DNA of 36,246 bases from a virus. Both the position numbers and the translations under genes were made by a program. A model generated the notes under the pieces. The model ran no database searches. It saw nothing but the letters and a program-made list of their open reading frames with translations, and was not told where the DNA came from. Within the stretch, counting starts at the first letter, position 1. Every line of letters starts with the position of its first letter. The DNA lies in the IMG/VR virus record IMGVR_UViG_3300009175_000039, positions 1-36,246 of that record. The stretch is one strand, 5' to 3'. Positions 1 to 36,246 of this stretch are shown piece by piece.

Positions 1-32
1 ATATTGTATTATTATTAAAGAAAAGAACACCG

Positions 33-257
33 ATGATCAGAGATCCTTATATTTTTTTCCAGTATTACCAGTTGAATGGTGATGACGAGAAACTTTCATG
101 CCCGAGCGGTCATGGTGCAATGCACCCATTTGTAGATCCTATTAGTGCAATGCCATACTTTGAGTGCTTGGGTTGTACTTCTAGGATAACACCGGGAATT
201 GATCTATATACGCACATGAAACTTGTAGTTGATAGCATAGATGCTACCCATGAATGA
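33..257 (+). CDS. Small zinc-ribbon-like protein, unknown function
   Basis: A 74-residue protein that I cannot assign to a named family. It carries two cysteine/histidine pairs, CPSGH near residue 23 and CLGC near residue 46, about 20 residues apart, which suggests one structural zinc site. The rest is a mixture of aromatic and acidic residues with no membrane segment. The start is an ATG preceded by a weak purine-rich AAAGAAAAG. It is the first gene seen and overlaps the next frame, so it probably belongs to a polycistronic unit entering from the left. The zinc site is inferred from residue spacing only. Confidence 0.6.
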   Translation: MIRDPYIFFQYYQLNGDDEKLSCPSGHGAMHPFVDPISAMPYFECLGCTSRITPGIDLYTHMKLVVDSIDATHE

Positions 258-444
258 AGAGCAGTCAGCGCAACTCCTTGAAATTTTAGGTGGAATATAC
301 ATAATGGGATTGCGTCAATACGATTTATTGTGTATCATTGCAGATAAGTTAGGAGCAGATGTGGTGGGTTTGAAAAACTTACACGAACAAGGATATGTCC
401 TTGGTCCAGACCCCGCCCTTCGACTAGACGATGAGAAACCGTGA
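241..444 (+). CDS. Small hypothetical protein
   Basis: A 67-residue acidic protein overlapping the preceding gene by 17 bp and the following HNH gene by 14 bp, an arrangement typical of translationally coupled phage genes. A second in-frame ATG at 250 (giving MNEEQ) is an equally possible start; neither has a strong Shine-Dalgarno sequence. Residues 10-40 look amphipathic and helical (leucine and isoleucine every three to four residues). I do not recognise a family. The dense overlap with two neighbours is the main support for it being real. Confidence 0.5.
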   Translation: MLPMNEEQSAQLLEILGGIYIMGLRQYDLLCIIADKLGADVVGLKNLHEQGYVLGPDPALRLDDEKP

Positions 445-706
445 AATCACGAATTGGATCAAGTTGTATCTTGGTTGTCAGATTTGCGGGTATAAAGAGC
501 ATCCGGCTGCTCTTACCTTTGATCATATCGATAAGTCTAATAAGTATCGCACTAAGTCTGGTGATTTAGTTCACATGTCAGACATGATCAAGGCTGATAG
601 ATACTCCCTTGAAACTGTGCTAAAAGAGATTGACAAATGCCGGGTCCTGTGTTTTAATTGTCATATGTCTACGGAATATGACTCCAGACTTGATTATAGT
701 TATTGA
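431..706 (+). CDS. HNH endonuclease-like zinc protein
   Basis: A 91-residue protein matching small phage HNH proteins. It has a first zinc knuckle CQICGY around residue 16, the conserved AALTFDHID core around residues 26-34 (the DH of the beta-beta-alpha-metal fold), and a second knuckle CRVLCFNCH near residue 70. Members of this family nick or cut DNA and occur as free-standing homing enzymes or as packaging helpers; which applies here cannot be read from the sequence. It lies just upstream of tRNA-Thr, a common place for mobile HNH genes. The family assignment is strong and the role is inferred. Confidence 0.8.
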   Translation: MRNREITNWIKLYLGCQICGYKEHPAALTFDHIDKSNKYRTKSGDLVHMSDMIKADRYSLETVLKEIDKCRVLCFNCHMSTEYDSRLDYSY

Positions 707-709
707 TAC

Positions 710-782
710 GCCATTGTAACTCAGTTAGTAGAGTGTCTGTCTTGTAAACAGAATGTCGCGGGTGCAAATCCTGCCTGTGGCT
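710..782 (+). tRNA. trnT: tRNA-Thr (anticodon TGT)
   Basis: A 73-nt cloverleaf. The acceptor GCCATTG pairs with CTGTGGC (one T-T mismatch). The D arm is ACTC/GAGT, the anticodon stem TCTGT/ACAGA encloses loop CTTGTAA, and the T arm is GCGGG/CCTGC with loop TGCAAAT. CCA is not encoded at the 3' end. It starts four bases after the HNH stop codon, so it is probably co-transcribed and processed. The mismatch and the unusual T loop (TGC rather than TTC) are slightly degenerate features. Confidence 0.85.
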
Positions 783-973
783 CCCACCCCAAACTCGTAT
801 ATAAGTTCAAACATCGCTCAGATTGAGCGCGGCTAAGAAACACTCCTTCCAACTGTACATGATAACATTTACTATAGTATAGATGGCTCATTCTGGGGGT
901 TACTGACAAGAGATAATAATAGAGGGCGTCTAATGACCCCCGCCAAATTTATAAGGTCTTAGAAAGGCTAGAA
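783..973 (+). other. Intergenic stretch after tRNA-Thr
   Basis: About 190 bp with no convincing gene. It holds a small hairpin GCTCA-GAT-TGAGC at 815-827 just behind the tRNA, which may aid 3' processing or termination. It also holds a looser inverted repeat between GGGGGTTA (near 895) and TGACCCCC (near 938). The last bases, GAAAGGCTAGAA ahead of the ATG at 974, match the leader in front of the WhiB gene at 6294, so this end is a ribosome-binding region. Confidence 0.4.
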
Positions 974-1036
974 ATGGGTTCAAAGAAAATTATTGACACA
1001 CCTCTTAGTAGGTCCAACAATACCGGCCCACGGTGA
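974..1036 (+). CDS. Very short ORF (20 aa) with phage-type leader
   Basis: A 20-codon ORF starting MGSKKIID and ending in a TGA that overlaps the GTG start of the next gene (GTGA overlap). Its leader GAAAGGCTAGAA is almost identical to the leader before the WhiB gene at 6294, which argues that ribosomes start here. It may be a leader peptide coupling translation of the downstream gene or a real microprotein. There is no recognisable domain. The evidence is leader similarity and stop/start coupling only. Confidence 0.4.
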   Translation: MGSKKIIDTPLSRSNNTGPR

Positions 1037-1191
1037 GAGCCTACATCGAACTAAATGATGATCCTACTACTATTGCTGATATAACAGTATTTGAAGAAGG
1101 ATTTTTACAGGAAAGAACGGCTTGGGTCCACCGCCCGCTTCCTTGGACTATTGAGGATATTGTTCCAGAATTTCTCTATGAAGAACCGTAA
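1033..1191 (+). CDS. Small acidic hypothetical protein (52 aa)
   Basis: A 52-residue frame starting at a GTG that overlaps the stop of the preceding mini-ORF. The product begins VRAYIELNDD and ends EFLYEEP, and is rich in acidic and aromatic residues. No family recognised. There is no independent Shine-Dalgarno sequence, so it probably depends on translational coupling. The frame is fully open over 159 bp and ends just before an extended -10 promoter for the next gene. Confidence 0.55.
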   Translation: MRAYIELNDDPTTIADITVFEEGFLQERTAWVHRPLPWTIEDIVPEFLYEEP

Positions 1192-1194
1192 TTC

Positions 1195-1203
1195 TGATAT
1201 AAT
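1195..1203 (+). promoter_or_regulatory. Extended -10 promoter TGATATAAT
   Basis: TGATATAAT is a perfect extended -10 (TGN plus TATAAT) 32 bp before the ATG at 1235, with a Shine-Dalgarno AAGGAG between them. No good -35 is visible, as expected for an extended -10 promoter. It presumably drives the coiled-coil gene as a single unit that ends at the terminator at 1646. Confidence 0.65.
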
Positions 1204-1234
1204 AGAATAGAAATACATCTTTAAGGAGCAATTA

Positions 1235-1618
1235 ATGCAATTCTCCCATCACGCTGATGCATTTGATCACTTTTCAGATCGTCAGTTGCTTGAATCAGTC
1301 ATAAAACTAATAATAAATATGGAGATTAAATTGACAGACGCATTCGCAGAGTTGTCTACAAATGTTGACGCTCTTACAGCAGCAGTATCTAAGTTAGGTA
1401 CAGATGCTCAGCCCGGCCTTGATGCACTACACAAGGCTCTCGCAGACGCTCAAGCCAGTCTAATTGCTACTCAGACTGCCGACGCTGCAACAATTGCTGA
1501 TCTACAGGCACAATTGCAAGCAAATCTTACAAGTGCTAGCGTGGCTGCTGGAAATGTTCAGGCTGCCGTTACCGCTATTACTGGTATTGATGCAACACTC
1601 GCACCTCCCGTTGCGTAA
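1235..1618 (+). CDS. Alanine-rich coiled-coil protein
   Basis: A 127-residue protein with its own promoter, a clear AAGGAG ribosome-binding site 6 nt before ATG and its own terminator, so it is a monocistronic and probably well-expressed gene. After a short N-terminus (residues 1-30) the remainder is almost entirely alanine/leucine/threonine with hydrophobic residues in heptad spacing, pointing to a long helix or coiled coil; an Ala/Pro tail follows. An internal ATG at residue 29 (MEIKLTDAF) could give a shorter product. Small coiled-coil proteins like this occur in many actinophages, often without known function. It might be a structural or scaffold-type protein, but that is inference. Confidence 0.7.
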   Translation: MQFSHHADAFDHFSDRQLLESVIKLIINMEIKLTDAFAELSTNVDALTAAVSKLGTDAQPGLDALHKALADAQASLIATQTADAATIADLQAQLQANLTSASVAAGNVQAAVTAITGIDATLAPPVA

Positions 1619-1645
1619 TTGCCGACGGGTTTTGGCATCAAAAGG

Positions 1646-1674
1646 TCCCCCTATGTAATGTAGGGGGATTTTTT
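1646..1674 (+). terminator. Rho-independent terminator
   Basis: Stem TCCCCCTA / TAGGGGGA with loop TGTAATG, followed directly by TTTTTT. It ends the unit of the coiled-coil gene. Confidence 0.9.
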
Positions 1675-1857
1675 GTGTTATTTGTGTTTGGGTAACTATG
1701 TTACTGGCGAGTAACTTTTAAATTGAAAAAATGTTCGACTGGCGATTTAATGGATGATACGCCAATATTCTAACCGATAACCGATTGTTAGTGCGCCCAT
1801 ACGACGTGACCTAATCGTTATAATTATCTTCTAAATATGTGCTCCAAAGGGTTGATT
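1675..1857. other. Non-coding stretch before the early arm
   Basis: About 180 bp without a gene. It contains a hairpin GTTACT-GGCG-AGTAAC near 1699-1714. It also contains a short element reading CCCATACGACGT followed by GACCTAATCGTTAT (about 1797-1824), which resembles 12314-12346, where the same bases form the start region of a small minus-strand gene. Otherwise nothing is recognised. Confidence 0.35.
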
Positions 1858-1880
1858 CTGTCGGTGGTATGCCGTAGAGT
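1858..1880 (+). promoter_or_regulatory. RecA-NDp-like promoter 1
   Basis: CTGTCGGTG, an 8-bp spacer, then TAGAGT. This fits the actinobacterial DNA-damage promoter consensus TTGTCRGTG-N8-TANNNT. The leader ends in AAGAAAGAGAGGC before the ATG at 1907. It drives the first copy of the zinc-protein cassette. Confidence 0.75.
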
Positions 1881-1906
1881 ACTTATAACAAGAAAGAGAG
1901 GCAGTC

Positions 1907-2074
1907 ATGACTACTCAGACTCCCGCCCCGGTCACTTCCCCAGTGATCTACTACAAGACCCTAGAGGGTTGCCCGCGTTGCACTACCGACGCCTATGTAC
2001 CCCACTTCAACTGTATCCGCCCCGGACAGTCTGGCCACTCGGCCAGCCACTGCACCGCAAGTTCCTGCTACTAG
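1907..2074 (+). CDS. Zinc-binding microprotein, cassette copy 1 gene A
   Basis: A 55-residue protein with a cysteine/histidine pattern GCPRC near residue 20, HFNC, then SGHSASHC and a terminal SCY. It is clearly paralogous to the 69-residue product at 3016: the central portion is almost identical, including one identical DNA stretch of about 45 bp. Proteins of this type recur in actinophages without assigned function. The start is the ATG after the AGAGGC leader of promoter 1. The unit continues into genes at 2087, 2260 and 2472 with short spacers or overlaps. Confidence 0.75.
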   Translation: MTTQTPAPVTSPVIYYKTLEGCPRCTTDAYVPHFNCIRPGQSGHSASHCTASSCY

Positions 2075-2086
2075 AGAGATAGAATC

Positions 2087-2263
2087 ATGAGCAACTACCA
2101 CTGGTGTGAAACCTGCGGGACCGCCCGCGCTACCTTCGTCGATACGTCCGGCCGAGTGGATCTCTATGTCTGCGATGACTGCGCATACGCGGAGTTGGCC
2201 CGCTCGATGTTGACGAACGATCAGGGCGAGATCCCGTGGCCGACTTGGACGGTGCGACCATGA
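2087..2263 (+). CDS. Zinc-ribbon microprotein, cassette copy 1 gene B
   Basis: A 58-residue protein opening MSNYHWCETCGTARAT with a CETC knuckle and a second CDDC knuckle near residue 30, that is, a two-knuckle zinc ribbon. It is paralogous to the product at 3240, sharing MSNY and CGTARAT. It follows gene A by 12 bp and its TGA overlaps the ATG of the next gene (ATGA), implying coupled translation. The role is unknown; zinc ribbons of this size usually mediate contacts with nucleic acid or RNA polymerase, but nothing here shows which. Confidence 0.75.
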   Translation: MSNYHWCETCGTARATFVDTSGRVDLYVCDDCAYAELARSMLTNDQGEIPWPTWTVRP

Positions 2264-2475
2264 GAGTCACCAAAGGCAATGGGACAGCCGTACATATCGC
2301 TAAGGCGTTTAGTCTAGCCGCGAGTGCGTGGGTCGATCCGGAACTATGTCCGGACGGTAACCTATCAACAGCATGCGACCACTGGGGCGACCGTGGCGCG
2401 TACAGTAGCCGTATCCGTCCCACAACCTTAGAGGTAACCTGTAAAACCTGTCTAAAGAAAGAGGAAAGACCATGA
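2260..2475 (+). CDS. Small cysteine-containing protein, cassette copy 1 gene C
   Basis: A 71-residue protein starting at the ATG inside an ATGA overlap with gene B; a longer frame from 2236 is possible but lacks the coupling. It has ELCPDG, a CDHWGD segment near the middle and a C-terminal CKTCLKK knuckle, so a zinc site is possible. This resembles actinophage proteins that describe themselves only by CXXC and H-W-G motifs. A truncated relative of its first codons lies at 3374 in the second cassette copy. Confidence 0.65.
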   Translation: MRVTKGNGTAVHIAKAFSLAASAWVDPELCPDGNLSTACDHWGDRGAYSSRIRPTTLEVTCKTCLKKEERP

Positions 2476-2645
2476 CCCGCAAGGACTACCAACTAGTAGC
2501 CAACGTACTCAGGGCACAACGTGCTGGATATTGGACGCCAGAAGCGGATCTAGCCACCGTCATCACGGCCCTAGCCGATGCACTAGAGGCCGAGAATCCG
2601 CGCTTTGACCGTAACAAATTCCTAAAAGCCACGGAGGTTTCATAG
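2472..2645 (+). CDS. Conserved small actinophage protein
   Basis: A 57-residue protein of a pattern familiar from actinobacteriophages: MTRKDY at the N-terminus, a helical middle segment, and NPRFDRNKFL near the C-terminus. The function is unknown. It overlaps the previous gene by 4 bp (ATGA) and is preceded by a GAGGAAAGACC ribosome-binding sequence that lies inside gene C. It ends immediately before the DnaA-box cluster and has no paralogue in the second cassette. Confidence 0.8.
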   Translation: MTRKDYQLVANVLRAQRAGYWTPEADLATVITALADALEAENPRFDRNKFLKATEVS

Positions 2646-2658
2646 GAGGAAACGATGG

Positions 2659-2880
2659 TTATCCACAGGGTCAATTGGCTCTGTGGATAACTTATCCCCA
2701 TGTTATCCCCACCTGTGGATAACCTGTGGATAAACTTCGGTGCGGTCGCACCTAAGATCTTGGCCGCGAGTTTACCTACAGGAAACGTTTACGATGTACG
2801 ATGATCAACTTTTAGATTTTTTTGAGCAATAGCCTCATAAAAAATAATCGTATACAATCTACCGTTTCCTACAATGCAAC
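2659..2880. other. Candidate replication origin: DnaA boxes plus AT-rich element
   Basis: Four perfect TTATCCACA boxes (2659-2667 forward; 2682-2690, 2714-2722 and 2725-2733 reverse) and two one-mismatch TTATCCCCA boxes (2692-2700, 2703-2711) lie within 75 bp. From about 2800 to 2880 the DNA is very AT-rich (runs such as TTTAGATTTTTTT and ATAAAAAATAATCG), like an unwinding element. This is the expected layout of a DnaA-dependent origin. A short ATG frame at 2655 with a good AGGAGGAAACG leader runs through the boxes for only 11 codons and is probably incidental. Confidence 0.7.
2753..2767. promoter_or_regulatory. CAAGATCTTGGCCGC-type operator half, copy a
   Basis: TAAGATCTTGGCCGC, one base different from the left arm that recurs at eight places in the early arm. 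The right arm is not conserved here, but TTTACGATGTACGATG follows, as in the other modules. It sits between the DnaA boxes and promoter 2. Confidence 0.55.
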
Positions 2881-2961
2881 ATTTTCCTATGTAATGACAT
2901 ATCAACCGTTACCATTCCGTTATAATACAATGTCCGATATGCACACATTCCAAGCCCGAAA

Positions 2962-2984
2962 ATGTCGGACCCCTATGCTAGGAT
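2962..2984 (+). promoter_or_regulatory. RecA-NDp-like promoter 2
   Basis: ATGTCGGAC, an 8-bp spacer, then TAGGAT; it fits TGTCR and TANNNT with exact spacing. It precedes the second copy of the zinc-protein cassette. A TATAAT at 2931-2936 may be an additional promoter. Confidence 0.7.
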
Positions 2985-3015
2985 GATTGCATCATCAAAT
3001 AGTAAAGGATAGAAA

Positions 3016-3225
3016 ATGACTACTAGTACTCCCGCCCGCGATTTCGCGGCGCTTCGCGTGCTCACCGATGCCGCGCCTTGGCTGGCCGTATCTGAAATCA
3101 CCTACAAAACCCTAGAGGGTTGCCCGCGCTGCACCACCGATATCTACGTGCCGCACTACAACTGTATCCGCCCCGGACAGTCTGGCCACTCGGCCAGCCA
3201 CTGCACCGCTAACGCTTGCTATTAG
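3016..3225 (+). CDS. Zinc-binding microprotein, cassette copy 2 gene A
   Basis: A 69-residue paralogue of the product at 1907 with an N-terminal insertion of about 15 residues (ARDFAALRVLTDAAP region) before the shared TYKTLEGCPRCTTD block. The conserved zinc ligands (CPRC, HYNC, SGHSASHC, ACY) are all retained. The leader AAAGGATAGAAA precedes the ATG. The high DNA identity of the shared part, against divergent flanks, indicates a fairly recent cassette duplication. Function unknown. Confidence 0.75.
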   Translation: MTTSTPARDFAALRVLTDAAPWLAVSEITYKTLEGCPRCTTDIYVPHYNCIRPGQSGHSASHCTANACY

Positions 3226-3239
3226 AAAGAAGATATATC

Positions 3240-3377
3240 ATGAGCAACTACTACCGATGCGAAAACTGCGGGACCGCCCGCGCTACCTGTGTGGTTAGGA
3301 CCGAGTCCGGCCTACTGGATGTCTGTGGTGACTGCGCCTCCCCGGCGCGCGGATTGGAATGGGGGGATGACCGATGA
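3240..3377 (+). CDS. Zinc-ribbon microprotein, cassette copy 2 gene B
   Basis: A 45-residue shortened paralogue of the product at 2087. It keeps MSNY, CENCGTARAT and a CGDC knuckle but loses about 13 C-terminal residues. It begins 14 bp after gene A. Its TGA overlaps an ATG at 3374 in exactly the same ATGA configuration as copy 1, which shows that the duplication originally included the start of gene C. Confidence 0.7.
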   Translation: MSNYYRCENCGTARATCVVRTESGLLDVCGDCASPARGLEWGDDR

Positions 3378-3478
3378 GCGTTACCAAAATGTTACATTCC
3401 AATTCCCCCAAACCTATTGTTTCTGTCGGTGCCATGACATACAATAAATTCATGAACAACAACGAGAAAGAGGCCTAA
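3374..3478 (+). pseudogene. Truncated gene C remnant overlapping promoter 3
   Basis: A 34-codon frame whose first codons (MSVTK) match the start of gene C in copy 1 (MRVTK), after which the sequence is unrelated. The frame runs through promoter 3 and the ribosome-binding leader of the next gene. The simplest reading is that gene C was replaced after its fifth codon by a promoter segment and the short frame is a relic. It may still be translated by coupling to gene B. Confidence 0.5.
3423..3445 (+). promoter_or_regulatory. RecA-NDp-like promoter 3
   Basis: CTGTCGGTG, an 8-bp spacer, then TACAAT, a perfect match to TTGTCRGTG-N8-TANNNT apart from the first base. It lies inside the truncated gene C frame. 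The leader CAACAACGAGAAAGAGGC follows, directly ahead of the ATG at 3480. Confidence 0.75.
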
Positions 3479-3479
3479 A

Positions 3480-3677
3480 ATGATGGCTATTAGCGACACC
3501 GAATTCCCACGGCTGCATCAGCGCATTGACATCGCAATGGAAGTTACCCACCCAAACGGCACAGTCGAGGAAAAAGTTATTTCCCTAAGCCCCTACTACT
3601 TGTCGCACTTTCTCATGGGCTACACCGCTAACGGTGCTAAGGTTTCTAAAATTAGTTTCACAGAACCGGAGGCCTGA
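3480..3677 (+). CDS. Small hypothetical protein
   Basis: A 65-residue protein with no recognised domain. It has alternating polar and hydrophobic residues suggesting beta structure (VTHPNGTVEEKVISLS) and a single aromatic cluster. The first gene after promoter 3, with an AAAGAGGC ribosome-binding leader. An ATG at 3483 (the second Met) is an equivalent start. It is followed after 2 bp by the next gene, so they are co-transcribed. Confidence 0.65.
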   Translation: MMAISDTEFPRLHQRIDIAMEVTHPNGTVEEKVISLSPYYLSHFLMGYTANGAKVSKISFTEPEA

Positions 3678-3679
3678 TC

Positions 3680-3868
3680 GTGTTTGATACTCTCTATTCT
3701 GTAATGATCGACTACACCGGCACTCCCGCCGAATTAGATACCGACCTATTGGCCGGGCTGACCGGGATCTTTGAAAGCCGGGAGGCAGCAATCCGTCTTG
3801 CCAATCTCTTAGAGGATCAAGGCTTCGGCGTAAAGATCGAAACCCTAGAAATGGAAGTCACATCATGA
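3680..3868 (+). CDS. Small hypothetical protein, GTG start
   Basis: A 62-residue acidic protein starting at a GTG with an excellent CGGAGG sequence 7 nt upstream. The C-terminal half (REAAIRLANLLEDQGFGVKIE) reads like an alpha-beta unit seen in small phage proteins that modify reading of an amino-acid gradient, but no family is assigned. Its stop overlaps the start of the next gene (ATGA). Confidence 0.65.
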   Translation: MFDTLYSVMIDYTGTPAELDTDLLAGLTGIFESREAAIRLANLLEDQGFGVKIETLEMEVTS

Positions 3869-3984
3869 CCACGGACGTCGATTGCGATGAGTGTGGCACC
3901 ACGGTCGCCGTGCGGGAAGTCGACGGGCCAAATGGAAAAGAATATCTATGTATCTACTGCTTGATCTTGGGCTATCATGACTAG
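3865..3984 (+). CDS. 39-residue zinc-ribbon microprotein
   Basis: Starts in an ATGA overlap with the preceding gene. Two knuckles, CDEC near residue 7 and CIYC near residue 29, make a minimal treble-clef or ribbon-like zinc site with little else in the protein. It overlaps the next frame by 8 bp. Too short for the usual ORF cut-off, but the coupling and cysteine pairs support it. Confidence 0.6.
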   Translation: MTTDVDCDECGTTVAVREVDGPNGKEYLCIYCLILGYHD

Positions 3985-4060
3985 TTCAGGAATCATCGTT
4001 GTCTATACCATCATCATTCTGTCTTTCATCGTAATGATCTTAGGCATGGGGGAGAAATGA
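3977..4060 (+). CDS. Single-pass membrane microprotein (27 aa)
   Basis: A 27-residue product consisting almost wholly of one hydrophobic segment, residues 5-23 (IIVVYTIIILSFIVMILG), flanked by MTSS and GEK, so a single transmembrane helix. Stop and start overlap with neighbours on both sides (ATGA type). Such peptides in phages can be holin-like, inhibitors of host membrane proteins, or unknown. No direct evidence for any of these. Confidence 0.5.
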   Translation: MTSSGIIVVYTIIILSFIVMILGMGEK

Positions 4061-4119
4061 TCTATGTCCTCGGAATGGTCCTTTTTTCGGTTGCCAGCCT
4101 CAAATTCTTTGGGAGATGA
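4057..4119 (+). CDS. Second membrane microprotein (20 aa)
   Basis: A 20-residue hydrophobic peptide (MIYVLGMVLFSV at its start, FGR at its end) overlapping the previous membrane peptide by 4 bp. It is followed by a 10-codon ATG frame at 4121 that I do not call separately. The chain of three ATGA overlaps suggests real translation, but length makes this weak. Confidence 0.4.
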   Translation: MIYVLGMVLFSVASLKFFGR

Positions 4120-4207
4120 AATGATCATTTTCACATGGTCTCTAGGAGGCTAAAATTTGGGACAGGCGCTCAAAAAATTAGGTGTTGACAAAATTTTTTT
4201 TAGCAGG

Positions 4208-4236
4208 CAAGATCTTGGCCGCGGGCCAATATCTTG
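4208..4236. promoter_or_regulatory. 29-bp dyad operator, copy b
   Basis: Arms CAAGATCTTGGCC and GGCCAATATCTTG around GCG: a 13-bp inverted repeat with one mismatch. It is followed by TTGTCAA-GTC-TTACGATG-TTACGATG. It lies 38 bp upstream of promoter 4. Dyad symmetry and repetition suggest a dimeric protein binding site. Confidence 0.7.
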
Positions 4237-4274
4237 TCAAGTCTTACGATGTTACGATGGTGGCTTGCTTGATT

Positions 4275-4297
4275 CTGTCGGACCCTTGTGCTAGAGT
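4275..4297 (+). promoter_or_regulatory. RecA-NDp-like promoter 4
   Basis: CTGTCGGAC, an 8-bp spacer, then TAGAGT. The leader CTACCACCAACCGAGAGGC leads to the ATG at 4327. The promoter and leader are nearly identical to promoter 5. Confidence 0.75.
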
Positions 4298-4326
4298 GTA
4301 ACTACCACCAACCGAGAGGCACCGTT

Positions 4327-4467
4327 ATGTGTGAAGATTTTCCCTGCTGCGGCCACGAGCGCGGCGACTGTCGCGGTCAGAAGTACGGCTCGGATGCCAG
4401 CATCATTGCTGCCGAATATCGCCGCATGGCACGCGAGGATGACGGCTACTACTCAGATTGGGACTAG
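4327..4467 (+). CDS. Small cysteine-rich phage protein
   Basis: A 46-residue protein starting MCEDFPCCGHERGDC, with a compact Cys/His cluster (C2, C7, C8, H10, C15) that could hold zinc, followed by a mixed helix and an acidic YYSDWD tail. The N-terminal pattern is familiar from actinophage hypothetical proteins. It is monocistronic: own promoter, own dyad and a UUCG hairpin right after the stop. A much longer frame from 4331 in another register runs through here and is spurious in its first part. Confidence 0.65.
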   Translation: MCEDFPCCGHERGDCRGQKYGSDASIIAAEYRRMAREDDGYYSDWD

Positions 4468-4470
4468 ACC

Positions 4471-4492
4471 GCTTGACCCTTCGGGGTCAAGC
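4471..4492 (+). terminator. UUCG-capped hairpin
   Basis: Perfect 9-bp stem GCTTGACCC / GGGTCAAGC with TTCG loop, 3 bp after the stop codon. No strong T-run follows, so it may be a weak terminator or a 3' stabiliser. Confidence 0.7.
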
Positions 4493-4495
4493 AGG

Positions 4496-4524
4496 CAAGA
4501 TCTTGGCCGCGGGCCAACATCTTG
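4496..4524. promoter_or_regulatory. 29-bp dyad operator, copy c
   Basis: CAAGATCTTGGCC-GCG-GGCCAACATCTTG, one mismatch between arms, overlapping the end of the UUCG hairpin module and followed by TTGTCAA-GTC-TTACGATG. Confidence 0.7.
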
Positions 4525-4537
4525 TCAAGTCTTACGA

Positions 4538-4553
4538 TGTGACTTACGACACA
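4538..4553. promoter_or_regulatory. Crp/GlxR-like site (one mismatch)
   Basis: TGTGACTTACGACACA matches TGTGANNTANNTCACA with one mismatch in the right half. It is centred about 53 bp upstream of the expected start site of promoter 5. Confidence 0.55.
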
Positions 4554-4569
4554 CCAATTTACCTAGATT

Positions 4570-4592
4570 CTGTCGGTGCCTTGTGCTAGATT
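4570..4592 (+). promoter_or_regulatory. RecA-NDp-like promoter 5
   Basis: CTGTCGGTG, an 8-bp spacer, then TAGATT, with the ACCACCAACCGAGAGGC leader behind it. Confidence 0.75.
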
Positions 4593-4621
4593 GTACCTAC
4601 CACCAACCGAGAGGCACGAAA

Positions 4622-4819
4622 ATGACCGATTTCGACTTGGACCGCAGCGACTACGATGTTGACGAGTTCAATTTCCCGACCCCCGAGTTCGAGGAATTCT
4701 TCCCCGAAGAGTGGGAGGACCGGGCGGATTCTTTCGATGAGGACGAGGCTCAGGCCATGCAGGACGCGGCTGATGCGCTTGAGTACTACTCAGCCTTTAG
4801 CACGCAGGATTGGGGATGA
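4622..4819 (+). CDS. Highly acidic protein, DNA-mimic candidate
   Basis: A 65-residue protein with 23 Asp/Glu, two Arg and no Lys, giving a net charge near -21, with many aromatic residues (F, Y, W) spaced between the acids. Small phage proteins of this composition often mimic DNA and block restriction enzymes, nucleoid proteins or repair complexes; that role is inferred from composition only. The start is fixed by the conserved GAGAGGCACGAAA leader of promoter 5. It is monocistronic with a UUCG hairpin 9 bp after the stop. Confidence 0.7.
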   Translation: MTDFDLDRSDYDVDEFNFPTPEFEEFFPEEWEDRADSFDEDEAQAMQDAADALEYYSAFSTQDWG

Positions 4820-4828
4820 TCAGCGACC

Positions 4829-4850
4829 CGCTTGCCCTTCGGGGCAAGCG
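4829..4850 (+). terminator. UUCG-capped hairpin
   Basis: Perfect 9-bp stem CGCTTGCCC / GGGCAAGCG with TTCG loop, immediately followed by operator copy d. Confidence 0.7.
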
Positions 4851-4854
4851 CACC

Positions 4855-4883
4855 TAAGATCTTGGCCGCAGGCCAACATCTTG
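4855..4883. promoter_or_regulatory. 29-bp dyad operator, copy d
   Basis: TAAGATCTTGGCC-GCA-GGCCAACATCTTG, then TCAAGTC-TTACGATG-TTACGAATG. A separate 8-bp hairpin AGTGTTTC / GAAACACT lies just downstream, around 4909-4931. Confidence 0.7.
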
Positions 4884-4936
4884 TCAAGTCTTACGATGTT
4901 ACGAATGTAGTGTTTCCTGTGATGAAACACTAATAT

Positions 4937-4952
4937 TGTGACCTAAGTCACA
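4937..4952. promoter_or_regulatory. Crp/GlxR-like site (perfect)
   Basis: TGTGACCTAAGTCACA, a perfect match to TGTGANNTANNTCACA, centred about 54 bp upstream of the predicted start site of promoter 6. Confidence 0.7.
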
Positions 4953-4969
4953 CCGATTTACCCTAGATT

Positions 4970-4992
4970 CTGTCGGTCCTATCTGATAAGTT
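4970..4992 (+). promoter_or_regulatory. RecA-NDp-like promoter 6 (leaderless)
   Basis: CTGTCGGTC, an 8-bp spacer, then TAAGTT; the ATG of the next gene begins 7 bp after the -10, so the transcript is predicted to be leaderless. Confidence 0.7.
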
Positions 4993-4998
4993 GTCCCT

Positions 4999-5706
4999 AT
5001 GTCACTCACACGATCACGCGACCGCAAGGTCACTAATGCCGTCTCGCCTAATGGTAAGACACCTACAATAGCCAATACTTTTGGATTACCCGCCGGGATC
5101 GAATTCTCATGCCCGGGTGCCACGTCATTCTGTAGTAAGATCTGCTATGCTGGCAAACTGGAGAAGATCTACAAGGGCGTACGGAATATCTTGACCGACA
5201 ATTTCGAGCAATTGGTCAACGCCGAATCTGGCGAGATGGTATCTCTAATCAGCAATATGATTTCAGAATTCCGGGCGGATTGCGTGAAGCGTGATGCGCC
5301 TAAGTTATTCCGTATCCATTGGGACGGTGACTTTTTTAGTCCCGTCTATACTGCCGCGTGGTCAAAGGTTATCCGTGCATATCCTGACGTTCAATTCTGG
5401 GTTTATACTCGCGTGGCCCCTAGTGCCCTATTCTTGCATAGCATGAAACTAGAGAACCTCGCCCTATACTTTAGTGCCGATCCAGACAATATCGAGGCGG
5501 CACGTATTCTAGAATCACGCGGTATCAATATCGCATATGTCGATACATCCTTTGCTAATGGTAAGGAACAATTCCCCAATGCTACCCGTTGCCCTGAGAA
5601 TAACAAGGCATTGCCACTAATCTCCGATAAAGGTAGCGCGTGCGTTAGGTGTGGTTTGTGTGTCAATGGTCGCAAGTCCGTGCTATTCTCAACAACTAAA
5701 AGATGA
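4999..5706 (+). CDS. Gp88-like cysteine-rich phage protein
   Basis: A 235-residue protein resembling the phage 'gene product 88' domain family (recalled as PF17338). Visible features are FGLPAGIEFSCPGATSFC near residues 28-45 followed by SKICYAGK, an HWDGDFFSP segment near 107, FWVYTRVAPS near 133, and a C-terminal cysteine set RCPENN...CVRCGLC ending FSTTKR. Ten or so cysteines suggest a metal or Fe-S cluster; the biochemical function of the family is not known to me. The ATG lies at the predicted transcription start, with no Shine-Dalgarno, so translation is probably leaderless. It heads an operon with the genes at 5713 and 5875. Confidence 0.75.
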   Translation: MSLTRSRDRKVTNAVSPNGKTPTIANTFGLPAGIEFSCPGATSFCSKICYAGKLEKIYKGVRNILTDNFEQLVNAESGEMVSLISNMISEFRADCVKRDAPKLFRIHWDGDFFSPVYTAAWSKVIRAYPDVQFWVYTRVAPSALFLHSMKLENLALYFSADPDNIEAARILESRGINIAYVDTSFANGKEQFPNATRCPENNKALPLISDKGSACVRCGLCVNGRKSVLFSTTKR

Positions 5707-5712
5707 GGAATA

Positions 5713-5868
5713 ATGGATAATCTAACTGATAAGGTAGTCGATCTTACTAGCGTTGATGAACTGCTCTGGGAGTTTGACGGGGACCTATTGCATAACTACC
5801 TTTATTCCCGTTCATGGGACTGTATATGTGTCAATCCTAAAGGACAATTGGTCCACATGGATGGATGA
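5713..5868 (+). CDS. Small acidic hypothetical protein
   Basis: A 51-residue protein starting 6 bp after the Gp88-like gene with a GATGAGGAA ribosome-binding sequence. It is acidic in the first half (VDLTSVDELLWEFDGD) and has a C-I-C pair near residue 38. No family recognised. Its spacing indicates co-expression with the Gp88-like protein. Confidence 0.6.
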   Translation: MDNLTDKVVDLTSVDELLWEFDGDLLHNYLYSRSWDCICVNPKGQLVHMDG

Positions 5869-5874
5869 GGGCTA

Positions 5875-5946
5875 ATGTCTGCCCTATTTGGGTTTATAGT
5901 AAGTTTATTATTTGTTATCAAATTGTTACATTCTATCGGGAGGTAG
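5875..5946 (+). CDS. Membrane microprotein (23 aa)
   Basis: A 23-residue peptide with one hydrophobic segment (LFGFIVSLLFVIKLL) ending HSIGR. It begins 6 bp after the previous stop with a GAGGGCTA leader and ends 4 bp before the UUCG-type hairpin, so it fills the operon exactly. It resembles the membrane peptides at 3977 and 4057 in length and style. Function unknown. Confidence 0.45.
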   Translation: MSALFGFIVSLLFVIKLLHSIGR

Positions 5947-5950
5947 AGGT

Positions 5951-5974
5951 TGCCTACGCCTTCGGGCGCAGGCA
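5951..5974 (+). terminator. UUCG-capped hairpin
   Basis: Stem TGCCTACGCC / GGCGCAGGCA with one A-C mismatch and a TTCG loop, 4 bp after the operon's last stop codon. Confidence 0.65.
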
Positions 5975-6000
5975 AGATCTTGGCCGCTGGAAGATCTTTG
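5973..6000. promoter_or_regulatory. CAAGATCTTGGCCGC operator, copy e
   Basis: Left arm CAAGATCTTGGCCGC followed by a degenerate right arm GGAAGATCTTTG. TCAACTCAT-TTACGATG-CTTACGATG follows, the same order as in the other modules. Confidence 0.65.
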
Positions 6001-6024
6001 TCAACTCATTTACGATGCTTACGA

Positions 6025-6040
6025 TGTGAGGTACATCACA
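6025..6040. promoter_or_regulatory. Crp/GlxR-like site (perfect)
   Basis: TGTGAGGTACATCACA, a perfect match to TGTGANNTANNTCACA, at the same distance from promoter 7 as the site of promoter 6. Confidence 0.7.
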
Positions 6041-6057
6041 CCAAGACTATGCCCATA

Positions 6058-6080
6058 TTGTCGGTGGTATCTGCTATTGT
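6058..6080 (+). promoter_or_regulatory. RecA-NDp-like promoter 7 (leaderless)
   Basis: TTGTCGGTG, an 8-bp spacer, then TATTGT: a full match to the consensus. An ATG lies 6 bp after the -10. Confidence 0.8.
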
Positions 6081-6086
6081 GTACTT

Positions 6087-6239
6087 ATGAGACAAACACG
6101 AAGGCCACAGGCCCAGAAGTTGCATCCCGCCCGAGTTGTGCAGGTGCAAGAACTACGACGCAGCAACGCTGCCCAACCTCACCGTTCCGGTAAGGAATAT
6201 GTCCGCAAGCCAAAGCACGGGAATTGGGGTTCAGAATGA
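6087..6239 (+). CDS. Leaderless, highly basic small protein
   Basis: A 50-residue Arg/Lys/His-rich product beginning MRQTRRPQAQKLH and ending KPKHGNWGSE; it is strongly basic with very few acidic residues, as expected of a nucleic-acid-binding peptide. The ATG sits 6 bp after the -10 of promoter 7, so the mRNA should be leaderless. This precise placement supports the frame over the longer overlapping frame from 5912, which begins upstream of the promoter. It is the only gene between promoters 7 and 8. No family recognised. Confidence 0.65.
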   Translation: MRQTRRPQAQKLHPARVVQVQELRRSNAAQPHRSGKEYVRKPKHGNWGSE

Positions 6240-6242
6240 AAA

Positions 6243-6265
6243 CTGTCAGACCCTTGTGCTATAGT
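6243..6265 (+). promoter_or_regulatory. RecA-NDp-like promoter 8
   Basis: CTGTCAGAC, an 8-bp spacer, then TATAGT (R = A variant). The leader CTACCAACAACGAAAGGC follows, ahead of the WhiB ATG. Confidence 0.75.
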
Positions 6266-6293
6266 ATTCCTACCAACAACGAAAGGCTAGAAA

Positions 6294-6530
6294 ATGTGGC
6301 AATTTGAGGCAGTATGTGGACCCGAGGACGAAAAACTAATGTTCTCGGAACTCCCGTCGAAAATTGAGAAGATGAAGGTGCTTTGCTCTACCTGCCCAGT
6401 CGAGGCGGATTGCCTAAACTTTGCTATTGCCAACGATATCGAGTGGGGCATCTTTGGCGGGACAACCCCGAAGGATCGGAGACTCCTAAGCGAAGATCAG
6501 TTCCCGTCCTATTCGAGGGCCGCGGTATGA
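6294..6530 (+). CDS. WhiB-like transcription factor
   Basis: A 78-residue WhiB-family protein. The four Fe-S ligands are C8, C31, C34 and C40 (CX2CX5C core), followed by the turn motif GIFGG at residues 52-56 (usual form G[IV]WGG) and the basic TTPKDRR. WhiB proteins bind a 4Fe-4S cluster and act with the main sigma factor to turn genes on or off; phage versions can silence host whiB genes. The Phe in place of Trp in the turn is unusual. Start set by the CAACAACGAAAGGC leader of promoter 8. The stop overlaps the next gene (ATGA). Confidence 0.9.
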   Translation: MWQFEAVCGPEDEKLMFSELPSKIEKMKVLCSTCPVEADCLNFAIANDIEWGIFGGTTPKDRRLLSEDQFPSYSRAAV

Positions 6531-6838
6531 GACTCACTCTGGGTGGTCGGGAATACCCGCACGTGAAGTTGTGTCAGGGGACCTACGGCGACGGCAGCCT
6601 CGCGTTGATCTTCAAGGACGAGAACTTGGAGCGGCTAGCGACTGCCACGGTGTACTTGGACGTGAGTCCGAGTGCGGGTTGTGTCTGGATCAAGGACTGG
6701 TCCGAGAACGAAGGGATGCTGGATTCGTTGGTCAAGGCCCGAATCATCGAGCCGACCGGACGAACTCAGCCGACAGGTTGGGTCAAGGCAATCGAAGCGC
6801 GATTGCTTGTCGATCTTGCTCAAGTAGATCGACTCTGA
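6527..6838 (+). CDS. DUF4313-like phage protein
   Basis: A 103-residue protein beginning at the ATG that overlaps the WhiB stop; a longer upstream frame is discounted because it overlaps the WhiB gene. The pattern (LTLGGREYPHVKLCQGTYGDGSLAL near the start, then ATVYLDVS, then IKDWSENEGML near residue 56) resembles the DUF4313 family common in phages and mobile elements, function unknown. The DNA is clearly more GC-rich than the neighbours, suggesting separate acquisition. Confidence 0.65.
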   Translation: MRLTLGGREYPHVKLCQGTYGDGSLALIFKDENLERLATATVYLDVSPSAGCVWIKDWSENEGMLDSLVKARIIEPTGRTQPTGWVKAIEARLLVDLAQVDRL

Positions 6839-6849
6839 AAGGGCGCTGT

Positions 6850-6900
6850 ATGAACCTGACTGAGTGCGTGCTGCCGCTGTTGTTATCCCGCCCCTACTAG
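6850..6900 (+). CDS. Very short hydrophobic ORF (16 aa)
   Basis: Begins MNLTEC and ends LSRPY, after a GAAAGGGCGC leader 8 nt upstream of the ATG. Placed directly behind the DUF4313-like gene. The good leader is the only support; it may be chance. Confidence 0.25.
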   Translation: MNLTECVLPLLLSRPY

Positions 6901-6962
6901 GAAAATTTCACGGTTGCGTGAAAAAAGATCTTGGAGAAAAGATATCTAAGATTGTTATATTT

Positions 6963-7035
6963 GGTTCTGTAACTCAGTGGTTAGAGTGCCACCCTGTCAC
7001 GGTGGAAGTCGCCGGTTCAAGTCCGGTCAGAATCG
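6963..7035 (+). tRNA. trnD: tRNA-Asp (anticodon GTC)
   Basis: A 73-nt cloverleaf: acceptor GGTTCTG / CAGAATC with discriminator G, D arm ACTC/GAGT, anticodon stem CCACC/GGTGG with loop CTGTCAC, and T arm GCCGG/CCGGT with loop TTCAAGT. No encoded CCA. It is inserted directly in front of a half UUCG hairpin, see 7045-7071. Confidence 0.92.
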
Positions 7036-7044
7036 CAAGAGACC

Positions 7045-7071
7045 TTCGGGCGCAGGCAAGATCTTGGCCGC
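7045..7071. promoter_or_regulatory. Half hairpin plus operator arm, copy f
   Basis: TTCGGGCGCAGGCA followed by AGATCTTGGCCGC is identical to 5961-5987, but the left side of the UUCG hairpin is missing and the tRNA-Asp gene stands in its place. The right operator arm is also lost; TTGTCAACCC-TTTTACGATG follows. Confidence 0.6.
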
Positions 7072-7100
7072 CAAAAGTCACATTGTCAACCCTTTTACGA

Positions 7101-7116
7101 TGTGACTTACGACACA
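7101..7116. promoter_or_regulatory. Crp/GlxR-like site (one mismatch)
   Basis: TGTGACTTACGACACA, the same variant as at 4538; here it lies about 39 bp upstream of the TGTCGG box rather than 16 bp. Confidence 0.5.
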
Positions 7117-7154
7117 CCAAAATCTTATGATTAGTTGGCCAAACACTCTAGATA

Positions 7155-7177
7155 ATGTCGGTCTGATCTGATAGTCT
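7155..7177 (+). promoter_or_regulatory. RecA-NDp-like promoter 9
   Basis: ATGTCGGTC, an 8-bp spacer, then TAGTCT. The leader CTACCAACAACAAGAGAGGC follows, to the ATG at 7208. Confidence 0.7.
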
Positions 7178-7207
7178 ACGACTACCAACAACAAGAGAGG
7201 CTTTAAA

Positions 7208-8206
7208 ATGGCTCATGAACTAGAAGTATCTGCCGACGGCGTAGCCGCTGCTGCTTTCCGATCCGCGCCCGCGTGGCACGGTTTGGGCACCGTATTCGAG
7301 TCCTCGGTGACTACGGGCGAGATGCTCGACCTAGCCCACCTGTCAGATTGGAATGTCACGCTTAACGCCGTATCCGATCATGCGCCGGAGGACTTCCGAT
7401 TCGTGCGCCAATCGTACATGGTCACCCGTACCAACCCATTCGATCAGGGTACGGACGTTCTCGCCACCGTGGGCGAGCGTTACAACGTAATTCAAAACGA
7501 AGAACTATTCGCCTTTGCGGACCATATCCTAGACGGTGGTGCCGAGTGGGAATCTGCTGGCTCTCTCAAGGATGGCCGAGTTGTCTTTGGTTCTCTAGTC
7601 ATTCCTCATGAATTTACCCTTGACCCGTCAGGTGCTGCTGACACTACCCGTACCTACCTATTGGTGAATACCTCTCATGACGGTTCGGTTGCTGTACAGG
7701 CTTCCGTCACTCCCGTTCGAGTTGTCTGCCAGAATACTCTCAACATTGCACTAGGTAATGTTAAGCAGTCATTCAAGGTTCGGCACACTCAGACAGTCGG
7801 CGGGAAGGTCGCGGCTGCTCGTGAGGCTCTTGATCTGACATATGCCTACATGGACGAATTCGAGGTAGAAGCACAGGCCTTGTATGCTGCTGCTATCACG
7901 GAAGCACAGTTTAACGCTCTAGTCGTTAGCCTGTACCCAAAGCCCGAAAAGGACGCTAAGGGCGCTCTCACCAAATGGGAGAATAAATTAGACGCTATTA
8001 ATACGCTTTGGGTTGGTGCGACTAACGAAAATATCCGTGGTACTGCTTGGGGTGCGCTAAACACGCTTACCGAGCGTCTGGACTACGGTCGGTCAGGTCG
8101 CGGTGACGAACGCAACCTAATCGCAGCGGCTTCGGGGTTCGATCCGGTGACCAACGCAGAAAAGGGGCGCATTCTACGCGCTACCAAATTGTTGGTTGGT
8201 GTCTGA
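7208..8206 (+). CDS. DUF932 / TIGR03299-type phage/plasmid protein
   Basis: A 332-residue protein matching the DUF932 (LGT_TIGR03299) family found in phages and plasmids. Typical features are PAWHGLG near residue 22, a middle block VGERYNVIQNEELFAFAD near residues 92-109, the GRVVF segment, and the VRVVCQNTL motif near residue 176. The family function is not settled; members are often among the most abundant early or accessory proteins of actinophages. It has its own promoter (9), an AGAGAGGC leader and a GAAA-capped terminator hairpin, so it is a monocistronic, probably strongly expressed gene. Confidence 0.92.
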   Translation: MAHELEVSADGVAAAAFRSAPAWHGLGTVFESSVTTGEMLDLAHLSDWNVTLNAVSDHAPEDFRFVRQSYMVTRTNPFDQGTDVLATVGERYNVIQNEELFAFADHILDGGAEWESAGSLKDGRVVFGSLVIPHEFTLDPSGAADTTRTYLLVNTSHDGSVAVQASVTPVRVVCQNTLNIALGNVKQSFKVRHTQTVGGKVAAAREALDLTYAYMDEFEVEAQALYAAAITEAQFNALVVSLYPKPEKDAKGALTKWENKLDAINTLWVGATNENIRGTAWGALNTLTERLDYGRSGRGDERNLIAAASGFDPVTNAEKGRILRATKLLVGV

Positions 8207-8214
8207 TCCCGATG

Positions 8215-8238
8215 GGGTGGGGGCGAAAGCCCCCACCC
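8215..8238 (+). terminator. GAAA-capped terminator hairpin
   Basis: Perfect 10-bp stem GGGTGGGGGC / GCCCCCACCC with GAAA tetraloop, 8 bp after the DUF932 stop codon. Confidence 0.85.
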
Positions 8239-8239
8239 T

Positions 8240-8273
8240 GTTTCCTATGAGGAAACGTTTCCTGTGAGGAAAC
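8240..8273. repeat. Two tandem GTTTCC...GGAAAC hairpins
   Basis: GTTTCC-TATGA-GGAAAC and GTTTCC-TGTGA-GGAAAC stand side by side, then AAAATTTTTTT. They may add to termination; related TTTCCTGTGA sequences occur near 4912 and near 2870. Confidence 0.55.
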
Positions 8274-8290
8274 AAAATTTTTTTCGCGCC

Positions 8291-8305
8291 CAAGATCTTG
8301 CCCGC
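8291..8305. promoter_or_regulatory. CAAGATCTTG operator half, copy g
   Basis: CAAGATCTTGCCCGC (one change from the common arm), followed by TTGTCAACTC and three TTACGA repeats. Confidence 0.55.
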
Positions 8306-8355
8306 ATGATCTTAATTGTCAACTCTTTACGACCTTACGATTACGATGTATCTTC

Positions 8356-8371
8356 TGTGATCTACGTCACA
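8356..8371. promoter_or_regulatory. Crp/GlxR-like site (perfect)
   Basis: TGTGATCTACGTCACA fits TGTGANNTANNTCACA perfectly; its centre is about 63 bp upstream of the predicted start site of promoter 10, close to a classical class I activator position. Confidence 0.7.
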
Positions 8372-8397
8372 TATTTCTGTAGAAAAAACTATGGACT

Positions 8398-8420
8398 TTG
8401 TCGTATCTGAATGCTAATCT
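8398..8420 (+). promoter_or_regulatory. RecA-NDp-like promoter 10
   Basis: TTGTCGTAT, an 8-bp spacer, then TAATCT; the weakest match at positions 7-9 but with the right spacing and in the right place. Confidence 0.6.
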
Positions 8421-8445
8421 CTACCTATAAGAGAAAAGGGGAGTT

Positions 8446-8646
8446 ATGATTGTAACTATAAAGGCACCTACTTCTGCTTCCGCCCGCGTTGGGTTGTTTG
8501 AAGCAATTAAATGTGGCTTAGATTGTACATATATGGAAGGTGATATCCTCAATTTAGTTGTGACTGATCTGAATAGGGCAACTCGATTGTCTGATAAGAT
8601 TGGCGGAACTGTTGTGGCTGTCGTTGATAGAATGGAGTGGAGATAA
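8446..8646 (+). CDS. Small hypothetical protein
   Basis: A 66-residue protein with alternating beta-like and helical segments (MIVTIKAP start, then ARVGLFEAIKCG, then LNLVVTDLNRATRLSDKI), suggesting a small alpha/beta fold. No family recognised. A good AAAAGGGGAG ribosome-binding sequence precedes the ATG. Its TAA overlaps the ATG of the following gene (TAATG). Confidence 0.65.
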   Translation: MIVTIKAPTSASARVGLFEAIKCGLDCTYMEGDILNLVVTDLNRATRLSDKIGGTVVAVVDRMEWR

Positions 8647-8777
8647 TGGACGAAGATCTCTTTGATCTATTAGATGTGTATATTGTAAAGAATATGATTG
8701 AGGATACAGAGATCAAGGCAATAGAGAAGTTTCTAGAATTTGTACAAGAAAGTATTGACTTCCTCCCGCCCGAATGA
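8646..8777 (+). CDS. Small acidic helical protein (43 aa)
   Basis: A 43-residue product of leucine/isoleucine heptads and many acids (MDEDLFDLLDVYIVKNMIED at its start), likely a single amphipathic helix pair. It starts in a TAATG overlap with the previous gene. Its last codons form the -35 and spacer of the promoter for the next gene. No family recognised. Confidence 0.6.
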   Translation: MDEDLFDLLDVYIVKNMIEDTEIKAIEKFLEFVQESIDFLPPE

Positions 8778-8783
8778 TAGAAT
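8755..8783 (+). promoter_or_regulatory. Consensus housekeeping promoter
   Basis: TTGACT, a 17-bp spacer containing TCCCGCCC, then TAGAAT. The leader CAACCCAACCGAAAGG follows, ahead of the ATG at 8815. This differs from the TGTCGG-type promoters used upstream. Confidence 0.8.
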
Positions 8784-8814
8784 CTTTCTATCAACCCAAC
8801 CGAAAGGAAACAAA

Positions 8815-8952
8815 ATGGCTAAGGTAAGCGTTTACACCTACTTGGAAAAGTGGGCAGATGGTACGGAGCGCATTGTCCTCCGTGAGTCCGGTCGTTTCTA
8901 CGACAATATCAGCCTGACGTCTTTGCGTAAGGCCCCGGCTGTAACTCGCTAG
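8815..8952 (+). CDS. Small basic hypothetical protein
   Basis: A 45-residue protein (MAKVSVYTYLEKWADGTER at its start) with a beta-hairpin-like N-terminus and a basic TSLRKAPAVTR end. No family recognised. The start is set by the CGAAAGGAAACAAA leader behind a consensus TTGACT/TAGAAT promoter; a longer frame from 8740 overlaps that promoter and is rejected. A GAAA-capped hairpin ends the unit 6 bp later, so this is a single, probably strongly expressed gene. Confidence 0.7.
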   Translation: MAKVSVYTYLEKWADGTERIVLRESGRFYDNISLTSLRKAPAVTR

Positions 8953-8957
8953 TCAAC

Positions 8958-8979
8958 GGGTGGGGCGAAAGCCCCACCC
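8958..8979 (+). terminator. GAAA-capped terminator hairpin
   Basis: Perfect 9-bp stem GGGTGGGGC / GCCCCACCC with GAAA loop; nearly the same sequence as the hairpin at 8215. Confidence 0.8.
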
Positions 8980-8998
8980 ATAACTATTTGGAGATAAC

Positions 8999-9436
8999 AT
9001 GCTGGCAAACGGAACAATTGACATCATCCCGGGACCTGACGGTGACCCATACATTTCTATGCCCCAACTGGGCATGCACCTGCTAAATTCTGCCATGCAA
9101 GTATGGGAGGAATTTATCGACAGCCCCGATGCTGCTATCTATGACAAGACGGACACAACCGTCCTAAAAGCCACGGTGCAATCATGGATTGCCCTAAACC
9201 TAGAACTAATGGAGTCGGCGGTATTCTATCGTGAAACCCAAGAAGCCCTACAGTCTGCTGAATCTGAATTACTAATGTCATACAAGGAAAAGCCTGAAGG
9301 GTGGGATGATCCCTATGAGCCAAGATGTGATGGCTGTGGTGTATCTATGGAAGATACCGCCGATTGGTGCTCAAATTGCGGGGCTTGTTCGTATCACTGT
9401 TCTAACTATGATGGATGCGGGGTAGAAGATGACTGA
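8999..9436 (+). CDS. Protein with C-terminal zinc ribbon
   Basis: A 145-residue protein. Residues 1-105 are a helical, acidic region of unknown type. The C-terminus holds eight cysteines in CDGC...WCSNCGACSYHC...CG, a double-knuckle zinc ribbon similar to the zinc-ribbon domains that sit at protein termini. It begins with a GGAGATAAC ribosome-binding site 20 bp after the preceding hairpin. Function unknown; the domain type suggests nucleic-acid or protein contacts. Confidence 0.7.
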   Translation: MLANGTIDIIPGPDGDPYISMPQLGMHLLNSAMQVWEEFIDSPDAAIYDKTDTTVLKATVQSWIALNLELMESAVFYRETQEALQSAESELLMSYKEKPEGWDDPYEPRCDGCGVSMEDTADWCSNCGACSYHCSNYDGCGVEDD

Positions 9437-9449
9437 TTCTCCTTGTAAT

Positions 9450-9548
9450 CTATGTATTCCTGCCGGGCTACCGCCCGGCCCCGCTGCTAAGGCAGCGGGA
9501 ATACTACTAAGGGAATACTACTAACAAACTATCTAATTTAATACATAG
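9450..9548. ncRNA. Three-way-junction RNA element candidate
   Basis: GTATTCC (9454-9460) pairs with GGAATAC (9498-9504). Inside are two perfect hairpins: GCCGGGC-TACC-GCCCGGC (9462-9479) and CCGCTGC-TAAG-GCAGCGG (9481-9498). An outer, partly competing pairing CTATGTATT (9450-9458) with AATACATAG (9540-9548) is also perfect. A tandem 14-bp repeat GGGAATACTACTAA (9497-9510, 9511-9524) duplicates one side of the closing stem, allowing an alternative fold. On the plus strand it would be the 3' UTR of the gene at 8999. Confidence 0.6.
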
Positions 9549-9746
9549 TGGTCTTTAGGAAAATAAGCCTAGGGGTCGCTAACATCTAATGATGCTTAGG
9601 ATAACTGTACAAAACCCGGTTACCCCCACAATGGTTATCCTGCCATATCCTGCTCAGGGGGAATAAAAAATACTCCCGATGATCACCGAGAGTTTAAATT
9701 AATAAACAGACTGGGCTTCATCTGTAATTATATTATAGCATATAAT
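9549..9746. other. Non-coding stretch with a possible stem
   Basis: About 200 bp without a gene. AGGATAAC near 9598 can pair with GTTATCCT near 9634. The remainder is AT-rich (TAATTATATTATAGCATATAAT near the end, read as several -10-like boxes). Nothing else recognised. Confidence 0.35.
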
Positions 9747-9809
9747 AAAGCAGGGGCGGGAGAAGCCCCCCCCACCCCTGCAATACAATTATACCAAATA
9801 TCTATATAT
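9747..9809 (-). repeat. Promoter-hairpin repeat unit 1
   Basis: Read on the minus strand: TTTGGTATAAT (extended -10), then 7 nt, then the hairpin GCAGGGG...CCCCTGC followed by TTTATT. The hairpin would start at the expected transcription start, giving a tiny terminated RNA. A second copy follows directly. Confidence 0.6.
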
Positions 9810-9889
9810 AAAGCAGGGGCGGGTGAAGCAACTTGCAGGTAAGCACCCCCCACCCCTGTAATATAATTATACCAAACATCTATATTTAA
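9810..9889 (-). repeat. Promoter-hairpin repeat unit 2
   Basis: Second copy of the unit at 9747. On the minus strand TTTGGTATAAT is followed by hairpin CAGGGGTGGG / CCCGCCCCTG and CTTTATATA. The hairpin loop carries about 14 extra bases compared with unit 1, while stem, promoter and flanks are kept. Confidence 0.6.
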
Positions 9890-9904
9890 CAGAAGGGGAA
9901 AGAC

Positions 9905-10246
9905 ATGATTAGCGACAGAGAATTTCTCAGATCGAAAGGATTCGAAGTCGGGGAACGGGGACGATTCTCCTCCCCCATGGTAGAAGCCCTAAAGACAAGA
10001 GATAATAAAACAAAGACAGATACAATGGAAAGTGTTATTGCCAAGGCATCCCTACCTAATTCTGTCATCCAAACAAAAGTGCGGGAACCTAGAGAACTCT
10101 TTGGTTATACCAAAGAAGGAAACAAGGTAGGTTTCATTACTTGTTTCAAGTGTCATACTCATATGATGTGGTGTAAGTGTGATCTCGTTACCGCCCCGTC
10201 TATCGTGACGAGGTGCGAAAACCCCCTAGTAAAAGTCGGAGGCTAA
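9905..10246 (+). CDS. Lsr2-like DNA-binding domain fused to zinc cluster
   Basis: A 113-residue protein. Residues 5-29 (REFLRSKGFEVGERGRFSSP, then MVEALK) follow the pattern of the Lsr2 C-terminal domain, whose RGR loop (here residues 18-20) enters the minor groove of AT-rich DNA. A central basic/polar linker leads to a compact Cys/His cluster C80, C83, H84, H86, C90, C92. Lsr2 is the actinobacterial H-NS analogue; a phage copy without the N-terminal oligomerisation domain could compete with it. GAAGGGGAAAGAC precedes the ATG. The Lsr2 resemblance is by motif, not alignment. Confidence 0.55.
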   Translation: MISDREFLRSKGFEVGERGRFSSPMVEALKTRDNKTKTDTMESVIAKASLPNSVIQTKVREPRELFGYTKEGNKVGFITCFKCHTHMMWCKCDLVTAPSIVTRCENPLVKVGG

Positions 10247-10255
10247 TGGTACAAT
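10247..10255 (+). promoter_or_regulatory. Extended -10 TGGTACAAT
   Basis: TGG plus TACAAT directly after the stop of the Lsr2-like gene and 24 bp before the ATG at 10279; no clear -35. It could give the next gene its own transcript. Confidence 0.45.
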
Positions 10256-10278
10256 AGGAGACTAGGAAAGGAGATATC

Positions 10279-10620
10279 ATGGCTGCTCGTAAGTTGCCTG
10301 AGGTAAAGGCTGCTGCTGCTATCATCGACGCCTGCGCCGATAACCGTCTAAACGAAGTTGCATTCGCCCATATCATCATGGAGGAAGCCGGGTACATTCA
10401 GAGAGTATTCTATAACCTACTAATCGGTTACATCTATGCTATGGCTACTAACTATGAGCATGGGTCATTTGCTAATGACACCTATGACATAGCGCGGGTC
10501 TGCAAAAAGATAAAGGACTTTGCTCTAATGGACGAATATATCACTCCGAAATATGAGAGGTATGGGGACTATGAAAAGGCGCGGGAGGTATCAGATTTGA
10601 CACCTTATGACTCTAAGTAA
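10279..10620 (+). CDS. Hypothetical helical protein
   Basis: A 113-residue protein rich in helix-forming residues, starting MAARKLPEVKAAAAIIDAC with a basic, aromatic C-terminal half (KKIKDFALMDEYITPKYERY). No family recognised. A strong AGGAAAGGAGATATC leader precedes the ATG. It is the last plus-strand gene; a 12-bp-stem terminator lies 80 bp further on. Confidence 0.7.
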   Translation: MAARKLPEVKAAAAIIDACADNRLNEVAFAHIIMEEAGYIQRVFYNLLIGYIYAMATNYEHGSFANDTYDIARVCKKIKDFALMDEYITPKYERYGDYEKAREVSDLTPYDSK

Positions 10621-10630
10621 TACAATAGTA

Positions 10631-10728
10631 CTAGTGGGTGGGCTATCAGGCATCGCCTAGTCCTATAAAGAATTGGGGATACATCCACTAGAAGAAATGG
10701 GTGGGCCATCGCGTAGGCGATGGCCCAC
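10631..10728 (+). terminator. Strong terminator with competing upstream pairing
   Basis: The terminator stem GTGGGCCATCGC / GCGATGGCCCAC (10701-10728, loop GTAG) is a perfect 12 bp, followed by TTTCTAT. Upstream, CATCGCCTA (10651-10659) is complementary to TAGGCGATG (10714-10722) of the terminator, and CTAGTGG (10631-10637) to CCACTAG (10685-10691). So two mutually exclusive folds are possible, as in attenuators. There is no gene immediately downstream. Confidence 0.75.
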
Positions 10729-10739
10729 TTTCTATATGA

Positions 10740-11323
10740 AAAAGGTCTTGACAGCATATTCTATTGCAGGCAAGATCTTCCATGCCATACAAATATAATG
10801 TCAATAGCATTACGATGATCATAAAAACAGGTATTTTTTGGGATGTGTTTATTTTTATATAATAATGTCATACCATTATTATCCTTATTCAAATATAACT
10901 ATGACATAGCAAAGGGCGGGGTGAGAGAGAATACAGTAAGTAGAATACTATACATACCTACCTTGGTGTATACATATTACGATGTAGGGCATTTTATCTA
11001 TTTATCTATAATTATGTCCATTATGTCCATAATATACCATTATTATGTATGTTTCTACAGTATTAGGGCCATTTTATGTATAAAAAATACACCCAAATTA
11101 CCATTGACTTTTATTACGATGTGCATATATATGAACGGTTCATACACTTAACTATTCCCATAACATATCTATAAATATATTAGATTATTCTCTAATGATC
11201 TTTTTCGATAGTTTTGACCGTAACCCATTCATTCATAGGGTACTTAATCCAAATAGTAGCATCTTCAATCTAAACCTGCATACACGCATTGACCTTGGTG
11301 TAATACTCTATACTTAAAGGATT
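10740..11323. other. AT-rich convergent intergenic region
   Basis: About 580 bp between the ends of the two arms with no supported gene. It begins with a partial operator module (CAAGATCTTCC at 10771, then TGTCAATAGCATTACGATG), and further TTACGATG copies occur near 10979 and 11113. The rest is AT-rich with TATATA/TTATTA runs. A 102-codon frame at 10843 lacks a ribosome-binding site and reads as chance. Confidence 0.5.
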
Positions 11324-11542
11324 CTACTTACTTGGATAGGTATTCTCGTTCCCGCCGGTCGATGCCTCCTGCCAATCCCAAAATACGTCGGACATGGAAT
11401 ATGTTTTGCGGAGTACCCACGTCTTGCCGCATTTGCACATCCAGAGGCAGCCGTCGTAGTGGTGGCGAGTGCGGTGCGGCGCTGGGCACGGGTGTGCTAG
11501 GTTGGGCCGTTCTGCGTCACCCAACATTGTGATCGTGTTCAT
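11324..11542 (-). CDS. Zinc-binding hypothetical protein
   Basis: A 72-residue protein with a strong AAGGAGAC ribosome-binding site before ATG. It has a Cys/His set HPCPAPHRTRHHYDGC then CKCGKTW, which reads as a degenerate zinc ribbon; the order C-x2-H...C-x-C-G is seen in small actinophage proteins. The C-terminus is acidic/polar and probably disordered. It is the last gene of the minus-strand arm. A possible TTGACT/TAGAGT promoter with a short 15-bp spacer lies at 11600-11626. Confidence 0.65.
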   Translation of the reverse strand: MNTITMLGDAERPNLAHPCPAPHRTRHHYDGCLWMCKCGKTWVLRKTYSMSDVFWDWQEASTGGNENTYPSK

Positions 11543-11571
11543 TTTGTCTCCTTAGATTAGTTTAGATGAAA

Positions 11572-11591
11572 TGACCCCCTCGCGGGGGCCA
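11572..11591. terminator. CCCCC-TCGC-GGGGG hairpin
   Basis: Five G-C pairs with a TCGC loop, extended by two more pairs past one mismatch. On the minus strand it lies between the gene at 11740 and the start of the gene at 11542, so it could end the former or act in the leader of the latter. Confidence 0.55.
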
Positions 11592-11739
11592 TTCCAGTTA
11601 CTCTATATTCCCTGTGCGGGAGTCAATACCATGAGATTTGAGAATCTTTCTCAGTCTCCATATCTCAAGTATTAGATCTATTATAAGCATTCTATATCTA
11701 GGGAGTAGGAGGGCTTTAGGAGTTCCCGCCCGAAGGTCG

Positions 11740-12117
11740 TTACTCACTTTCCTCATCACCCTCGTATATATCATTTAATAGATCCATGATATCCTCAACG
11801 TCCCGGTGTATATGATCTACTGTTTTATTAGTCTTTTGTCCGATATGAATATCTTTGTTCATCAGATCTTCGTCATCCCGCCTTTGGCGGGTAGAAACGT
11901 TTAACACTAACGCAGTCATAATGATTGCCTCTAATGAAACCATCATTGTCAGTAGACCGTATGGGAATTCTTCTGGACCTAGATAGATCCATCCTCCCCA
12001 AAATACGATGTGCAGGAATATGGATATTGGCGAGCCAAACCATTCCGATGCCCGGTCTGCGAGTTTCTCAGATTTACGTTCAAATGTTCGGAATAGATTA
12101 TTTATATGAATCACCAT
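11740..12117 (-). CDS. DUF1003-like membrane protein
   Basis: A 125-residue protein with two transmembrane segments, about residues 30-47 (ISIFLHIVFWGGWIYLG) and 53-73 (YGLLTMMVSLEAIIMTALVL), followed by a charged, helical C-terminus beginning STRQRRDDEDLMNK. This matches the layout of DUF1003 proteins (two helices, then NxQxRxxxxD and a coiled tail), which are of unknown function and common in actinobacteria. A second member is encoded at 21062. It has an extended -10 promoter about 50 bp upstream. Confidence 0.75.
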   Translation of the reverse strand: MVIHINNLFRTFERKSEKLADRASEWFGSPISIFLHIVFWGGWIYLGPEEFPYGLLTMMVSLEAIIMTALVLNVSTRQRRDDEDLMNKDIHIGQKTNKTVDHIHRDVEDIMDLLNDIYEGDEESE

Positions 12118-12167
12118 TTTCCGTGCTTACGCACAGGAATTAGACGATAGCAATACCGTCCAAGTTA

Positions 12168-12176
12168 ATTATATCA
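12168..12176 (-). promoter_or_regulatory. Extended -10 TGATATAAT
   Basis: Perfect TGN-TATAAT on the minus strand, 50 bp before the ATG at 12117; it overlaps the stop codon of the preceding small gene. Confidence 0.65.
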
Positions 12177-12317
12177 AACTAAAGGGATCTGGTGGCATTT
12201 ACAGCCACATCGGATTACCTGCTTATTCCATTCAAATTCTATTCTGCATTGTAGGTGCTGATTAGTCATACACCAGCCGAATAGATCGGTTCCCGACTTT
12301 TTGTTTAAGGCTCCCAT
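12174..12317 (-). CDS. Small CXCXCH protein
   Basis: A 47-residue protein with FGWCMTNQHLQCRIEF in the middle and a C-terminal CGCKCHQ. The pattern C-x-C-x-C-H at the end is familiar from small actinophage proteins and suggests metal binding. It was found between rIIB and the DUF1003-like gene and is too short for usual ORF cut-offs. The ribosome-binding sequence is weak (CAGGTCCTC). Its start region resembles a short element at about 1797-1824, where no full gene follows. Confidence 0.6.
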   Translation of the reverse strand: MGALNKKSGTDLFGWCMTNQHLQCRIEFEWNKQVIRCGCKCHQIPLV

Positions 12318-12353
12318 ACGACGTTCAGAGGACCTGATTGTTATTTAGGATCA

Positions 12354-13223
12354 TTAATCTGAGCACTCACACTCATCGAGCCACTCATCGCACTCTGGGC
12401 ACCAGTCAATGTCCAAGTCATCCTCATAGGAAGGATTACCATCCCAAACGGTAGAGCGTACCCATTCAGTCTCAGCGGTAGATACCACAACGTACTCTGA
12501 GCAACGAATCTTATGTCCATCCTTAGGTACAGATACAACATCTGCTGGATTAATCTTAACAGTTAAAGTTGCTCCCCGCCCGAAGTTGCTGGCGTACTCG
12601 AAAGTACCAGCGTGGAGCCCAAACGAACAGAGCGAGTCGGGGTTATCGTCCACGCGGTTGCGTGGGACCAAAACAGTTGCACCAACGTAGTTCGGAAGTG
12701 CGGAATTCTCGTAAGCGACACCATCGACCACACCATCCCCCTTATTGATGGAGAGGTATTGATCACCGTCACTTACCTGTACGCCCTTGTAGGCAATCAG
12801 GTCACCATCTTCGTCAAGCGTCAATCCATGACGTTCTACCCAACTAAATAGTTGTGTCCGAGAGCGAAACGATGGATTCTGCTCCAACTTCATAGCAAAC
12901 TTAATAAATGGAGCGGCATCGCCCTTCTCTGAAATTGTAGAGATAATGGCATTACTTAGATTAGAGGAAATAGGCTGACCGTCATAGGTCACCGCCCGCT
13001 TCTCATACTTAAACTTACCAGACAACTTGCCAAGAGCCTCGTTGTAAACTTTATCAATGTCCAAGGCTGCGTACACACCTGCCACATCATTGGCACGAAG
13101 GGCCTGTAGGGCTGATATAAAATTAGGGTGGGTATGATTTACCGTATGTACGGTAGAATCGGGGAGAACGACTGTGAGGCTACGCTCTCCGGAGTCGTTC
13201 ACATAAGAGTAACGAATACTCAT
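12354..13223 (-). CDS. rIIB: rIIB-like protein
   Basis: A 289-residue homologue of T4 rIIB as found in actinophages. The core reads DGDLIAYKGV near residue 140, then a LVPRNRVDDN segment, CSFGLHAGTFEYASNF and NPADVVSVPKD; the last 15 residues form a Cys-rich CPECDEWLDECEC tail. In T4, rIIA and rIIB together at the membrane determine rapid lysis and sensitivity to the lambda Rex exclusion system; the biochemical role is unknown. The start chosen is the ATG after the GAAAGGAAAACTAAC leader, one base past the rIIA stop; a longer frame from 13256 overlaps rIIA. Confidence 0.85.
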   Translation of the reverse strand: MSIRYSYVNDSGERSLTVVLPDSTVHTVNHTHPNFISALQALRANDVAGVYAALDIDKVYNEALGKLSGKFKYEKRAVTYDGQPISSNLSNAIISTISEKGDAAPFIKFAMKLEQNPSFRSRTQLFSWVERHGLTLDEDGDLIAYKGVQVSDGDQYLSINKGDGVVDGVAYENSALPNYVGATVLVPRNRVDDNPDSLCSFGLHAGTFEYASNFGRGATLTVKINPADVVSVPKDGHKIRCSEYVVVSTAETEWVRSTVWDGNPSYEDDLDIDWCPECDEWLDECECSD

Positions 13224-13224
13224 G

Positions 13225-15105
13225 TTAGTTTTCCTTTCGGTAACTGTAGATAGCATCTACATATTCGATTAGTGTCTGGACGTCAGGACCGTATCGGGCT
13301 ATTAGAGAATATCTTTTGGCTACTGCCGCGACTTCGAGGCTAGCCCTAGCAGAGCGACCCCCATCTTGTGCGTAAATGTCTTTGCTGCTTTGCTTATTAG
13401 TCAATGATAGCAGACGGTTCAATTCAGGGTCAAGGGTCTTTTGCCCGCGAAGCCGCATAAGGCTGGAATTAGTAACGGCACCGTAAAGATACCAGTCGTC
13501 AGAGCGCGAGGCTTCAAGTGACTTCTTCCATTCACGAACACTATCCTCGTTTGCCACTAAGAAGTCGTCAGCGAACGCTGCTTGCTCACGGACATATACT
13601 AGAACAGGGATGAATCCTGCTGCCCTGATTTGGTTGTAATCTGAATCTAACATATTCTTAAATTGTTCAGGAGATACCATGTAATAGGTTTCGTCAGGCT
13701 GATCCGATGCTCTTTCGTCAGTTACATGGTCAGATGAGTTAATGATCTTTCCTGAACGACTCCCCGGCCAATTGTTGACCTTCTTAGCAGACTTATCAAT
13801 CTTAGGCAGGGACTTCTTTACTGAGTCCCACTCAGTCCATTCTATCCACGGATTTGGATCACGGGTAAAGACGAATTCCTCAACATCAAACCAAGGATGA
13901 TTAACATCCTGAGACCAAGTGATTAGGGCATCCTTAATTCGGCGGCTAAGGCTTTCTGATGGGTAGTTAGAGATAAATACCTTCTTCCTACCAGTACCAC
14001 CGGCAGACTGGCTCCACCCTCGCTTAACCCGCGCCTTGCCTCTGGGGTACTCGGTGGGACTCCACCGGAATCCCACTCCACTTACATTCTCGGGAATACT
14101 CTCTCCCTGAAACTTCCAAGCGGCGGATCTAAGGAAATTAAAGTCGCTGTACTTACCACGGAGGGAGAAAGCCTCAATCTTAGTAGTAGCAGTTGACAAT
14201 ACATCTTCAATCTGCTTCTGTATGGATACCTTTACCTCTGCGATAAGAGACTTAAGATAATCGTTGGTCTTATTGTTAAACATAAGTTCTTCACGGCTGG
14301 GAGCAAATGACACCGCCCCAATCGGAACGAACACGCGCAGCGCACGATTGTTAAATTCATTAAAGATATCTGTACTAGCACGGTAGGGCACATTCCCCAT
14401 AACGACTGTGTGTGTGCTACCGTACTCATAGTTCTTCTTAAAGTAAACATCCATCCCCTCAACCTTGTGAAAGTCAGTAAGATTATAGATAGGGGCCGCG
14501 CCGTCAATTAGAACAGTACCGGGAGTCCAGTATCCGAATAGTTCCCGCGCCTTTCCGGCAAACTTATCAATGTCGGAGGTCTTTACCGGAATGTTGATTC
14601 TAGTCCCGTTACGCTCTCTAGTCGAAACGGTATCGACGATTTCGATTTCACCAATGCCCTCATGATTTTTTGCAATGTTGGCGACTGTTTTAACGCCATT
14701 ACGCACAGATGTAATCGTAAACGAATTAGCATAGGTGAGAGCAGACTTGCAACCCAATCCAAGCATACCAACCTGATCGTTACTACCACGCTTGTCAGAA
14801 CGACCATATAAAGAGTAGTGGTCAAGGATCGTGTCCGTAGACATACCAATACCAAAGTCCTGAATACTAAGGTGGGGAGCAAAGTTGGTCGGGAGGGAGA
14901 CTATGATGGGTTGTGCAGACCCAGCCTCAATTGTGGCATCCAAAGCATTAGTGGAGTATTCTCGAATGACCGCCATGATCGGGTCAGAGTAAAGGTTAGT
15001 CAAGACCCCCATGATATGAGCCATGGCGCTGGCGTCGATACTCATGGCGCGAGTCTCTCCACCGATGGTGGAATGTGTGCTGATCGTGTTAGCAATAGGC
15101 TTCAT
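13225..15105 (-). CDS. rIIA: rIIA-like GHKL-type ATPase
   Basis: A 626-residue protein whose N-terminal third is a GHKL (Hsp90/gyrase/MutL) ATPase fold: N box REYSTNALDA at residues 49-58 (N53, D56), DFGIGMS at 83-89 and GMLGLGCKSA at 113-122 for nucleotide binding. The C-terminal half has no recognised domain. Directly followed by rIIB (one-base gap), which confirms the identity. The family is linked to superinfection exclusion and lysis timing. It has its own TTGACT/TAAGAT promoter and a leader CAACAACCCAACGAACGAAAGG resembling the early-arm leaders. Confidence 0.9.
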   Translation of the reverse strand: MKPIANTISTHSTIGGETRAMSIDASAMAHIMGVLTNLYSDPIMAVIREYSTNALDATIEAGSAQPIIVSLPTNFAPHLSIQDFGIGMSTDTILDHYSLYGRSDKRGSNDQVGMLGLGCKSALTYANSFTITSVRNGVKTVANIAKNHEGIGEIEIVDTVSTRERNGTRINIPVKTSDIDKFAGKARELFGYWTPGTVLIDGAAPIYNLTDFHKVEGMDVYFKKNYEYGSTHTVVMGNVPYRASTDIFNEFNNRALRVFVPIGAVSFAPSREELMFNNKTNDYLKSLIAEVKVSIQKQIEDVLSTATTKIEAFSLRGKYSDFNFLRSAAWKFQGESIPENVSGVGFRWSPTEYPRGKARVKRGWSQSAGGTGRKKVFISNYPSESLSRRIKDALITWSQDVNHPWFDVEEFVFTRDPNPWIEWTEWDSVKKSLPKIDKSAKKVNNWPGSRSGKIINSSDHVTDERASDQPDETYYMVSPEQFKNMLDSDYNQIRAAGFIPVLVYVREQAAFADDFLVANEDSVREWKKSLEASRSDDWYLYGAVTNSSLMRLRGQKTLDPELNRLLSLTNKQSSKDIYAQDGGRSARASLEVAAVAKRYSLIARYGPDVQTLIEYVDAIYSYRKEN

Positions 15106-15149
15106 ATCGAAGAACCTTTCGTTCGTTGGGTTGTTGTGGTTATAGGATT

Positions 15150-15178
15150 ATCTTACTCCTGTATGGCATAAGAGTCAA
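15150..15178 (-). promoter_or_regulatory. Consensus promoter of rIIA-rIIB
   Basis: TTGACT (15173-15178), 17-bp spacer, TAAGAT (15150-15155), 45 bp before the rIIA ATG. Confidence 0.8.
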
Positions 15179-15196
15179 TGGTGTTTTTGATTCCCC

Positions 15197-15313
15197 TCAG
15201 TGGCCGTTGAATCTCACAACCTTGAGTGTAGGCGGGGTAGAAGAACATCTACTACAGATGGTAGCAGTTGGGACAAAACCAGTCAAGGTCTTTCCACATT
15301 TATTACATCCCAT
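15197..15313 (-). CDS. 38-residue zinc-ribbon microprotein
   Basis: Begins MGCNKCGKTLTGFVP and has a second knuckle CSRC near residue 20, that is, two CXXC pairs 14-17 residues apart, a minimal zinc ribbon. A strong TAGGAG ribosome-binding site lies 6 nt before the ATG. It lies between the DUF7455-type gene and the rIIA promoter; its stop is 18 bp before the -35. Function unknown. Confidence 0.7.
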   Translation of the reverse strand: MGCNKCGKTLTGFVPTATICSRCSSTPPTLKVVRFNGH

Positions 15314-15322
15314 GGATTACTC

Positions 15323-15538
15323 CTATGCGCTAGATTCGGACTTTAGATTAATTTGGTCACGTTCATCCTGAATGTCAAATGCTACTTTAATTAGATTATC
15401 TTGATACTTAGCAAAATGATGACCGCAGAACATGAGTTCACCTTCGGTCAACTGACACACTACAAACGCTTGAGCACCACAGCGATCACATCTATCTAAA
15501 GCATTAAGAATTCGGGCGGGTCCAGTGGCAGTCAACAT
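15323..15538 (-). CDS. DUF7455-type zinc protein
   Basis: A 71-residue protein matching a small actinobacterial family (recalled as DUF7455): LDRCDRCGAQAFVVCQL near residues 14-30, then GELMFCGHHFAKY and a helical QDERDQI tail. The CDRC pair and CGHH likely bind one zinc. The family is common in actinobacterial genomes and their phages, with no known function. It has an AGGAG ribosome-binding site and a TATAAT box 30 bp upstream. Confidence 0.8.
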   Translation of the reverse strand: MLTATGPARILNALDRCDRCGAQAFVVCQLTEGELMFCGHHFAKYQDNLIKVAFDIQDERDQINLKSESSA

Positions 15539-15568
15539 GTCAACTCCTAGTTTGTAGTTACATATCTA

Positions 15569-15967
15569 TTATACTGTGATTAGATTAAGTACCGACTTAT
15601 CTTTAACAAATTTAAGGATAAATTTGTCAATTGTCATTACAAACTTGGGTTTACCCCCAATGGGTTCGTTGGCTTCATAAAGACTAACCGTACCTTCGCT
15701 AAAGTCTACTACCGGGAAAGAATGCTCATTATCAACGAGGTAGTTTAGACTAATACCCCATCCATAATCCCCTGAATGATCTTCTCCCACTAAACTAGAG
15801 ATAACAATACGAGTGGCGTACTCTGGGTCCTGTAGGCGATCAGCATTTCTTACCCGCAACAAGGCGGTGGAAAATCTATTCATCATTTCATGTCCTGCGT
15901 AATGTCCATATACGAATAGTGTATTGGACTCATCCATCTTAATTCCGAAGTTGGCCCTGTCGCCCAT
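15569..15967 (-). CDS. Conserved phage protein (MGDRAN family)
   Basis: A 132-residue protein with a well-recognised but unnamed phage pattern: MGDRANF at the N-terminus, LFVYGHYAGHEM near residue 17, YATRIVISSLVGED near residue 49 and GWGISLNY near residue 68. The conserved GH-x-x-GH and acidic residues hint at a metal-binding or enzymatic site, but no activity is known. It has its own TTGACA/TACATT promoter and a CAACAACCACGAAGGG leader. Confidence 0.75.
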   Translation of the reverse strand: MGDRANFGIKMDESNTLFVYGHYAGHEMMNRFSTALLRVRNADRLQDPEYATRIVISSLVGEDHSGDYGWGISLNYLVDNEHSFPVVDFSEGTVSLYEANEPIGGKPKFVMTIDKFILKFVKDKSVLNLITV

Positions 15968-15996
15968 TATTTTTCCCTTCGTGGTTGTTGAATACC

Positions 15997-16026
15997 AATG
16001 TATCAGTCACTGGTAGAATATGTCAA
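15997..16026 (-). promoter_or_regulatory. Consensus promoter
   Basis: TTGACA (16021-16026), 18-bp spacer, TACATT (15997-16002), 30 bp upstream of the ATG at 15967; the -35 overlaps the stop of the frame at 16023. Confidence 0.75.
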
Positions 16027-16202
16027 TGGTGTTCGCCTAGCAAGAAGCCGATCTCCAACATCTCGTCGCGGACCTGCCACTCGCGGGGGCCGAGACTGTC
16101 CTCAGCGATCAAGCGACGGTACTTAGACAGAGTCAGCCCGAGGTAGCGCAGATAGTAGGAGTTGCACCCACGATAATTGTTTTGGAGGCAATTGTGTTTC
16201 TG
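16023..16202 (-). pseudogene. GC-rich gene without a usable start codon
   Basis: An open frame of 59 codons after a TAA, reading NCLQNNYRGCNSYYLRYLG then LTLSKYRRLIAEDSLGP and REWQVRDEMLEIGFLLGEHH. It looks like real protein (regular basic/acidic helix pattern, GC-rich codons) but has no ATG or GTG near the N-terminus; the first TTG is 28 codons in. A near-perfect TTGACA/TATTAT promoter lies just upstream, so a transcript is expected. Either the start codon has been lost or an unusual start (ATT, CTG) or recoding is used. The GC content is far above the flanks, suggesting transfer. Confidence 0.5.
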
Positions 16203-16228
16203 TTACACTATATCCACTTGATTTGTTT

Positions 16229-16257
16229 ATAATATACTATTTCTATTTAATTGTCAA
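16229..16257 (-). promoter_or_regulatory. Very strong consensus promoter
   Basis: TTGACA (16252-16257), 17-bp AT-rich spacer, TATTAT (16229-16234): the best sigma-70-type promoter in the window. It lies upstream of the start-less frame at 16023. Confidence 0.85.
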
Positions 16258-16264
16258 GAGTGTT

Positions 16265-16714
16265 TTAATACTGGCCGGGCTTTGGTTTGACCACCGGCAA
16301 GCCATTCTTCCTATACATCTTAGCATTATCTTTATCATTATCGAATGCCATGATAGGATCGTACCCCTGAGACTTAATGCTGTCAAGTATCTTTTGCTTG
16401 ACTTCTGAATCGGGGCTGGTGTCCCCGCTCGGCCTCATGCCAATCTTATCATATGGTATGTTATTCTTAGTTAACCATTCATCTGTCATGTCTAGCCAAG
16501 CAATAGGGCGGGAAGTAATGATTATGATACCTAATCCCGCCTTGTTAAACTTTTGTATAGCCTCAACAATTACTGAAATGGTGGGGGCATTAGCAGCCCA
16601 AGATGCGTATTCTGGTAATTCATGTGTTGACGTTGTTTTACCCTTATAGTCAGGGTGGGCGGTGGGATCTAAAAGAGTCCCGTCAACATCACAGATAATA
16701 CATAGTTTAGCCAT
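16265..16714 (-). CDS. Polynucleotide 3'-phosphatase-like HAD protein
   Basis: A 149-residue HAD-superfamily phosphatase. The first motif is CDVDGTLLD at residues 8-16 (nucleophile D9), the second IIITSRP near residue 60, the MRPSGDTSPDSEVKQKIL block near 92 and the third AFDNDKDNAKMYRKNGL near 123. This is the arrangement of the phosphatase half of T4 polynucleotide kinase, including the MR-x-x-GD signature; the kinase half is absent. In T4 the enzyme repairs nicked tRNA ends. Leaderless: the ATG begins 6 bp after an extended -10. Confidence 0.85.
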   Translation of the reverse strand: MAKLCIICDVDGTLLDPTAHPDYKGKTTSTHELPEYASWAANAPTISVIVEAIQKFNKAGLGIIIITSRPIAWLDMTDEWLTKNNIPYDKIGMRPSGDTSPDSEVKQKILDSIKSQGYDPIMAFDNDKDNAKMYRKNGLPVVKPKPGQY

Positions 16715-16720
16715 ATTAGC

Positions 16721-16729
16721 ATTATACCA
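16721..16729 (-). promoter_or_regulatory. Extended -10 TGGTATAAT, leaderless
   Basis: TGG plus TATAAT, 6 bp before the ATG at 16714, so transcription should start at or next to the start codon. Confidence 0.7.
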
Positions 16730-16894
16730 CTATGAACCTGAGGACGGGGGCCAATCTAATTCTACATACTTGGCAAACCCAATATAATCAATTAGATCAA
16801 ATAACGATTGTATTTCTTTTTCTGAAAGCCATTTGTGTTGCTTCATTTTTGTCTTAATTCGGATGTATTCTTCGTCAGACATTACGATAGACAT
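16730..16894 (-). CDS. Small hypothetical protein (54 aa)
   Basis: A 54-residue product (MSIVMSDEEYIRIKTKMKQH at its start) with an amphipathic helical middle and a Pro-rich WPPSSGS end. Two in-frame ATGs, 16894 and 16882, lie in a doubled AGACATTACGAT sequence; the first is preferred because GGAAG lies 8 nt upstream and it overlaps the previous stop (TAATG). No family recognised. Confidence 0.6.
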   Translation of the reverse strand: MSIVMSDEEYIRIKTKMKQHKWLSEKEIQSLFDLIDYIGFAKYVELDWPPSSGS

Positions 16895-17049
16895 TACGAT
16901 GGCTTCCGCACTAGGCTATACTCACCTTCAGGTGAGTCTGCTAAAAGATTAAAATAGCACACGCAGGCTTCTATAAGATCTTCCGTCCGCAAAAGTATAT
17001 TATAGTCATGTCGTTGGTCATCTGGAGTAGCCAGTTTAACTAAATACAT
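16894..17049 (-). CDS. Small hypothetical protein (51 aa)
   Basis: A 51-residue product starting MYLVKLATPDDQRHDYN and ending LVRKPS. It starts and ends in TAATG overlaps with both neighbours, which is strong evidence for translation in a coupled chain running from 17249 to 16730. The middle is a helix with C-V-C near residue 30. No family recognised. Confidence 0.65.
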   Translation of the reverse strand: MYLVKLATPDDQRHDYNILLRTEDLIEACVCYFNLLADSPEGEYSLVRKPS

Positions 17050-17249
17050 TACGAATCCCCCATCAACTCGTTTATCTTAGTCATGAATGAATTGATTACC
17101 ACTATGGTGATATTTGTTGCATATAGGGCAAGTTCTGGAAGTTGCTCGTCTGCATAATCGTTTTCGACTACCAGCCATTCCATTACGTCCTGAGCAACAC
17201 TAGCGGCGATTTCCTCTAGTTGTGGGACGGATACGGGTACATTTGCCAT
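17049..17249 (-). CDS. Small acidic helical protein
   Basis: A 66-residue protein (MANVPVSVPQLEEIAASVA at its start) made of two predicted helices with many acids and few basic residues. No family recognised. A GGAGTCGTA leader precedes the ATG and its stop overlaps the next gene. It lies in the coupled operon downstream of the second WhiB gene. Confidence 0.65.
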   Translation of the reverse strand: MANVPVSVPQLEEIAASVAQDVMEWLVVENDYADEQLPELALYATNITIVVINSFMTKINELMGDS

Positions 17250-17257
17250 TACGACTC

Positions 17258-17488
17258 CTAAGCGATTAATTCATGAGCAAGGATTTCTGCTCCTAGATAC
17301 CGGCGTTTGATTATAAATTCTTTAACAGAGGCGGGACCGTTAGATCGTCCCGCCAGAATCACCATGGCTCTTGGCTCATACCCTGCATCAATACAAGACT
17401 GACACATTAGAAGCACCACACCTTTTAGGACATCAGACTTCTTCGGGTGTAATTGGTGCTTTGGTTTCTTACAACATTGACATTCCAT
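17258..17488 (-). CDS. Phage zinc-knuckle protein
   Basis: A 76-residue protein beginning MECQCCKKPKHQLHPKKSD, with a second pair MCQSC near residue 28 and a conserved-looking YEPRAMVILAGRSNG segment followed by FIIKRRYLGAEI. The two CXXC pairs suggest a zinc ribbon; the family recurs in phages with unknown function. The start is the ATG in a TAATG overlap with an AAAGAGGAA ribosome-binding sequence; a longer frame from 17533 overlaps the upstream gene. Confidence 0.7.
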   Translation of the reverse strand: MECQCCKKPKHQLHPKKSDVLKGVVLLMCQSCIDAGYEPRAMVILAGRSNGPASVKEFIIKRRYLGAEILAHELIA

Positions 17489-17748
17489 TATTTCCTCTTT
17501 CGGGGTACGCCGCGGGCACCATCTAGATGGCATGGAGTACCATACGAACGAATTAAATCTCTAACCGTAAGTAGGTAGGACATAATTGCTTCTCTTTGAT
17601 TATCGCTATACTCTAAGATATTTTCTTCATAAACTCTTACCGCCAAAAAGTCGGGCAAAGCGATAACATCCACGACTAAACCTTTTACTGGCTTTTTCAC
17701 CCTACGAACAGCCTGAGCCATTGCAACGCTATACGTTATTTTTGCCAT
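17488..17748 (-). CDS. Conserved hypothetical protein
   Basis: An 86-residue protein with a basic start (MAKITYSVAMAQAVRRVKK), a central beta-rich stretch (VVDVIALPDFLAVRVYEENI) and a helical segment ending RGVPRKRK. I do not recognise a named family. It overlaps the WhiB gene upstream by 20 bp and the next gene by one base, indicating coupling within this operon. Confidence 0.65.
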   Translation of the reverse strand: MAKITYSVAMAQAVRRVKKPVKGLVVDVIALPDFLAVRVYEENILEYSDNQREAIMSYLLTVRDLIRSYGTPCHLDGARGVPRKRK

Positions 17749-18049
17749 AAGCCTTTTTCAATTCCTTCCATTGTTCAGGTGTTTTGTGTAGGTTATGGTC
17801 TTTGTCGGTACGTCCTAAGTTTAGATAGACGCCGCCCCATACACCGCGCTCTTTACCCTTAACACCTTCTAGGTAGCATGTTTTTGCTACAGGACAAGAA
17901 GCGCAAATCTGATCGACCTGTTTCGCATGTTCCTCATCTGTCTCATATGTATCATAAAACCAATTGATATTCATATTCTTGCAGGACGCTAGATGATACC
18001 ATTTTAAGGTTTCTTCGTCTAACCCCAACTCTTTAATTAAATCAGACAT
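17729..18049 (-). CDS. WhiB-like transcription factor
   Basis: A 106-residue WhiB-family protein with all four Fe-S ligands (C23, C49, C52, C58), the canonical turn GVWGG at residues 69-73 and a C-terminal basic region (LGRTDKDHN, then KKAYGKNN). WhiB proteins partner the principal sigma factor to change promoter choice. This one is a closer match to host WhiB proteins than the early-arm copy at 6294. It sits in a minus-strand operon behind a TTGACA/TACTAT promoter, after the gene at 18260. Confidence 0.92.
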   Translation of the reverse strand: MSDLIKELGLDEETLKWYHLASCKNMNINWFYDTYETDEEHAKQVDQICASCPVAKTCYLEGVKGKERGVWGGVYLNLGRTDKDHNLHKTPEQWKELKKAYGKNNV

Positions 18050-18260
18050 ATTTTGATAGAACTTTCCAAGTCCCTTGATCTGAGCATGGGACAGTTACAT
18101 AAAATCCCCATTTGCCATTACGATACATACCATTTTTTTGGGTATATCCATTAGGATTTTCCGTAAACTTTACGATATCCCAGCCTTCCCAATAGAAGCC
18201 CTTATTGACATTACGACCCACGAATTCGTGGGCGGCGGTGTAATCTAGATCAGTATACAT
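18042..18260 (-). CDS. Aromatic-rich small protein
   Basis: A 72-residue protein with an unusual number of aromatic residues and glycine (GFYWEGWDIVKF, KNGMYRNGKWGFYVTV), suggesting a small all-beta domain. No family recognised. The first gene after the promoter at 18294-18323, with a TAGAGGAAAC ribosome-binding leader. It overlaps the WhiB start by 8 bp. Confidence 0.65.
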   Translation of the reverse strand: MYTDLDYTAAHEFVGRNVNKGFYWEGWDIVKFTENPNGYTQKNGMYRNGKWGFYVTVPCSDQGTWKVLSKYV

Positions 18261-18293
18261 TGTTTCCTCTATTCAAATCGGACAATTAGTATA

Positions 18294-18323
18294 ATAGTAG
18301 CAGTTATTAGGTGATTATGTCAA
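18294..18323 (-). promoter_or_regulatory. Consensus promoter of WhiB operon
   Basis: TTGACA (18318-18323), 18-bp spacer, TACTAT (18294-18299), 34 bp before the ATG at 18260. Confidence 0.75.
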
Positions 18324-18332
18324 GTGATTTTA

Positions 18333-18728
18333 CTATCTTTCCCTAATAATCTTGGTGGGAATATTAAATTCTTCTGTAATACGAGCGCAGTATTCCCCCC
18401 GCTTATCGGAGGACCGGATGAACACAAGAGCCAGATCTGCACCGGCTTTGATCATATCATAGTCAGCAGTTAACTTGTCAATATCTTTTACGCTTTTGCT
18501 TCTAACAAGTTCTTCTTTAATCGAATATTCTTTCTGACGCATGAATTTTTCGATTTTTCCGATCCATTCTGTAACCATAGTCTCAGCACCATTACGACCC
18601 GTATGTACGAAAAGAATTTTCTTATCATCTGGCCTAGTGTTTTTAGCATCTTCAACAACTAAAGTAAGTTGTCTAACCAATTCGTTATAATTAATCCAAT
18701 TAGGACTACCAAAGACTAAAACCTTCAT
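18333..18728 (-). CDS. SLOG / DUF2493-like protein
   Basis: A 131-residue Rossmann-like protein: MKVLVFGSPNWINYNELVRQL at its start, then ILFVHTGRNGAETMVTEWI around residue 44, and DLALVFIRSSDKRGEYC near residue 98. This is the pattern of the SLOG superfamily (DUF2493 type), whose members bind nucleotides or NAD-like ligands and feature in nucleotide signalling or conflict systems. The precise ligand is unknown. An AAGGAGAGAT ribosome-binding site precedes the ATG. Confidence 0.75.
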   Translation of the reverse strand: MKVLVFGSPNWINYNELVRQLTLVVEDAKNTRPDDKKILFVHTGRNGAETMVTEWIGKIEKFMRQKEYSIKEELVRSKSVKDIDKLTADYDMIKAGADLALVFIRSSDKRGEYCARITEEFNIPTKIIRER

Positions 18729-18749
18729 ATCTCTCCTTAGAAATAGAAA

Positions 18750-18775
18750 AGGGACTACGAATTCGCTTAGTCCCT
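18750..18775 (-). terminator. Rho-independent terminator
   Basis: AGGGACTA / TAGTCCCT stem; on the minus strand it is followed by TTTTCTATTT. It ends the unit of the gene at 18798. Confidence 0.85.
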
Positions 18776-18797
18776 GTTCTATTATTACTTAGTTGTT

Positions 18798-19712
18798 TTA
18801 TTCCGAACGAAATACTGTCCGTAATGCTGCTGCTGGAACTCCCGGCCTGAACGATCCAGCCCAAGGAGACCCGTCTACAGCCTTTTTGACCTCGTTGTCT
18901 GCGTCTGTGTCATTACCTGCTGAGTCACCATCGCTATCACCATCGCTATCGGCAGCCTTGGCAGTTTGGGTACAAGAACTGCAACAATCTCCGCCGCAAA
19001 CCGAATTACAATCTGGGCAGCAATCGCATGAGGCAGCGGCGGTAATCTCTCCGTCCCCCGTGGCATCCTTATTTACAGAGGCTACCGGCTCAGTTGTGTC
19101 ACCGGGCGCTGGAGCGTCAAGTGTGGTATTTGCTGTAGTACTATAGGTATTTACACCAATTACGCCTTTCTGCAATACTACCAACTCATCGACCAATTCG
19201 TCAACACTATTAAGCATCTTTTGCATAGCCAATTCGCTCTTGGGGTCGGGTTCAGTTGTTGAGGTAGTGTTTGCTTCGTATGCGCGGTCAGTAGTAACTG
19301 ACTGATCTACATCTAATCCTTTATTAGACATGTTTTCACCACCTTCTATTTTAGAATCAGGAATCACCTGTAGTTTGCAAATCGCATTACTCTGAATATT
19401 ACCAGAGACAATGCGGCAAGATGATTCCCCTAATTTGTAAAACACACAATTGGCGCATACTACGCCTATTGGTTTTTGATCATTTTGTTTAGCAGATTTA
19501 TATTCTACTGACTCTGGATCAAAGAGTCCTTTACGGGTTACCGCCAGTTCGTAGTCTTTGACTAATTCCTCTTGGACGGTAGTCAAATCTCCACCTTTAT
19601 GGACATAGTACTCAACGTAATTATCCGATTCCTCATCATGCTGACTGCTTGACGAAGTAATTGGTGATAATCTACCGTCAGATTTCAACATGTCCATAAG
19701 GATTAGTCTCAT
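18798..19712 (-). CDS. Acidic protein with dense cysteine cluster
   Basis: A 304-residue, probably largely disordered protein. Residues 85-118 hold GVVCANCVFYKLGESSCRIV and ICKLQVIPD, a cysteine motif like those attached to phage head-maturation or capsid-related proteins (perhaps a HiPIP-like Fe-S unit). Residues 228-248 hold nine cysteines (CDCCPDCNSVCGGDCCSSC), resembling a metallothionein loop, followed by an Asp/Ser/Gly repeat (ADSDGDSDGDSAGNDTDAD). It may bind metal; the role is unknown. Start uncertain: ATG at 19712 overlaps the upstream gene; 19694 and 19691 are alternatives. A terminator follows. Confidence 0.65.
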   Translation of the reverse strand: MRLILMDMLKSDGRLSPITSSSSQHDEESDNYVEYYVHKGGDLTTVQEELVKDYELAVTRKGLFDPESVEYKSAKQNDQKPIGVVCANCVFYKLGESSCRIVSGNIQSNAICKLQVIPDSKIEGGENMSNKGLDVDQSVTTDRAYEANTTSTTEPDPKSELAMQKMLNSVDELVDELVVLQKGVIGVNTYSTTANTTLDAPAPGDTTEPVASVNKDATGDGEITAAASCDCCPDCNSVCGGDCCSSCTQTAKAADSDGDSDGDSAGNDTDADNEVKKAVDGSPWAGSFRPGVPAAALRTVFRSE

Positions 19713-19950
19713 TCCTTACGCCGGGTTCGATCTCTGTCGATACGATGGGGCCACCATAATGCTGTCCCGTTGTCATCGAAACATCGCTACCACTCAAAGG
19801 TGACTGTACGCTCTGACCGCTCAAAGTCGTTGCCTCGTTCACACCAAGATTAGTGACTGGACGCGAGTTATATACCGGAGGGAATACCTCGTTTGATACA
19901 ACGGGCGCGGCGGAAGCCTGATCTGCTACCTGTTGGTTATTGTCTGCCAT
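19678..19950 (-). CDS. Small polar, probably disordered protein
   Basis: A 90-residue protein rich in Ser, Gln, Asn, Val and Pro, starting MADNNQQVADQASAAPVVSN, without secondary-structure-forming runs or cysteines. It could be a structural/virion component or a linker-type protein, but nothing identifies it. It overlaps the cysteine-rich gene downstream by 35 bp. Confidence 0.55.
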   Translation of the reverse strand: MADNNQQVADQASAAPVVSNEVFPPVYNSRPVTNLGVNEATTLSGQSVQSPLSGSDVSMTTGQHYGGPIVSTEIEPGVRNETNPYGHVEI

Positions 19951-19959
19951 TTAATTAAT

Positions 19960-20112
19960 TCACCCACTTTCCTTGACCCCATTACGGAACCAGTTTATTT
20001 TCTTGCTGTCTACTTGCATAATGTGGTACAGGCAAAAAATCTTTTCCTGTCCATCCTCATAGGATGAACCGATTGCTGGTTTAAGGCAAAATTGGTTGCC
20101 GCATGTAGCCAT
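19960..20112 (-). CDS. Leaderless small zinc-type protein (50 aa)
   Basis: A 50-residue product opening MATCGNQFCLKPAI with a second Cys/His pair FCLYH near residue 27, giving a plausible C-x4-C...C-x2-H zinc site. The ATG is 5 bp after an extended -10 (TGCTATAAT), so the transcript is predicted leaderless. The precise spacing and cysteine pairs together support the gene although it is short. Function unknown. Confidence 0.65.
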   Translation of the reverse strand: MATCGNQFCLKPAIGSSYEDGQEKIFCLYHIMQVDSKKINWFRNGVKESG

Positions 20113-20117
20113 ACTTA

Positions 20118-20126
20118 ATTATAGCA
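20118..20126 (-). promoter_or_regulatory. Extended -10 TGCTATAAT, leaderless
   Basis: TGC plus TATAAT, 5 bp before the ATG at 20112; no -35 needed. It lies between the NlpC/P60-like gene's stop and the small zinc gene. Confidence 0.7.
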
Positions 20127-20134
20127 GTTTGTTG

Positions 20135-20632
20135 TTATTCGGCGTAGACTGCAATGTGGACTGGAAGGCGAACATAGGGATCTTTAAATCTTTGATCCCC
20201 GGCAGCCAAGGCGGATAGTGCCCCTAGTTGGGAGCAAACTACTGTATCTATTCGGGTACATATAGTCTCTATCCACCTATAATCTGCTCCAAGGCACAAG
20301 AAAAAGAAAGCAAAGATATCTGCCCATCCGTAGGGGGTCCGTATCCATCTCTCGGCCTCTCTAATACAGGCACTACGATCCCCCTCAACCCTGACAATAT
20401 CCCACTCCCATGTATTATAGGCACTTAATTTAGAGCGCCTTACACCACCGGGATCGGCTTCTATGATAACGTCATTTCCTGCGTATACGCCAACGTGATT
20501 ATACTTCCATGCGGGCTTACCAGATTTTGTCTTTAGTTTATGCCAACGCAGATGCTGTCCGAATCTGATTACATTTGAGAATCTACCATTAGTTTGGAAT
20601 ACAATCAGGTCCCCGGGACGCGGGGAGGTCAT
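20135..20632 (-). CDS. NlpC/P60-like (permuted papain) hydrolase
   Basis: A 165-residue protein with the features of YiiX/NlpC-P60-like permuted cysteine hydrolases: PGDLIVF at residues 6-12, NHVGVYAG at 45-52 (catalytic His46), IIEAD at 57-61 (acid) and VVCSQL at 131-136 (catalytic Cys133). Members cleave amide bonds in peptidoglycan or lipids. There is no signal peptide, so it acts inside the cell or is released by a holin. It overlaps the upstream HNH gene by 4 bp (ATGA), forming a unit HNH-NlpC. Confidence 0.7.
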   Translation of the reverse strand: MTSPRPGDLIVFQTNGRFSNVIRFGQHLRWHKLKTKSGKPAWKYNHVGVYAGNDVIIEADPGGVRRSKLSAYNTWEWDIVRVEGDRSACIREAERWIRTPYGWADIFAFFFLCLGADYRWIETICTRIDTVVCSQLGALSALAAGDQRFKDPYVRLPVHIAVYAE

Positions 20633-21069
20633 GGCTGGATCAGTCCACGGACATATTTTTCTGCCTCAAAGTCAGAGGCGGCTGCGTGATGAATCCCGCC
20701 GTGTCCTCTATGGTGACGTACACAAAGTACCATCAGGTTCGCAGCAGACTCAACCCATTGTCCTACAATCTTAGGGTCTGAAATGCCGGGATAATCTACT
20801 TCTAGCCATGTAAGTTCGATCCCCTGCTGCATACTAAATTCAACATGACTGTGATGTAGTTCTAATGGCTTAGCAAGATCACACTCGGAAAAGTCATTAC
20901 GATGCTTGCCAATCTCACATTGCCACTTCTCTGGATCTTTCTTCCAAGCCCTGTGGATTGCGTTGAAATCTTTATAAAAAGGGTCAGCCGTTCTCGCAGG
21001 GTGGGCGGGATACGCGATTGTATACTTATTTACAGTTAATTGGTTATGGGCGGCTACTAGATCACTCAT
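20629..21069 (-). CDS. HNH endonuclease
   Basis: A 146-residue HNH-family nuclease. The signature is CEIGKHRNDFSECDLAKP followed by LELHHSHVEFS (HH pair), then ANLMVLCVRHHRGHGGIHHA (C and HH) and an aromatic/acidic C-terminus FEAEKYVRGL. The zinc-binding cysteines and the second HH pair are intact, so it should be active. In phages such enzymes act as homing nucleases or with the terminase. The start chosen is the ATG at 21069 (MSDLVAAHN) with a GGTGAAGG ribosome-binding sequence; a longer frame overlaps the DUF1003 gene. Confidence 0.85.
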   Translation of the reverse strand: MSDLVAAHNQLTVNKYTIAYPAHPARTADPFYKDFNAIHRAWKKDPEKWQCEIGKHRNDFSECDLAKPLELHHSHVEFSMQQGIELTWLEVDYPGISDPKIVGQWVESAANLMVLCVRHHRGHGGIHHAAASDFEAEKYVRGLIQP

Positions 21070-21457
21070 GACCTTCACCCAAATCAATGTCAAGTGCAAA
21101 TGCTATATCATGAATATCATTATTCATATCAGCACTAGACTGGCGATTATCCATTACCAGACCAAGTTGGGCTAATGTAATGGCGTGGGTTGCCTCAATT
21201 TTATCGTTGACTTTCTGAGAGGCAACGTCCTGCCCCACAAGAATGATCGGGAGTAATACTAATTGTAGGAATGTAGATGCTATCCAAGCAACGATTACTA
21301 AGAGTGACTGTGACTTAAGAGCGGCGGGGAAACTTATGAAAGCAAGAATTGTAAAAGCATATGCTGCCCACATCGTACCGACAATGGCGGTAATGCGAGT
21401 AGCAACACTAATATTAATTCGCTTTATCGTTCGGGGTAAGTCAAGAAATTTCTTCAT
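21062..21457 (-). CDS. DUF1003-like membrane protein (second copy)
   Basis: A 131-residue protein with two transmembrane segments, about residues 22-44 (ITAIVGTMWAAYAFTILAFI) and 52-74 (LLVIVAWIASTFLQLVLLPI), then a soluble helix with VGQDVASQKVNDKIEATHA. This matches the actinobacterial DUF1003-like pattern (SxW, then two helices, then VGQN-like). It is paralogous in layout, not sequence, to the protein at 11740. It overlaps both neighbours. Role unknown; possibly linked to lysis or membrane protection. Confidence 0.75.
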   Translation of the reverse strand: MKKFLDLPRTIKRINISVATRITAIVGTMWAAYAFTILAFISFPAALKSQSLLVIVAWIASTFLQLVLLPIILVGQDVASQKVNDKIEATHAITLAQLGLVMDNRQSSADMNNDIHDIAFALDIDLGEGHE

Positions 21458-21548
21458 CTAAAAAGCCCTCATCAGCATCGAAGTCATCGAGTGCTATGGA
21501 GAACCTTTTTTCTAAATGGTCTAGAAGTAATGATATCCATCGCTTCAT
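21441..21548 (-). CDS. Short acidic protein (35 aa)
   Basis: A 35-residue product starting MKRWISLLLDHLEKRFS with an acidic end (DDFDADEGFLDEEIS). GGAAGAGGC lies about 9 nt before the ATG, and the gene overlaps the start of the DUF1003 gene by 17 bp, so the two are coupled. One amphipathic helix is likely. No family. Confidence 0.55.
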   Translation of the reverse strand: MKRWISLLLDHLEKRFSIALDDFDADEGFLDEEIS

Positions 21549-21590
21549 GATCGAATGCCTCTTCCTATGGTATATCTCTATTTTACCATA

Positions 21591-21782
21591 CTACAAAACT
21601 TTAGTTTTACCACAGATTTTACATCCGTGCCCGCCTATAGATATGCCATATACGGTCCCGGCTTCTGGACTTACCTCAACCCATTCATGCTTATGATCAG
21701 ACTTCTTGGGGCGGGGCTTCTTCTCAACCACCCTTGGCCTTAAAACTTCATCACGTTCTTCAAGATACTCTTGGTATCTCAC
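21591..21782 (-). CDS. Small basic protein with CXXC tail, GTG start
   Basis: A 63-residue protein with a charged N-terminus (RYQEYLEERDEVLRPRVV), a basic linker (KKPRPKKSDHKHEW) and a C-terminal GCKICGKTKVL; His and Cys residues could make one zinc site. It begins at a GTG in a GTGA overlap with the thioredoxin stop, so it is coupled to thioredoxin. Function unknown. Confidence 0.6.
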   Translation of the reverse strand: MRYQEYLEERDEVLRPRVVEKKPRPKKSDHKHEWVEVSPEAGTVYGISIGGHGCKICGKTKVL

Positions 21783-22036
21783 AGTCCTAACTCCTTAATA
21801 AATTTGTTATATGGCATAGCGCCTATAAGCACCTTTGATTTTTCCCCAGCATCATCCGTCAGAATATAGGTGGGGACAGAACGAATGTCCTTTACTTTAT
21901 CAGTATAGACCCCGGGATTATCCATGTCAATCTTAATTACCTGAATATCAGGGAAACTTTTTTCAAATTGTTCGATAACAGGATTCATCATTTTACATGG
22001 GCCACACCAATCTGCCCAAAAATCATACAGAATCAT
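21779..22036 (-). CDS. Thioredoxin-like protein
   Basis: An 85-residue thioredoxin fold with the active site WCGPC at residues 10-14 and the cis-proline motif VPTY near residue 54. It starts right before the active-site strand, so the usual first strand and helix of thioredoxin are missing, typical of short phage thioredoxins. Phage thioredoxins serve as reductants for ribonucleotide reductase or as DNA polymerase clamps; no partner is visible in the window. It heads a unit after the GH25 terminator region. Confidence 0.9.
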   Translation of the reverse strand: MILYDFWADWCGPCKMMNPVIEQFEKSFPDIQVIKIDMDNPGVYTDKVKDIRSVPTYILTDDAGEKSKVLIGAMPYNKFIKELGL

Positions 22037-22062
22037 TAGTCTATCTCTACTCCAAAGTTAGG

Positions 22063-22086
22063 GGAGGGGCGGTTTCCCGCCCCTCC
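22063..22086 (-). terminator. Strong hairpin terminator
   Basis: Stem GGAGGGGCGG / CCGCCCCTCC (10 bp) with a TTTC loop, 2 bp after the GH25 stop on the minus strand. Confidence 0.8.
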
Positions 22087-22088
22087 TA

Positions 22089-22883
22089 TTAGAAACCGAA
22101 TCGCTGTAGAAGTGCAGCGATCTTGCCGACTGGCTTAGGCGGCTCTACTGCAACCGTTGCTGCTTCTGGTGAGACTACTGGCACTACCGGCTTTACGATA
22201 GGAGTAGCAACTACAGGAGGCAATACAACAGGCTTTACTACTGGCGCTACTGGCTTTACGACCGGAAGCGGTACTCCAAGCAACAGCCACTTAGCAGCAT
22301 CACCATCAAAGATATCACGATCAATTCCACCGGCACTACCATATTGCTGCATTACCCAAGGCTGGGTGATACCCGGCTTACCCATTGGGTGATTCGGGTC
22401 AGCAATCCAGAGCGGTGCCGCAAGGAGAATCTTCTTCTGTGCTGCTGTAGCAGCACCAAGCAAATCCGCCCAATCGCTAGTGTTAGCATAAATGCCACAC
22501 TTTGCTCCAGTAGTCTTATTGACTGCTGTGATAAAGGCACAAGTCCATGCTGCCCGCAATTTGCTATTAGTTAGCCACTGGGCAGCGGTATAAACTGCAT
22601 TGGACTCATAATCCAGCCATAGAGTATCTCCCGGCAAAGGCTTTGCAACGGCGACGAACAGCCGATTTGCTGCATCTACCGGATCATGGCTCATCCATGG
22701 GAAGTGGTAATGTCCAACTAGTTTCTTAGCCTTACGAGCCTGAGCAACAATCGCAGCATGTCGGACATCTGCTACGTCACCCTCTGATGCCTTTACGACT
22801 ACCCCGGCTGTAGCATTGATAGCCTTTGTTACATTAGCAGCACTATTGCCACCATATACATCGACAATTTGAATTGTCGTCAT
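22089..22883 (-). CDS. GH25 lysozyme (endolysin) with Pro/Val tail
   Basis: A 264-residue glycoside hydrolase family 25 muramidase: VDVYGGN at residues 7-13 (D8), KASEG at 31-35, VGHYHFPW at 56-63, catalytic D91-x-E93 in WLDYES, then CGIYAN and WIADP and a final GIDRDIFDGD motif. The last 60 residues are a Pro/Val-rich stretch with repeats such as VVKPV, probably a wall-spanning linker. It cleaves the MurNAc-GlcNAc bond. No signal peptide, so holin-dependent. An AAAGGAG ribosome-binding site precedes the ATG. Confidence 0.92.
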   Translation of the reverse strand: MTTIQIVDVYGGNSAANVTKAINATAGVVVKASEGDVADVRHAAIVAQARKAKKLVGHYHFPWMSHDPVDAANRLFVAVAKPLPGDTLWLDYESNAVYTAAQWLTNSKLRAAWTCAFITAVNKTTGAKCGIYANTSDWADLLGAATAAQKKILLAAPLWIADPNHPMGKPGITQPWVMQQYGSAGGIDRDIFDGDAAKWLLLGVPLPVVKPVAPVVKPVVLPPVVATPIVKPVVPVVSPEAATVAVEPPKPVGKIAALLQRFGF

Positions 22884-22901
22884 TATTCCAACTCCTTTAT
22901 A

Positions 22902-23084
22902 TTAACTTCCACCACTAGTTATCGTGGTAGTCTTGCTCGGTAATGGTTGTGGGACCGCTGTAGGCGGTTGGGACGGGGGGACTAGGACTTTTGGGCCTGC
23001 CACCACCGGCTGCGCTGCAACCGTTACCTTAATCTGTGGATATATACTTACTGAAATAGATTTAGGTTTACTATCTTTACTAGT
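22902..23084 (-). pseudogene. Pro/Val-rich open frame without start codon
   Basis: A 60-codon open frame (in the -1 register of the phosphoesterase gene) that overlaps its last 12 codons and reads VAAQPVVAGPKVLVPPSQPP then TAVPQPLPSKTTTITSGGS. The composition resembles the endolysin tail. There is no ATG; GTG occurs only in the middle without a ribosome-binding site. It may be a C-terminal extension reached by -1 frameshifting from the phosphoesterase, or a decayed wall-binding tail. Confidence 0.4.
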
Positions 23085-23827
23085 TTAGTTTCTGTATCAT
23101 ATACGGCAAGGGAGTCAAGGTCAGGACTCCACATCCCCGCCGCGACGGGATCACATGAAAGGCTGTGAACAACACACTGCCCATGCTTCCATGTAATATA
23201 ACGGTGGTAATGTCCTGAAATCTGAATATTGGGTCTAACAATCCTGTGAGCATTATCAATCATATGGCGGCTTGCGTTTGAATCCTTGTCGTCTTTCGCA
23301 AACCCCGGCCATATTGGAAGAGAGGACGGGGAATCATGAGCAATCAATAAATCAACATAGTCAAGATTCCACTCAGCCATATCTGTCTCTAGTACCTCTA
23401 GATCAGAATATTTAATCTTTTCCTCAGGCCACCAACTTATTCCTTCTCTACGGCGGGATTTGTCGATGGAGTACGCTCCGCCACAAACAGCGAACCAACA
23501 ATCATCCCAATTCCAAACGCCAGTACGCCCAAGGAAGAATAGGTTGGGTGCAATCTCCTTATGGTTACCTTGCCAACTAAGGCCTTTAGCATATTCTAGA
23601 CCTCCCGGCCAGTCGTGGTTCCCCCTACAAATATATAAGGGAATATCTGTTAGTGTTGCTTGGTTAGAGCAAAAGTCTCGGAATCGCTCGCCAGATACCC
23701 CCGGCCAACTTCCCCAATCGCCTACAGACACAACGCGGGTAGCACCCTCTTCAATAGCCAATTTAAAGGCCATTCCAATGGTGCCATGATCTCCGTGGGT
23801 ATCTCCGACGAATACGATCTTGCTCAT
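23048..23827 (-). CDS. Calcineurin-like metallophosphoesterase
   Basis: A 259-residue binuclear metallophosphoesterase with all signature blocks: GDTHGDHG at residues 8-15, GDWG near 36, CRGNHDW near 68, IAHDSP near 162 and ISGHYHRY near 205. Such enzymes hydrolyse phosphomono- or diesters; phage members include RNA ligase-associated phosphatases and nucleases. Here no partner is adjacent, so the substrate is unknown. An AAGGGGAGCAAC leader precedes the ATG. Confidence 0.9.
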   Translation of the reverse strand: MSKIVFVGDTHGDHGTIGMAFKLAIEEGATRVVSVGDWGSWPGVSGERFRDFCSNQATLTDIPLYICRGNHDWPGGLEYAKGLSWQGNHKEIAPNLFFLGRTGVWNWDDCWFAVCGGAYSIDKSRRREGISWWPEEKIKYSDLEVLETDMAEWNLDYVDLLIAHDSPSSLPIWPGFAKDDKDSNASRHMIDNAHRIVRPNIQISGHYHRYITWKHGQCVVHSLSCDPVAAGMWSPDLDSLAVYDTETKLVKIVNLNLFQ

Positions 23828-23849
23828 GTTGCTCCCCTTGCTCTATAAT

Positions 23850-24056
23850 CTACTCTACTATCAGGGCTTCTAGCCTATTAATCTCTTTCTTTAAATTGTT
23901 ATAAGTTTCAATCATAAAGTCAAGAAACTCTAAATTGGCAAAGAAGGCTGTCCCATCCCCATCAACTTGTGTTGATACAGTACCATCATCTTTTTGATGA
24001 AAGATTACACTACTAACATATTCTACATCAGGTAGATCTTCACGTTTCATAACCAT
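23850..24056 (-). CDS. Small hypothetical protein with C-terminal coil
   Basis: A 68-residue protein whose first half is beta-like (YVSSVIFHQKDDGTVSTQV) and whose last 25 residues form a likely coiled coil (ETYNNLKKEINRLEALIVE). It overlaps the upstream GC-rich gene by 10 bp. No family recognised. Confidence 0.65.
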   Translation of the reverse strand: MVMKREDLPDVEYVSSVIFHQKDDGTVSTQVDGDGTAFFANLEFLDFMIETYNNLKKEINRLEALIVE

Positions 24057-24439
24057 CCCGCATCACGCTCTAGGACTCGTGGGGTGCGAACTCGAGTTCG
24101 TGCGCCACGTTTCGGCACGCGAGTGGCTGACAGGTGCTCGATCTCAGGTTCCGGGCCAACCACCGAGGAGGGTGTCGCCACCTCTTGAACGGTTCTCGGT
24201 AGGCGGGAGGTATACGCGGCCGCTAGCAGGGAATCGAATTTGCGTTCTCGCAATGCAGCACGGTGCTCGCGGCTCGACTTGAACCAGTCCGCAACGACTT
24301 CGCCTAAGACCTCTTCAAGTTCGCGGCAAAACTCGAAGACGGACCACAAATCCCCTTGGCTGCCAAGCCGCGGGCGCACCCCTAGTCTTGTCCAAGAGTG
24401 GTAGGTGCGCCGTTTAACCTCAGCAATAATTCGCTCCAT
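24047..24439 (-). CDS. GC-rich basic hypothetical protein
   Basis: A 130-residue basic protein beginning MERIIAEVKRRTYHSWTRLG with a helical middle containing VFEFCRELEEVLGEVVADWF and an Arg-rich C-terminal third. No family recognised. Its DNA is much richer in G and C than the AT-rich genes on either side, with host-like codon choice, suggesting recent acquisition. GGGAGAATCTG precedes the ATG. Confidence 0.65.
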   Translation of the reverse strand: MERIIAEVKRRTYHSWTRLGVRPRLGSQGDLWSVFEFCRELEEVLGEVVADWFKSSREHRAALRERKFDSLLAAAYTSRLPRTVQEVATPSSVVGPEPEIEHLSATRVPKRGARTRVRTPRVLERDAGWL

Positions 24440-24459
24440 CAGATTCTCCCTTTTAGATG

Positions 24460-24654
24460 TTATTCTTCGAAATCAAATACTAGATTAGCGTCATTTACCT
24501 CATGGTGATATGGGTGGGATGATGACACTGATAGGCACTCCACATGAGCAAAATAGGCGACTTCTGCCAATTCCCGCCATGTATGCTTGGCGCGTCTATC
24601 ATCATATTCTTTCATAGCATGAGCAATATAGTCAATCATCTTTTCACGTTGCAT
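24460..24654 (-). CDS. Small hypothetical protein (64 aa)
   Basis: A 64-residue protein rich in histidine and tyrosine (MKEYDDRRAKHTWRELAEVA, then VSSSHPYHHEV) ending acidic. No family recognised. It overlaps the upstream gene's end by 11 bp; CAGGAGATACAA is its ribosome-binding leader. Confidence 0.6.
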   Translation of the reverse strand: MQREKMIDYIAHAMKEYDDRRAKHTWRELAEVAYFAHVECLSVSSSHPYHHEVNDANLVFDFEE

Positions 24655-24814
24655 TTGTATCTCCTGAGTCTAGGTATTCTAAATAATCAATAATAATAGA
24701 AAGTACATGTTCGGAAGCAATCCTATGGGTTTCGCTTGTTTCATGATCGGAGGTGGAGATGTACCTGTCATGGTATTGATTTGCAGCAAACAGGACGGCA
24801 TCAATGTTAATCAC
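24644..24814 (-). CDS. Small hypothetical protein, GTG start (56 aa)
   Basis: A 56-residue frame beginning at GTG (VINIDAVLFAANQYHDRY), with a histidine-rich middle (SDHETSETHRIASEH) and ending in DTNAT. The only reasonable start is the GTG behind GAAAG, which is tight spacing. It lies exactly between the genes at 24998 and 24654 and overlaps the latter, so it fills a gap in the operon. Confidence 0.55.
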   Translation of the reverse strand: MINIDAVLFAANQYHDRYISTSDHETSETHRIASEHVLSIIIDYLEYLDSGDTNAT

Positions 24815-24821
24815 CTTTCAG

Positions 24822-24998
24822 TCACTTAAGTCCCCGTCGGTATTTCAAACGTAACTTAGGGCGAAGCCCTACCTTTACCAATGCTGAATAAGCAGCACCA
24901 TACTTAGCCTCTGTGCCGCTCTGAGCCTTACCGCCCAAACCCTTTTTAATATCGTTTGAAGCCACTGTCATAGCGCGTTCTAGATCTTCATTACTCAT
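24822..24998 (-). CDS. Conserved small basic phage protein (58 aa)
   Basis: A 58-residue protein with the recurring actinophage pattern ASNDIKKGLGGKAQSG, EAKYGAAYSALVKVGL and a basic end RPKLRLKYRRGLK. It is helical and strongly basic at the C-terminus, so nucleic-acid contact is plausible; function unknown. It begins in a coupled overlap with the gene at 24991. Confidence 0.7.
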   Translation of the reverse strand: MSNEDLERAMTVASNDIKKGLGGKAQSGTEAKYGAAYSALVKVGLRPKLRLKYRRGLK

Positions 24999-25242
24999 CT
25001 ATAACCTCCCAATTGTCACTGGCAACATATTGTTGTACACATTTAGAGCCCGCCCACTCATCCTTTTCTGACAAGGACCACTGGGTTGCTTGATCCCGGC
25101 TGTAGGCTTGATCTGTTACTACGACAACTCCATGAGTATCACAGAGTATCCTCCATGCCCAAATCTTTATTTCACTATCATTTATACCAGTAATAAAAGA
25201 AAAGTCTTTAGCAATCTCGGCTTTATAATTACATATTTCCAT
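24991..25242 (-). CDS. Hypothetical protein
   Basis: An 83-residue acidic protein with several tryptophans (IKIWAWRILCDTHG, ATQWSLSEKDEWAG). No family recognised. It overlaps both neighbours (14 bp with the zinc-ribbon gene at 25229, 8 bp with the next) in a tightly packed operon. Confidence 0.6.
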   Translation of the reverse strand: MEICNYKAEIAKDFSFITGINDSEIKIWAWRILCDTHGVVVVTDQAYSRDQATQWSLSEKDEWAGSKCVQQYVASDNWEVIDE

Positions 25243-25462
25243 CGTATTCCTCTTCTATATTATCTAGTGGGGTGGGGGCTGTGGCTCTTGTGCCGCAGGC
25301 AAAACATTCCATATCTAAAAAGTACATTCCAATTTCATAATTGGTAAATCTAACAACGATCTTCCAGAGATCAGATCCGCAGGGACATTCATGCGTTACA
25401 ATACCTGACAGGTCCAGTTTGGGACCGGGATCTTCGGCTTTATAATCTAAGATGTTTCCCAT
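25229..25462 (-). CDS. Zinc-ribbon protein
   Basis: A 77-residue protein with two knuckles, CPCG near residue 26 and CFACG near residue 53, separated by a beta-rich stretch (LWKIVVRFTNYEIGMYFLDM), that is, a classical zinc ribbon. The start overlaps the Ntn hydrolase stop by one base. It might be an accessory subunit of that enzyme, but this is only suggested by the coupling. Confidence 0.7.
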   Translation of the reverse strand: MGNILDYKAEDPGPKLDLSGIVTHECPCGSDLWKIVVRFTNYEIGMYFLDMECFACGTRATAPTPLDNIEEEYDGNM

Positions 25463-25998
25463 TATACCTCGATGTATAGGAATGGTTCAATAACAAATGG
25501 AGAAAACTTTGCTGCTGCTGTAAGTCCAAGTTCTGCGATCTCTAGGAGTTCATAGTCTAGTTCTAGGCTTACGAACATGGCCCCAAGGGCTAATTCAGCA
25601 CCGGCCCCGATTGCAGCAACTTCTTCTGCGTCCAAGCCTACTTGAAAATCAGACTCTATACAGAATATCTTGCCTCGGATTCCAACCAATACCATCCACC
25701 TATCTTTTTCATCTTCATGATAGGGATAATCGTTTTCCTCCAAGGCTACCCTTAGGGCGGGAACAAACTTAGTTACCATGTACCTCATGAGATCTACGTC
25801 TTTATCTATCTTAGGCGGTTCAAAGAAATACTCTATAATTTGTCCAAGCCTAAAACTGTAGCAATAACCAATCCCAAACTCTCCCCGAACAAAGACCTTC
25901 GGGCATACTCGCTGAGATATAACATCGTCATTAGCAGCGGCGGAATCTGACCCCATCGTTACCTTTAAGCCATCAGTTACTGCAACGACACAAGTCAT
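25462..25998 (-). CDS. Proteasome/HslV-like Ntn hydrolase
   Basis: A 178-residue protein with the N-terminal nucleophile pattern of proteasome beta subunits and HslV: MTCVVAVTDGLKVTMGSDSA, where Met removal would expose Thr2 as nucleophile. It continues with KVFVRGEFGIGYCYSFRLGQ near residue 34 and IESDFQVGLDAEEVAAIGAG near 113, the GxGxxxA-type segment of this fold. Related proteins occur in actinophages. Peptidase activity is plausible; no ATPase partner is seen. It starts in a one-base overlap with the gene at 25998. Confidence 0.75.
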   Translation of the reverse strand: MTCVVAVTDGLKVTMGSDSAAANDDVISQRVCPKVFVRGEFGIGYCYSFRLGQIIEYFFEPPKIDKDVDLMRYMVTKFVPALRVALEENDYPYHEDEKDRWMVLVGIRGKIFCIESDFQVGLDAEEVAAIGAGAELALGAMFVSLELDYELLEIAELGLTAAAKFSPFVIEPFLYIEV

Positions 25999-26300
25999 CA
26001 GTTTGGCCCAAGTCCCATCATTTGTCGGTAATTTAAGATAGCAAAGGACTTTTCTATGTCAGAACTGTCAATGCTAGGAGGATTCTTGGATAGATAAGTC
26101 ATATATGCATATACGGAAATCATACGCCTCCAGATATAAAAAGTCCATAGGAAAATAAGCGGAAGGAACGGAAACTTCCCGTTACCAATCTCTGTGATAG
26201 ACTCTGTTATGGCAGCAACGTAACACACTGTTTTAAGTATCAGGAATGCGATAGATCCTGCCCAATATCCAAACTTCTCAGACTTACTAGTTTCAGCCAT
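25998..26300 (-). CDS. Two-helix membrane protein
   Basis: A 100-residue protein (MAETSKSEKFGYWAG at its start) with two hydrophobic segments, about residues 14-33 (AGSIAFLILKTVCYVAAI) and 42-58 (FPFLPLIFLWTFYIW), then a basic/polar tail. Holins have this layout, and a lysis block surrounds it, but there is no specific holin signature. Start chosen at the ATG after AAGAGGCGAA; a longer frame overlaps the glycosyltransferase stop. Confidence 0.6.
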   Translation of the reverse strand: MAETSKSEKFGYWAGSIAFLILKTVCYVAAITESITEIGNGKFPFLPLIFLWTFYIWRRMISVYAYMTYLSKNPPSIDSSDIEKSFAILNYRQMMGLGPN

Positions 26301-27429
26301 TTCGCCTCTTGGGGTTTGCCGCATGTATCTTTTCGATAGCATCTATCCATAAGTGTACTACATTTTCTACATTATATTTGTCCACAACCAATTCGTATCC
26401 ACGGTCGGCCTGACGCTTACGCTCGGCGGGATCAAGCAACTTCTCCATAGCCTTGATCCAGTCACGGGGCTTAGTCGCGGCGTTTCCCGCACCCTCATCG
26501 GCCAGCCTCTTGTACTCCTTTGAGCCGTATGCCACGAAGGGGATACCGCTCATGGCATACTCTAGCCCCTTTAGGTTAGACTTAGCCTCATTAAATGGAA
26601 GTTTATTTAGTGGTACAATGCCGATATCCATTGGCAACAGGATATTCCCGTAGTATTGTGGGGAAGAGCCGGGAGTGCCAGTCAGTCTCTCAGGATCGAT
26701 ATTAGCAATCTTGGCAAACTCCTTAGGATCTTCATAGTTGATACCGGCGTGGTGGAATTTAAGGTCATGCTCTTCCATAAAAGGACCCAGCCAACCTTTG
26801 AGTTCTTCGATATCTCCAGAACGCCAAATCATGATGCCAACCCAACCAATTGTAGGCTTCCAGCCAGCAGAATCATGACGCCTTATAAAATATTGTGGCT
26901 TGAGAGAATTGTATACCGTATACACATTCTTATTAAATTTAGAGTAATAGTCATAGAGAAATTCTGTACTACAGATTAGACCGTTTACATTGCGATAGGT
27001 GCCAAGCATATGATTACGATTCCAAGTAGCATCCCGGTCGGGGTGGGTGGTCTGGAAAGCAATATTAGTTGTGGGGAGTCCGTGGAACCAATCATCAATA
27101 TCAATGATGACGGTCTGTCCTAAAGCCTGAGCCTTAGCAATATATTCGTTTCCTTCATGCCACATCCATAGTTTTAATATTACGACATCTAGACCACCAT
27201 CATATTTTTTAGGGTTCTGTATGGGGCCACGATTGGGCGCAAAGAGCCTATCTACGGTGGGGACAGCAACAAAACCTTCGCCTTCGACCCAACCCATTTC
27301 TCCGATTACTGTTTCGTACCCATTTGCGTTTAATTCCGCGCCGGGTCCGAAGAACCGAATCCAAGTACAACCACCGGGACTTGAGACTTGGTAATCCCCC
27401 CAGTCTGCACTCAACATTCCGATACGCAT
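26293..27429 (-). CDS. GT-B type glycosyltransferase
   Basis: A 378-residue protein with a GT4-like organisation: an N-terminal domain beginning MRIGMLSADWGDYQVSSPGG and containing VIIDIDDWFHG, and a C-terminal sugar-nucleotide domain with PTIGWVGI, DIGIVPLNKLPFNEAKSNLK and GLEYAMSGIPFVAYGSKEY (the E-x7-E region). Likely transfers a sugar to virion proteins, host wall polymer or modified DNA bases. Another glycosyltransferase fragment lies at the right end of the window. Confidence 0.8.
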   Translation of the reverse strand: MRIGMLSADWGDYQVSSPGGCTWIRFFGPGAELNANGYETVIGEMGWVEGEGFVAVPTVDRLFAPNRGPIQNPKKYDGGLDVVILKLWMWHEGNEYIAKAQALGQTVIIDIDDWFHGLPTTNIAFQTTHPDRDATWNRNHMLGTYRNVNGLICSTEFLYDYYSKFNKNVYTVYNSLKPQYFIRRHDSAGWKPTIGWVGIMIWRSGDIEELKGWLGPFMEEHDLKFHHAGINYEDPKEFAKIANIDPERLTGTPGSSPQYYGNILLPMDIGIVPLNKLPFNEAKSNLKGLEYAMSGIPFVAYGSKEYKRLADEGAGNAATKPRDWIKAMEKLLDPAERKRQADRGYELVVDKYNVENVVHLWIDAIEKIHAANPKRRNG

Positions 27430-27447
27430 ATTATTCCTTCTCTTAGA

Positions 27448-27476
27448 AGTGGCGGGGGATTTCTCCCCCGCCCACT
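27448..27476 (-). terminator. Hairpin terminator
   Basis: AGTGG-CGGGGGA paired with TCCCCCG-CCCACT around a short loop, directly after the stop of the transglycosylase gene on the minus strand. Confidence 0.75.
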
Positions 27477-27477
27477 T

Positions 27478-27996
27478 TTAGTACCAGTAATGCACTTGCC
27501 AGAAGTCCCAAGCCTTACACGGAGTCCCGTATGTTGACTTGATATATCCAAGCCCCCAACGTATTTGTGTTACAGGGTTTGTCCTCCAGTCAGAACCAGC
27601 GGAAGCCATTTTGCGTCCCGGCATTGCTTGCGGGATTCCATAGGCACCTTCTGCGTTAGCAGAATTATAGTTCCAGTTAGATTCATTATTCCACATTGGG
27701 ACCAAGCATTTGAATTGATCATAGCCCCAGTGATATCTTACATACATATAGTTCTTGGCAAATGCCATGCTTGCGACAGGAGATATCTTCTTAGGATATA
27801 CGATCCTGATTGTCTTATTCATAACAGATCTCTTTTTTACCGACTTTGTTCTATTTCTTACGCCAGTAGGAGTAGTTTCTGCGGCTAAGACAATACTTAC
27901 CTTTTGCGTATCATTCTGGGCTATTGGGAGCGGTGCCACGAAAAGCGATGTGGTAAGAAGCGCAACAGCGGGAATGATACCTCTTTTGGTAGCCAT
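27478..27996 (-). CDS. Secreted lytic transglycosylase-like protein
   Basis: A 172-residue protein with a signal peptide (basic start, hydrophobic residues 8-25, then API) and a C-terminal transglycosylase-like domain: MWNNESNWNYNSANAEGAYG at residues 101-120 (catalytic Glu105), IPQAMPGRKMASAGSDW, TQIRWGLGYIKSTYG. This matches the small actinobacterial wall-remodelling domain related to lysozyme/SLT. The signal peptide distinguishes it from the holin-dependent endolysins nearby. Its promoter TGGTATAAT lies 7 bp before the ATG, so it is leaderless and monocistronic. Confidence 0.85.
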   Translation of the reverse strand: MATKRGIIPAVALLTTSLFVAPLPIAQNDTQKVSIVLAAETTPTGVRNRTKSVKKRSVMNKTIRIVYPKKISPVASMAFAKNYMYVRYHWGYDQFKCLVPMWNNESNWNYNSANAEGAYGIPQAMPGRKMASAGSDWRTNPVTQIRWGLGYIKSTYGTPCKAWDFWQVHYWY

Positions 27997-28003
27997 CCAT
28001 ACA

Positions 28004-28012
28004 ATTATACCA
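28004..28012 (-). promoter_or_regulatory. Extended -10 TGGTATAAT, leaderless
   Basis: TGG plus TATAAT, 7 bp before the ATG at 27996. Confidence 0.7.
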
Positions 28013-28028
28013 ATAACCTCTTTTTAGG

Positions 28029-28496
28029 TCAAGCGGTAATGACGGTTAAGTTCAAGGTGGAATTAAGTTGCCAGTTCCAAAACTGGTGCTGGTCTATTCT
28101 ACCGGCGATAAAATTGGCTACACCCTGCTCATCAGCAGCATTGGCGATGCGAAAAGTTTCCTTAAGTTCATCAATCATTATCGAATTTGTACGGATAAGT
28201 TCACCCAACATTTCTACGGGGGTTAGATTATCGCTTTCGTTTACCGGAAGGCTAAAAGTTGCATTCCATGTGGAAAGCCCAAACGGGGCGTAAGATCCAA
28301 GTTTCCTAATATTCTCAGAGATAGGATCAATAGAACTAAACACATCTTCATAAATATCTAGAAAGAAAGCATGGAGAGGCTTGAATAATACCCCCTCCAC
28401 GTTCCAGTGATATCCATGAGCCTGAGCATACATGGCTACAGCATTTGCCTGTAAACTAATTAGTTTGTTTACTAGTTCATCCATTCCTTCACCCAT
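28029..28496 (-). CDS. dps: Dps-like ferritin
   Basis: A 155-residue protein of the Dps family: AQAHGYHWNVEGVLFKPLHA at residues 24-43 and SSIDPISENIRKLG near residues 54-67. The ferroxidase residues H30, H42, D57 and E61 keep the spacing of bacterial Dps (27 residues between the first His and the Asp). Dps forms dodecamers that oxidise and store iron and can bind DNA; a phage copy could protect DNA from oxidative damage. The ATG overlaps the stop of the peptidase gene (TAATG). Confidence 0.85.
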   Translation of the reverse strand: MGEGMDELVNKLISLQANAVAMYAQAHGYHWNVEGVLFKPLHAFFLDIYEDVFSSIDPISENIRKLGSYAPFGLSTWNATFSLPVNESDNLTPVEMLGELIRTNSIMIDELKETFRIANAADEQGVANFIAGRIDQHQFWNWQLNSTLNLTVITA

Positions 28497-29317
28497 TACT
28501 TCACCACGAATCCGGCCTTTTTACCAAGGGCCACTAGGGTCGTCAACCCGGGGATTCCGTTGGCAAGATTGCCACGGTATCCCAGTTTAAACTGCCATGA
28601 AGCATAAGCATTACGAGTCTGCGTACCGAATATTCCATCCAGAGGGCCGGGATTTAGCCCAACCTTCTTGAGAGCAGTTTGTAGGACTAGAACGGATGCA
28701 TTCTTGGCACCCAACTTTAACTGTGAGAAGATTACGATCTTCGCGGGTACGGGTGCTGGCTTTACGGTTGTAATAATTTTAGCGATTATACTAATTGTTC
28801 CATCTGCCTTAATGCCTAGACGTTTTTGGACATTAGCAAAATCTGCTGCCGTAGCATTCTTTCCCAGCGCTCCCGGCTCCCAACTCTGGATAGCCTCAAG
28901 ATGCATTTCATCACAGTATGATCCAACGGTCCAGTCTCCGCCCCAACCAAATACCCGCTTGCCTGTGCTTGTGCGGTACTTATCAAGTAGTTTGTGCATC
29001 TGAGCAATCTGAGCAGTGGTACAGTGGCGCTTGTGGTCGGCCAGCCATACATCATAACGCATATCCGATGCAGTACCGGATGCGTGGCATGAGTAAAATG
29101 CTGGTGCCATACGAGCGGCGCGGAATTCCCAGCCATCTAGGGGGCCGGGGTTAAGTGGAATAACTGTTTTATTTACATCGGCTAGGAAGGCAAGGAAAAC
29201 GGGGAGGACAGCCTTGTGTAGCCGGATAGTCTTAATGGTGCCGGGGACCTTACCCACGGCCAAATTCGGGTCGGTGACAGACTCGATTGCTGTCCATCCG
29301 TTTAGTGTCAATGCCAT
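28496..29317 (-). CDS. M15 peptidase endolysin with peptidoglycan-binding domain
   Basis: A 273-residue protein. The N-terminal half holds the M15 (VanY/D-Ala-D-Ala carboxypeptidase) zinc motif SCHASGTASD at residues 76-85 (H78, D85) and DEMHLE at 136-141 (H139). Residues about 197-270 are a PG_binding_1 domain (LKLGAKNASVLVLQTALKKV, then DGIFGTQTRNAYASWQ). It would cut peptide stems of the wall while bound to it; no signal peptide, so holin-dependent. It is coupled to the Dps gene by overlap. Family assignment firm. Confidence 0.88.
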   Translation of the reverse strand: MALTLNGWTAIESVTDPNLAVGKVPGTIKTIRLHKAVLPVFLAFLADVNKTVIPLNPGPLDGWEFRAARMAPAFYSCHASGTASDMRYDVWLADHKRHCTTAQIAQMHKLLDKYRTSTGKRVFGWGGDWTVGSYCDEMHLEAIQSWEPGALGKNATAADFANVQKRLGIKADGTISIIAKIITTVKPAPVPAKIVIFSQLKLGAKNASVLVLQTALKKVGLNPGPLDGIFGTQTRNAYASWQFKLGYRGNLANGIPGLTTLVALGKKAGFVVK

Positions 29318-29328
29318 TTTATAATCTC

Positions 29329-29760
29329 CTATTTGGGATTAGTGCCAGCGCTACGATTGCCGTAGCCCGCACTATCTTTTCCGTCCTTTTGGGGCGGGGT
29401 GTTGAACGTGGAAGCCCAACCTGCATCTTGATCTTGTGAACCAGTATTCGGACCCATTACTGTATTAAGTGGGGAGAATGATCCACCCCAAAACGATTCA
29501 GCCTCGTAAGTCTTTGTGACTGATTCTGCTTTTATCTCTTCTGGAGATTTAGCAGTTCTTACTTCATCACCAAGGATATCTGTCATAGGTGTTGCCAATT
29601 CAGACATATGCTTATTGGCTTCATCTTCTGTCTTATAGCAACCAACGACTTGTCCGGTACCATCTTTCAGTACCGCCCAACCGCCCTGACAGTCAGGTAC
29701 GTTGAATTCAACATAAAAGGGCGTAGCATCGCTACCTCCGGTAAAATTCATCTTCTCCAT
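29329..29760 (-). CDS. Hypothetical protein with WAVxKxxTG motif
   Basis: A 143-residue protein. Residues 23-51 (DCQGGWAVLKDGTGQVVGCY then KTEDEANKH) match a short motif often fused to phage capsid-maturation proteins, of unknown function. The rest is polar and probably disordered (GPNTGSQDQDAGWAS). Leaderless: the ATG is 6 bp after an extended -10 TGATATAAT. Confidence 0.65.
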   Translation of the reverse strand: MEKMNFTGGSDATPFYVEFNVPDCQGGWAVLKDGTGQVVGCYKTEDEANKHMSELATPMTDILGDEVRTAKSPEEIKAESVTKTYEAESFWGGSFSPLNTVMGPNTGSQDQDAGWASTFNTPPQKDGKDSAGYGNRSAGTNPK

Positions 29761-29766
29761 AGTATT

Positions 29767-29775
29767 ATTATATCA
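29767..29775 (-). promoter_or_regulatory. Extended -10 TGATATAAT, leaderless
   Basis: TGA plus TATAAT, 6 bp before the ATG at 29760, between that gene and the tRNA cluster. Confidence 0.7.
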
Positions 29776-29808
29776 CTGTAAGGGTTAGTGGGAATTACAC
29801 CACTTTGG

Positions 29809-29883
29809 AGCGTTAGACGGGATTCGAACCCGCACGATGATCTGCTTGGAAGGCAGATAGCCTACCTAGTGGCTCTCTAACGC
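29809..29883 (-). tRNA. trnG: tRNA-Gly (anticodon TCC)
   Basis: A 75-nt cloverleaf: acceptor GCGTTAG / CTAACGC, anticodon stem ATCTGC/GCAGAT with loop CTTCCAA, T arm GCGGG/CCCGT with loop TTCGAAT. Nearest to the protein genes of the tRNA cluster. Confidence 0.92.
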
Positions 29884-29897
29884 ATACTTTACTTATG

Positions 29898-29968
29898 TAG
29901 CCCGCTAGGGAATCGAACCCTATTATAATTCGACGTAAACGAATCCCCTCGCCATTCGGTTACGGGCC
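29898..29968 (-). tRNA. trnV: tRNA-Val (anticodon TAC)
   Basis: A 71-nt cloverleaf: acceptor GGCCCGT / GCGGGCT (two G-T pairs), anticodon stem ATTCG/CGAAT with loop TTTACGT, T arm AGGG/CCCT with loop TTCGATT. The D arm is short (ACC/GGG). Confidence 0.8.
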
Positions 29969-29989
29969 ATATTCCTTTCTGTGGAAACG

Positions 29990-30060
29990 TTCGGTATTGC
30001 ACCGAATCGGAAACTTTGCAGGAGTTTCCTCAAGACTTCTTGCCGCCCCCGAGTCAGGGG
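29990..30060. other. Three consecutive hairpins inside the tRNA cluster
   Basis: TTCGGT-ATTGC-ACCGAA (29990-30006), GGAAACT-TTGCAGG-AGTTTCC (30009-30029) and CCCC-GAGTCA-GGGG (30047-30060) stand in a row between tRNA-Val and tRNA-Asn. They may be processing signals or a small RNA. Confidence 0.5.
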
Positions 30061-30064
30061 ATTG

Positions 30065-30137
30065 CTGCCACACTAGGATTCGAACCTAGAACCTCATCCT
30101 TAACAGGGATGCACTCTGCCGATTGAGTTATGTAGCA
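30065..30137 (-). tRNA. trnN: tRNA-Asn (anticodon GTT)
   Basis: A 73-nt cloverleaf: acceptor TGCTACA / TGTGGCA, D arm ACTC/GAGT, anticodon stem CATCC/GGATG with loop CTGTTAA, T arm CTAGG/CCTAG with loop TTCGAAT. Confidence 0.92.
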
Positions 30138-30155
30138 TTAATTGTATCCCTCTCG

Positions 30156-30226
30156 CTTCCAGTCAGAGGGTCGAACTCCGATTCAAGGTTCCAAAGACCT
30201 TTGTCCTGCCATTAGACGAACTGGAA
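30156..30226 (-). tRNA. trnQ: tRNA-Gln (anticodon TTG)
   Basis: A 71-nt cloverleaf: acceptor TTCCAGT / ACTGGAA, anticodon stem AAGGT/ACCTT with loop CTTTGGA, T arm CGGAG/CTCTG with loop TTCGACC. A TTGACA lies 25 bp upstream on the same strand, without a good -10. Confidence 0.9.
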
Positions 30227-30271
30227 TTAGTTTTTATTATTTTCGCCTCATGTCAATTTTATCATATTTGT

Positions 30272-30399
30272 TGGTATAATAGTATTGCGTCTGAGTTATG
30301 GTTGAGACTCAAGTCGTTCCCGGCCTTCGTGCTGAAGGTGCCTTGGGATGGATAGTTACTGGCGAGGCCCCGTGCTATGAGGCGGGGCCAAGTCATTTG
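30272..30399 (+). ncRNA. Candidate plus-strand small RNA
   Basis: TGGTATAAT at 30272-30280 is an extended -10 pointing rightwards, against the surrounding minus-strand genes. About 80 bp downstream of the expected start lies a GGCCCCG / CGGGGCC hairpin (30366-30389) that could end a roughly 110-nt RNA. The frame that begins at 30298 continues through the antisense of a tRNA-like element and is not a convincing protein. Confidence 0.45.
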
Positions 30400-30481
30400 T
30401 ACGGGAGGTGGGGGTCGAACCCACATGGCCCAATTACTGCATTGTATTCCACGGTATATAAGACCGCGCAGATACTCCCGC
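30400..30481 (-). tRNA. tRNA-like element, possible tRNA-Ile (anticodon TAT)
   Basis: Acceptor GCGGGAG pairs with CTCCCGT, and the T arm GTGGG/CCCAC with loop TTCGACC is canonical. Between them CGGT-CTTATAT-ACCG would be an anticodon arm with anticodon TAT, but only nine bases separate it from the acceptor, so no D arm can form. The 28-nt segment behind it can fold as CAAT-GCAGTA-ATTG like a long variable arm. It starts one base from the terminase stop codon. Degenerate or aberrant tRNA. Confidence 0.5.
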
Positions 30482-33397
30482 TTAAATAATCGTAAAGTTG
30501 TCGATAAACTGTCTATCTTCATCTTGCTCTTCCGAACGACTATCCATAAATTCACGGAGCCTGTCCGGCATACCTGATCTATCTGGTAACTGTATCACTC
30601 CAGAACGTCTTTTGGCAAGTGATTCTATCTCTTCCCGTTCATCTTCGTAGTCATAGGTTCTAATTTCTACCTCTTGATTTAGATCTCTTGGAGTCAAAGC
30701 AATAGCATTATAGATAGCGCCGCAAGTTGCATCAGCCAAATCTTTGCTTCCGGACCTTGGGTGATCGATCTTATCCTTTATTACCCTAAGTTGCAATAGT
30801 TCTTCGATAATAATCTTATTGTATGGCCCCTTGATTCGTTCTTCCATAACCCCAAGGGCCATATCCTGATAGTGCTTTTTAGCAACTGATAAGACCTCGC
30901 AGTTCATCCCATTGGACTTCAACTGCTGCATGATATCCACAGAGTTCCATCGGTCGAAGGTCACCAACCTAATATTAAAACCAAGTGCCCTCAAAGAAAT
31001 GATATAGTCTTTTACATCTGTGAAATCAACAGTCTCGGTAGACTTTGGGGTCCACCATCTAATTGCATCAACTACGACAATGGGGGCGGATTCGGATGTC
31101 TGATTGCCCACCTTAATGTTTATCCACTTATCAACGTGTGCTAGAGTGACAGCACAACGGTCGACCTTTTGGGCAAGGTCAACGTGGATATAGTATACTT
31201 TATCCTCTTCCGGTTTGAACCATTCAGCAAATCTATTATTCTCATCTAGGGCAGAATTTAAATTACTGAACGCTGTCTCGACCTTGTCCCGGCTGCGGAA
31301 GAAGGCGTCCTGAGAGTCAGGAGGCATACATGCAAATCTTCCTAGTGCATCTACCGGGTCGGTATAAAAAGCGATTGTAAAGTCCTCTATTTTGCGTGTA
31401 GGGTTAACGTCCCAAGTGGGGCGACGTAAGGCGAACACCTTGGGAATCCTATACGAGATTATATGATCTTCTTCCCAGTCTACAGAAAACTTATTCTCCT
31501 GAATATCATCTGGCAACTCTGGGTCAATCTTAAATTCATGAGTACGAATGATCGTTTCCTTCTGAGCAACTACTTCGTTATAACGCTGCTGAATATAATC
31601 ATTCTTGAATCTAGGGAATGATAGTAGGACCACCTTGCCAAAGTCGGGGAATCGGGAGTCTACCGAACCACGATACATTCGATATATAGATCCCGCCGTC
31701 TTTGCCTTTTCATTTCCAGTAGTAGATTCTAGATCGAAACCCGAAATCTCATCGAGGATAGCAATAAGTACGTTATATCCTTCCCAACCTTCACTCTGAG
31801 AGTGACCTGAGTGGACAATAACGGACTTATCAAATTCAATATAGTTGGCCTTTGCCTCAAACTTTCCAGCAAACCAAGGACAGCGTTCGATACGAGTCTT
31901 GAATCCTTTAAAGAATACTCGGTTTGCCTGTACTGCGTTAATAGCAATATTGATAATGTCAATAGCGTCACCGGGGGGCTTCCCATAGTATTTAGCCGGG
32001 TCTTTTAGACACAATAGTTTGTAAACAGCATAGGCGCAGGAAATAGTGGACGTATAATCTTTGCCCGAATTAGCAGAAATCATCCCGTTCCCCACAAAGT
32101 TCCCGGTATCTGGTACCGTCCTAGTCCAGAACTCTCCCTCTCCCAGTTCCTCCATAGAAACTATCCGGTCATAGTACCTGTCTCTATCTATACGATTATA
32201 GATACGTCCGGTTTTCTCTACAGCCGTCCGGTTTTTATGATCTAACAGATTAATAAATTTGAGAAACCTAACGATGCTTTCTTCGCTAGATACGGTAACG
32301 TACCCGGCCTCAGAGGGATTCTCAAAGTTCGACTTCGGAGTTCTAAACCTTAGGTTGGCCGGGACTCCAATCCTCAACAATGCACGGTGGACATCTACTG
32401 AAAGTTGTCTAGAAATAGACACGAATTCTGCTGTAAGCCCATTCTTGTTATAGACACACCCATCAGTTTGCCACAACTTAGAGATGGTCGCCGCTAGAAT
32501 ATGATTGTCAGAACGCCATACGGAATCGGGGATTCTCTTATTAGCAGATCTCATCCCAACCATGTCATATTTAACGGCCAAGGCTACAGCATTAGAGTTT
32601 CTCCCATGTCGAAAGAATGTGAGATTCTTCGTTTTATGCTTAGTTTTAGTAGGAGAGTCACCAATAAATTCACACAACTGTTCGTACCTAGCAATACTTT
32701 CTACTTCATCAGAACAAAAATCCATATTAATTATCATATTTTTTTCAGACGGCAGCATCCCGTCCCCCAGCCAGTACCCGATTAATTCAGCGTGCTCTGT
32801 TGGTATATTTATGGGATCAGAAACTCCCAGACCTAGACCTATGGCTATCCTGTCTCCGACAGAAAGATCTCCTACGGTCTGATATACCGGATCTATGCCC
32901 CGGTATCTATGATAAAATTTAGACTTTTTGTATGACAGATATTTGTGATCAACAAATACATCCTCTTCCCATCCAAGGGCGGTGCGTACTCGGATCATTC
33001 TTCCGTGACCTACGGCAAATGCTTCTGTGGCTAGATGAATTAGTCCATCATCAGAAACAACTAGACCGTCTGTATTCAACTCATCTAATCGTTCCCAGTT
33101 TCCGATAAGGGGGTTATAGATCGGAGTATACGGAGCATTGCAACCTTTCCCTAATTGCAGAATTACCTCGGTACAGGTCTGGGTCCAACGCTTTTTCCCC
33201 TCGGCCTCACCGTATAATTCGATTAGGGTTTCTTTCTTATATATCTGGCTGGAAGCCTTGATGGAAATGTACTGCAAGTCTGAGAGGGGCGGGAGTCCTA
33301 AATAATGCCTATCCGTGACAAACTCTTCGAGGTCCACCGGGATCTCATCGAAGTCATTCTCTTTCAGAATCCCAAGGAACTCATCAAAATTAGTCAA
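30482..33397 (-). CDS. terL: Terminase large subunit interrupted by an intein
   Basis: A 971-residue precursor. The terminase begins at residue 1; its Walker A motif is split after QLGKG (residues 81-85) by an intein at 86-443 and resumes SGKDYTST at 444. Without the intein the enzyme is about 613 residues, a normal size, with P-loop GKGSGKD. Walker B is LIAILDE; the nuclease domain shows HVDLA, TFDRW and DLADA as metal-binding acids. It pumps DNA into proheads and cuts it. The candidate small subunit overlaps upstream by 8 bp. Confidence 0.92.
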   Translation of the reverse strand: MTNFDEFLGILKENDFDEIPVDLEEFVTDRHYLGLPPLSDLQYISIKASSQIYKKETLIELYGEAEGKKRWTQTCTEVILQLGKGCNAPYTPIYNPLIGNWERLDELNTDGLVVSDDGLIHLATEAFAVGHGRMIRVRTALGWEEDVFVDHKYLSYKKSKFYHRYRGIDPVYQTVGDLSVGDRIAIGLGLGVSDPINIPTEHAELIGYWLGDGMLPSEKNMIINMDFCSDEVESIARYEQLCEFIGDSPTKTKHKTKNLTFFRHGRNSNAVALAVKYDMVGMRSANKRIPDSVWRSDNHILAATISKLWQTDGCVYNKNGLTAEFVSISRQLSVDVHRALLRIGVPANLRFRTPKSNFENPSEAGYVTVSSEESIVRFLKFINLLDHKNRTAVEKTGRIYNRIDRDRYYDRIVSMEELGEGEFWTRTVPDTGNFVGNGMISANSGKDYTSTISCAYAVYKLLCLKDPAKYYGKPPGDAIDIINIAINAVQANRVFFKGFKTRIERCPWFAGKFEAKANYIEFDKSVIVHSGHSQSEGWEGYNVLIAILDEISGFDLESTTGNEKAKTAGSIYRMYRGSVDSRFPDFGKVVLLSFPRFKNDYIQQRYNEVVAQKETIIRTHEFKIDPELPDDIQENKFSVDWEEDHIISYRIPKVFALRRPTWDVNPTRKIEDFTIAFYTDPVDALGRFACMPPDSQDAFFRSRDKVETAFSNLNSALDENNRFAEWFKPEEDKVYYIHVDLAQKVDRCAVTLAHVDKWINIKVGNQTSESAPIVVVDAIRWWTPKSTETVDFTDVKDYIISLRALGFNIRLVTFDRWNSVDIMQQLKSNGMNCEVLSVAKKHYQDMALGVMEERIKGPYNKIIIEELLQLRVIKDKIDHPRSGSKDLADATCGAIYNAIALTPRDLNQEVEIRTYDYEDEREEIESLAKRRSGVIQLPDRSGMPDRLREFMDSRSEEQDEDRQFIDNFTII
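32069..33142 (-). mobile_element. Intein with LAGLIDADG homing endonuclease
   Basis: Residues 86-443 of the terminase precursor. It starts CNAPYTPIYNP (splice Cys86), has a block B region IRVRTALGWEEDVFVDHKYL, the two homing-endonuclease motifs LIGYWLGDGM near 205-214 and ISKLWQTDGCV near 305-315, and ends DTGNFVGNGMISAN before the +1 Ser444. The penultimate residue is Ala instead of the usual His, a known variant. Insertion at the P-loop is a typical conserved intein site. Confidence 0.92.
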
Positions 33398-33905
33398 CTC
33401 TAATTGCCTCTACCTTATTGGTAACCTCTGATAGCCTACTAGCGATATGCTTTTGAACGTCAGGGGGGAGATCTCGCAAGATTTCGATTAGAATCTTTTG
33501 CTTACGTTCTGTTTCAAGGACTTGCTCTGCTAGTTCTGTATTCTCTAGCACCCCGGCCTTATTAAGCATATCCAGACGCTTTTGTTCTGTATCTGCAACC
33601 AACTTTAAAGCCTGTACTTTAACGGCATACAACTGACTAGCGTCAGCCTGTTCAGATGTCTCCCAAGCCTTAGCAATAATCATATTATAATGCTGATCTG
33701 CTCCCGCTAAGGCTTCTCTAGCGCGGGCATGGACATTAACATCATTATGGATTATCTTTCGCCACTCGGACTGAAACTCTAGAACCTCAGCACGCTTTAG
33801 GTTAAACTTCTTGGCAATAACGGTTGGGCTCGATCCTCGCAAACCTTCGTCTACAACCCGATTCATCAGGTCATAATGGTCGGCAATTTCGATATCGGTG
33901 GTCAA
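33390..33905 (-). CDS. Terminase small subunit candidate
   Basis: A 171-residue all-helical protein. Residues 15-50 (VVDEGLRGSSPTVIAKKFN then KRAEVLEFQSEWR) form a helix-turn-helix like those of small terminases; the remainder is long helices with a coiled-coil C-terminus. It directly precedes and overlaps terL by 8 bp, the classical order. The small subunit recognises phage DNA and delivers it to the large subunit. The call depends on position and helix-turn-helix, not on a specific family signature. Confidence 0.7.
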   Translation of the reverse strand: MTTDIEIADHYDLMNRVVDEGLRGSSPTVIAKKFNLKRAEVLEFQSEWRKIIHNDVNVHARAREALAGADQHYNMIIAKAWETSEQADASQLYAVKVQALKLVADTEQKRLDMLNKAGVLENTELAEQVLETERKQKILIEILRDLPPDVQKHIASRLSEVTNKVEAIRVD

Positions 33906-34192
33906 ATTAACTTCTTCCTAATACTTTTCTTAGTACGAACGACACCCTTTAAATCTTTCATATGAAAAGATTTAAACTGCTTAGTCTTTGGATCTAAGCA
34001 ATCAATCCAAGTAACATCCCGCTCTTGATTATGGGCCCATTTAAGGAACGTATAATATCCACGGGTATTCTTAAACCTTAGTTTATCGCCTAACCTAATT
34101 ACGTCTTTTCCGAATTCTAATTCATAATACACTGAAATGGCGGGATTATGACTAAAAGGCGCTTTAAGAACTATAGTAGGCTTTTTAGCCAT
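33902..34192 (-). CDS. Conserved basic phage protein
   Basis: A 96-residue basic protein with the recurring actinophage pattern LRFKNTRGYYTFLKWAHNQ, DVTWIDCLDPKTKQFKSFHM and a Lys/Arg-rich tail RTKKSIRKKLI. Function unknown; commonly found next to terminase genes. It starts in a TAATG overlap with the FmdB-like gene and its stop overlaps the small terminase start. Confidence 0.7.
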   Translation of the reverse strand: MAKKPTIVLKAPFSHNPAISVYYELEFGKDVIRLGDKLRFKNTRGYYTFLKWAHNQERDVTWIDCLDPKTKQFKSFHMKDLKGVVRTKKSIRKKLI

Positions 34193-34362
34193 TACGAGTG
34201 TCCACCATTCCTAGTTGGGCTCCACACTAGACCGGGACGGTCAACACTCCGAATAAGTCTATAACCGCATTTTTGGCACCACTGTTCATCCCGTGCGTCA
34301 ATCTTAGACGGTAGTACCTCTGTGTAGTCACAAGTCACACAAGTATATGTATAAAGCGGCAT
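34192..34362 (-). CDS. FmdB-like zinc-ribbon protein
   Basis: A 56-residue protein matching the FmdB-type zinc ribbon: MPLYTYTCVTCDYTE at the start (knuckle CVTC), a second pair WCQKCGYRLIR near residue 33, and a PGLVWSPTRNGGHS end. The family is named after a regulatory protein of formamidase operons and occurs widely with undefined roles. Too short for the usual ORF cut-off but joined to both neighbours (1-bp and TAATG spacing). Confidence 0.75.
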   Translation of the reverse strand: MPLYTYTCVTCDYTEVLPSKIDARDEQWCQKCGYRLIRSVDRPGLVWSPTRNGGHS

Positions 34363-34363
34363 G

Positions 34364-34828
34364 TTACTTCCAGTTGTCTCGGAGTGCTACTTTTAATAGT
34401 ATCAGATAGCCTATCAAGTCGTCAACTGTATCCTCCCCTTGGTAGTCAGTTCCCTTCATTACCCGGTTCAGTTTATCATCGATTCTGACCTTTAATTGCT
34501 CTACATTGTCAGACTTAGCAAAGATCCGAGAGGGGGCTAGGGCGCTGTTCCCATATGCCCGATTCTTATCGATAAGCAATTTCTTCATCTCATCACAGAC
34601 AGTAGAGATTTCAACTTCCGTCTGGTTCTGGGGAGGACTTCCTAGACGCTTATTGTATTCAGTATCCAACTTTCTAAGTTCCTCCAACTTACGGTAGGCT
34701 TGGTGCTGATCCTCAAGTTCCCATTCTGTTCCACGCACTATATCCACTGGACTAATAGGGGTCACAACGACTGGGGTAACTGTACTGGGAGTATTAGTTG
34801 TCGCTCCAAAAAAATTAAGTCTAGCCAT
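34364..34828 (-). CDS. DUF1599 (Nmad1)/MazG-like protein
   Basis: A 154-residue protein. The N-terminal 45 residues are Pro/Thr/Val-rich; the rest has the pattern LLIDKNRAYGNSALAPSRIF, RIDDKLNRVM and ED-TVDDLIGYLILLKVALRD of DUF1599, a family predicted to be associated with nucleotide modification (Nmad1) and related to MazG pyrophosphatases. It may hydrolyse or bind modified nucleotides. Start placed at the ATG 9 nt after AAGGAGA; a GTG three codons earlier is less suitable. It overlaps the IMPDH-like gene by 8 bp. Confidence 0.65.
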   Translation of the reverse strand: MARLNFFGATTNTPSTVTPVVVTPISPVDIVRGTEWELEDQHQAYRKLEELRKLDTEYNKRLGSPPQNQTEVEISTVCDEMKKLLIDKNRAYGNSALAPSRIFAKSDNVEQLKVRIDDKLNRVMKGTDYQGEDTVDDLIGYLILLKVALRDNWK

Positions 34829-35858
34829 GCACTCCACTCTCCTTTAGACTGTTAGGTGTTACTTTAGTATATTCAGCAAATAACTGTATGTCTGACAAGG
34901 CGTGTACTCCAGAGTAGGAGCAGCCACTTGAGATTCCGCCGCGAAGTTGGTCTAGGGTAGGTCCGACTGGTCCCTTAAATGGTACTAGGGTCGAGGCACC
35001 CTCGACAACGGAGGCGTGTCCACGCCATTTGACCTGAGCCTCTTTACTAGCCATACCGCGAAGTTCCTTAAATTTATTTTGTCCCTTATTTACTATTACC
35101 CCCGGTGACTCTGTGTGACCGGCAAGTAGGGAACCAAGCATTACGGCATCGGCACCAGCAGCAAATGCCTTAACAGCATCACCACTATTACGGATACCAC
35201 CATCAGCAATTACAGATGTTGGAAGATCAAGCCGCTCTTGCATTTCATAAATCTCCATGATAGACGCAAGCGTTGGTACTCCATGCCCGGTAACGCTACG
35301 AGTTGTGCATACACCCCCGCCTCCGATACCAACACGAACAGAATCTGCTCCTGCCAAAGATAGGGCAAGGAATCCATCCCAAGTTGCTACGTTGCCAGCC
35401 ATGATATGAATTTCGGGGAAAGCCCTACGAATCTCTCTAACCGTATTGGTTGCCATAATACTATGACCGTTAGCGGTATCAACTAGTATAACCTTTGCCC
35501 CTGAAAAAATCAAGGACTGCACTAGAGGTATGCTAGATTTGTTATGACAAGACGCCGGTACCGCCGCACCGACTACTAGGTTCTGCTTGGCGACAGTAAT
35601 TACCTGCTGTGCTTGCTTTTCCGCAGGCATGTAGCGATGAATAATCCCCAGACCGCCGTACTTCGCCAATTCAGCAGCCATAAGACTTTCGCACACGGTA
35701 TCCATAGGCGCTGCAATAACTGGCAAGTACAGGTGAATTGGTCTGATAACACCAAGTACCATAGATAGGTCGACATCTTTACGGCTTTCTACTCCAGAAG
35801 AGCGGGGAACCATCAAAATATCATCAAAGCAAAGAGATTCATTCTTGTATGCTTTCAT
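34821..35858 (-). CDS. IMP dehydrogenase / GMP reductase-like enzyme
   Basis: A 345-residue TIM-barrel enzyme: [20 protein letters not shown] at the start, the flavin-less [10 protein letters not shown] segment, and the catalytic loop [11 protein letters not shown] at residues 177-187 (Cys184), followed by [11 protein letters not shown] and a flap with [16 protein letters not shown]. There are no CBS domains; the length matches GMP reductase (about 345) rather than bacterial IMPDH. It interconverts IMP, XMP or GMP in guanine-nucleotide metabolism. The usual GIGPGS loop reads GIGGGG, a small deviation. Its stop is coupled to the DUF1599 gene. Confidence 0.85.
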
Positions 35859-36246
35859 TACCAGTCCTTAATTGTTTTGTTTGGATCATCGAATGGAGTG
35901 GAAAAAGATTCTTGCGTGGGATTACCGCCCCATTTTCTAATGAAGTATGCGCGATTCTGTTCAAATTGATGCGGGGGGGTGACCGGACCACCGGGCGTAC
36001 CATTCTGTGTAGCAGAACCGTGATGAAATGCTTTAGCGCCAGCATGTATCTTAGTAGTAAGTCCTGCAAGTATTATTCGCCTATGCATGTCATTATCCTC
36101 AAAGTAGGCTGGAGTAAAGTTTTGATCAAATCTCCCACAAACCCGTAAGAGTTTTGGCATATCTACCATGAAACAATAAAAATCTGCGCTTTCCAGTAGA
36201 CTCTCTTCTGGACTGTCAACATTCTGATTCGCGGAAACTATTACTA
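35858..36246 (-). CDS. Glycosyltransferase fragment (runs off the window)
   Basis: The C-terminal 128 residues of a GT2-type enzyme. Visible are SPEESLLESADFYCFMVDMP, FDQNFTPAYFEDNDMHRRI (the ED-x-D motif of GT2 transferases) and AFHHGSATQNG. The frame is open to the window edge, so the 5' end is missing. An apparent ATG start at 36169 is just an internal Met. It overlaps the IMPDH-like start by one base, so it is the first visible gene of that operon. Confidence 0.75.
   Translation of the reverse strand, partial: VIVSANQNVDSPEESLLESADFYCFMVDMPKLLRVCGRFDQNFTPAYFEDNDMHRRIILAGLTTKIHAGAKAFHHGSATQNGTPGGPVTPPHQFEQNRAYFIRKWGGNPTQESFSTPFDDPNKTIKDW

Follow-up and report, generated by a model that had tools for sequence, protein, structure and literature searches.

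A conserved DnaA-box cluster in the early arm of a large actinophage, a candidate start site for replication by host DnaA

The window, i.e., the whole analyzed stretch of 36,246 nucleotides, is one complete viral record and represents a 36-kb fragment of a large phage. In its early arm, a cluster of six DnaA boxes was found within 75 bp. Judged from the comparison with related genomes, this cluster is a real element, which is conserved in the early arm of a phage family. The best explanation for it is a start site of phage replication to which the host DnaA would bind; a probability of roughly 0.45 was assigned to this reading.

The cluster comprises four copies of the perfect nonamer TTATCCACA and two copies of TTATCCCCA and extends from 2659 to 2733 (Table 1), as described in the earlier note. 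The two TTATCCCCA boxes are probably weaker DnaA sites. No further TTATCC[A/C]CA site exists in the 36,246 bp of the window. From a Markov model of its sequence, 0.84 such sites were expected compared to the six observed, and the maximum in 300 windows simulated with this model was two sites in any 75 bp, which bears out the claim that the box density exceeds chance. The boxes had also been described as mostly of the same orientation, which is wrong, since three are located on each strand and inverted pairs are formed. Boxes 1 and 2 constitute an inverted pair of the type TTATCCACA-N14-TGTGGATAA with a start-to-start distance of 23 bp. For boxes 3 to 6 this distance is exactly 11 bp, approximately one helical turn.

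Table 1. Features in and around the DnaA-box cluster of the window.
Feature	Position	Strand	Basis or remark
57-aa gene just before the cluster	2472..2645	+	relatives encode homologues in their early arm
DnaA box 1	2659..2667	+	TTATCCACA
DnaA box 2	2682..2690	-	TTATCCACA; inverted with box 1, N14 spacer
DnaA-like box 3	2692..2700	+	TTATCCCCA
DnaA-like box 4	2703..2711	+	TTATCCCCA; 11 bp from box 3
DnaA box 5	2714..2722	-	TTATCCACA; 11 bp from box 4
DnaA box 6	2725..2733	-	TTATCCACA; 11 bp from box 5
Perfect short inverted repeat GGTGCG-GT-CGCACC	2739..2752		sequence
AAGATCTTGGCC, usual start of the early-gene intergenic cassette	2754..2765		also found ahead of further early genes
AT-rich DNA of low stability; candidate for an unwinding region or for DNA upstream of a promoter	2780..2925		AT content, duplex stability
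TTTACGATGTACGATG, the copy at this site of the TTACGA pair element found in the early arm	2788..2803	+	
Early-promoter-like ATGTCGGACC...TAGGAT	2962..2984	+	similar TGTCGG...TGnTAGA before other early genes
69-aa gene after the cluster	3016..3225	+	opens the second cassette copy
GP88 family gene (PF17338)	4999..5706	+	early-arm landmark
DUF932 gene (PF06067)	7208..8206	+	part of the long terminal repeat in Samisti12-type phages

The early/late junction of the window (10.6-11.75 kb) was also searched for a box cluster and contained only sites with two mismatches. A near-identical sibling of the cluster was absent from the viral contigs searched. An attempt to identify the host by exact matches of the box array in bacterial genomes resulted in three unrelated and uninformative matches.

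The boxes are located in a gap ranging from 2646 to 3015, for which a non-coding character and a position between two copies of a gene cassette had been proposed. Both are correct, with the addition that two small genes (2260-2475 and 2472-2645) separate the first cassette copy from the gap. The copies (1907-2263 and 3016-3377) share 84-86% identical DNA over long repeated stretches. This duplicated cassette consists of small genes with cysteine pairs and is rare among viral contigs. A connection between the boxes and the cassette was rejected, since only two distant relatives of the cassette genes were found, both in high-GC phages devoid of boxes.

AT-rich DNA next to the boxes, likewise noted before, could be identified with an offset of about 45 bp from box 6. 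Its AT content is 64-74% (50-bp windows, 2775 to ~2950) compared to ~55% window-wide, and the duplex stability of its weakest 60 bp falls in the lowest 1.4% for the window. The same DNA precedes an early-gene promoter cassette: the boxes are directly followed by the standard early-gene cassette consisting of AAGATCTTGG, TTACGA pairs and a promoter-like ATGTCGG...TAGGAT sequence. The AT-rich stretch is therefore also promoter-upstream DNA and does not on its own argue for an unwinding element. Intergenic cassettes of this kind were further found at 4234, 4522, 4881, 5998, 7083 and 8316 (all on the + strand), each in front of an early gene. They contain AAGATCTTGGCCGC, followed by TTGTCAA, paired TTACGA sites and often the promoter-like TGTCGG...TGnTAGA, and are probably an early regulatory element of the phage's own.

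Based on its gene content, the window phage is a large lytic actinophage related to the Streptomyces phages of the Stanwilliamsviridae. Its terminase and its DUF932 protein share ~60% and 58% identity, respectively, with those of the Streptomyces phages, and RIIA/RIIB and a phosphoesterase are also common to both. Members of the family have a genome of about 130 kb with terminal repeats of about 11 kb, whereas the window record is a 36-kb fragment. Further features of the window are GP88, WhiB, a weak Lsr2-like match and six tRNAs. The early genes are oriented rightward over 1-11.2 kb, the late genes leftward from 11.7 kb onward. For positions 1-12000 of the window no similar phage DNA was found.

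The gene for the large terminase (30482-33397, - strand) contains an intein-like insert of ~325 aa within the Walker A motif, which showed a match to LAGLIDADG_3 and a weak match to Intein_splicing and is absent in L204 and L207. A separate contig of 18.9 kb (L202) is identical to positions 26960-36246 of the window and extends past its end. Replication genes were sought in this extension, which was found to encode glycosyltransferase-type and sugar genes instead. The window record itself includes no replication genes of this phage.

Paired DnaA boxes could be identified in 29 out of 50 related records at ~60 places, compared to 2 places for a reversed control pattern. Of 15 actinophages from another group, which carry GP88 and have genomes of roughly 50 kb, none contained such a pair. 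In the six near-complete relatives (102-113 kb), the densest cluster is a single one and lies in the early arm. It holds 3-8 TTATNCACA sites in 500 bp, whereas shuffled genomes reached at most two, and 29 of the 58 TTATNCACA sites of these six genomes are located within 1 kb of it.

Sites at a distance of 11 or 12 bp from perfect boxes vary almost exclusively at positions 3 and 5. TTATCCACA was counted 58 times among them, followed by TTTTCCACA (10), TTATACACA (7), TTATGCACA (6), TTGTCCACA (3) and TTATTCACA (2). Positions 3 and 5 of the nonamer are those at which DnaA tolerates exchanges. The family-wide conservation and these DnaA-like tolerated variants argue well for the cluster as a genuine site of host DnaA.

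The position of the cluster differs among the relatives. It was found upstream of GP88, as in the window, in L360, L361 and L370, and at the early/late junction in L362, L363, L366, L367 and L368. Low-stability DNA is present within ~300 bp of most clusters. Nine relatives, which belong to another branch than the Streptomyces phages, additionally contain 10-bp GTGGAG iterons at a distance of 14-390 bp from the boxes; three whole genomes with these iterons (G016, G025, G032) have them at no other place. Such a combination of iterons and boxes would be an origin-like pairing. The tandem iterons (L367 10643-10668, L041 10567-10592, L358 11708-11733 and further relatives) could be the binding array of an initiator or of the terminase. 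None were detected in the window.

Genes for a DnaB_C helicase, a DnaG-type primase, SSB, a DnaE polymerase and a UvsX recombinase were found in Samisti12 and in each of the six near-complete relatives. Among the scanned early proteins of the window, which is a fragment and whose small proteins mostly lack a family, no initiator gene near the boxes was recognized. A phage-encoded DnaA as reader of the boxes was rejected, since the DnaA C-terminal domain (Bac_DnaA_C, PF08299) was found in none of 23 records including the window, whereas control genomes gave matches. The near-complete relatives also share a conserved protein of 98 aa without a known family (L372 38125-38418; Samisti12 gp187), whose gene is flanked by those for helicase and primase and which is a possible helicase loader.

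A replisome without a recognized initiator, together with a conserved box cluster beside weak DNA, makes a start by host DnaA the best explanation. Host DnaA would first bind the strong boxes and would then fill the two weaker TTATCCCCA sites between them. The adjacent AT-rich DNA would melt, the phage DnaB-type helicase would load on the melted DNA, and the phage primase, SSB and DnaE polymerase would take over synthesis. Of the earlier interpretation as a phage origin using host DnaA, the DnaA site is well supported; that it is the origin is plausible, with the skew signature absent and the satellites lacking the box pair.

The GC skew of the six relatives tracks gene direction and revealed no origin signature. 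A turn at the cluster is seen only with converging gene arms, and it is a maximum instead of a minimum. In G016, where the genes run in the same direction on both sides, no turn is present at the cluster. GC skew was therefore rejected as origin evidence, since it is confounded by gene direction and has the wrong sign. Many phage origins show no turn in strand composition, so that this result is weak evidence.

MiniFlayer and MulchRoom are satellites without primase genes, which depend on BE-type helpers and make up 73-78% of the reads (PMC10690885). The box pair was found in neither of them, from which it follows that a DnaA-box origin is not needed in cis for helper-driven replication. Together with the unhelpful skew and with a fixed distance to the genome end in Streptomyces relatives, which equally suggests a role in end formation, this keeps the origin reading at its tentative level. 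The low number of one to four boxes in Samisti12-type phages also speaks against it, as do the two to four clusters of several relatives and the use of TTATCCACA in Streptomyces phages, since Streptomyces prefers TTGTCCACA as DnaA box (PMC4285127). The promoter-upstream character of the AT-rich DNA and the lack of replication genes in the window record count against it as well.

The inverted pair is kept in 15 out of 16 aligned Samistivirus/Karimacvirus regions, while the spacer between the boxes diverges. In a few aligned Streptomyces phages the first box is replaced by CTATCCACA, and the second box of Bmoc is interrupted. The direct terminal repeat of Samisti12 has a length of roughly 11 kb (PMC5764925) and includes the early arm equivalent to that of the window, with DUF932 and Lsr2.

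End positions were derived for nine phages from published repeat lengths (PMC5764925, PMC10690885). In Samisti12-type phages, 60-62 bp separate the inverted pair from the genome end as mapped by experiment. Relative to the first base of the repeat, the box on the - strand lies at -71..-63 (MindFlayer -69..-61) in 8 of the 9 phages, and its partner on the + strand, where intact, at -94 or -93. A motif of the GTGT[A/G]AT type, GTGTAAT[A/G]|G, is conserved directly at the cut in the Samistivirus/Karimacvirus ends, e.g., at the mapped end L357 39046 (NC_042012.1 position 123045), and is a candidate cut-site motif of the terminase.

The ninth phage, Jay2Jay (L429, KM652554), has a sequence in which boxes and motif are arranged alike, although it is off when the published repeat length is used. 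This length (10,778) is identical to that of Paradiddles and does not fit the cut position predicted by the motif, which is possibly due to an error in the published table.

These observations are the basis of the strongest rival, according to which the box pair is part of an end-forming element. Host DnaA or a phage protein that reads the same sequence, bound at a fixed distance, would help the terminase to cut, or would start local synthesis that duplicates the terminal repeat. The fixed distance in 8 of 9 phages next to the motif at the cut is in line with this. The freshwater relatives G042, G049 and L287 also contain boxes, AT-rich DNA and GGTGTAATGGG in the same order as the Streptomyces relatives, and the satellites without boxes carry their own terminases. 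However, no GTGTAAT was found within 1.5 kb of the window cluster, a mapped end is lacking for the window phage, and the boxes of the window and of the window-like group are located inside the early arm and not at the late-gene junction. For Jay2Jay to fit, the published repeat length would have to be wrong, and DnaA is not known to act in packaging. An end-forming role is thus rated as unlikely, and it is the least unlikely of the rivals.

The window and the Samisti12-type phages have the nonamers, the inverted pair (23 bp start to start), the lineage and the gene-free gap in common. They differ in that the pair of the latter adjoins the mapped end and the late-gene junction, whereas the window cluster lies ~8.5 kb into the early arm and comprises more boxes. 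Presumably, the window cluster would have the function of the pair near the cut in the relatives. A broader and rather doubtful proposal is that the genome-end machinery of actinophages with long terminal repeats includes host DnaA as a component. The pair 60-62 bp from the cut would then couple the initiation of synthesis to repeat duplication or packaging, and window-like lineages would have moved and enlarged the element within the early arm.

An improbable alternative is a DnaA sponge, in which boxes on early-entering and multiplying phage DNA would pull DnaA off the host origin and halt new host rounds. The dense early-arm arrays fit to this: 13 boxes, most of them spaced by 11 bp, were found in G039, whose DUF932 match is the longest among the relatives (62%), several relatives contain two to four clusters each, and the number of sites grows with the phage copies. 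Many relatives have only 2-4 boxes, however, too few to matter before replication, and titration needs neither the invariant pair geometry nor the fixed end distance of the Streptomyces phages.

Even less probable is a transcription switch, by which DnaA upstream of the early promoter would time gene 3016 and its neighbours. It is consistent with the position of the window boxes directly before an early-gene cassette with a promoter-like sequence, and with the L030/L037/L066/L298 group, where a conserved, promoter-like sequence and the start of a gene come after the boxes. In the window, however, the promoter-like site is ~230 bp away from the last box and the same cassette occurs without boxes before other early genes, and the boxes of Samisti12 and of most near-complete relatives are situated in gene-free gaps between converging genes. 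That the nonamer is read by a phage protein instead of host DnaA is very unlikely: the preferred DnaA box of Streptomyces is TTGTCCACA (PMC4285127) while its phages carry TTATCCACA, but the tolerated variants match DnaA, and the exact bacterial DnaA nonamer across many lineages would be a coincidence.

The candidate start site favored here resembles bacterial oriC in that strong and weak DnaA nonamers are clustered in both orientations beside AT-rich DNA, with a spacing of 11 bp for some of them. It differs from oriC in having six sites, in its location between small genes of a phage early arm without a dnaA/dnaN neighbourhood, and in an AT-rich stretch that doubles as promoter-upstream DNA. 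P1 oriR is an origin of a mobile element with DnaA boxes and iterons. The recruitment of host DnaA by a mobile element would be similar, and some relatives also add tandem 10-bp iterons beside the boxes. Unlike P1 oriR, the window has no iterons and no recognized Rep or initiator gene, and the phages are large and lytic with a replisome of their own.

As a box cluster outside the chromosomal origin, the element is also comparable to E. coli datA and other DnaA-titration clusters, from which it differs by its location on a phage; a titration or turnover of DnaA by it would be hypothetical. In lambda cos, a site for the host protein IHF is located at a fixed distance from the terminase cut. The Streptomyces relatives likewise have a probable host-protein site at a fixed distance from the cut; here the protein is a different one, and the likeness comes from these relatives and not from the window.

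In the open literature searched, which excludes most subscription papers, no description of DnaA boxes in the Stanwilliamsviridae was found. For a Pseudomonas phage, an origin with DnaA boxes was predicted by software only (PMC11512268). DnaA boxes in the origins of mobile elements are thus known, and apparently new is a family-wide element in large lytic actinophages that is tied to a mapped genome end.

The element bears on two questions, how replication starts in large lytic actinophages with their own replisome and how terminal repeats of about 11 kb are duplicated. Since the conserved element is present at a fixed distance from the end in cultured and sequenced Streptomyces phages, both questions are directly testable in laboratory strains.
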